From: a virus
DNA length: 33,780 nt
Virus record (IMG/VR): IMGVR_UViG_3300009706_000033
Coordinates: 1-33,780 of that record
Strand: one strand, 5' to 3'
Below, piece after piece: positions 1 to 33,780 of this stretch. Position 1 is the stretch's first letter. Every line of letters starts with the position of its first letter. The notes beneath the pieces are model-generated. The model worked only from the letters and a program-made list of their open reading frames with translations, did not search any database and was not told the DNA's origin. A program made the translations under genes and the position numbers.

Positions 1-479
1 GCAGCATCTTCGATAAGAGGCGGACGATAGCCATACAGACGCTCACACTCGTCCTGTATGGCCCTGATGGCAGCTAAATCGCATGGAGAGCCTCCCCAGT
101 GAACCACCACGATAGCGGCCACGTCCGGGCCTATCTTGCGACGCATATCTAACATGTCCGCGTTGCATGTAGTGGGATCTGTATCAATCCAACGAATATC
201 AAACCCGTTCGCAAGAATGGGAAAGTTCGTAGCAGTACACGTCAGCGGAATAGAAAGAACCGTGTTCCTCTCTCCGCAAGTATCTCGCACTAGACGTAAG
301 GCGAGATGTATGGCAGAAGTGCCAGCATTGACCGTCGAACACAAGGCATTGCCAAAGAAATTCTGTAGTTCAACCTCTAACTCGTCAACTTTTGGTCCCT
401 GGGCAATATACCCTGACTGCAAAACGTCTGATAAGTCCACATCGGGAGACATCTTTACCCGGAACATGGGTATATTCAC
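1..479 (-). CDS. DegT/DnrJ/EryC1/StrS-type sugar aminotransferase, N-terminal part (cut by window edge)
   Basis: The gene starts at GTG 479, with AGGAGG seven to eight bases upstream, and runs off the left edge, leaving about 159 residues. The translation has family landmarks in order: an N-terminal SGYIAQGPKVDELE segment (about 22-35), a VNAGTSAIHLAL motif (about 50-61) matching the PLP-phosphate binding loop, IPLTCTATNFPIL (about 78-89), and LIEDAA at the edge, whose Asp normally contacts the PLP ring nitrogen. The PLP-binding Lys would lie beyond the window. These enzymes transaminate keto-sugar nucleotides, as in PseC, LegC and StrS. It follows the StrG-like oxygenase gene after 38 bases. 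Together with the CMP-sugar synthetases it suggests amino-sugar synthesis by the phage. The family call is firm; the substrate is unknown. Confidence 0.85.
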   Translation of the reverse strand, partial: MNIPMFRVKMSPDVDLSDVLQSGYIAQGPKVDELEVELQNFFGNALCSTVNAGTSAIHLALRLVRDTCGERNTVLSIPLTCTATNFPILANGFDIRWIDTDPTTCNADMLDMRRKIGPDVAAIVVVHWGGSPCDLAAIRAIQDECERLYGYRPPLIEDA

Positions 480-517
480 GCTTTACCCTCCTAGTTAATT
501 CACATACCTTCATTGCG

Positions 518-1171
518 TTAAGGGAAAGCTTCGTAGTACTCTCCCATCTTAAAAGACAACTTTTTATTAACTGATTTCGCATCAGATGTAGAATAATCAA
601 TACGCCTCATTACACGAAAATCTATGCTGACACGACTAACACCTGTGTCATTTATCTTATTACCGTGGCGTAAAATACCGCCTGGAAAAACCAACACTTC
701 ACCAGGCGATACTGTACACGGCGTATAATCGCCTAAATCCTTCTCGCTCTCTATCCAAATCGTGTTGTTATCATACGCCGCAGTGAAAGGGAGCCACCAA
801 TTGTCCTCGGCAAGAGGATGATTGTACTCACTATCTCTGTGGAATTTACCCACAGCCAAATTATCGGGATAGTGAATGCGAAAAGAAGGTTTCGCCTGAT
901 AGACAATGTCTACGCCGTAGTGCGGCCAGACAACCTCTTTAATGAAGCGACGATAAAGAGCTAAAAACTTCTCGTCCGCAGCAAAGATAGTATAAAAATG
1001 CTTATGAACCGGACTCGTTTGGTCGAAAGCTTGATCTTCTACGAGCGGAAAAGGCTCACTTGACCAGTTGTGTAACTGATCAAGTGTCCCTCCCCACAAA
1101 AAATGCGATCTAATCCGCAGCGCAAAAGGGTAAAGAAACAAATCATACTTCAATATCTTTACACTTCTCAC
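518..1171 (-). CDS. StrG-like Fe(II)/2-oxoglutarate-type oxygenase
   Basis: The 217-aa product has the facial-triad pattern of cupin-fold Fe(II) oxygenases: KFHRDSEYNHP gives H111-x-D113, and the distal His is H169 in FPGGILRHGN. R180 in SRVSIDFRV is placed where the 2-oxoglutarate-binding Arg usually lies. The wording around NTIWIES, GDYTP, PGEVLVF and NDTGVSRVS resembles what I remember of the streptomycin biosynthesis protein StrG and related phage and bacterial proteins. The start is GTG 1171, with only a weak AGGG as SD, and that AGGG sits in a hairpin. It is followed by the sugar aminotransferase, so a sugar-modifying role is reasonable. Hydroxylation of another small molecule or a protein cannot be excluded. 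Confidence 0.75.
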   Translation of the reverse strand: MRSVKILKYDLFLYPFALRIRSHFLWGGTLDQLHNWSSEPFPLVEDQAFDQTSPVHKHFYTIFAADEKFLALYRRFIKEVVWPHYGVDIVYQAKPSFRIHYPDNLAVGKFHRDSEYNHPLAEDNWWLPFTAAYDNNTIWIESEKDLGDYTPCTVSPGEVLVFPGGILRHGNKINDTGVSRVSIDFRVMRRIDYSTSDAKSVNKKLSFKMGEYYEAFP

Positions 1172-1177
1172 TATGAA

Positions 1178-1191
1178 CCCTAAAAATAGGG
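1178..1191 (-). promoter_or_regulatory. Hairpin over the ribosome binding site of the StrG-like gene
   Basis: On the minus strand CCCTA pairs with TAGGG across a four-base loop. The AGGG of the 3' arm is the only SD-like sequence upstream of GTG 1171, with six bases between arm and start. Pairing could therefore hide the ribosome binding site. No T-run follows, so it is unlikely to be a terminator. Any regulatory effect is inference. Confidence 0.35.
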
Positions 1192-1210
1192 GGACACATT
1201 GTTAAATTAG

Positions 1211-1435
1211 TTAAAGCATCCTCTTGATCCGACGTCGATGCATTCCATTTACATCTTTGGCCGTAGTTCGGTTTTGCGCTTTGTTTCGGCGACGACTGTT
1301 GTTGGCCGCTCTTGCTGTCCCGACCGGCATAATCCCATCCGTTTGACTTTGGGAAATCTTTTCATATTGATCAAACCCCTTAGCATCGGGCTGATACTCG
1401 AGCATATCGAGAGCATGCCTAGAACGAATATCCAT
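1211..1435 (-). CDS. Small basic protein of unknown function
   Basis: The 74-aa product is not recognised. Its ATG has an excellent SD (GAAAGGAG, six bases before ATG), which makes translation likely. The N-terminal half is mixed and polar. The C-terminal half is strongly basic, with RRRNK and HRRRIKRML, so it may bind nucleic acid or an acidic partner. No transmembrane segment or Cys is visible. An 88-base spacer separates it from the 66-aa gene before it, and 39 bases from the StrG-like gene after it. A plus-strand reading frame covers the same DNA but lacks an SD. Confidence 0.6.
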   Translation of the reverse strand: MDIRSRHALDMLEYQPDAKGFDQYEKISQSQTDGIMPVGTARAANNSRRRNKAQNRTTAKDVNGMHRRRIKRML

Positions 1436-1523
1436 TACTTACTCCTTTCAGTAAAGTTACAGGATATAGCTTAGTCTGGAATCCCTTCGTCCCTGACCTA
1501 GCAATCACACAATAGCAGCTGAA

Positions 1524-1724
1524 TCAATGGCAGTCGAGGACCTCTCCTTCGTTTGGTGTTATCATCCGGATTGCTTGCTGTACAATCTCCGAACAATCGT
1601 GCCAATCCTCTGGTGGATAAAATTCCCCTTCAGGATCAATTATTCTAATTTTAACTTTCAAGTTTCTTATCATTATTGTTTGTTCTAAAATTAAAGCTAA
1701 TAGTTCCTGCTCTAAGTCTGTCAT
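1524..1724 (-). CDS. Small acidic protein of unknown function
   Basis: The 66-aa product is not recognised. It begins with an amphipathic Leu/Glu-rich helix (LEQELLALILEQTIMI), followed by a basic beta-like stretch (KVKIRII) and an acidic C-terminus with EDWHDCSEI. The SD before ATG 1724 is weak (CGGAA). It is the first gene after the gene-free stretch and its terminator, and the near-palindrome at 1742-1759 lies 18 bases upstream. It may start a new transcript. The heptad-like start suggests oligomerisation, but nothing more specific can be said. Confidence 0.5.
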   Translation of the reverse strand: MTDLEQELLALILEQTIMIRNLKVKIRIIDPEGEFYPPEDWHDCSEIVQQAIRMITPNEGEVLDCH

Positions 1725-1741
1725 TTCCGTTTAGTAAGATG

Positions 1742-1759
1742 TTAAATACCACTATTTAA
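1742..1759. repeat. Near-palindromic TTAAAT-N6-ATTTAA element, copy A
   Basis: The arms TTAAAT and ATTTAA are separated by six bases. The same arrangement occurs at 8837, 9194 and 19647, and a degraded copy is at 25745. This copy lies 18 bases upstream of ATG 1724 and downstream of a terminator, where a promoter or operator would be expected. On the minus strand a TTGTAA with 16 bases to TATTTA also fits a loose sigma70-like promoter. Confidence 0.45.
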
Positions 1760-1807
1760 ATCGCTTACAAATAAAAAGGTGAGCTGAACAATCGCACTAG
1801 GATAGGC

Positions 1808-1831
1808 AAAAAAGAAATAGGCTAAAGCCTA
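1808..1831 (-). terminator. Rho-independent terminator
   Basis: On the minus strand TAGGC and GCCTA form a five-base-pair stem with a four-base loop, followed directly by TTTCTTTTTT. This is the standard terminator layout for leftward transcription. It would end the transcript that runs through the large 1309-aa gene and the gene-free stretch after it. The short stem limits confidence. Confidence 0.6.
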
Positions 1832-2176
1832 GACATCACCTCTCTTTTGCCAGCCTGCGGCTCTTGTTTCTACCAAACAGAGGAGCCTAGTTTTGCGTGT
1901 AGGTATAAGTAAGGCGAAGGAGCCTGGGACACTGAAAACCTCTGAGCCCACCGCTTCGATTGTTCGAGACCTTGTTAACGAGGATTTTTCCCAGCAAGGT
2001 CCGTAAGTAAATCCCCGAAGTTATTACTCACGCTCCAGTTACTCGTGTGGTCAGGTTCCCGAATAACCCACCCCGCCCAAGCAACCCGCTAACTCACCTG
2101 GTAGTCGAGCTATGGCAGCAAATCCATGTCTAGTTGTATCCTCCTTGACTGCGTGAGTTGTCTAAGGGGGTTATGT
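1832..2176 (-). other. Gene-free stretch with several possible RNA hairpins; candidate noncoding RNA or long 3' leader
   Basis: No convincing reading frame is present in about 345 bases, while genes elsewhere are nearly contiguous. Several pairings are visible: GGCTC..GAGCC with an inner TGTTT/AAACA (1859-1887), ACCTTG with CAAGGT (1969-1974 and 1995-2000), and AACTCAC with GTGAGTT (2091-2097 and 2153-2159). A strong AAGGAGG on the minus strand (about 2140-2146) leads only to a five-codon frame. The stretch ends in the terminator at 1808-1831. I looked for tRNA, tmRNA, RNase P and group I intron landmarks and saw none that were convincing. The ATGTCTAGTT sequence is repeated at 2126 and 2173. 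Confidence 0.4.
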
Positions 2177-5100
2177 CTAGTTCGTGTACGATGTGCCTTC
2201 CCTTAAAGACGATAGCAACTTGGGAATCTTGGGGCCTGCGAAGTTTTGCCCGAACTCCCCTAACTTATCCCATTTACTTTGGATTTGATCCGCCAGCGAC
2301 GCCTTCCCAGCTGGACTCAAATTGGATATCAACGTGTTTACTTCCTGTGCGGACGGTTTACCGCTGAAAGCGTGACCTTTAATCAATGCGGAGACGTCCT
2401 CAGGAGAATCAAACACGTTTGGTTGGCCGCTCTCGCCCTTCGTTGTACCAAACGAAGCTACAATGCCTTTCGTTTTCGGATTTGTGGCCATGTCACCAAT
2501 TGTTTGCTGTGCGGCAGCATGCCGAGCTTGTTCCGTAGCTGTAAGTTCTTGTACTTCTTGGCCGGTAGGTGCTTTACCACCAGCAGCAGTCCCAGCAGCA
2601 GCAGTCCCAGCAGCAGTCCCAGCACCGGCAGCAGCACCTTCGTTCTTCTTACCTTGCAGTATCTGATAAATGAGCGGAATAGCCATCATTGCCAAGCCAC
2701 TCATGCCCATTTTCTTGCCGCCCCCTAAGAGGCCACCAATACCCAAGCCGCCGCCAGCCATCATCAATATCTTCATAAGAGGATTTATCTTTTGTGCAAA
2801 ATCTGGTCCCTGTCCCGACGCGTTACCAATAGCAGTAAGAATAGGATCTATAGTATTGCCAAAAGCTGCAACTCGTTCATCATTTCCTAGACCCGACAAC
2901 ATCTCCATAAAACCACCTGATTGTGCGTCAGGTTTATCAGTAGGAGGTACAGTAGGAGGTACAGTAGAAGGTACAGGAGGTCCAGCAGTACCAGGTGCTA
3001 CCTCAGGTGCTGCCCCAGGATTCGAAGTGAGATCTTCTTCAGGTAGTCCCATCGGAGTGGGATCTTCTTCAGGTAGTCCCATCGGAGTGGGATCTTCTTC
3101 AGGTAGTCCCATCGGAGTGGTAGGCTCCGAAGGCGGCTCCCCACCTTGTGTAGGAGGCACCCCGCTTTGTGTAGGAGGCACCCCGCTTTGTGTAGGAGGC
3201 ACACCTGTACCACCTGTAGAGCTGTCATACATACTCCTACCTAACGCAGCCAACTCTGGAGCCTCCGTAGCTGCAATCCCGGTACCAGTGAGCCACGGCA
3301 TCGCCTTAGCTGGAATTCGATTTTTTACCGTTTGAGGCATGAACCTATTAAAAAGTGGATTGATGATCTTGTTTTTGCTTGCTCCAAGTCCAGCGCCACC
3401 CCAACCAAGCGATTGTCCATAATTGCTGTCTACATCTCTCCATCTGTTTAGTTCATCCAGACCTTCGCCAGCACCGCTACCATAGAACATCCCCATGGCT
3501 GAATCTCCAACCGAAGGCAAATGCTTCTTTAACGTTGGCATGTTAAAGCCCATTCCCGCGCCAAGTAACGTATTGCGAGCAGTTTCACCCATTGTGGCAT
3601 CGTCACCAGACATGTTATAGCCGGTCATCCCGCCAACAGCCATTCGAGCTGGGGGCATAGTATAGCCCTTCGTAGCGTTCCATAATTGGCCTGGCGCAGC
3701 CTTCGTAGCGTCCAATCCTCGTCGAACTTGTTGGCCAGCACGGAACGCACCTGATACAGGTGCCTTGGCTTGCTGAGCCGCATTTCGAATTAGGTCATCC
3801 ACTGTTGTTTCGATATGATGCCGCCCAGCTCTTGCGCCTTGCCACATTGGTTTAGGTACTCCCCCGCCAGGAGCGTGAGGGCCGGGCTTTAATCCTCTTG
3901 AAGCCAACGACTCCACGTTCCTCGCATAATCGGCGCGACCTGGTCTTCTGACTCCCCGCGTAGCCTTCAGCGCCTTATCCGCTGCTTGCTCAGCAGTTTC
4001 ACCTATACTTCTCGAATAAAGGGGTCCGCCCGGCCTACCAGGACTCTTCGGTATATCAGCAAGACTCGTCCCTACATTTTTCATTTTAGTAACCTTAGGC
4101 ACAGCCTGTTGAGCTGCCTGAGGCACAGCTTGCTTAGCTGCCTGTTGAGTAGCCTGAGCTCCTCCTCTCCCCAACCACTGTGGAATTTTTTTCCGAATAA
4201 GATTACTGCCCACGTTCCATGCGCCCCGTCCCAGAGCTGACAACCCAGGTACAGGTAACGCAATCTTTTCCATGCCCTCTCGTAACTCTTCTGCGTACTC
4301 CTCTCCCATGTACTCCGCTACCTTCTCAATACCATCTCTAATCTGCTGGGGAGACAAGTTAGCTTCGTGAACTCGTACAGCAAAACCATACTGATAAGGG
4401 GTAAGCTCTGTGCCTTCCCAAGGTGCGACAAGAATAGCCTGCTTCTCAGCAGCAGCCTTGTAACCAAGGGGCATAGCGTGAAGTAAAGCTCTCCGTTCCT
4501 TTTCTTCCCTGTCTCTACGCCTGCTCTCAAAGACTTTGTAAAGTGCGTAAAGACCACCAACTCCAACCGTGCCTCCAGCGACCCAAGGCAGCCACTTATT
4601 GGCAGTATTCATGAAATTTCCAATAGACGTAGCTGAATCCGTCAATATTTTGACAGTGCTCGCATTGGAATCCCCAGTACTACCATCTCCTGTAGGCTTT
4701 CCATCTCCTCCTCCAGCTGACCCCTGGCCTCCTGTGATACTTTCTAATGACTCAGCAACGCTCTCACCTGCTGTTAAAGCTCTGTCAACCCTAGAAGGTT
4801 CTTGTGGTGTGCCAGGAACAGGAGCAGGAGCAGGAGCAGCCCCCTCCACTGGCGGTTTCAGATTCGGAAAAGCGAGATCAAACCTGTCAGTGATAGGTTT
4901 TGTGATAGACTCCCCTGCTTGCGCAACCGCTTCCCTGTTTGCTGCGGCAGCGTCGGAAGCGGTTTCGATCGCCTGCTGAAAAGCTCCAGGACTCCTCTTG
5001 GGATCATCACGGGGTAGATCAGACCACCGCGTAAATCGATCAATGTTACTCATCACATCTGGAGCCTTCTCTGTCCCTTTTGCAAGGTTTTCTGTCGCTT

Positions 5101-6106
5101 TAGCATGCGACCCCAGGATATCGGAAAAGTTCATCCCGATTCGGGGAATCTCGGCTGCCAACATAGCTTTAATCTTAGGCTTAGATAGCTCAGTCAGCGC
5201 GTCTACGTACTCAGCCGAACCTGGGGTCTGCGGTAGTTTTGCTGCCTCAACTGGATCCATCGCCGCCAACACATTCCGCCGCCCCTGTCGAGCATGCGTC
5301 CCAAGTTCCGGAATAAAGCGTTTATTACCAACAGAACCAGCGGCAAGACCTCGAAATCCTCGTCGCCAAAGCCCTTCGAGGTTTTGCGTAGTAGAATGAT
5401 CAGACCGCCAAAGCTTGTTCAAACCTCTCGGTTTTACAGGAGCTTTCGGGTCTACTGGAGCTTTCGGTCCCCATCCTAAAGCATCGTAAGCCTCTTCCCC
5501 TATAATGTCCCCCCCAGCTCCTGCGGTGAAAGAAGTTGCTGTCAACGGCTTCCCCGACAGGTAACTGAGCCCCGTCCCGAGCCCCTTACGAACTGACTTA
5601 CCTACATTCCATAGGTCACCGAGGCCACCGATCACGCCCGCAGTCTTCTCTTCCTGCTTCTTCTCAGCCGTCTTCATAAATTTGCCCAAACTAGCCCACG
5701 CATCTGGGCCAGTAGCGTGATCTTCATCTCGTGTCTTGTAGCTAACGCCATTATCCTCGCCAGTCGATGACTGCTGTGACTTACTGTTATCCTGAGCAGC
5801 ATACTTAGCCGCTAAATTGCGGAATTTAAATTCAGTGTCGTCCATGTCACTAGCCATTACTGTTTTAGGTTGTGATTGAAACTGTTGTAACGCGTTCTGA
5901 ATTCCATCAACATCAGCAAGACCCCTAGATGGATTAGATAGCTGCTCTTGAAATATGTTAGGCGTATTTGCTTGCTGGGATAACGCCCCTAAATTAGGAA
6001 TTCCCTGTGCTGAACCAGAGGGACCAACAGGCCCCTGCCAAGGAAAACGGTCAGACACACCAAGGCCGTTCGCTCCGCCTCCCTGATTTCCGTAAAATGA
6101 CGTCAT
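2177..6106 (-). CDS. Very large Ala/Gly/Pro-rich protein, probable internal or ejected virion protein
   Basis: The 1309-aa product is not recognised by family. The SD is AAGGAA, eight bases before ATG. It is low in complexity, with disordered linkers alternating with helical segments. A hydrophobic segment near residues 500-523 (PWVAGGTVGVGGLYALYKVF) is followed by a basic RRRDREEKERR stretch, as in a membrane anchor. Two more hydrophobic stretches lie near 1105-1150. Motif copies are EEKTAG (E153) and AAAEKQA (E554), with EKVA and EKIA shortly after E554. Tandem repeats occupy about residues 965-1025. Size, composition and membrane segments fit an inner virion or DNA-ejection protein, or a tape-measure-like protein, but no coiled-coil tape-measure pattern dominates. 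It is the last gene before the structured spacer. Confidence 0.8.
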   Translation of the reverse strand: MTSFYGNQGGGANGLGVSDRFPWQGPVGPSGSAQGIPNLGALSQQANTPNIFQEQLSNPSRGLADVDGIQNALQQFQSQPKTVMASDMDDTEFKFRNLAAKYAAQDNSKSQQSSTGEDNGVSYKTRDEDHATGPDAWASLGKFMKTAEKKQEEKTAGVIGGLGDLWNVGKSVRKGLGTGLSYLSGKPLTATSFTAGAGGDIIGEEAYDALGWGPKAPVDPKAPVKPRGLNKLWRSDHSTTQNLEGLWRRGFRGLAAGSVGNKRFIPELGTHARQGRRNVLAAMDPVEAAKLPQTPGSAEYVDALTELSKPKIKAMLAAEIPRIGMNFSDILGSHAKATENLAKGTEKAPDVMSNIDRFTRWSDLPRDDPKRSPGAFQQAIETASDAAAANREAVAQAGESITKPITDRFDLAFPNLKPPVEGAAPAPAPVPGTPQEPSRVDRALTAGESVAESLESITGGQGSAGGGDGKPTGDGSTGDSNASTVKILTDSATSIGNFMNTANKWLPWVAGGTVGVGGLYALYKVFESRRRDREEKERRALLHAMPLGYKAAAEKQAILVAPWEGTELTPYQYGFAVRVHEANLSPQQIRDGIEKVAEYMGEEYAEELREGMEKIALPVPGLSALGRGAWNVGSNLIRKKIPQWLGRGGAQATQQAAKQAVPQAAQQAVPKVTKMKNVGTSLADIPKSPGRPGGPLYSRSIGETAEQAADKALKATRGVRRPGRADYARNVESLASRGLKPGPHAPGGGVPKPMWQGARAGRHHIETTVDDLIRNAAQQAKAPVSGAFRAGQQVRRGLDATKAAPGQLWNATKGYTMPPARMAVGGMTGYNMSGDDATMGETARNTLLGAGMGFNMPTLKKHLPSVGDSAMGMFYGSGAGEGLDELNRWRDVDSNYGQSLGWGGAGLGASKNKIINPLFNRFMPQTVKNRIPAKAMPWLTGTGIAATEAPELAALGRSMYDSSTGGTGVPPTQSGVPPTQSGVPPTQGGEPPSEPTTPMGLPEEDPTPMGLPEEDPTPMGLPEEDLTSNPGAAPEVAPGTAGPPVPSTVPPTVPPTDKPDAQSGGFMEMLSGLGNDERVAAFGNTIDPILTAIGNASGQGPDFAQKINPLMKILMMAGGGLGIGGLLGGGKKMGMSGLAMMAIPLIYQILQGKKNEGAAAGAGTAAGTAAAGTAAGGKAPTGQEVQELTATEQARHAAAQQTIGDMATNPKTKGIVASFGTTKGESGQPNVFDSPEDVSALIKGHAFSGKPSAQEVNTLISNLSPAGKASLADQIQSKWDKLGEFGQNFAGPKIPKLLSSLREGTSYTN
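3031..3120. repeat. Three perfect 30-bp tandem repeats inside the 1309-aa gene
   Basis: The 30-base unit beginning GATCTTCTTCAGG occurs three times without a mismatch. It encodes the ten-residue unit TPMGLPEEDP in a Pro/Glu-rich linker. Unit length is a multiple of three, so copy changes keep the frame. Perfect identity suggests recent expansion. Confidence 0.95.
3150..3208. repeat. 21-bp tandem repeats inside the 1309-aa gene
   Basis: Two perfect copies and a partial third of a 21-base unit beginning GTAGGAGGCACC encode a GVPPTQS heptad repeated in the protein. It lies next to the 30-bp repeats. A shorter GTAGGAGGTACA-type repeat at about 2941-2980 encodes a run of TVPP. All keep the reading frame. 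Confidence 0.9.
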
Positions 6107-6128
6107 AGTGTGAATTCCTTAACTAATA

Positions 6129-6566
6129 TCATGGCGCTGACCAAGGAGCAGTCGGCCGGGGCGCTGACCAAGGGTATGGCCACCGCTTGTGGGAGGCCTT
6201 AGCTGGTGCTGGCGGTGCTTTTGGTAGACGAGCGCCTGCGGCCCTCATACCAAGCCCTTTCATACCACCAAGCCCTTTCATACCACCAGGCACAGCTCCA
6301 CCACCCGCTCCTTCAAAATAGGATGCGTCGTTAAGTCCGCCTGAAGCTGGCGGCATCTGCGGAGCTGGCTGTAGCTGGTCACGCTCCAGATATCGCGGGA
6401 GCCCCTGCGTAACTCCACTTGCCAGATGTTTCCCTGCCGAAGGCTCAGCAACACGGTCGCGCAGGTGTTGGGCAGGGCGGTCGATGTTCTTAAGCCAATC
6501 CCCCCAACCTTCTGCCTGCTTTTCCCTCTGAGCTGCAACTTTACCGAGAACTGATATCGTGTTCAT
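6129..6566 (-). CDS. Gly/Pro-rich protein with N-terminal EKQA motif, probable virion-associated protein
   Basis: I chose ATG 6566 over the longest frame (6614) because AAAGGA lies six bases before it and because it then follows the previous stop by two bases. The product is 145 aa and not recognised. It opens with MNTISVLGKVAAQREKQAEG (E15), closely resembling the N-terminus of the 396-aa protein at 7490-8680. A WGDW segment follows, then a disordered region with a duplicated GGMKGLG and a C-terminal PWSAP repeat. It lies directly upstream of the 1309-aa gene and shares its motif, so a common structure or pathway is likely. Confidence 0.65.
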   Translation of the reverse strand: MNTISVLGKVAAQREKQAEGWGDWLKNIDRPAQHLRDRVAEPSAGKHLASGVTQGLPRYLERDQLQPAPQMPPASGGLNDASYFEGAGGGAVPGGMKGLGGMKGLGMRAAGARLPKAPPAPAKASHKRWPYPWSAPRPTAPWSAP

Positions 6567-6568
6567 AG

Positions 6569-7480
6569 TTAATCCTTTAACCCTTGTCCGATTGTCTCGT
6601 GACCAAATCCCCATGCTAGAGGGTTTTCACATCCGTCGCCTTCACGAACTAATCCCATAAGTTTACCAAGCCAACTACCCCATGTAGGATAGTATATATC
6701 AACATGCCTCATCAACTCGATATCAACTACAACCCCTAACATCTCATCTGGGTGATTTACGATGTTAGGTTTAGGTGTCATTAGCACGTTATCAGCACCA
6801 AACTCCTCTACTATGCGGTCCAAAATAGGTTTTTCGTCCGAGACAACAAAGAATAAAGTAGATGAATCTTTTGCATAATGATGTCGCATCTTCGGAAGAA
6901 TACTGTCAGTAGCGTTCCACCCACGTACTTGATAGTTAGCCCCTTTACTCTGACGCAAATAAACACCCACTGTGGGACGACCTTCCATACGCTTCTTTAG
7001 TGACTCATATAAGTCTTGCTGCTTGGGATGAAGTTTAAACTTTTCGCGGTATAACAATCCCATCTCTTTGGCATCAGTAACTAATACATTAGAACGATCA
7101 GGGTCCAGTGAAAAATACCCATGAGCATCAATACAAAAACTTTCATTAACATGATGTGATAAGTGAACAGGAGACTTACCCTTACCATCTAAGTTCTGAG
7201 TGTGCTTTAAAGGATAGTGAGTAAACTCCCGTGCCTTAGCACCATGCACAGTCTCTCGTGTAGTGGTAAGAGTAGGATCCAAAGCATACAAATCATTAAC
7301 GCTCAATGGAAAGACACGTTCACGTGTGCTGCCAGCGCGGCCACCACCAGAAGTGGTATGAAGAGGCCAGCACACTACTAAACTGTGCGAAGATTCCCTC
7401 TCTATCGCAGACATGACCTGCAACAAAGGAATCATGCGTGCGCCAAAACCTCCTACAGGACGGAGGAATAGCTTAGCCAT
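6569..7480 (-). CDS. Fucosyltransferase-like (GT-B fold) glycosyltransferase
   Basis: The 303-aa product starts with FLRPVGGFGARMIPLLQVMS, like the GxGNR nucleotide-sugar loop at the start of NodZ/GT11/GT23-type fucosyltransferases, here with A in place of N. The middle segment TVGVYLRQSKG (about 170) resembles the conserved V-G-[VI]-H-[VI]-R-[RQ] strand, and FFVVSDEKPILDRIVEEFG matches the following donor-binding region. It would transfer a sugar from a nucleotide donor, but donor and acceptor are unknown. It is wedged between two genes carrying EKQA-type motifs, so virion proteins are plausible acceptors. The SD (GACGGA) is modest. The family call rests on motif memory only. Confidence 0.6.
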   Translation of the reverse strand: MAKLFLRPVGGFGARMIPLLQVMSAIERESSHSLVVCWPLHTTSGGGRAGSTRERVFPLSVNDLYALDPTLTTTRETVHGAKAREFTHYPLKHTQNLDGKGKSPVHLSHHVNESFCIDAHGYFSLDPDRSNVLVTDAKEMGLLYREKFKLHPKQQDLYESLKKRMEGRPTVGVYLRQSKGANYQVRGWNATDSILPKMRHHYAKDSSTLFFVVSDEKPILDRIVEEFGADNVLMTPKPNIVNHPDEMLGVVVDIELMRHVDIYYPTWGSWLGKLMGLVREGDGCENPLAWGFGHETIGQGLKD

Positions 7481-7489
7481 CTATCCGTC

Positions 7490-8680
7490 TCACTTATAGT
7501 TCTTCGCCGCAGTCGGTCGGCTGATATTGGGTGATCCGCCAAGACTACTAGCAGCTCTACCGACCACGTCCTGGAGAAATTGCTGGCCAAGCTCGCCGCC
7601 AATCTGTTTTGCCAGTAGCCTCCTGCCCCTATTATCCCCAGGATCTAGCGTCCCCAGCAACTGCCTCATCGAGTCATATGCCTGAGAGTTCTCTACATTT
7701 GAGCGACTAGTACTAGCCCTCTCCCGTAAAGAGTTTACTGTGTCCATTAGGGGACGCTGAGTAGTACCCTTCAGTGCACTTAAAGCCCGCCCAATAGTTT
7801 GATTGCGTAATACCTCCTTCCCGGAATGAGCTGCACTATCTGATAGCTCGCCGCCGAAGTTCTTTAATGCCCCAGTCCCTGCCTCTCGCATCCGCTTGAA
7901 AACTCCTCCAACAAGCGCTCTATCTACCGGGTTCTTATTTGTAATGCCGCTCCAAAACGTCTTTGGCATATGTTTGTAAAACAAATCACGGTTGAATTGT
8001 TCTCTCTGGGATCGGGGAAGTAAGGCATCAACTTGCTGATTGCCTGTGATAGGCTGGCTAGCAATGTAACTGTCTGCTGCGCTTGCGGCACCTGCCCCCA
8101 GCGACCCCAGCGTATAGGCCGATATAGGTCTTCCAACTGTAACACCAGACCCTACAGGACGAGCAGCACCAAGCCCTCTAGCTGTAGGTACACGTGGATT
8201 CCACAATGTTCTAAATGCGTCACCTACAGTGCTTGTGTGTTTGAAGTTGGTGTGAAACGGATCTGTTGATATTCCCGCAGTATCCCGTAACAAATTCCTG
8301 CCAGCCCTTTGTACCTGTCGAATCGCAGGAGCTCCCCGCATAGACCCCGCTGCGTCCCGATAATGTTTAAACGCCTTAACAGGGCGAGCCAAACTCGTCA
8401 TAGCACCCGCTGTCTGCGGAATCCCTTTAGATGCTTCCACTACTGTTCTAGGTATAGCACTAGCGGCAGCACGAGGAGCAGCCTTCACTTTACTAGCGAT
8501 AGCACCAGGGACTGCCTTTGCTTTTGCGAGAAGTGGCTTTGTTTTCGATGCTACGTTTTTTATCGTGCTACCCGCACCACGTAGTCGACTAAGACCCTTG
8601 AGGCCAAGACTTATCGCTTTGCCAATGCTGGCCTGCTTCTCAGCAGCCTGACGTCCAAGTTGTGCTATGCGAACGTTCAT
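7490..8680 (-). CDS. Ala-rich basic protein with N-terminal AAEKQA motif, probable virion-associated protein
   Basis: The 396-aa product is not recognised. The SD AAGGAA lies six to seven bases before ATG. The first 17 residues are MNVRIAQLGRQAAEKQA (E14), near-identical in style to the start of the 145-aa protein and to an internal site of the 300-aa protein. Residues about 20-110 are Lys/Ala-rich and likely helical. The rest is basic with short conserved-looking islands (TDPFHTNFKHTSTVGDAF, LFYKHMPKTFWSGI). No clear membrane segment is seen. If the motif is a protease site, removal of the first 14 residues would be predicted, as for a prohead-processed protein. Confidence 0.7.
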   Translation of the reverse strand: MNVRIAQLGRQAAEKQASIGKAISLGLKGLSRLRGAGSTIKNVASKTKPLLAKAKAVPGAIASKVKAAPRAAASAIPRTVVEASKGIPQTAGAMTSLARPVKAFKHYRDAAGSMRGAPAIRQVQRAGRNLLRDTAGISTDPFHTNFKHTSTVGDAFRTLWNPRVPTARGLGAARPVGSGVTVGRPISAYTLGSLGAGAASAADSYIASQPITGNQQVDALLPRSQREQFNRDLFYKHMPKTFWSGITNKNPVDRALVGGVFKRMREAGTGALKNFGGELSDSAAHSGKEVLRNQTIGRALSALKGTTQRPLMDTVNSLRERASTSRSNVENSQAYDSMRQLLGTLDPGDNRGRRLLAKQIGGELGQQFLQDVVGRAASSLGGSPNISRPTAAKNYK

Positions 8681-8717
8681 CAGTTTTCCTTGGTACCCTC
8701 TACCCCGTAACCCTAAC

Positions 8718-8804
8718 CTAAAGGGTTAGAGCATCAACCTCAATGTCACACCCTGTGGCAGCAGCACACGCTACAATGGCTAATATGTAAAATGCAAATC
8801 TCAT
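8718..8804 (-). CDS. 28-residue putative lipoprotein
   Basis: This small frame has a strong SD (TGGAGG, five bases before ATG 8804). It encodes 28 residues: a basic start (MRF), a hydrophobic core (AFYILAIVACAA) and a lipobox-like ATGC with Cys at position 19, then a short acidic tail. That is a complete lipoprotein signal with almost no mature chain, similar in style to small phage lysis lipoproteins of the Rz1 kind, although no matching inner-membrane spanin partner is evident. It follows the near-palindrome at 8837-8854 by 33 bases and precedes the 396-aa gene. A seven-base-pair hairpin (TAACCCT/AGGGTTA) covers its stop codon. Confidence 0.6.
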   Translation of the reverse strand: MRFAFYILAIVACAAATGCDIEVDALTL

Positions 8805-8836
8805 CGTAACCTCCAGTAAAATGTGACCACGTCATC

Positions 8837-8854
8837 TTAAATAGTAGTATTTAA
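8837..8854. repeat. Near-palindromic TTAAAT-N6-ATTTAA element, copy B
   Basis: This copy is identical to copy C at 9194 over 24 bases including CTT and ACGTC flanks. It lies just after the stop of the 107-aa gene and 33 bases before the small lipoprotein gene. A promoter, operator or RNA-processing role is possible. Confidence 0.55.
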
Positions 8855-8857
8855 ACG

Positions 8858-9181
8858 TCAGTACGTGCGACGTACCCTAGCAGCAAGCTGCCCAAGGGCC
8901 TCAGTCCAATAGCCCGCCTGCTTCTCCGCCTCTTCGGGTTTGTAATAACTGAGACCCCACCCACCAATGTTCTTTCCCGTAAAAACCTCTACGTCATCCT
9001 TGGCGTCCTCGTTTTCCGCAAGTCTGCGGTATTCGTTCTTGTTTATGCCCCATTTGCTTTCCCTTTTATTTCTGGCGTAGCGCGTACCTGGGGGATCCGG
9101 CTTAGCCTGTTTCTCCCTGTATGCATTAAAACACAGCGAAGCAAGTTTAATACGTTGATCATGCGATAAAGTAATACTCAT
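8858..9181 (-). CDS. Small protein with two EKQA motifs, unknown function
   Basis: The 107-aa product is not recognised. An SD (AAGGAGA) is placed well before ATG 9181. The motif occurs twice: YREKQAKPD (E23) and EEAEKQAGYW (E86), near both ends, enclosing a core with KRESKWGINKNEY and NIGGWGLSYYKPEE. Cleavage at both sites would release a middle fragment of about 63 residues. The gene is bracketed by two identical copies of the TTAAAT-N6-ATTTAA element. The neighbours on both sides also carry the motif, so it probably belongs to the same virion or maturation set. Confidence 0.65.
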   Translation of the reverse strand: MSITLSHDQRIKLASLCFNAYREKQAKPDPPGTRYARNKRESKWGINKNEYRRLAENEDAKDDVEVFTGKNIGGWGLSYYKPEEAEKQAGYWTEALGQLAARVRRTY

Positions 9182-9193
9182 AACATCTTCTCC

Positions 9194-9211
9194 TTAAATA
9201 GTAGTATTTAA
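9194..9211. repeat. Near-palindromic TTAAAT-N6-ATTTAA element, copy C
   Basis: The stop codon TAA of the 300-aa gene (9208-9210) lies inside the element, and the SD of the 107-aa gene follows at once. Identity to copy B covers 24 bases. Its position at a stop/start junction matches the copy at 19647. Confidence 0.55.
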
Positions 9212-10110
9212 ACGTCTGCACGTTCAGTAACTTCAACTTCGTCTTCAGTACCGTCATTAATCTTCCCGTCACCATCTCCGTCTTCGCTCAAGCCAGCCAA
9301 TAAAGCTTGAATATCATCACCCTCTTCCTTCTCTTCCTTTTCCGGGGCCTCAGCATACTCCTCAGGATAACTGAGCCGTACTGCGTCGTCCCTAGTACGC
9401 CCTTTTAACTTGTCATAAATAATCTCAGGCAAACCGCGAGGAAACTGACGAGATAACCCACTCTTTCGAGGATGATTCCAGCGAAGACCTAGATACGGAG
9501 CAAGACTGGATTTGTCAGGTGCGTTGGATAGAGATGGACCGTATTTAAAGACGGGCGCAGCACCCACTTGGACGCCTCTTTTCTTATCGCCAACGTCAAT
9601 AGAAGCAGTAGGAATAGGGAGCAACCCAAGAAGATTCGTATAACCTACCGACCCTCCAACACCTTTGTCCTCAGGATGCAAACCAAACTCTCCGCCACCC
9701 CAGGCAATAAAAGCCTGCTTCTCAGCAGCTACTTTACCCAACTGCTGGACGGGTGTTTTGCTCTTAAAATGCCCGCTTTTGAGAAGATCGTCCGTTAAAT
9801 GCGAAATATGGCGATGGATAGCCCGCTTTTCAAGCGTCTTTAAACGGCTAAGTAGACCCTCAGGCTGTCCCCCAATGCGCGACATAGCGTTCTTATTAAC
9901 AGAACTTACCTTTACGGGCATGCCTTTGGCAATTTGCCTGGCTTGCCGTTCACGGACGTTACGTTGGACGGCAAGCTGGAGACTTTTATGCTCTTTTTCT
10001 TTTTGCTTGGCCTTGTCCTTCATCGCTGCGTCAGCCGCAACAACAGGGGCACTCAGAGTCTCCCAAGCAGTCGATAGAGCGTCGCTCTTTTTTTGCATGT
10101 GTGAATCCAT
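9208..10110 (-). CDS. Virion-associated candidate with AAEKQA motif and acidic calcium-binding-like tail
   Basis: The 300-aa product is not recognised. The N-terminal third is a Lys/Gln/Arg-rich helix, probably a coiled coil. KVAAEKQAFIAWGGG (E130) then precedes a Gly-rich, beta-like domain (about 130-230: GVGGSVGYTNLLGLLPIP, YKYGPSL-type strands, YLGLRWNHP). The C-terminus is acidic and contains DGDGDGKIND, the D-x-D-x-D-G-x-I pattern of EF-hand or dockerin-like calcium loops; position 12 is Thr instead of Glu, so binding is uncertain. Cleavage at E130 would separate helix from beta domain, as in scaffold-type removal. No strong SD is visible before ATG 10110. Confidence 0.65.
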   Translation of the reverse strand: MDSHMQKKSDALSTAWETLSAPVVAADAAMKDKAKQKEKEHKSLQLAVQRNVRERQARQIAKGMPVKVSSVNKNAMSRIGGQPEGLLSRLKTLEKRAIHRHISHLTDDLLKSGHFKSKTPVQQLGKVAAEKQAFIAWGGGEFGLHPEDKGVGGSVGYTNLLGLLPIPTASIDVGDKKRGVQVGAAPVFKYGPSLSNAPDKSSLAPYLGLRWNHPRKSGLSRQFPRGLPEIIYDKLKGRTRDDAVRLSYPEEYAEAPEKEEKEEGDDIQALLAGLSEDGDGDGKINDGTEDEVEVTERADV

Positions 10111-10200
10111 TCAGCACCGGATTAGAATTACTACTAATATACCCCAGAAGAAGAGGATAATTCGAGAGCAGTTGAAGGCGACTATGCGTCTGCCGGACGA

Positions 10201-10932
10201 CTAACCACCAATATCACTAAATAAGCCCTTCAAGTTAAGTGGATTCACAGAAACTATCTCTACATTCGGGTATTCTTTGTCTTTAAATTCAGCGAAGTGT
10301 TGCCAATCTTCTATCAAATTACGATGGAGAGCATATCGCTCTTGGCTGTGTAGTCTGCCGTCTTCAAACTTTACCTCTACACAAGAGTTTACACCGCCGC
10401 AATCACATCCAACCACGTATATCCTTTGTACTCCAGCGTATAACAAAAATTGCATCGCAGAAAATATAATGCTGTGGTTGTAAAAAGGCATTGTAACTAG
10501 ATCATACGAAAAAGCGTTTGGCCCGTGGCCTAAGTGTAGATCGTATTCAATCGCATTCATCGCCTTAGCATGTTCTGACGTAAAGTGTCTTGGCTGCTGC
10601 CGCCCATTCACCGTAGTCCCACAAAAAACCTGCGTGTCTCGAGAACGTTCGATTATTGTCTCTAAGTAACCAGATTCCCGTTGCACATAATCATTGTCCG
10701 GAAAATCGCTGCACCAGTAATAATCTAGTTCAAACTCTCTCTTGTAAATCATTAAATTTACGCCTACGCGAACCAACGGCTCTTCAGGCAACACGGCGTA
10801 ACTAAATTCTCTAAGGGAACCACCTGTCCCGAATACAATAGCAGCTTCCCCCTCGTGCTTATTCTTGAAAGGTAAAAACGACCGGTTTATAGGCACATGC
10901 CTAGGTGACTCACCCAGTAGATTTGTAGGCAT
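10201..10932 (-). CDS. DUF115/MptE-like protein, candidate sugar transferase (copy 1)
   Basis: I chose ATG 10932 (243 aa) over 10971 because GGAGA precedes it at about ten bases and because its N-terminus then aligns with the second copy at 13505-14209. Shared segments are FLPFKxKHxGExA, GVNxxxY, a central DYYxC and the closing strand RIYVVGCDCGG. These match the Rossmann-like DUF115 fold (PF01973), known in archaeal MptE and in Maf proteins that transfer nonulosonic acids to flagellin. It overlaps the CMP-sugar synthetase-like gene by 23 bases, which supports a joint role. I infer a glycosyltransferase acting on a CMP-sugar, but a pyrophosphokinase-like function remains possible. Confidence 0.65.
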   Translation of the reverse strand: MPTNLLGESPRHVPINRSFLPFKNKHEGEAAIVFGTGGSLREFSYAVLPEEPLVRVGVNLMIYKREFELDYYWCSDFPDNDYVQRESGYLETIIERSRDTQVFCGTTVNGRQQPRHFTSEHAKAMNAIEYDLHLGHGPNAFSYDLVTMPFYNHSIIFSAMQFLLYAGVQRIYVVGCDCGGVNSCVEVKFEDGRLHSQERYALHRNLIEDWQHFAEFKDKEYPNVEIVSVNPLNLKGLFSDIGG

Positions 10933-11566
10933 AAGATATAAGCTTCTCCACCAATCTAAAATCATCTGCAATGTCTATTTGAAAACTGTCTTGTAGTTTC
11001 ATCTCAACAACTCCGATATTGCCACTTATTCTGCACTTTGATTCTAACAATCTTTCCTTTGTTGTTATATAAAACGCTCCGTTTTCTACATATACACTAT
11101 CTCTATCCTGTCGCCTTGGTCTATTATAGTTATCAAACCCAATGGGGTTTATGTTCATATCCCATCTAGGAACCCAATGCTCTTCATGTACACTGAATAC
11201 CGAATCATATTTTTTCATTTTATTTAACCCAATATTAACATATGACGGTTTCAAAAGAGGAGAAGTTGGTTGAATAAAAACTAATGTATCAAAATCAACA
11301 TTTTCAGCAAAATGTAATAATGCTTCTTCGCTTGGAGACTCGTCTGTTGCAAATTCAGCGGGGCGATCTATTACAAATGCCCCGCAGCCCTCGGCAACTG
11401 ACTTTATCTCTGCGTCTTCCGTAGACACCCACGTCTCATGAACATTTGAAGCCCTAGAAGCTTGTATGACATAGTCAATAAGCGGGCGACCAACCAACTC
11501 CCTAATGTTCTTACTGGGAACACCTTTACTTCCCCCTCTTGCTAATAGGATGGAAGCTATTTTCAT
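10910..11566 (-). CDS. CMP-sugar synthetase (NeuA-like cytidylyltransferase, copy 1)
   Basis: The 218-aa product carries the full signature: LARGGSKGVPSKNIRELVGR (about 8-27) for CTP binding, FIQPTSPLL (about 97-105), NRPRRQD (about 148-154), ENGAFYI (about 160-166) and QIDIADDF near the end. The family condenses CTP with a nonulosonic acid such as sialic, legionaminic or pseudaminic acid, or with KDO-like sugars. Its length is close to that of single-domain NeuA proteins. It starts one base after the methyltransferase stop, with AAAGGA about ten bases upstream. The next gene encodes a DUF115 protein, so the activated sugar may be used there. The exact sugar cannot be read from sequence. Confidence 0.88.
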   Translation of the reverse strand: MKIASILLARGGSKGVPSKNIRELVGRPLIDYVIQASRASNVHETWVSTEDAEIKSVAEGCGAFVIDRPAEFATDESPSEEALLHFAENVDFDTLVFIQPTSPLLKPSYVNIGLNKMKKYDSVFSVHEEHWVPRWDMNINPIGFDNYNRPRRQDRDSVYVENGAFYITTKERLLESKCRISGNIGVVEMKLQDSFQIDIADDFRLVEKLISYAYKSTG

Positions 11567-12157
11567 CTACCCAAGTTCCTTTAAAATGATCTGCATCCGA
11601 CGACCTGTAGCATATTCATCAAAATAAGCTCTGTTATCTGTTTCCGAAGCTTCAAAGCTAACTAAACTCGTAGGCCAATCAGTCCACGCAAGAGGATTAG
11701 TAAATGTGTCCGATTCAGTCTTCACCGGTCGACCATAAGGCAAGCCCATAGCTACTGATTTATCCGTATCTTCAACAAACACTCCGCTATACATAGCAAA
11801 GACGCCCGTCTTGCCTGCCTCCTGCATCCTAGACACGAATGTCTTAACTTCCGGCTCCGGGCTCCACGCATAATACAAATCAGCCTCTGGGAGACCTTCG
11901 GGAGTCACTCGTTCATTCAGAAGAACAACGTTCTCTCGAAGATCTGTTCGTGTAGCCGCCAAAGAATACCAATCTTTATTTTGCTCGTACCCCGTGTAGT
12001 GACTGGCATACTTCGACCACGTAGGTATGTAATCCCCCGCCGCACAACCTATTTCTACAACTTTCTTATCCTCGTAATACTCTTTCAAGGCCTCAGGCAC
12101 TTCAATGGGTCCACGCCAAGGACGTTGAAGAATGGTCGTAGGATTGTGAGAGATCAT
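11567..12157 (-). CDS. SAM-dependent methyltransferase (class I)
   Basis: ATG 12157 overlaps the deacetylase stop as ATGA and has AAGGGA nine bases upstream, so I prefer it to the frame start at 12178. The 196-aa product has the class I motif I VVEIGCAAGDY (about 31-41), then GYEQN, consistent with the acidic residue ending beta-2. The later LYYAWSPEPE could be motif IV. Substrate is unknown, but its place between a sugar deacetylase and a CMP-sugar synthetase suggests sugar O- or N-methylation. Small-molecule or protein methylation is an alternative. Confidence 0.75.
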   Translation of the reverse strand: MISHNPTTILQRPWRGPIEVPEALKEYYEDKKVVEIGCAAGDYIPTWSKYASHYTGYEQNKDWYSLAATRTDLRENVVLLNERVTPEGLPEADLYYAWSPEPEVKTFVSRMQEAGKTGVFAMYSGVFVEDTDKSVAMGLPYGRPVKTESDTFTNPLAWTDWPTSLVSFEASETDNRAYFDEYATGRRMQIILKELG

Positions 12158-12885
12158 GCGGGTAAGTCCCTTAAGCAAATTACGGTATACCCACTCTTCG
12201 CTATATACTCTACGACAGCTACCAAGTCGTTAAATACCTTATCATGAACCACGCCGTGACCGCCCAAAACAGCTACATGCCCGTCAGGCATTCTATCCAT
12301 ATCCCGCTCAAAACGGTCAATAGTATAGCAATCTGCCGGGTTCGGCCACGCACCCAAGACACCAGTGCACGGGACACGAAAACGATCTGTAACTCCAGGA
12401 ATATAATAAGGCGTTTCGGATACATCAGACAAATAAACCATCTTGTTGCCAGGAAGATAACCAGAGCGAGCAAAGGATATCCCGCTAGCCTTCAGGCCTG
12501 CTACATAAATATCATCTACAAGATAACCCGGATAACAAAATGTCGTAGGAGTAGGTATCCCTAAGTCAGCTAGCTTATCGTTCAGTTTATAAACCTCTCG
12601 TTGAATAGCTTCAACGTTTTCCAAATACGACATGCCTACATGGCTCCACGTGTGGTTCCCTATCTCAAAACCATCATCATGTAATTCCTTGATTTCTTCC
12701 CATGACATACCTTTTTCGTTTAAAGCCCTGAAAAATAGATTTGCATCAAGACGCCACCATAACGTATCCTTCGCATTAGTAACAAAAAAAGTAGCTCTCA
12801 TATTGTATTCTTTCAATAACGGAGCAACTCTTGTGTAATGGCTCTTAACACCGTCATCAAACGTGAGTACGACTTTCTTCACCAT
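12154..12885 (-). CDS. Polysaccharide deacetylase (NodB-homology, carbohydrate esterase 4 fold)
   Basis: The 243-aa product has motif 1 LTFDDG (D10, D11), motif 2 GNHTWSH (H78 and H82, metal ligands), and motif 3 CYPG (about 128-131). A late VLGGHG may be motif 5. These enzymes remove N- or O-acetyl groups from sugars with a divalent metal. No signal peptide is present, so it should act in the cytoplasm, fitting a biosynthetic role on a sugar intermediate better than attack on cell wall. ATG 12885 overlaps the preceding gene's stop by seven bases and has GGAG upstream. Confidence 0.88.
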   Translation of the reverse strand: MVKKVVLTFDDGVKSHYTRVAPLLKEYNMRATFFVTNAKDTLWWRLDANLFFRALNEKGMSWEEIKELHDDGFEIGNHTWSHVGMSYLENVEAIQREVYKLNDKLADLGIPTPTTFCYPGYLVDDIYVAGLKASGISFARSGYLPGNKMVYLSDVSETPYYIPGVTDRFRVPCTGVLGAWPNPADCYTIDRFERDMDRMPDGHVAVLGGHGVVHDKVFNDLVAVVEYIAKSGYTVICLRDLPA

Positions 12886-13517
12886 ATCAACCTCTCCGCC
12901 TCTGTAAAATCATCCATGTGATCTATATCTAATGTTTCTCGCTTATCCGTTACTACAAGTTTATGCCTCTTACCCGTTCGACCGCCTTTATCTAATACAT
13001 CCGCAGAATAACAATAAGCAGCCGACGTCTCTACATAAATAGGTTCAATATCTTGAGTACGAGGACGGGGCACAGAAAAATTAATAGGGCTATTACGATG
13101 CCAACAAAAAGTCTGGACCTTATAAACCGTACAGGAAGAATCGTACTCTCCCGAAGTAACCGCAGCTACAACTTTTCTATAAGTATTCGCGGATACAAAA
13201 GGAGAAGTACAATGTGTTAGCAAGTAAACTTTAGCTGAAACTGTTTTACTAAATTCTCTGTATATATCTATTCCAATTGTCAGGTCGTCATCTAAATGAA
13301 CAGGACGACGCACAAATCTCACATTATTAGCTTCAAAATCTAAAAAAGAAGCGAGCTCAGCTGGCTCCGAACAATAAACACACACTGGAATACCTAGCAA
13401 GTCTAGCTGTTCCAGGCTCCAGCACAATAAAGGCCGATTACCTAACAATCGAACACTTTTACGTTCAACCCTTTTCGAATTTAAACGAATCGGCATGTAA
13501 GCCACTACTTCGTCCAT
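12879..13517 (-). CDS. CMP-sugar synthetase-like cytidylyltransferase (copy 2)
   Basis: The 212-aa product opens with PIRLNSKRVERKSVRLLGNR (about 8-27), a variant of the NeuA/KdsB CTP-binding loop in which the usual ARxGSKxxxxKN is altered. LLTHCTSPF (about 99-107) corresponds to the QPTSP strand, PRPRTQD and YVETSAAYCY to later motifs, and TLDIDHMDDF to the metal-binding IDxxxDF end. It is clearly related to copy 1 in plan but diverged, so it may use a different sugar. It overlaps the second DUF115 gene by 13 bases, mirroring the copy 1 pair. Confidence 0.8.
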   Translation of the reverse strand: MDEVVAYMPIRLNSKRVERKSVRLLGNRPLLCWSLEQLDLLGIPVCVYCSEPAELASFLDFEANNVRFVRRPVHLDDDLTIGIDIYREFSKTVSAKVYLLTHCTSPFVSANTYRKVVAAVTSGEYDSSCTVYKVQTFCWHRNSPINFSVPRPRTQDIEPIYVETSAAYCYSADVLDKGGRTGKRHKLVVTDKRETLDIDHMDDFTEAERLIW

Positions 13518-14209
13518 AAATCGGTAAACATCCCTTTCAACTTTCGAGGATTAATCGAGACGATCTCTACCTGGGGCAACTCTTTCCGTAAGAAACGAGA
13601 AAAGTCTTCCCAAAACGGAACCAAATCATGACGACCTCTATCGTAGTTAGAAGACTCGTCCGGAAAAATAAACGAATAACCGCCCTCACAATCATTGCCT
13701 ACCAAATAGATACGATGCACGCCAGTAAACAGCAAGAACTGAAGAGACGAAAAAACAATACTATGATTAACCAACGATCGATTGCAGATATCTAACGTAA
13801 AAGCATCCGGACCTTTATCTGTTGTTAATCCGTACGGTATACCGCCTACCTCCTCCGCTTCCTCGTCTGTGAAATACTGTATATTAACACCATCGTTAAG
13901 CTTAGTTCCAACAAATATTTGTTGCACATCGTCCCTGCTCACAGCAGTAGCTAAGTAATCTGTAGAAGCATCAGGATCACGCAAAGTCTTCCTGCGCAGC
14001 CCATCCCGACAAGGATTATGGCCACAGAAATAATAATCCAGATGCAACTCCGAAGAATAAACGACAGAATTTACCCCGGCCTGTGGGCCAATAGTCAGAG
14101 GTAAATCCTCGTAACAAAAGTCTGAAAGGGTAGGCCCGGAAGCAAACAGAATTGCAGACTCACCTGCGTGTTTATCCTTGAACGGTAAAAACCCAGTATT
14201 TCTACCCAT
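13505..14209 (-). CDS. DUF115/MptE-like protein, candidate sugar transferase (copy 2)
   Basis: The 234-aa product matches copy 1 throughout: MGRNTGFLPFKDKHAGESAI, GVNSVVYSSELHLDYYFCGH, NHSIVFSSLQFLLFTGVHRI and LVGNDCEGG. The fold assignment to DUF115 is from these Rossmann-like segments. In transcript order it comes directly before CMP-sugar synthetase copy 2, while copy 1 follows its synthetase. The SD is weak. It starts inside the end of the cupin gene (eight-base overlap), so translation may be coupled. Function as a Maf-like nonulosonic acid transferase is inference. Confidence 0.65.
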   Translation of the reverse strand: MGRNTGFLPFKDKHAGESAILFASGPTLSDFCYEDLPLTIGPQAGVNSVVYSSELHLDYYFCGHNPCRDGLRRKTLRDPDASTDYLATAVSRDDVQQIFVGTKLNDGVNIQYFTDEEAEEVGGIPYGLTTDKGPDAFTLDICNRSLVNHSIVFSSLQFLLFTGVHRIYLVGNDCEGGYSFIFPDESSNYDRGRHDLVPFWEDFSRFLRKELPQVEIVSINPRKLKGMFTDLWTK

Positions 14210-14564
14210 CTTTGACGCCGCCGCAGTTATCCCTAAGAATGTCCTTCTCCGGTAAATCTACCCAATAGATCTCGTAGGCCACCGTATCCTCAAGCGCCTC
14301 AAACATGTGGTACTCCCCAGGAGATACAACAGTCGTCTGTGCAGACGTCACCACAGTCTTATCCACCAAATCATAATCATTTTTCCATGTTGTTATCATG
14401 AGCTTACCACTCTCGACGTAAAAAGCATTGAACTTATGCGCATGTAAGTGCTTGGAAGAATAACCACCCTTTGCCGCTGTAATCCGACGAAACTCAACGT
14501 TGTTTTTAGAAAACAACAGCTGAGTCGTGCCCCACACTTTGCCTTGGATACTTGATATTTCCAC
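14202..14564 (-). CDS. Single-domain cupin, probable sugar-nucleotide pathway enzyme
   Basis: The 120-aa product has cupin motif 1 as HLHAHKFNAFYVESG (H39/H41/H43 and E51) and motif 2 as PGEYHMFEA (H86). This gives a complete His/His/Glu/His metal set. The length fits a one-domain cupin of the mannose-6-phosphate isomerase-like or sugar epimerase/isomerase type. Such cupins occur often in nonulosonic acid and O-antigen gene clusters. The start GTG 14564 lacks a clean SD (AAAG farther upstream). The reaction cannot be assigned. Confidence 0.75.
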   Translation of the reverse strand: MEISSIQGKVWGTTQLLFSKNNVEFRRITAAKGGYSSKHLHAHKFNAFYVESGKLMITTWKNDYDLVDKTVVTSAQTTVVSPGEYHMFEALEDTVAYEIYWVDLPEKDILRDNCGGVKDG

Positions 14565-14587
14565 CCTACATTCTTTCAGTTATGGAG

Positions 14588-15289
14588 TTAGTTTACAAAT
14601 TCGGACTTCTCTGTCTCGCTCCCGCCAGAATTTGTCTGAGTCACCACATCCGACAGAAGCCTATACGCGTTTAACTTTCTCTTAAAACTATATAGATCTC
14701 GAAGATCTTTTCGTGGGTGATCGCAAAAAGCTACCGAAAGAAATTCGTCTGGAGTAATAAGGTTTTTTTCGATGCCTGAGCTTGCTAGTAAACCTGCACA
14801 TTCTTTTGTTACTATATATCCGTGTGTGTTATACGTGTAATCACACTTAGCAAGCAAAGAATTCACCTTCAACCCTGATTCTATAGGGTTGCATCCTAAG
14901 TAAAATATATCGTAATGTCCCACAAAGTTATTAACAATTTGTAACCCCTTAACCAGATCTTCGTATACGAAAGTAGCATCTCCTTCTAAGATCAATGCCG
15001 TTTCAAATCCCTTCTTAAGAATGTCTTTCCACACAAGATAATGACTAAGCATGCAACCCGCTTCGCCTAACTTTACTGGTCGATTCCACCAGTTATTATC
15101 TGAAGCAATCTCCCAACCGTCGTAACAATAAAAACCCTCTTTACTCATACTTGAGGCGCTTAATTTTTGACCGTCTACTGCATCAAACAAGTACACAGGA
15201 CAAAAATCTACCTCATAGAGCAAATCAGTTATCTTCTTTCTTCTCTCAGGGAGTCTTTCCAGCGATATAACGTAGATAGCGTCAATCAC
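14588..15289 (-). CDS. Glycosyltransferase family 25 (LPS-type) protein
   Basis: The product (233 aa from GTG 15289; a TTG one codon earlier is also possible) begins AIYVISLERLPERRKK, the classic GT25 opening. It continues with the AxDG-like LFDAVDGQKL, then KLGEAGCMLSHYLVWKDIL and ALILEGDATFV, where the acidic EGD stands at the donor-metal site. GT25 enzymes add galactose or related sugars to LPS or collagen. AAGG lies upstream and the gene overlaps the preceding stop by eight bases. It is the first gene of the glycan cassette in transcript order. Confidence 0.88.
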   Translation of the reverse strand: MIDAIYVISLERLPERRKKITDLLYEVDFCPVYLFDAVDGQKLSASSMSKEGFYCYDGWEIASDNNWWNRPVKLGEAGCMLSHYLVWKDILKKGFETALILEGDATFVYEDLVKGLQIVNNFVGHYDIFYLGCNPIESGLKVNSLLAKCDYTYNTHGYIVTKECAGLLASSGIEKNLITPDEFLSVAFCDHPRKDLRDLYSFKRKLNAYRLLSDVVTQTNSGGSETEKSEFVN

Positions 15290-15971
15290 CAAGGCTTACC
15301 TTGTGTAAAATTAATACTGCTGCTTGCTTGCCAAGTTCCGCAACAGCAGTCTTCCCCTCTTGTTTCTTCTTCCTTTTTTTAAGCCAGCGATAAATCCCAT
15401 AAGCTCCTAGTGGAATACCAGCCCCGGCAGCAACGCCCGCCCAAAGCCGTGGATTGTCGATCCAGCCGCCAAGCGATGATTGCGTACTTCTAAGATTCGA
15501 TTCCGTCTTATATTGTTCAGTTAATGCTTCTTGCAAGGTATTAATCTTACTCTTGTACTGATTAGAAGACCGCCGCACAGCTTCTTGAACATCTGATGGC
15601 CCAAGCGCCGTGTTTTGCAGCTCGCGTAATTCATCCTCCATATCCCAATACTCACCCTGCAACTTGCGCCTGCTGTCCCGTACTACACGGGTTCGCTTCC
15701 GCTGCTCCTCATACATTGGCTCCCAGTCGAAACCAGGAAACCAGGACCACCCCGCATACTTTTCAACCCAGTCGATTGGTTTATACTTACTGTCCATCCA
15801 ATCTTCATAAGAAACATTAGGCTCTGCGGCCTTCTTCTCTCTCTTCTTCTTCTTTTTTTTAGACTTCTCAGGTAAAGATTTATGGTCAGAGGTATGGTCA
15901 GACCACTTCTTAGCCATGTCTGGCTTGTTGGCATACATCCAACGCTGCTGTGCTTTGCTTTTGAATGGCAT
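15282..15971 (-). CDS. Coiled-coil and transmembrane protein with PFKSKAQQRWMYANKP start and EKxA motifs
   Basis: The 229-aa product starts with MPFKSKAQQRWMYANKP, a segment I have met at the start of small phage and bacterial proteins of unknown role. A Lys-rich stretch (36-48) is encoded partly by a run of eight A. EKxA-type sites follow: REKKAAE (E45) and WVEKYAGWSW (E70). Residues about 87-165 form a likely coiled coil, then a membrane segment (about 177-196), a basic KKRKKKQ and a C-terminal LGKQAAVL. The strong SD is AAGGAG. Charge pattern and anchor suggest an inner-membrane or internal virion protein. A spanin or holin role is not supported by size or by neighbours. Confidence 0.7.
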   Translation of the reverse strand: MPFKSKAQQRWMYANKPDMAKKWSDHTSDHKSLPEKSKKKKKKREKKAAEPNVSYEDWMDSKYKPIDWVEKYAGWSWFPGFDWEPMYEEQRKRTRVVRDSRRKLQGEYWDMEDELRELQNTALGPSDVQEAVRRSSNQYKSKINTLQEALTEQYKTESNLRSTQSSLGGWIDNPRLWAGVAAGAGIPLGAYGIYRWLKKRKKKQEGKTAVAELGKQAAVLILHKVSLGD

Positions 15972-15983
15972 CCTTGCACTCCT

Positions 15984-16526
15984 TTAGCGAGACTCGTTGT
16001 TGTCTTTTATATTGCGAACAGGGGAAATGTCATTATTACAGAATAAACCATCCAGCATCTCCTGAGAAGACAAAGGTAAACACTCGTCAAATTTTATCAA
16101 ATAATCAGACACGACCGGGCGTAAATCCTCCAAGCAAACAGCATACGTTACTTCAGATTCGGGAGAACCTACCCGAACCCTATAACGCCTAGTAGGTATG
16201 ATTTGCTGTCCTTCAACCATCACCTGCTGCTCTAGGCACACAAAGAAAATACCTTTGCCGGTGTGTAAAGATACCCGGTTAGCACACCATTTAGACTTTG
16301 TCGGAGTGGGGGATTCAAACAAATGAGAGAATTTATCAAACTCTCCCGACTCCTCAACGTCAGCCAGATAACCATCCATGCTGGCTGCCCACGCTACCAA
16401 TTCACGACAAATATGTTGAGCTTCTTCTCCGATAGGAAGACTAGCTAGCGTATTACCTCTCAACATAATCTGATGCATTAACTTCCGGGTGAAAAAATCC
16501 GTAGTAATATTAGCGGCCTGTGTCAT
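15984..16526 (-). CDS. Protein of unknown function
   Basis: The 180-aa product is not recognised. It has an excellent SD (AAGGAGG, six bases before ATG). The N-terminal half is helical (FFTRKLMHQIML, HICRELVAWAASM), the middle is beta-rich (RVSLHTGKGIFFVCLEQQ, RRYRVRV), and the tail is polar. There is no signal peptide, membrane segment or known motif. It sits between a 260-aa unknown gene and the coiled-coil/transmembrane gene, with a 44-base spacer upstream. Confidence 0.7.
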   Translation of the reverse strand: MTQAANITTDFFTRKLMHQIMLRGNTLASLPIGEEAQHICRELVAWAASMDGYLADVEESGEFDKFSHLFESPTPTKSKWCANRVSLHTGKGIFFVCLEQQVMVEGQQIIPTRRYRVRVGSPESEVTYAVCLEDLRPVVSDYLIKFDECLPLSSQEMLDGLFCNNDISPVRNIKDNNESR

Positions 16527-16570
16527 GATAACCTCCTTTTTATCAAGAGACCGAATGTAACTACGTCATT

Positions 16571-17353
16571 CTACTTTTCATCCTCCTCTCCCCCGATAGG
16601 AAAAATTCTCCAATCCAATTTGGACACACGTTCGCCACCTAAACTTCGTGTTGCTTTGCGTATCGCATCGGGGGGTAACAGCGGCAAGCTAACAGCTCTA
16701 AGAAAACGTAATGCCCGCCGTAAAGAAGGACGCTCCTTCTCCTCGACATTTAACACAGCGTCACGAGCTATGGCTAGAACTTTTTTTATTGCGTCGCGAG
16801 AAAGCAAACCGCTTTGTAACGTATGAAGATCATCCGCAGAACAATTAGTTAACAAATCTGAAAATTGAGAAGAAAACACGTCAGCGATATGCACTAACAG
16901 CTGATCGTTTATAGCGCCTTTCGGTTGAATGAGCCTCTCCGGAACCACACAAACAAACGGAAGAACATGTCCGTCTTCCCACCGCATCACAAACGCTGCG
17001 TAAAGTTCTACAATCGCGTGTTGAGTGGGTTCCCGAAACGACGTTATTAACCGACTCCAATAAGGAATTAGCCAATCACAATTATCGTCATGATGTGCCA
17101 AATGACTAATAATATGTACAGCTTCCTCGACCTCAGCTTCTTCGTCTTCTTCGTCAAAAACATCAGCATCATCGTTATCGAGAAGAAAATCTGTGTAATC
17201 CGACGTTGGAATCGGGGGAAGGGAATCTCGCAACCACTTTACGAACTCGTAAAGACCGCGCTCGTGCGCTTCCGCAGAAGTTAACCCGGCTCCCTGCAAA
17301 TATTGCGCAAAAAACTGCATCAGGTGAGGAATTAATAAGTCCTCGGAAATCAT
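16571..17353 (-). CDS. Acidic helical protein of unknown function
   Basis: The 260-aa product is not recognised. ATG 17353 overlaps the preceding stop as ATGA and lacks a good SD, so it probably depends on coupled translation. A strongly acidic stretch (about 58-76: DNDDADVFDEEDEEAEVEE) interrupts otherwise helical sequence. The end is mixed, with DWRIFPIGGEEDE. Repeated amphipathic helices of about 20 residues might indicate a helical-repeat scaffold. It carries no EKxA motif of the kind seen in the other virion candidates. Confidence 0.7.
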   Translation of the reverse strand: MISEDLLIPHLMQFFAQYLQGAGLTSAEAHERGLYEFVKWLRDSLPPIPTSDYTDFLLDNDDADVFDEEDEEAEVEEAVHIISHLAHHDDNCDWLIPYWSRLITSFREPTQHAIVELYAAFVMRWEDGHVLPFVCVVPERLIQPKGAINDQLLVHIADVFSSQFSDLLTNCSADDLHTLQSGLLSRDAIKKVLAIARDAVLNVEEKERPSLRRALRFLRAVSLPLLPPDAIRKATRSLGGERVSKLDWRIFPIGGEEDEK

Positions 17354-17721
17354 ATTTTGATGCTAGTAGAAGGTTCGATCTCGCCAGGAACAAATTCCTT
17401 TGTCGGCTTACCTCCAATTTGCACTTTCTGGTTGTCACCAAGAGTCACCACGACTCGACCGTCGTCAGCAGTAGCATGCACAGGAGGATTCTTCTCAAAA
17501 TACTCACTAGAGAAACTTAGTAGCGACTGTATCGCCTCTTGCGCTTGCTGGCTTAGGGCATTCTGTGTCGGGTCGTTGGGGTGCTGTTGGCGATGACATT
17601 CTTCCCAGCGCTTCAATAGGAATTTCAAGAGATCGGGCGATGTCTGGACCGATTCCCCCGGCAACGGGGTCATCTGTGAAATCGACGTCTGATGTGGGGG
17701 GATCTCGTTTGTATTCATCAT
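17350..17721 (-). CDS. Unknown protein, N-terminal half overlapping the preceding gene in another frame
   Basis: The 123-aa product is not recognised. It has a good SD (GAGGAG) just before ATGATG at 17721. Its first 71 codons share DNA with the 3' end of the 153-aa gene, in a different frame. In that overlap it still reads as a credible helix (PDLLKFLLKRWEECHRQQH). The second half is beta-like (GRVVVTLGDNQKVQIGGKP), possibly a small nucleic-acid or metal-independent beta fold. ATGA coupling to the next gene supports translation. Confidence 0.65.
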   Translation of the reverse strand: MMNTNEIPPHQTSISQMTPLPGESVQTSPDLLKFLLKRWEECHRQQHPNDPTQNALSQQAQEAIQSLLSFSSEYFEKNPPVHATADDGRVVVTLGDNQKVQIGGKPTKEFVPGEIEPSTSIKI

Positions 17722-17968
17722 ATAGCTCCTCGTCTATTTCCTTCGTGCAATGTAAAGTGTCAATAGTAGCCGCGCTTACTTGTACCTTGCCGTAAGCTGC
17801 TAACTTAAGTACTTGTCCCTTACCTAAAATAAACGACTTAGGAAATTCCATAGGACCGTACATCTCCTCGTCAACAAACAACACACGTGTTTTTGTTGCA
17901 GGAGTGCCACCCTGTTGAGATAGCATACGCATCAAATCTTGACCAACTGGCATCGGGACTTTAACCAT
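17507..17968 (-). CDS. Unknown protein with C-terminal part overlapping the next gene
   Basis: The 153-aa product is not recognised. AGGTGA lies about nine bases before ATG 17968. Residues 1-80 form a compact beta-rich domain (TRVLFVDEEMYGPMEFPKSF, LKLAAYGKVQVSAATID). The last 70 residues are Pro/Asp/Ser-rich and probably disordered, and this is the part overlapping the 123-aa gene by 215 bases. That division, ordered domain outside the overlap and a loose tail inside it, is what true overlapping genes often show. A frameshift product joining both frames is an alternative. Confidence 0.6.
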   Translation of the reverse strand: MVKVPMPVGQDLMRMLSQQGGTPATKTRVLFVDEEMYGPMEFPKSFILGKGQVLKLAAYGKVQVSAATIDTLHCTKEIDEELYDEYKRDPPTSDVDFTDDPVAGGIGPDIARSLEIPIEALGRMSSPTAPQRPDTECPKPASARGDTVATKFL

Positions 17969-18010
17969 TTATTCAATCACCTAATAATCCATTATATTGA
18001 AGGCTTTAAA

Positions 18011-19432
18011 TTAATCGTCCACGCCCAAAAACTTAGCCACATCCGAACCCAAATCTTCACGACGAATGTTTGCCACTTTGGCCATCTTGGCCAGCTTCTT
18101 GGTCGGAGGTTCGAGCTCCGAAATCATAGCATACACCTGTAGGCCAGGAGCAGTACCAGGATACACACCTCGGTGAACCACAGGCTGAGCGCCACCTACT
18201 TTACTGCCAAGTGTACGAGTCATTTGGGTAAACCCGGCGTCAAAAAAATCCATACTTAACTTATCTAAAGTAGGAATGTCCCCCACAAAAATTACCGCAC
18301 CCTTTTTACCTAAACGAAGGTCCACTTCTGCTAACACGCTATTAGACAACTGATCTCGTATGGCTGCGGAAATATCCGCTGGACTCTGAATAGATTCCGG
18401 AGCAAGAGACGCAGCAGCCATCACTGTAATACCGTTATCTAACAGTTGAGCTAATTCACTACGATCGAACGTAACAAAGGGACTATGAACAGCAGCAAGC
18501 TGATTAAAAATGTGAAATAACTGCGCTACCGTACTGTTAATCGTGGAATGAACTGCTGTAAACGATGGTTTATACAATTTACGCACCTCAAAATTGTCTA
18601 CCAATACAGCTGGACTAACCTTAGCGTCCAGAAGCCATTTAAGACTCTGTAAGGCGTTTCGGCAAATCTGCTGCCCCTCGCTAGCCTCAGGCAAAGAAGC
18701 GATTACGCCCACACGCGGTGGCTTTCCCTTGCTCTCTAGGTACTTCCGTCCAATATCCACCAACTTAGGAGCCATGCCACTCCCAGTTCCGCCGCCTAGA
18801 CCACTACACACGAACGCATAATCAATATCGTTACCCCAAGCCCGCTGCATTAAATCCCAAACTTCCTCTTCCCTACCCTCCAGCGTATCCGCAGCAAACT
18901 GAGCATCTTTAGCTGCACCACCCACGTCAAAACTGTGCTTATGCACAGACTCAGGCAATCCTGCAAAATCACTCTCTGTAGTGTTTATACAACAAACCTT
19001 TCGATACCCCAAATCATGAAAGGCACACGCCAAACGTCCACCACCTTGTCCCGCGCCAATGAAGGCAAAATTGAAGGCAACGTCATACCCGTGCTCATCC
19101 TCGACAACAACCTGCTGCGCTGCTTGCTGATGCGCTTGAGGCGCTAAAGCTGCGGCAACATTCGCAATCGGTACCGCAAAAACCGGAGGTGTGATACCCG
19201 CTGGTACTGATACAACAGTCGCAGGCTCTGAGTCAACAACTTCTTCCTCAGAAGATACGACGTCATCATCTTGCGCAGCCGCTAACGATTGTTGAAGCTG
19301 CTCCTCCGTGGGAGTCTTCGGGGGCTCAGGCATGTCTTGTTTACCTTTGTTTTTTGTTCGATGATAAAATTTACGTGCACCAAATTCACCGCTAGGTATT
19401 ATATACTCACGTGGTTTATTCGGTGTTGTCAT
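18011..19432 (-). CDS. Tubulin/FtsZ-superfamily GTPase
   Basis: The 473-aa product has the family signature GGGTGSG (213-219) within SGLGGGTGSGMAP, a T1-like loop GAGQGGGR (126-133), VDN at the T6 region (about 278-280) and a T7-like FDRSEL (322-327), where the catalytic acid positions read D323 and E326 instead of NxDxxD. GTP-driven filaments are the known role. In phages, PhuZ positions the phage nucleus and TubZ segregates DNA. About 115 N-terminal residues are a disordered extension with an acidic QDDDVVSSEEE stretch. The C-terminus, DVAKFLGVDD, recalls the FtsZ C-terminal peptide. The SD is AAAGG, seven bases before ATG. A basic 64-aa gene precedes it directly. Confidence 0.85.
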   Translation of the reverse strand: MTTPNKPREYIIPSGEFGARKFYHRTKNKGKQDMPEPPKTPTEEQLQQSLAAAQDDDVVSSEEEVVDSEPATVVSVPAGITPPVFAVPIANVAAALAPQAHQQAAQQVVVEDEHGYDVAFNFAFIGAGQGGGRLACAFHDLGYRKVCCINTTESDFAGLPESVHKHSFDVGGAAKDAQFAADTLEGREEEVWDLMQRAWGNDIDYAFVCSGLGGGTGSGMAPKLVDIGRKYLESKGKPPRVGVIASLPEASEGQQICRNALQSLKWLLDAKVSPAVLVDNFEVRKLYKPSFTAVHSTINSTVAQLFHIFNQLAAVHSPFVTFDRSELAQLLDNGITVMAAASLAPESIQSPADISAAIRDQLSNSVLAEVDLRLGKKGAVIFVGDIPTLDKLSMDFFDAGFTQMTRTLGSKVGGAQPVVHRGVYPGTAPGLQVYAMISELEPPTKKLAKMAKVANIRREDLGSDVAKFLGVDD

Positions 19433-19435
19433 ATA

Positions 19436-19630
19436 TTAACCTTTTTTACGTCCATACCTGTGAGGAGATTGCGCATTTCCAGTAGACTCGTTCATCGCGT
19501 TACGTACCTCCTTTTTATCGGCTTCCGTTTTCACCTTGTACAATTTCGACTGGCTCCCTCTTCGCTTCGACGACTTGCCGCAGCTTTTTTTAGCGGCAAG
19601 TTTGCCCAGCGCTGCAATTTTACCTAACAT
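19436..19630 (-). CDS. Small basic protein next to the tubulin-like gene
   Basis: ATG 19630 is preferred over GTG 19639 because AGGTGG lies five bases before it. The 64-aa product is very Lys/Arg-rich. It begins MLGKIAALGKLAAKKSCGKS, close to the LGKxAA part of the EKQA motif proteins, and continues with KRRGSQSK, TEADKKEVRN and a final GRKKG. It is not recognised. Its basic charge and position before the filament gene invite comparison with the DNA-binding TubR partner of TubZ, but it is shorter than TubR and shows no clear helix-turn-helix. A small DNA-binding virion protein is equally possible. Confidence 0.55.
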   Translation of the reverse strand: MLGKIAALGKLAAKKSCGKSSKRRGSQSKLYKVKTEADKKEVRNAMNESTGNAQSPHRYGRKKG

Positions 19631-19646
19631 ACTTACCACCTATATC

Positions 19647-19664
19647 TTAAATTATGGAATTTAA
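19647..19664. repeat. Near-palindromic TTAAAT-N6-ATTTAA element, copy D
   Basis: The stop codon of the P-loop-like gene lies inside the element, and the SD and start of the 64-aa basic gene follow within 17 to 34 bases. The arms are perfect but the six-base centre differs from the other copies. As a candidate operator it sits immediately upstream of the basic protein and tubulin-like pair. Confidence 0.4.
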
Positions 19665-20216
19665 AACAGTACGAGCAACAAATCCGTTTTTAATTTCCTC
19701 GTTATCTACTCGATAAACATTTTTAAAATTAGATAAAGTGTGCTGTATTGCAGATTGGTATCCTTCAAAAACCAGCCTACACTCATCGTCATTCATATTA
19801 CCATCTACCCACCTCTTGAGGAAATATGTAGTCGAATCTAAAGACGCATCGACTAATACAAGGTCTGTGCAAACAGAAGACCACAAATCCCATAACAAAC
19901 ACAACGCATTGTCAACAACTATTACAACTTTATCCTCCGGAAATTGAGCGACAAAATCCTGGGGGCCTGGAAATGGTGGATCATAAAAAAGAGGAAATGA
20001 CCGCGTATAACGACACGAATAACGGGGCGACCCACAACTAGCTAAAATTGCGTCGTGCATTCGAATAACTTCTGGGTTTTCAGCGTTGTGCTTATATTTA
20101 TCCAACTCTAACGAATGCACCGCCTGATCGGGCCATAATATTAAAGCCCCTTGACCTTCTAAAAAACGCCCTACCTGGTTTAACCACACGCCAGGTACAC
20201 CAGTTACACCTATCAC
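19647..20216 (-). CDS. P-loop/sulfotransferase-like protein
   Basis: The frame opens at 20306, but GTG 20216 overlaps the preceding stop as GTGA and makes the protein begin directly with the first strand, IGVTGVPGVWLNQVGRFLEG. I prefer it (189 aa), though AAAGGAG is 17 bases away, farther than ideal. The opening resembles the phosphate loop of sulfotransferases or nucleotide kinases (GxPGSGTS), but the Gly-Lys-Ser/Thr residues are replaced by V-W-L-N, so activity is doubtful. DKVVIVVDNALCLLWDLW may be a later strand. It follows three glycosyltransferase genes, which hints at sugar modification. The assignment is tentative. Confidence 0.45.
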   Translation of the reverse strand: MIGVTGVPGVWLNQVGRFLEGQGALILWPDQAVHSLELDKYKHNAENPEVIRMHDAILASCGSPRYSCRYTRSFPLFYDPPFPGPQDFVAQFPEDKVVIVVDNALCLLWDLWSSVCTDLVLVDASLDSTTYFLKRWVDGNMNDDECRLVFEGYQSAIQHTLSNFKNVYRVDNEEIKNGFVARTVLNSII

Positions 20217-21283
20217 CCGACGTCCAGTACGTCCCACTCCTTTCCCCAAAATAGGCGAAACGCGTTCATGTGTTGCGATTCCCTCTGCCATATTTTTTTC
20301 TGACATTTTGATACAAGCTCCGATTGACCTACTATAGCCTTCGACAACGTGTTAACTATTGAAACAATATTAGGCCCCGCCACGGGAGCCCCCATTCGAT
20401 TTGAAAACAAATCGCACTGTATCAGCAACCCAGTAACTTCGTTTGATACAAATTCTTTATAAGGACTTATATCGTAAACAATTACAGGAGTACCGCAAGC
20501 AAGACTACGCTGCGCAGTAATACCTATATCAGCTCGTGTATCAGGAATCCACGTCCAGTCATGCTCGTGCATCTTAAAACACTGGGATAATAACGAGAAA
20601 GAGCGATGGCAAGTAAGCCGATGAGTATATTTTTCAATTAATCCCTTAATGTACCGTCTCATCTTGCGCGGCCATGACTTACCAAAATCTAAAGTAAACT
20701 TCGACTCCGGAAACAACTCTAACACGTCCTCAACAGCCATAAGTACAAATTTTCCACATTCGTCTATGACGCGAGAAGACATAGGGACGTATATAGCTAC
20801 TTCGTCACTCCGACAAAGACCCTGACGAACAATTGCGTCCAGTCCGCTATCCCACAAACACCAAGTAACAAGTAACTGAGTGTTTTCAACTCCTGCGCGC
20901 TCAGTTATCTCAGTTTTGACCCGGCGAGAGGGGCACACCACGCTATAGTCTGTCAGCCTAGATATAGTAGCCGGAGAAAGCTGGTGCCAAGAAGGAACAA
21001 ACCAATGACGAGCTTTTGGCGAGACCAATTGCGACTTCTGGTAGATAGAATCGTCGTAAACAAACCATACTAAATGCGTACATCCCTGCAACCAACGATA
21101 AACATTACTAGTCTCAGATCTACTAAATCTGTTGTCCCATACGTGATCAACATTTCGCTGAGACGGACCAACAGAGAGGAAACGAACTTCCATTGCCAGT
21201 TCGCGACCTAACTCAGCTAAGCGAATTGCAGCTAGAGTTACCTCTGATCGGCAATACGGCGCACAAATTCCGAGAGTATACAT
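20213..21283 (-). CDS. Glycosyltransferase, GT4-like (GT-B fold)
   Basis: The 356-aa product has the C-terminal donor-binding pattern of group 1 glycosyltransferases: DIGITAQRSLACGTPVIVYD followed by EFVSNEVTGLLI (about 275-310). The usual EX7E opening Glu is not obvious in ADIGITAQ. The N-terminal half has Rossmann-like segments (HLVWFVYDDSIY, YSVVCPSRRVKTEI). It would transfer a sugar from an activated donor. ATG 21283 follows the DUF616-like gene by 13 bases and has no strong SD. It is part of a run of three glycosyltransferases downstream of the portal and HNH genes. Confidence 0.72.
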   Translation of the reverse strand: MYTLGICAPYCRSEVTLAAIRLAELGRELAMEVRFLSVGPSQRNVDHVWDNRFSRSETSNVYRWLQGCTHLVWFVYDDSIYQKSQLVSPKARHWFVPSWHQLSPATISRLTDYSVVCPSRRVKTEITERAGVENTQLLVTWCLWDSGLDAIVRQGLCRSDEVAIYVPMSSRVIDECGKFVLMAVEDVLELFPESKFTLDFGKSWPRKMRRYIKGLIEKYTHRLTCHRSFSLLSQCFKMHEHDWTWIPDTRADIGITAQRSLACGTPVIVYDISPYKEFVSNEVTGLLIQCDLFSNRMGAPVAGPNIVSIVNTLSKAIVGQSELVSKCQKKIWQRESQHMNAFRLFWGKEWDVLDVG

Positions 21284-21296
21284 GGTCTATCAATAG

Positions 21297-21998
21297 TCAG
21301 CTTCTCGGGTGATTTATATGATTAAAAAATGGGGAGTTAAAACGTTCGCCTTCAATATTTCCATAAGATAAACCAAGTTTCCAACACACATAATTAAAAC
21401 TCAATTGATCTCGAAAACTGTGATTTTCAATTTCACCCCACCAAGCCTGGTTAAAGCCCGTGGCCGTACTATTATTTTTTCTGGCTAAACATGCCGTCTC
21501 TACCATTCCATTATAAGTCGGATAACCATCTTGCACATATTTCTCCATTTGCTGCCGCATAAGTGCATTCTGGTCTTTACGAAGCTTCACGCACGCCTTT
21601 TCCTCCTGATATACACACTTCCGGATAGGGTGCGTCATGGTAGCTATACTAACTTCGTCGTTCAAACATGATTCCACTATATCAGATAACGGGTGAATCG
21701 CTTTAAACGCTAAGCTGCCGTCAACCCACAAACTCTTTTCGTGAGGAGGTAAAACTACGTGTGGTAAACATTTATGATAACGGGCAGTGCGCCTAGGACA
21801 TAAAGAATGTTCCCACTTAAGCTCTTCAACTTCCCACTCCATTCCGTCTGTTCGCATCTTACACGGGAAATGAACGTCCGAAAAAACAATATATCTCACC
21901 CCATCTTCGTCCTGAGCAGCGTCCCCACGTAACAACGTGTTATGTATCTGGTCATAACTTGACGTTATACAACTATAAACGACTAATTTAGCGGTCAT
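21297..21998 (-). CDS. DUF616-like glycosyltransferase
   Basis: The 233-aa product matches the DUF616 pattern as I remember it: an opening VVYSCITSSYDQIHN, YIVFSDVH, RRTARYHKCLPHVVLPPHEK, SLWVDGSLAF (the D standing where a DxD metal site is expected), TMTHPIRKCVYQEEKACVKL, and a final FRDQLSFNYVCWKLGL. DUF616 proteins are GT-A-type glycosyltransferases known in bacteria and plants. ATG 21998 overlaps the GT2 stop as ATGA and has GGAG nine to ten bases upstream. Donor and acceptor are unknown. Confidence 0.8.
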   Translation of the reverse strand: MTAKLVVYSCITSSYDQIHNTLLRGDAAQDEDGVRYIVFSDVHFPCKMRTDGMEWEVEELKWEHSLCPRRTARYHKCLPHVVLPPHEKSLWVDGSLAFKAIHPLSDIVESCLNDEVSIATMTHPIRKCVYQEEKACVKLRKDQNALMRQQMEKYVQDGYPTYNGMVETACLARKNNSTATGFNQAWWGEIENHSFRDQLSFNYVCWKLGLSYGNIEGERFNSPFFNHINHPRS

Positions 21999-22810
21999 TC
22001 AGCAGCTCCGTCTTCCTTACGAAACCAGCGACCACCCCGGCGTTTATAACTTTCGCCACGCGTAATCGCACGATAATGGAAAATAAAACTACCAAGACAC
22101 ACGGCACTCCGCCACCCCTTCTTACGCCACCGACCCTGAAGCTCATCTTCATTCAACGTCATCAACGGAGTTCTATTTCGCTTTCCCTTACTGTTAAATT
22201 TGTTGACTGGCCGATAAACCTCATTGTCAGAAAAGCGACCCTCCCACCAAGCAGATACTTTTGCAAACTGAAAAAACCCATTTATCGGAGCTTCGACTAT
22301 CTCACCCAAACGCTGATGAGCCAAATATGCTTGTACTGCATTAATCCGGGGTAAGTCATCTGTCGTCTCGTAATCTGGAAAGTAATGCCAAATTTGCTGC
22401 GACTTATACGCAGAAATGCCGGGGGCATTAGAAAGAGGCCCCACAAGTTGGTAACCGTTGTCCAATGCATGCAATAACGATGAATACCAATTAGTTGGAA
22501 AAAGAATATCGTTATTACCACAAATAGCGTAATCGCACCCGGCTATATCACGGGCCACACGCAACCCATAATTCCAACTACGAGTAAGACCGCCCCACTC
22601 ATCAAAATGATGCACACGGCACTCCTGCCCAGGAAACACCGCAAGAGATTTTAATTGGTCTTCAAAAGAAGCCTCCCAGTCAGAAGAAGCGTCATCAACA
22701 ACGATAGCTACACCGTTAGCAGTAGTTGAAAAAAAAGTACGAACCGCAGCTAAAGTGTACTCGTGTAGCTCGCCCTCTTTATACGTAGGACATATGAAAG
22801 CAATTTTCAT
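21995..22810 (-). CDS. Glycosyltransferase family 2-like protein
   Basis: The 271-aa product begins KIAFICPTYKEGELHEYTLA and continues VAIVVDDASSDWE (about 33-45), the GT2 nucleotide-binding strand and Asp pair. RSWNYGLRVA and YAICGNNDILFP (about 91-102) follow, with NND at the DxD position. Later YRPVNKFNSKGKRNRTPLM may hold acceptor contacts. GT2 enzymes transfer many sugars. It starts four bases after the HNH stop with little SD, which suggests that its original upstream context was disturbed by arrival of the HNH gene. Confidence 0.85.
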   Translation of the reverse strand: MKIAFICPTYKEGELHEYTLAAVRTFFSTTANGVAIVVDDASSDWEASFEDQLKSLAVFPGQECRVHHFDEWGGLTRSWNYGLRVARDIAGCDYAICGNNDILFPTNWYSSLLHALDNGYQLVGPLSNAPGISAYKSQQIWHYFPDYETTDDLPRINAVQAYLAHQRLGEIVEAPINGFFQFAKVSAWWEGRFSDNEVYRPVNKFNSKGKRNRTPLMTLNEDELQGRWRKKGWRSAVCLGSFIFHYRAITRGESYKRRGGRWFRKEDGAAE

Positions 22811-22814
22811 TTAT

Positions 22815-23525
22815 CTACTTTTTACGTACAGGAGTCGTTAATGCCTTTTTAATCGACCACTTGGCGTCAACTATACGAGTCCGTAAAGTGCTGGAAGCGA
22901 TTCCATACTCTTCAGCCCAGGCTACCATCGGCTGATCACGACCGTTATATGTGATGATTCGGTTACTACGGGTATTCCTATTCTGCTCTTTACGAGTAGC
23001 CCACCGACAATTATTTTTTTCGTAATTCCCGTTGTTGTCTATCCTGTCCAAGGTCATATGAGGCAGTCTCTCCCCCATATCATTAAGAAAAGTTTTAAAC
23101 TGGCCCCAGGAATCACAAACTGTAATCCCCCTCTCGCCATAATGTTTAAAATCTTTATTATGCGGGTCAAAGCATCTTCTTCGCATTTTACACCAAGTTT
23201 TATATGTTGGCGTTCTGTTGTCGTGCGAAGCATGACCATGGATAAAAGATTTTTCTCTTAGCTTATCTTCCCGCAAACACCCACAAGAATTTGTGTCCTT
23301 ACCAAAATGAGAGGTTTCAACAACAACGTCCTTCTCTCCGCAAGAACAATTCGCAAGCCAGAAATTGCTAAAGCCACCATTACTGCCATAACAACGCCCT
23401 AGATATTTGACAACCTTGAGCCTTCCAAATGTTTTACCAGTTAAGTTTTTAAATCGTTTTGAATTCTTAGGTTTTGGATAAGGTTTTATCGGTCTTCCAG
23501 ATTTTGTGAAATACATTCTGATCAT
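22815..23525 (-). CDS. HNH homing-type endonuclease
   Basis: The 236-aa product has an N-terminal segment with Cys pairs (NCSCG at 59-63 and CGC at 81-83), then GERGITVCDSW (130-140), and the HNH core TLDRIDNNGNYEKNNCRWAT (158-177). The C-terminal YNGRDQPMVAWAEEYGI...TLRTRI segment (about 193-218) looks like the helix-turn-helix DNA-binding tail common in these proteins. Such free-standing endonucleases cut at or near their insertion site and spread between phages. It lies between portal and glycosyltransferase genes with weak SD. I see no intron boundaries, and the portal is full-length. Confidence 0.92.
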   Translation of the reverse strand: MIRMYFTKSGRPIKPYPKPKNSKRFKNLTGKTFGRLKVVKYLGRCYGSNGGFSNFWLANCSCGEKDVVVETSHFGKDTNSCGCLREDKLREKSFIHGHASHDNRTPTYKTWCKMRRRCFDPHNKDFKHYGERGITVCDSWGQFKTFLNDMGERLPHMTLDRIDNNGNYEKNNCRWATRKEQNRNTRSNRIITYNGRDQPMVAWAEEYGIASSTLRTRIVDAKWSIKKALTTPVRKK

Positions 23526-23541
23526 CTAAAGCTCATTTTTC

Positions 23542-25464
23542 TTACATAGGTGGTGCACCACCGCCTTGGCCCATCAGCATGGCGCCTCCTTGCATACGAG
23601 CATCTCTGCGAATATCGTCCATGGTTTCGCGAACCAAAGCGTGCAGCGTTGGATTAAATTGTTTGAGTTCTCGTAGCTGAGAGTCCTTCTGCCCCTCAGG
23701 TAAACCAAGCAACTGTTGAGCAAGTGCCTGTGCAGCCGCCTGTAGGTCGTTAGGTGTTACCGGTGTGTTTGGACCCATTGTCCCGACGTACTCTGAGACA
23801 GGCGTCATACCAGCTCCCATAGCCGACTGAGCGTCAGCGCCTGGGGGATTTCCACCGCCTTGAGCCGCTCCTGCCATAGAACCGGCTCGGCCCATAGCAG
23901 CACCCTGACCACCGCCGGGAGGAGGAGCACCTCCTTGTCCCTTGGCAATCTCGGCAGCAAAACCAGCCTGCTCCATCTCTTCCTGAGCACGAGCCTGGAG
24001 TTCCTGCTGTGTTTGAGCTTCCTCTGACAGTAACTTCTGCTCGGACTCCCAATCGTATCCAATTGCCTTGAGTCCTGTAGTACCAGAAACCTGCTGACCC
24101 ATCATCAACTGGAGGGCTGCCATCTGCTTCTGCATGTCATCAGCAATAGTCACCCTGGTAAGGCCAACGTCTACCTGATCCCAACTCATCACTTCGCCTA
24201 TACCGTTCGAAATCCACTGCAAAAGAGAGTTTGTTTCGTGCACCAAACTGCGCCAAGTGCTTTCAAATAATCGAAGTGCGGTAGGAGCTGCCTGTGTCGT
24301 TAAGGTACCCTTATACAGTTCTACAGGAGTGCCGGTCTCGTTTAACAACGTCTCCAGCCCTTGATCCATCAAGTCACGAGGAGCCAAATTGTTAGCATCC
24401 CCGCCCATCATGTCATACTGGACTGGGAAAGGAAGAATCTGCCACGAAGCAGGATCACGACGACGCCGATTAATCATACTTTTAACTTGCGACCGAAAAT
24501 CCCCCGCGTTGTGAAACATCATCGGATCTTGCGCTGGAAGACCGCCAGCCCCAGCGCCGCCGCGCGTAGCAGGGGTAATTAAGCGAAAAGGAATTACGTA
24601 ATCTAACGCAATCGCCTCGTTAAACCGACGTAGTACTTGTACGTAGTATATTTGTCTGAAGTTAACCAGCGTGCGAGGCAAACCCCAGCCGCGATTTTTA
24701 ATGCCAGCTAACGTCGGCTCTTTCATATGAAAGATAGCGTCCGTGTTAAACCTAAAGACTTGGTTTTTTTTTATCGCTAACAAAACCTGTTCGCTAACAC
24801 GTTCTAAGTGATAAAGATGTCCCTTTTTAACCTGCCTCTTGTAGTCTTCAGGAATCCTCCACAAATAAGCTACTTCATCCGTATAAGGGTCGTGAAGTAA
24901 TTCAATCTCGTGCGGGCTCCACCGCTTTAATTTGATGTTATGCTCTTCGTCCTCTGGCTTATCAATAACTTTCCAGGCCCCACGCCATTTTGTCTTTGGA
25001 CAAGTTGCTACAAACTCAAAGTCTGAGGTCCATGAAAAATTAAAGCGGCTATTATTATAAACTTCAGATAGAGGATACAAATCTCCTGTTTTTGGTGACA
25101 TTAAAAACCGACGAAAGGGGACGATAATGCTTCCAAAAGCATTCCCGTAACACATCCTGTCTCGCATCATGTTTTGCAAAAAATCCATGATGCCAATCGT
25201 GTCGTTTAAATATTCCGACCACTTCTTTTTTTCGTCATTTGAAATGTCGCCAGTCACCTCGACATCTGTAAGAAAATAAGAAACGATACGCTCCATCGCC
25301 ATCCGATAAGTTCCAAAGACACCCCAAATATACTCTGACCACCACAAAGCATTCTTCATGGTCGTCGGCATATTTTGACTGGCGACGTCTAGAAACGGAT
25401 CAGGAAACTGCTGATCTCCTGACCCGCTTTTCCAATGGGGAGCATTGGCGAATGTCATCTTCAT
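23542..25464 (-). CDS. Portal protein
   Basis: The 640-aa product looks like a large-phage portal: an N-terminal helical part (WWSEYIWGVFGTYRMAMERI), a wing with LHDPYTDEVAYLW, and a conserved-looking block GWGLPRTLVNFRQIYYVQVL (about 263-282), then a clip and stem region (NETGTPVELYKGTLTTQAAP) and a Gly/Ala/Gln-rich C-terminal tail. Portals form the dodecameric DNA channel of the capsid. The SD GGAGG is two bases before ATG 25464 and eight before a second ATG at 25458, so the shorter start (638 aa) is more likely. No terminase or major capsid gene is seen in the window. Confidence 0.85.
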   Translation of the reverse strand: MKMTFANAPHWKSGSGDQQFPDPFLDVASQNMPTTMKNALWWSEYIWGVFGTYRMAMERIVSYFLTDVEVTGDISNDEKKKWSEYLNDTIGIMDFLQNMMRDRMCYGNAFGSIIVPFRRFLMSPKTGDLYPLSEVYNNSRFNFSWTSDFEFVATCPKTKWRGAWKVIDKPEDEEHNIKLKRWSPHEIELLHDPYTDEVAYLWRIPEDYKRQVKKGHLYHLERVSEQVLLAIKKNQVFRFNTDAIFHMKEPTLAGIKNRGWGLPRTLVNFRQIYYVQVLRRFNEAIALDYVIPFRLITPATRGGAGAGGLPAQDPMMFHNAGDFRSQVKSMINRRRRDPASWQILPFPVQYDMMGGDANNLAPRDLMDQGLETLLNETGTPVELYKGTLTTQAAPTALRLFESTWRSLVHETNSLLQWISNGIGEVMSWDQVDVGLTRVTIADDMQKQMAALQLMMGQQVSGTTGLKAIGYDWESEQKLLSEEAQTQQELQARAQEEMEQAGFAAEIAKGQGGAPPPGGGQGAAMGRAGSMAGAAQGGGNPPGADAQSAMGAGMTPVSEYVGTMGPNTPVTPNDLQAAAQALAQQLLGLPEGQKDSQLRELKQFNPTLHALVRETMDDIRRDARMQGGAMLMGQGGGAPPM

Positions 25465-25488
25465 ATCCTCCGTGACTTAAAACAACTA

Positions 25489-25725
25489 TCACCCGCCGCT
25501 AAGTAACTTATCGCGGTGGCGATTTAAAGTTTCTAACGCGTCCTCCGCGTTCGCTATCATCTCTACCTGTTTTCGCATTTCCTCCTGCAAATCAGGATGT
25601 TCGCCAATACCAGCAGGGTTCTCAAAATACACCATCAAATTGTGAAGTGCGGATGTCTGTTCCGCTAGAAAATGATTTTTCAAGGCGTCAAACGCCATCT
25701 CTTTACGTTCAATTGGTCGGGCCAT
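25489..25725 (-). CDS. Small helical protein upstream of the portal gene, unknown
   Basis: I chose ATG 25725 because GAGGAAA lies a few bases before it. The frame itself opens at GTG 25755. The 78-aa product is mostly helical (KEMAFDALKNHFLAEQTSAL and LQEEMRKQVEMIANAEDALE) and ends KLLSGG. It is not recognised. It overlaps the preceding 85-aa gene by 17 bases and ends 24 bases before the portal start, so a chaperone-like or portal-associated function is possible. A degraded TTAAAT element lies 20 bases upstream. Confidence 0.65.
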   Translation of the reverse strand: MARPIERKEMAFDALKNHFLAEQTSALHNLMVYFENPAGIGEHPDLQEEMRKQVEMIANAEDALETLNRHRDKLLSGG

Positions 25726-25966
25726 CAGTTTCCTCATGTACGGCGTCAATAGCACTATTTAAAAGAGAATCTTGCATGTCATCTGCTTGCTTCTCCGTAT
25801 CCGGTTCCCTCCCCCGCTCTGCTGCTGAAGGCTGAGGCTCCAGATCAGAAAAAGGTAGAGTCTTCTGTTGACTAGCCGTAGCTGTCTTCTCATTTTCATG
25901 ACAACTACCACCACAACAACCGCCCGGAGTCGATTCGCTAATTACACCGCGCTTTTCCATCGTCAT
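25709..25966 (-). CDS. Small protein with Cys cluster and EKxA motifs, unknown
   Basis: The 85-aa product is not recognised. A strong SD (GGAGG) precedes ATG 25966, which overlaps the previous stop as ATGA. GGCCGGSCH (15-23) offers three Cys and a His in nine residues, enough for a metal site. ENEKTA (E26) and DTEKQADD (E58) resemble the virion-protein motif. The rest is polar and probably disordered. Location just before the portal suggests a virion or assembly role. Confidence 0.6.
   Translation of the reverse strand: MTMEKRGVISESTPGGCCGGSCHENEKTATASQQKTLPFSDLEPQPSAAERGREPDTEKQADDMQDSLLNSAIDAVHEETDGPTN
25745..25762. repeat. Degraded TTAAAT-type element, copy E
   Basis: On the minus strand TTAAATAGTGCTATTGAC keeps the left arm and centre of copy A (TTAAATAGTGGTATTTAA) but has lost part of the right arm. 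It lies inside the 85-aa gene, 20 bases before the 78-aa gene start. Because it is coding it may be chance. Confidence 0.25.
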
Positions 25967-26997
25967 CGGTTTTCCTCCGTGTCTTCCGAATCCTGTGTAT
26001 GCTTAAACAACACCACGATGTCTAAAACACCACAATTAAAATGAATACCTACACTTGAACAATAATATGTTTTTTCTTCCCTGGGAACAGTCATTTTAAT
26101 CCTTACGTCCCCCAGAGCGGGAGGCATAAATTGATAGCCATCTTCATATCGCGTATCGTAAATAAGCGCTAAACATGTTCCACCGTCTTGAATTTCGTGA
26201 TATCTAGCTGCCATTGTACCCATATTAGGCATCTCGAAGTAGACTTCCTTTTTAGGCTTAACCGGCAACGGGCCGTTAACAAAAGACATCTCTAAGGTCT
26301 CAAACCCAGAAATAACTTTATCACGGACTTCTTCTTCGTGAACCTCGTCTTGAACTTGGGATACTGTTTGAACAGGTAGCCCAGCATCCGCTGGTGCTTC
26401 AGAAGAAGAAGGAGGAGATCGCAAATTTGCCAACACACCAACCATTTGCGATAAAACCTCCGTCTGCATAGCTAACTGCTGCGACAAACCCGTCGAAACA
26501 TCGTTGGCACGCTGGATATCGCCAGTAACCCTACCGTTACCTCGGGAACCCCCCTCGACCGTAGGTAAAGCAGCAAGCGACTCGTTTAACGTAGGAGACA
26601 AAGTGATCTGATCTTTCGACATAACTGTCTTTTCCTTCAATCTAGGTTTAGGCGCTGCCGGAGTCGCTGAGGATAATTTCTCAGCTTCTTCAATATCTGC
26701 TGCCGCTTCAACAATTGCACGAAAAGCTGACTCTGGGTCGTTACCGCCTACTTGATTTACTTTTGTATTAAATAGATCCTTGTGTTTAACAAATTTAGAG
26801 TAGTCAACAACCTTACCGTCTTCCATGTCCGGATCTACCACCACCAAATTCGGTTGCTCAGAATCAAAGCCCCGAGAAGCTCCGCCCTTAGTCGACGAAG
26901 GTATCGTTGTACCATACGGCGTAAGGCCAGGATGATATTTACTCGAATCAGGAGTATGAACCTCAACTCCAGATCGGGATGTGTCGTTCTTGGCCAC
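25963..26997 (-). CDS. Protein of unknown function with disordered N-terminus and beta-rich C-terminus
   Basis: The 344-aa product is not recognised. The start is GTG 26997, with AGGAA nine bases upstream. Residues 1-60 are polar and disordered. A short helix at about 85-105 (PESAFRAIVEAAADIEEAEK) and a second at about 170-195 (LSQQLAMQTEVLSQMVGVL) flank linkers. The last 110 residues form a likely beta domain (KKEVYFEMPNMGTMAARYHE, GTCLALIYDTRYEDGYQF, VGIHFNCGVLDIVVLF). The gene is translated just before the Cys-cluster gene and may be a structural or decoration protein. Confidence 0.7.
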   Translation of the reverse strand: MAKNDTSRSGVEVHTPDSSKYHPGLTPYGTTIPSSTKGGASRGFDSEQPNLVVVDPDMEDGKVVDYSKFVKHKDLFNTKVNQVGGNDPESAFRAIVEAAADIEEAEKLSSATPAAPKPRLKEKTVMSKDQITLSPTLNESLAALPTVEGGSRGNGRVTGDIQRANDVSTGLSQQLAMQTEVLSQMVGVLANLRSPPSSSEAPADAGLPVQTVSQVQDEVHEEEVRDKVISGFETLEMSFVNGPLPVKPKKEVYFEMPNMGTMAARYHEIQDGGTCLALIYDTRYEDGYQFMPPALGDVRIKMTVPREEKTYYCSSVGIHFNCGVLDIVVLFKHTQDSEDTEENR

Positions 26998-27031
26998 AAT
27001 AATAGTTCCTGATAGCTAAAAAAAAGATTGG

Positions 27032-27655
27032 TTATGTTTCGAGTACCTCTGCCTGGTCATCGTCATCGTCATCGGACGGATCAAACTCATCACTTCGTGG
27101 TGCCTCGTGTACGTAATAACTAGCATGCGCACTTTTAGTTAAACTAGGATCCCCTAGCCACCCATCCTCTTGCATATTCAAGCCGCTCACGCGGTCACGA
27201 GATACTGACAGTATATCTTCAGTCGTAGACGTTGGTAAACGAAACGCCTCACGTCTCGACGTAATTAAATAACGAACCCCGTCACTGTCTGGCTGAGTGA
27301 GTGAAATAGGAGTTCCAAAAAATATCCACACGGAAACTTCATCCCCTTCGAGTTTGCCGACGTAACGGAGTGTTGCTTCAAAATCACTGAAAACCCTTAC
27401 CCTTGGGAAATCCCCCTCAGGCATTTCACATACGCACCAAGAGAAAGGCGTATCAACATCCACTGACTCCTGCGTGTCAGGACGATCAATACGTTCCGAC
27501 AAGACCAAAGGTAATGCCATTAAGTTATCTGCATATTCTTGCTCAGCTTCGTCAAGCGATGCGTCCTCCATCACTTTCTTTTGCAGACTTGTCTTTACCA
27601 TTTTTGGCAACGAGTCTAGAAGGGCTGGCCACTTCTTGTGGTCGGTTTGGGTCAT
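27032..27655 (-). CDS. Acidic protein of unknown function
   Basis: The 207-aa product is not recognised. AGGT lies nine bases before ATG 27655. The start is helical, then a beta-like domain occurs at about 70-140 (FSWCVCEMPEGDFPRVRVF, VSVWIFFGTPISLT). The tail is strongly acidic, with six consecutive Asp (SDDDDDDQ). Acidic tails of this kind occur in DNA mimics and assembly factors, but no specific link can be made. Its first 34 codons overlap the end of the 105-aa gene in another frame. Confidence 0.65.
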   Translation of the reverse strand: MTQTDHKKWPALLDSLPKMVKTSLQKKVMEDASLDEAEQEYADNLMALPLVLSERIDRPDTQESVDVDTPFSWCVCEMPEGDFPRVRVFSDFEATLRYVGKLEGDEVSVWIFFGTPISLTQPDSDGVRYLITSRREAFRLPTSTTEDILSVSRDRVSGLNMQEDGWLGDPSLTKSAHASYYVHEAPRSDEFDPSDDDDDDQAEVLET

Positions 27656-27869
27656 GATTTTTACCTGCGGGAACGTACGTTATTACTACACTTGATGAAC
27701 TATCTTCTCGGGTAAAAGGCCCCGGACAAACTACTAAGTTATGAGTTTCCTCTATCCACTTGTTTATGACTTCCTCTAGTCGCTGTAAATTTTCCTCTTT
27801 GAAGATTTTTACGTTTACTACGGCTCTAGGAACTAGAGAATCCTTTACACTAAACAGCGGGTGTTCCAC
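27552..27869 (-). CDS. Small unknown protein with C-terminal overlap
   Basis: The 105-aa product begins at GTG 27869, one codon after the previous stop, with a very good SD (GGGGGAG, six bases upstream). The N-terminal 70 residues are a compact mix of strands and a helix (AVVNVKIFKEENLQRLEEVI, SSSVVITYVPAGK). The last 35 residues are Lys/Ser-rich and overlap the 207-aa gene by 104 bases. It is not recognised. Confidence 0.6.
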   Translation of the reverse strand: MEHPLFSVKDSLVPRAVVNVKIFKEENLQRLEEVINKWIEETHNLVVCPGPFTREDSSSSVVITYVPAGKNHDPNRPQEVASPSRLVAKNGKDKSAKESDGGRIA

Positions 27870-28499
27870 TTATAACTCCCCCATCTTAATCACCGCCTCT
27901 TCCACAGTCTGTTTCTCCTCCAAAACTTTATCCGCTATTACTACTATTTCTTGTTGCGGCTTAAAAGTATACACCCTAGGGCACTCTACTAAACTTTGCG
28001 CCGGATTAAACGCAACTGTTTTAACGTTAGACATTACCCCAAAAGCATAGATCACATGCGTCGGACTAGTGGGAGATGCCAATGACGTCTTATCCATATG
28101 TATCGGATCAAAAATAGTCACCTCCTGCATCCCATACTTAACCATAACCGATTTCGAAGTATCAATTTTGGTAACACCCAAAAATTCGTGCTTCAACTTT
28201 AACCACTCTACTTGTTGAACAGCCCACAACGTGTGATTCCAATGCAAATCAAATCCCGAAAAAATAGGTTTGTCAAAAACCATCCGGTGATAAGTTAGCG
28301 AAGTCTCTTGTTGTACGATTGATAACACCTCGTCGTCTAGCCCTCCCCACAAAGCAGGTGCAGCAATCGTATACCACACCCACTGTGGAAAATTAGAAAG
28401 GGTATCAGGATTCCCTTGAAACCTAATATCCGACACATTCACCTTATAAGGCAAAAGCTCTTTGTACGTATCAACATGCGGTTCCGGGTTTGAATCCAT
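27870..28499 (-). CDS. Protein of unknown function
   Basis: The 209-aa product is not recognised. AAAGG lies about nine bases before ATG 28499. It has many aromatic residues (FPQWVWYTIAAPALWGG, FDLHWNHTLWAVQQVEWL) and reads as a beta-rich domain. The end has VIADKVLEEKQTVEEA, an EKQT that lacks the Ala of the EKQA motif, so I do not count it. The stop is next to the GTG of the 105-aa gene, giving tight translational coupling. Confidence 0.65.
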   Translation of the reverse strand: MDSNPEPHVDTYKELLPYKVNVSDIRFQGNPDTLSNFPQWVWYTIAAPALWGGLDDEVLSIVQQETSLTYHRMVFDKPIFSGFDLHWNHTLWAVQQVEWLKLKHEFLGVTKIDTSKSVMVKYGMQEVTIFDPIHMDKTSLASPTSPTHVIYAFGVMSNVKTVAFNPAQSLVECPRVYTFKPQQEIVVIADKVLEEKQTVEEAVIKMGEL

Positions 28500-28516
28500 T
28501 CAAATCAGCCTTTAAA

Positions 28517-29038
28517 TTATCCCCACACCCGAAACATAGATCCCACCAAAAACGATAGCTTTCCATCACGTTCTGCATCCTTGAAAGGTTTCCAGTCTTT
28601 GATGAGTTTGTCGAAAGACTTCTTGTCTTCGCCTGAAAACTGTTCGCCTAGCTCTGGTAGTAATTTTTCAGTAGTCACATCACTGTCAGGAAACGATAAA
28701 TCAATCCCCACTTGCTTGTCGTCTGGAAGCCATAACTCGGGGGATAAATAAACCTGAGCTTTTGCACACCCTAAGCCCAACATCCTAAGAAAATCAGCGG
28801 TGTCAAACCCTACAAATATAGGGTTACCAAGAACCTCTGAATTTTTAGCGATAAAATTAGCTACAGCACCGCAAACAGGTAACTTGCTGCTTCCCTTCCC
28901 TCGATTCGCAGAACAATACGTCACCGCCCGTTCTAGGTGAGGAATAATCATATGAACATCTTCAATGTCAGCAGTCTTACCAGTCTCTCGCTTAAACGTA
29001 TAACCCACAGCAATTGATTTTCTGTACATGTAACACAC
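28517..29038 (-). CDS. Protein of unknown function
   Basis: The 173-aa product is not recognised. The frame opens at GTG 29038, and ATG 29029 three codons later is also possible; neither has a strong SD. It contains VYLSPELWLPDD and DLSFPDSDVTTEKLLPELGE, and ends with SFLVGSMFRVWG. Cys residues are scattered rather than paired. It lies between the replication/recombination block and a run of unknown genes. Confidence 0.6.
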   Translation of the reverse strand: MCYMYRKSIAVGYTFKRETGKTADIEDVHMIIPHLERAVTYCSANRGKGSSKLPVCGAVANFIAKNSEVLGNPIFVGFDTADFLRMLGLGCAKAQVYLSPELWLPDDKQVGIDLSFPDSDVTTEKLLPELGEQFSGEDKKSFDKLIKDWKPFKDAERDGKLSFLVGSMFRVWG

Positions 29039-29052
29039 TCGTTCAACTTCAA

Positions 29053-30162
29053 CTAAGGTTTAATGATATTGCTTTGAACATAAGCTTCAACGTCGCCCTT
29101 CGGGACGTTTTTAATCTTGGCAGTACGCCCTACCAAAATATCGTAATTGCCATCTGTTCTCGTTTCAACGCTAACAAAACGAAGACGAGAAAACATACGC
29201 AATTTTTCCCAGTCCGGCGTATTAAGCTCAACCGCCTGCTGGTCTGGAAATGGAATGCAGCCTATCATCGCTGAGCCCATACTTGTCGCCCACTTCCGTA
29301 GACGATATTGAGCTGAAGAGCAAATAGAGGCCACACCCTGAAAAGTACTACCAGTCGCTGTTGCAGACAAATCGGACACAATAAACAAATCGACCGGACC
29401 AGATACCTTATCAAGATACTTCTCAGTAAAAATTTTACCCCAGCTAGAATTACTTTCCGCGCAATTCTCCCACGCTTTACCGCCAATCTCTAGAAGACGA
29501 TGATCAGGATTCTTACTAGACATTTTCGCAAGATGAATGACTTGATTAAAATCTAAAGCCTTTGAAAGAGAATGATCGATCACTTTACCCACAAGATAAG
29601 CCAAGGCCGGTGCCCAGCCCACTAAAACCAAGCTGCGTTCTCGATCTAATTCATCTTCATCGTCAGGGAGCAGCCCCAATCCCAGAGAAACATTTTCAGC
29701 TCTCCGTACCTTTTCCGCTTCCGCATACTCTTCTTTTAAAAGTCGAGCTTCCTCCGCAGTATGCAACGAAGACACGTCTTTCATCCACGGAATAACCGTG
29801 TTATGAAAACCAGCCAATAAATCATTCTCTTCAAACGGATGAGATGCCTGAGTAGCAGCAGAACTGACGAAAATCTCTTTCAACGGAACACGATCTTCTT
29901 CTGCTACTTTACTGTACGGCAACTTATCGGACTCGAACCGCAAATCCAGATCATGAATTGCCATAGCGTACAACTGACGAGAAGCAACCATTGACCCGAC
30001 CAGTTGTCGTAGCCCCTGGTCAGAAACAACAAGTTCCTGCGCTAGATCAGATAATGCCTTCCACTTATCCCGTAAAACAGCTTCCTCGTCTGATAACTCA
30101 GAAACTTGCTTCTTTGCTTCGTCAATCGCCTCGTCAGCGACAAGATCATTCTCCTCAGCCAT
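29053..30162 (-). CDS. Unknown protein with possible RecA-like C-terminal domain
   Basis: ATG 30162 overlaps the RuvC-like stop as TGATG and has AGAAGG eight bases upstream, so I prefer it to GTG 30165 (369 aa). The N-terminal 180 residues are acidic and helical. The C-terminal part has strands that recall a RecA-fold core (VDLFIVSDLSATATGS, QYRLRKWATSMGSAMIGCIP, RLRFVSVETR, ILVGRTAKIKNV), but no Walker A motif is visible. It could be a degenerate ATPase or replication accessory factor, suggested mainly by its place after the resolvase gene. Confidence in any function is low. Confidence 0.6.
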   Translation of the reverse strand: MAEENDLVADEAIDEAKKQVSELSDEEAVLRDKWKALSDLAQELVVSDQGLRQLVGSMVASRQLYAMAIHDLDLRFESDKLPYSKVAEEDRVPLKEIFVSSAATQASHPFEENDLLAGFHNTVIPWMKDVSSLHTAEEARLLKEEYAEAEKVRRAENVSLGLGLLPDDEDELDRERSLVLVGWAPALAYLVGKVIDHSLSKALDFNQVIHLAKMSSKNPDHRLLEIGGKAWENCAESNSSWGKIFTEKYLDKVSGPVDLFIVSDLSATATGSTFQGVASICSSAQYRLRKWATSMGSAMIGCIPFPDQQAVELNTPDWEKLRMFSRLRFVSVETRTDGNYDILVGRTAKIKNVPKGDVEAYVQSNIIKP

Positions 30163-30797
30163 CACGATACCTTCTTTGTTTTATTGTCTTTGTTACGATA
30201 CGCATGCGCAATAAGTAAAGCCTCTGCACGATTGTGATCTTTCTTACGTTTTAATGACGCACCAGGAAATAACTTCTGTGCTTGAAGTCTGGCGGCCTCT
30301 TTGTCCTTTTTCACCAGACCTTGCATTCGTTTCCACACCATAGGGCGAAGGGTGTCATGAACGATACCATGACTGTATAAAAACAACGGCCACATGCCAA
30401 AATTCTTACCCACAGTAAACCCCGTCAACGCGGTGTCCCTAGGCATCGGCTGTTGCTGCTCAATAACCACATAAAGTGACTCCCACAGAGGTTTGCAGAT
30501 TACAAAAAGATCCCATAAAGCACATAAATCAGTTTGAGTTCGATAACTTGGAGCACCGCTAGCAGTTTTACGTCCAGTAACAATACGCACAGTGGGAATA
30601 TCTATGGCTATAGATTTTTTAAGGTCTAAAGGGTGCAAAAATGCAATTGCCCCTGTTGCTCCCGGATCTATGCCAACATAAATATACCCGCCAGATTGAG
30701 CTAACAAATTAACCCGCTGAGCTGATACGCTATTTGAATCTCCACTAATACTTTCGACAAATTTATTTAACTGAATATGACCTTCTTCTTCATTCAT
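30162..30797 (-). CDS. RuvC-like Holliday junction resolvase
   Basis: The 211-aa product has the RNase H-fold acids in order: YVGIDPGATGAIAF (D44), VVIEQQQPMP (E113), and KKDHNRAEALLIAHA (D187 and E192). KKDKEAARLQAQKLFPG before the last motif is also typical of the family. These enzymes cut four-way junctions, and in phages they resolve replication intermediates before packaging. About 35 extra N-terminal residues precede the first strand. The gene overlaps the exonuclease stop as ATGA and the next start as TGATG, a tightly coupled trio. Confidence 0.88.
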   Translation of the reverse strand: MNEEEGHIQLNKFVESISGDSNSVSAQRVNLLAQSGGYIYVGIDPGATGAIAFLHPLDLKKSIAIDIPTVRIVTGRKTASGAPSYRTQTDLCALWDLFVICKPLWESLYVVIEQQQPMPRDTALTGFTVGKNFGMWPLFLYSHGIVHDTLRPMVWKRMQGLVKKDKEAARLQAQKLFPGASLKRKKDHNRAEALLIAHAYRNKDNKTKKVS

Positions 30798-31855
30798 ACC
30801 ACTCTTTGTCCTCTCTTTCTTCCTCGGGTAGGTAAAGGTTTTGATTTTGATGCCTCTACCTCTGACACCTCCGTTTCAGGCTTGTCTACAGGGTCAGGTC
30901 GCCGAGATTCTTTGGCTTGGGTTGTTAGTGTGTTTTGAAACACAGGGTGTGGAGGCGACGCAGTGGTCGCGCTCACAGGTACATTCTCTTTTACACTTTC
31001 GTCTAGGGGCTGACTAGGAACTTCAGCCAACTCTGGAAAATCCCTGTGAAGTTGTTCTAAAACATCAACACTTTCCTCTTCCACTTCCTCCCCTGTGTTA
31101 TGCCTCGTAAGTTCTTCCCGATAAGCTTGCATCAACAAATGCGAACAATACGCATCATGCACAGCCTGATGATATCGATGATTATGGTTTAATTTTTCCG
31201 TGAGATCGTAGTGCTCTAAACAAAGTTTCAATTTCCAATACAACCCTCTGGCACGAACGCTCAACACACGATTAAAATATTCTTTCATCGAGTCAGTCCG
31301 TTGAGGAAAACACTTCCAACGCTGAGACATGTGTTCAGAATTCGTCGACTCCAATAAAGCCGTGGCCTTAAATATAGCGCCCGTATCCCACAACTGGTTA
31401 TCGCCTATGACAAATGACCGGTTAAGATAACGATTAAAAGCGCCCCGCAACATACGTTCTTCCGCCACCCGACCGTTGTGAGCTACATAAGGTAGGTTGC
31501 GAGAATCCCACTTCTTAAAAAATTGACGATAAAATTTTAACGCCTTAAAAGGAGCAATCCCCTCGTCTTTCATAACATCCCACGTGATCCGCCAATTACG
31601 ACCCATCACTGATTTAATGTGGTTTAATTTGTATTTCAACAACTCAACATCCACCCCAGAATGAACCGACCAATCTAAAACAACATTTAACTGATCCACC
31701 ACGCGACGGTCCTTTACCATCACGTGACCGATTTCCATTACAAAATCAGTACGCTCATCCCCTCCCGTATATTCAGTGTCTAAACAGAGGTAAGTGTCAG
31801 GAAAAGTATGTCCGTAACGAGCCGTAAAATGCGGCTCCCATTCGTTTACTATCAT
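30794..31855 (-). CDS. DEDDh-type 3'-5' exonuclease (DnaQ-like)
   Basis: The 353-aa product has motif Exo I LCLDTEYTGGD (D26, E28), an Exo II region VAHNGRVAEERML in which the usual Asp after HN is replaced or shifted (A131, E132), and Exo III YHQAVHDA (H229, D234, spacing H-x4-D). The fold begins after about 20 residues. Roughly the last 100 residues are polar, Pro/Glu-rich and end in a basic RGRKRGQRVV, probably a disordered tail for protein or DNA contact. It may proofread or process recombination ends. The altered Exo II makes activity uncertain. SD is GAAGGA about eleven bases upstream. Confidence 0.75.
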   Translation of the reverse strand: MIVNEWEPHFTARYGHTFPDTYLCLDTEYTGGDERTDFVMEIGHVMVKDRRVVDQLNVVLDWSVHSGVDVELLKYKLNHIKSVMGRNWRITWDVMKDEGIAPFKALKFYRQFFKKWDSRNLPYVAHNGRVAEERMLRGAFNRYLNRSFVIGDNQLWDTGAIFKATALLESTNSEHMSQRWKCFPQRTDSMKEYFNRVLSVRARGLYWKLKLCLEHYDLTEKLNHNHRYHQAVHDAYCSHLLMQAYREELTRHNTGEEVEEESVDVLEQLHRDFPELAEVPSQPLDESVKENVPVSATTASPPHPVFQNTLTTQAKESRRPDPVDKPETEVSEVEASKSKPLPTRGRKRGQRVV

Positions 31856-31878
31856 AATGGCCCGTTCCTTCGAGCATA

Positions 31879-31895
31879 AAACTATTCAATAGTTT
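31879..31895. repeat. Perfect inverted repeat before the exonuclease gene
   Basis: AAACTATT and AATAGTTT flank a single central base in the 45-base spacer between the 169-aa gene stop and ATG 31855. A hairpin with a one-base loop is unlikely, so a protein-binding operator is more plausible than a terminator. No T-run follows on either strand. Confidence 0.35.
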
Positions 31896-31900
31896 CAAAG

Positions 31901-32410
31901 TTATTTACCTCTCAGAGTTTGGACAGCCACCTTGATGTTTTTCCAAAAGCCATCCAAACGTCTTTTCCAACGGGGCGTGCGCATGATCACAATGCACTCA
32001 TCGCCTTTCGCTACAAGCTCAGCTACTGTATGAGCTGGCCCCGTAGAGTCTATAGTGGCTTCACGGCACCCTTTGAAATGGATGCCCGCCATGACTGTGC
32101 CAATTAGAGCCAACACAGCCATCTGAGCTAGTGGTTTACATTCAAACCAACCAGACTTCGTAAGGGCACTAAGCATAGTAGTCTCCTTACTTTCAACAGA
32201 GAGCCCTACGTATTTAACGTAAGATCCACAAGCGTCACCCAGCTCATCCATGGTGACGCCTTGCTCTTTTAGGTGCTTATCCATTTCAGGCCACGAACCG
32301 TCTTCAATACGGCTGGCAACCAACTCCATCACCTGCTGAAAATTATGGGCTACATCACGGGAAGCGTTGTATAAACGAGGATCACCCTCAGACATCCGTG
32401 CCTGTAACAT
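31901..32410 (-). CDS. Unknown protein with one hydrophobic segment
   Basis: The 169-aa product is not recognised. AAGGAG lies eight bases before ATG 32410, which follows the previous stop at once. A hydrophobic stretch at about 92-112 (KPLAQMAVLALIGTVMAGIH) could cross a membrane but contains few charges only at its edges, and may be a buried helix. The C-terminus is basic (TPRWKRRLDGFWKNIKVAV). It lies between a probable zinc protein and the exonuclease. Confidence 0.65.
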   Translation of the reverse strand: MLQARMSEGDPRLYNASRDVAHNFQQVMELVASRIEDGSWPEMDKHLKEQGVTMDELGDACGSYVKYVGLSVESKETTMLSALTKSGWFECKPLAQMAVLALIGTVMAGIHFKGCREATIDSTGPAHTVAELVAKGDECIVIMRTPRWKRRLDGFWKNIKVAVQTLRGK

Positions 32411-33337
32411 TTAGAACTCTCCTTTTCTTCGTTTTTTATCCGTACAGTTTACACAAAACATGCTGATAACATCACGTGGATCGAAATAAGATTCGACCTC
32501 GCATGACGGACACGTCTTTGGAACATAAGTCTTCGCATGGCATGCCATCTGACAATCTTCGCGTCCATGATGACAACTGTAACAAGGAAGCACATCAGGT
32601 AATCCATGAGGACACCCATACGGCTCCTCAAGTCTCGCCCGTCGCCTAATTAAATCCCTATTATAACTACTAATACTAGATGTAAACCCAATCTCTTTAA
32701 ACCCTGGACCGTCTTCAGACAAAGCTGGGTCGAGTAATACTAAAAAACGCAGCCCGTGTAGTTGTCTTGCGCTCTCAAATATATACTTAGGTAACGAACG
32801 AGAATAACCGCCTTTACGACGAGAAAACATAAATCCGTTCCCCTGCTCGTTGCGATATTGAGCCAGATGAAACACCTTCTTAGTAGACCATTTTTGATAT
32901 AACCGCAAAGGGCAAGCACTTCCTGACAACACTTGCGACGCTACATCATATACGATTTTTTTAAAAAATCGTCTTGGCTTAATATCCAGTATCTGTACCG
33001 GAGTCCACTCTTTTCTCTTTTGTTCGTTCCACGGATGCATCACCTCGCCAACACATAAAGATTTAACGTTAGCAGCTAAACGCCAAAAAGTGTCAAAAAG
33101 CTCTTTTGCTGTTGGCGAAGACCCCACAAACTCAAACAAAGACTGCGCCACTGCTTCTGACCGGCAAGCGGTCGGAAGCTCCTGGCAAACATCAGCCACA
33201 AATACCCCAAAAACAGGCCCCTCTAAAGTAACACCCGCATATCGGGATGACAATGTCTTCATCATCCGGTCACGGCGACGAAAAACACCGGCAATATCAT
33301 AACGTTCATTATTCGAAATCGTCGATGTTGTTTCCAT
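32411..33337 (-). CDS. Cys-rich probable zinc-binding protein, unknown function
   Basis: The 308-aa product is not recognised. GGAGGG lies five to six bases before ATG 33337. The N-terminal two thirds mix helices with basic stretches (KPRRFFKKIVYDVASQVL, FSRRKGGYSRSLPKYIF). The last 65 residues contain numerous Cys and His: YGCPHG, CYSCHHGREDCQMACHA, KTCPSC and CVNC, enough for two or more zinc sites. Basic core plus zinc ribbons suggests nucleic acid binding, for example in transcription or replication, but no family motif identifies it. It overlaps the preceding gene by 29 bases. Confidence 0.7.
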   Translation of the reverse strand: METTSTISNNERYDIAGVFRRRDRMMKTLSSRYAGVTLEGPVFGVFVADVCQELPTACRSEAVAQSLFEFVGSSPTAKELFDTFWRLAANVKSLCVGEVMHPWNEQKRKEWTPVQILDIKPRRFFKKIVYDVASQVLSGSACPLRLYQKWSTKKVFHLAQYRNEQGNGFMFSRRKGGYSRSLPKYIFESARQLHGLRFLVLLDPALSEDGPGFKEIGFTSSISSYNRDLIRRRARLEEPYGCPHGLPDVLPCYSCHHGREDCQMACHAKTYVPKTCPSCEVESYFDPRDVISMFCVNCTDKKRRKGEF

Positions 33338-33692
33338 GATTACCCTCCGGGTAAGAAGCCTCAGGAATGTCCTCCTCTACTTCCTGTGGAGTCTGTGTTA
33401 AATGCTCCCTAAACTTCTTGGCTATTGTTTCAATATTATGTAAAACCCTTACCGCCCTCTCTCCATGATGCTGCGAAAGAATTGACTTAACTGCCTGCGA
33501 ATCACCCGCAGATAACTCCGACAAGTCAGAAACCGCATCAACCGATTTCACGCCATTTAAAGACGCACGATAAGTAACGATAGGCAACTCACGAGACTTG
33601 TCCGCAAACGATCGCCAAGAGGCTAACTCACGCGTTACACTAGTGACCGCTCCTTCGAGCGTTTCCGTATAATCAGCAATTTTATCGCTCAT
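33309..33692 (-). CDS. Small helical protein of unknown function
   Basis: The 127-aa product is not recognised. A very good SD (AGGAGG, six bases before ATG) supports translation. It is largely helical (VTSVTRELASWRSFADK, AVKSILSQHHGERAVRVLHN), with an acidic Pro/Glu-rich end. Its start lies inside the end of the preceding partial gene, and its end overlaps the zinc-protein gene, so the three are translationally linked. Confidence 0.65.
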   Translation of the reverse strand: MSDKIADYTETLEGAVTSVTRELASWRSFADKSRELPIVTYRASLNGVKSVDAVSDLSELSAGDSQAVKSILSQHHGERAVRVLHNIETIAKKFREHLTQTPQEVEEDIPEASYPEGNHGNNIDDFE

Positions 33693-33780
33693 CTTCGACC
33701 TCCTGTAGCTCTATACATAAATCATCCACAATAATAGGAGTACCTTCCCCTACGCCCAGGCACTGACAATTGTGGGCAAA
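33682..33780 (-). CDS. C-terminal end of a gene cut by the right edge
   Basis: In the frame ending at TAA 33682 the edge reads FAHNCQCLGVGEGTPIIVDD and then an acidic ending (LQEVEDER), 32 codons before the stop without interruption. It overlaps the 127-aa gene by 11 bases, in the same style as neighbouring genes. Too little is visible to name it; the CQC pair might belong to a metal site. Confidence 0.5.
   Translation of the reverse strand, partial: FAHNCQCLGVGEGTPIIVDDLCIELQEVEDER

Follow-up and report, generated by a model that had tools for sequence, protein, structure and literature searches.

Enrichment of E-K-x-A in the window

What function, if any, is carried by a four-residue peptide, E-K-x-A, that recurs in many unrelated proteins of one large uncultured phage? 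The question arose at a 33.8-kb virus fragment (33,780 nucleotides, hereafter the window), which was compared with 13 related contigs, 80 capsid-gene loci, and two cultured relatives. Every E-K-x-A site listed in the original prediction is present in the open reading frames of the window, and three overlooked sites were added (E594 and E613 in a 1309-aa protein and E94 in a 300-aa protein). Relative to 4000 within-protein, composition-matched shuffles, E-K-x-A occurs 14 times where 3.2 are expected, the excess over composition that the prediction had named as its own check, and EKQA occurs seven times where 0.12 are expected; none of the 4000 shuffles reached either count. The LGKxAA element reported ahead of the motif is also in excess (LG[KR].AA, 6 observed versus 0.07 expected in the same shuffles), and because it includes K-x-A itself, LGKVAAEKQA amounts to two tandem K-x-A sites. 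A tryptophan reported behind the motif did not hold up. It lies within the next eight residues at 5 of 14 sites in the window, compared with 12% for all lysines (P value ~0.02), and near only 19 of 222 sites in six relatives, so it is not part of the motif. The E-K-x-A repeat in the window is a real signal and not chance, and the relatives show it to be one portion of a broader pattern. Plain K-x-A, regardless of E, is not enriched across the whole window (54 versus 51 expected); its enrichment belongs to head-core proteins, which are mostly encoded outside this fragment.

Window genes carrying the motif

Genes with the motif were located on the minus strand. The largest codes for a 1309-aa late protein (2177..6106) with E-K-x-A at residues 153, 554, 594, and 613 (5639-5650, 4436-4447, 4316-4327, and 4259-4270). 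It is homologous to conserved large proteins of the relatives, including one of 863 aa in contig G003, and its EKVA...EKIA pair aligns with EKVA...EKLA of that protein; overall, its K-x-A content is at background (9 versus 9.3). A 300-aa protein (9208..10110) has EKRA at residue 94 (9820-9831) and LGKVAAEKQAF with the motif at residue 130 (9712-9723), and partial homologues were identified in G002 and L002. Searches for near relatives with the 1309-aa and 300-aa proteins returned none.

Three further proteins carry the motif close to the N-terminus, and homologues sought for them in the relatives were not found. A 161-aa protein (6129..6614; 145 aa from the second Met) has the N-terminal sequence LGKVAAQREKQAEGW and EKQA at 6513-6524, its E31 being the residue first reported as E15 from the 145-aa start. 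A 396-aa protein (7490..8680) has N-terminal LGRQAAEKQAS, with EKQA at residues 14-17 (E14; 8630-8641), and a 107-aa protein (8858..9181) has EKQA at residues 23 (9104-9115) and 86 (8915-8926). The 396-aa protein is predicted to be head-internal with a leader of ~17 aa. The 161-aa protein is likewise predicted to reside inside the head and to have a cleavable leader at its N-terminus, a function taken from the motif only because it has no homologue in the relatives. By analogy with the internal proteins of T4 and their capsid targeting sequences (PMC9026906), a motif close to the N-terminus probably marks a window protein as head-internal cargo, to be packaged and trimmed.

A 229-aa protein (15282..15971) has EKKAA at residue 45 (15828-15839), EKYAG at residue 70 (15753-15764), an N-terminal MPFKSKAQxR module ahead of EKKAA, and the C-terminal sequence EGKTAVAELGKQAA; proteins of G003, G004, and G008 with a similar N-terminal module likewise have EK[TK]A downstream of it. 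A 67-aa protein, LGKIAALGKLAAKK (19436..19639, minus strand), has two K-x-A and no EKQA, and its homologues are YEKIALLGKLAA in G002 and YEKIALLGKAAA in L002. An 85-aa protein (25709..25966) has EKTA at residue 26 (25880-25891) and EKQA at residue 58 (25784-25795), and the 15 members of its family contain 35 K-x-A, compared with 10 expected and five of the reversed A-x-K. Its gene is near the gene for the 640-aa portal protein (23542..25464, minus strand), much as the gene for the small core protein gp67 of T4 stands beside the T4 portal gene. Neither Pfam nor PHROGs yielded an informative name for the motif proteins or for the protease and scaffold families described below.

Distribution in related phages

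The portal gene connects the window with the phages chosen for comparison. As a query, it matched 24 contigs of up to 225 kb with 55%–91% identity, and more distantly Salmonella phage Arash (26% identity to its annotated portal) and Vibrio phages D69, D148, and D181. The window contains neither a protease gene nor a capsid gene; in the closest relatives having both, portals are 66% identical to that of the window.

Whole or near-whole sequences from thirteen relatives were compared. E-K-x-A is enriched in most relatives that cover the late region (49 versus 15.7 expected, 46 versus 18.6, 46 versus 19.5, 40 versus 15.4, 39 versus 17.7, and 30 versus 13.4), and in G003, 41 of 49 sites fall between 48 and 105 kb of 194 kb. 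There was no enrichment in G001, a 116-kb contig confined to the genome half that lies upstream of the portal (9 versus 10.3), and little excess over the whole proteomes of G010, G011, G012, and G014, although the head proteins of G010 are rich in K-x-A. In non-core proteins of the relatives, the excess is found at residues 10-60 (49 versus 19.9, P value 3e-8); past residue 60, counts are 94 versus 79, and the reversed control is flat.

K-x-A as the core of the motif

Single proteins of the head gene cluster contain 14–18 K-x-A where 4–5 are expected, with A-x-K at background in most. Seven head-gene families, 276 proteins in all, together contain 2663 K-x-A versus 980 expected (2.7-fold) and 858 A-x-K, totals that are not an unbiased test because the families were recognised by their K-x-A richness. 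By family, the counts are 842 versus 272 for the protease, 545 versus 251 for the scaffold, 717 versus 277 for a 461-aa protein, 240 versus 69 for a 146-aa protein, 116 versus 49 for an 841-aa protein, 127 versus 41 for a 131-aa protein, and 76 versus 21 for a 392-aa protein. Three tests are free of bias from family choice: the reversed-motif control, the neighbouring head families (390, 1060, 175, 217, and 336 aa), in which K-x-A is not enriched, and a blind ranking of residue pairs with a one-residue gap. For T4 gp67, gp68, gp21, and gp22, the blind ranking placed I-x-E and L-x-E on top, which is the known gp21 motif; applied to three relatives (protease, scaffold, and core proteins), it placed K-x-A on top (z 10.2, 8.4, and 7.7). 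The SPN3US control was weak, with A-x-E fourth among pairs.

It is hardly credible that Lys/Ala-rich helical proteins produce K-x-A by chance or that the sites descend from one repeated module. The proteins concerned are indeed K- and A-rich and mostly helical, but A-x-K is at or under expectation in the same proteins, which contradicts a composition effect, K-x-x-A and A-x-x-K increase far less than K-x-A, and R-x-A is without enrichment.

E precedes K at just 25% of the 2663 sites. The motif core is therefore K-x-A, and E before K is merely preferred. The residue behind it is selected as well: after the alanine of K-x-A, Ser is 2.3-fold and Ala 2.2-fold over expectation, while Pro (0.23), Ile (0.13), and Leu (0.31) are depleted, compared with 0.84, 1.17, 1.11, 0.79, and 1.10, respectively, after other alanines of the same proteins. 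In the D181 scaffold, Ser or Ala follows 10 of 10 K-x-A. Known relatives of the protease read P3-x-P1, and K-x-A followed by Ser or Ala fits that plan.

Further K-x-A-rich proteins were observed in the relatives. A 392–396-aa protein of G004 (L055 17880-19058) and G002 (12172-13362), with 14–16 K-x-A versus 2.6–4.2 expected, is encoded far from the head cluster, has no Pfam or PHROG match, and is predicted to belong to the head core as well. Scaffold-like proteins are encoded at L124 38195-38977 (Arash) and L208 4639-5448 (D181); that of Arash is made up of a helical-looking unit (A-VN-LV--G--F--A--LVKEAS) that recurs along the protein, and K-x-A-S/A stands where one unit meets the next. In G007 (120895-129023), the motif is often K-x-A-x-D in the protease, the scaffold, and an adjoining protein (52 versus 17, proteome).

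Invariant sites in the capsid protein and protease

In the major capsid protein, K-x-A occupies one homologous place in 33 of 33 distinct N-terminal contexts from contigs 34%–100% identical to the query. It directly precedes the conserved N-arm, and its middle residue and the residue before K vary. The cultured relatives share the site (GLVKEAGAAM in Arash and GLTKEAGAAM in D181), and the D181 protein has no other K-x-A. Ile or Val follows the alanine in most members, which is rare at other sites and makes the capsid site an exception. The group's capsid protein (L125 8001-8945) is detectably related to gp27 of Bacillus phage G (6wkk, E value 4e-7), the only solved relative. Unlike the group's protein, gp27 lacks K-x-A, and its PDB chain has 280 aa against 282 aa encoded, leaving hardly any N-terminal extension.

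The second invariant site is in the protease, where K250-x-A252 is present in 60 of 60 sequences immediately behind the catalytic domain. Capsid contexts and protease sequences are partly related, and these counts are not of independent events. AlphaFold2 models a confident catalytic domain, a segment at 240-272 with pLDDT <50, and a helical C-terminal domain; K250-x-A252 falls in the low-pLDDT linker that joins the two domains, as expected of a putative autocleavage site. In the C-terminal part, K-x-A occurs 423 times versus 116 expected (3.6-fold), with 3–10 copies per protein spread over 65 alignment columns, of which just four are used by half of the sequences. Positions that turn over while copy number is maintained would be expected if these were redundant cut sites and the region were destined for destruction, and the pattern argues against descent from one module.

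The protease appears to have the assemblin fold. A model of the isolated domain (pLDDT 90) aligned by VIA-align with T4 gp21 (5jbl; Z 9.1, 140 aligned residues, 3.6 A) and with the herpesvirus maturation proteases of VZV (Z 8.9), HSV-2 (7.2), PRV (7.0), and HCMV (6.4). The top rows of the fold list are thus two known branches of one fold, with MCE domains below (Z <=5.7); Foldseek searches with the full-length and domain models gave no significant match, so the fold evidence comes from one aligner. H62, H103, S166, and D237 are invariant in the alignment, and the His and Ser residues among them are candidates for the catalytic ones. Gene order in G003 is protease, scaffold, small core gene, and capsid, and the neighbourhood is alike in Arash and D181. 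The protease gene that the original prediction had asked for is thus represented by an assemblin-fold candidate in the head cluster of the relatives and is absent from the window. With the tubulin-like protein described below as query, no near relative carrying a capsid gene was found.

The original prediction had placed the core at AAE/E-K-x-A, with a phiKZ- or T4-type protease cutting after Glu (AAE|KxA) and leaving N-termini that begin with K-x-A. The studied T4- and phiKZ-type prohead proteases, including those of giant phages, do cleave after Glu (PMC5694885), and E stands before K at 14 of 14 E-K-x-A sites in the window, by definition, and at a quarter of all K-x-A. However, the position before K varies freely at both invariant sites, in capsid protein and protease (E, T, I, V, Q, A, N, D, or R), K and A never change, and A-x-E, S-x-E, G-x-E, L-x-E, and I-x-E are near expectation in the seven-family substrate set. 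Since the residue before K varies and K and A are fixed, a cut after Glu is very improbable and a cut after Ala likelier.

Alternatively, K-x-A could serve for docking: as a short helix contacting a core or scaffold protein, it would bring proteins into the prohead and itself remain uncut. The density of the motif in core proteins, its N-terminal position in others, and its frequent occurrence in predicted helical sequence (Leu two before) would agree with this, and the T4 targeting leader and cut site overlap (PMC9026906). We consider docking unlikely, as it leaves unexplained the invariant K-x-A in the low-confidence protease linker, the following-residue rule (Ser/Ala, not Pro/Ile), the invariant place before the capsid N-arm, and the parallel with the T4 cut motif in the blind control.

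Proposed role in head maturation

The observed enrichment, its direction, its distribution among proteins, the two invariant sites, the following-residue selectivity, and the assemblin fold together suggest that the prohead protease of the phage itself very likely recognises and cuts this peptide, most probably after Ala. Cleavage itself, its position behind Ala, and packaging of the window proteins are what we infer from these patterns. Maturation cleavage was correctly anticipated in kind, and some sites have N-terminal, targeting-like positions, but the motif form and the cut position differ from those first proposed.

In the proposed mechanism, K-x-A would be the P3–P1 recognition motif of the group's protease within a full site [F/L/M]-[E/V/I/T]-K-x-A-[S/A], cut likely behind Ala. 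Core proteins to be destroyed (the C-terminal part of the protease, the scaffold, and small core proteins) would have many copies of the site, and proteins staying in the head one or two. The major capsid protein would shed its N-terminal arm and cargo proteins an N-terminal leader. We infer that most motif-bearing proteins of the window are head-internal and of the staying kind.

Similarities to T4 gp21 include the predicted fold, the proposed P3-x-P1 form of the motif, and a small core gene beside the portal gene. As with the T4 substrates (gp22, gp67, gp68, gp23, and the internal proteins), core proteins are motif-dense, the capsid protein has one site, and other proteins have predicted N-terminal leaders. 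A T4-type capsid targeting leader of ~10–20 aa ends at the cut motif, and the site of the 396-aa protein is at residues 14-17. In contrast, the T4 motif is [L/I]-x-E (PMC9026906), and the Peptidase_S77 profile (PF03420) matched none of 12 relatives. Known giant-phage proteases release a C-terminal propeptide by autocleavage, and their P3-x-P1 motif is followed by Ser at P1' (PMC10052503, PMC5694885). SPN3US gp245 and phiKZ gp175 also remove N-terminal propeptides from head-internal proteins, an arrangement that sequence patterns suggest here. These two enzymes cut after A-x-E (SPN3US, with Ser at P1'; PMC10052503) or [S/A/G]-x-E, which are not enriched here, and propeptides of their known substrates are often >100 residues, unlike those proposed here.

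In herpesvirus cut sites, P3 is occupied by a hydrophobic residue instead of Lys. Herpesvirus assemblin belongs to a different virus realm and resembles the protease described here in fold (Z 6.2–8.9) and in having a C-terminal part behind the protease, which is released in herpesvirus (PMC8537868). The standard HCMV substrate is VVNA-SS (PMC3853728).

On balance, we favour a broader reading in which a large group of mostly uncultured phages of roughly 150–235 kb has an assemblin-fold protease that reads Lys at P3 and Ala at P1, a specificity new to the T4-like branch and nearer to that of herpesviruses, and in which the motif tags head-internal or ejected proteins. No paper on a prohead protease with K-x-A was found in a search of mainly open-access literature, and the specificity looks new. 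If true, prohead protease recognition has shifted in evolution toward Ala, as in herpesviruses. With Lys-x-Ala as the cut mark, proteins processed inside the phage head could therefore be read from sequence alone, and substrates and probable ejected proteins would be findable in phages never grown. Salmonella phage Arash and Vibrio phage D181, the two cultured relatives, make the specificity testable.

Other features of the window and its relatives

A 473-aa protein of the tubulin/FtsZ family is encoded at 18011-19432 (Pfam Tubulin, E value 1.5e-9); it is conserved in the relatives and weakly related to PhuZ (PHROG 4733, E value 0.02). By eye and from sequence only, a sugar-nucleotide/glycosyltransferase-like gene cluster, with cytidylyltransferase-like, polysaccharide-deacetylase-like, and glycosyltransferase-like members, lies amid the virion genes at 10201-14564 and 20213-22810. 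G003 codes for a 3030-aa collagen-like protein (105906-114998) with G-x-x repeats containing GATG/GASG units.
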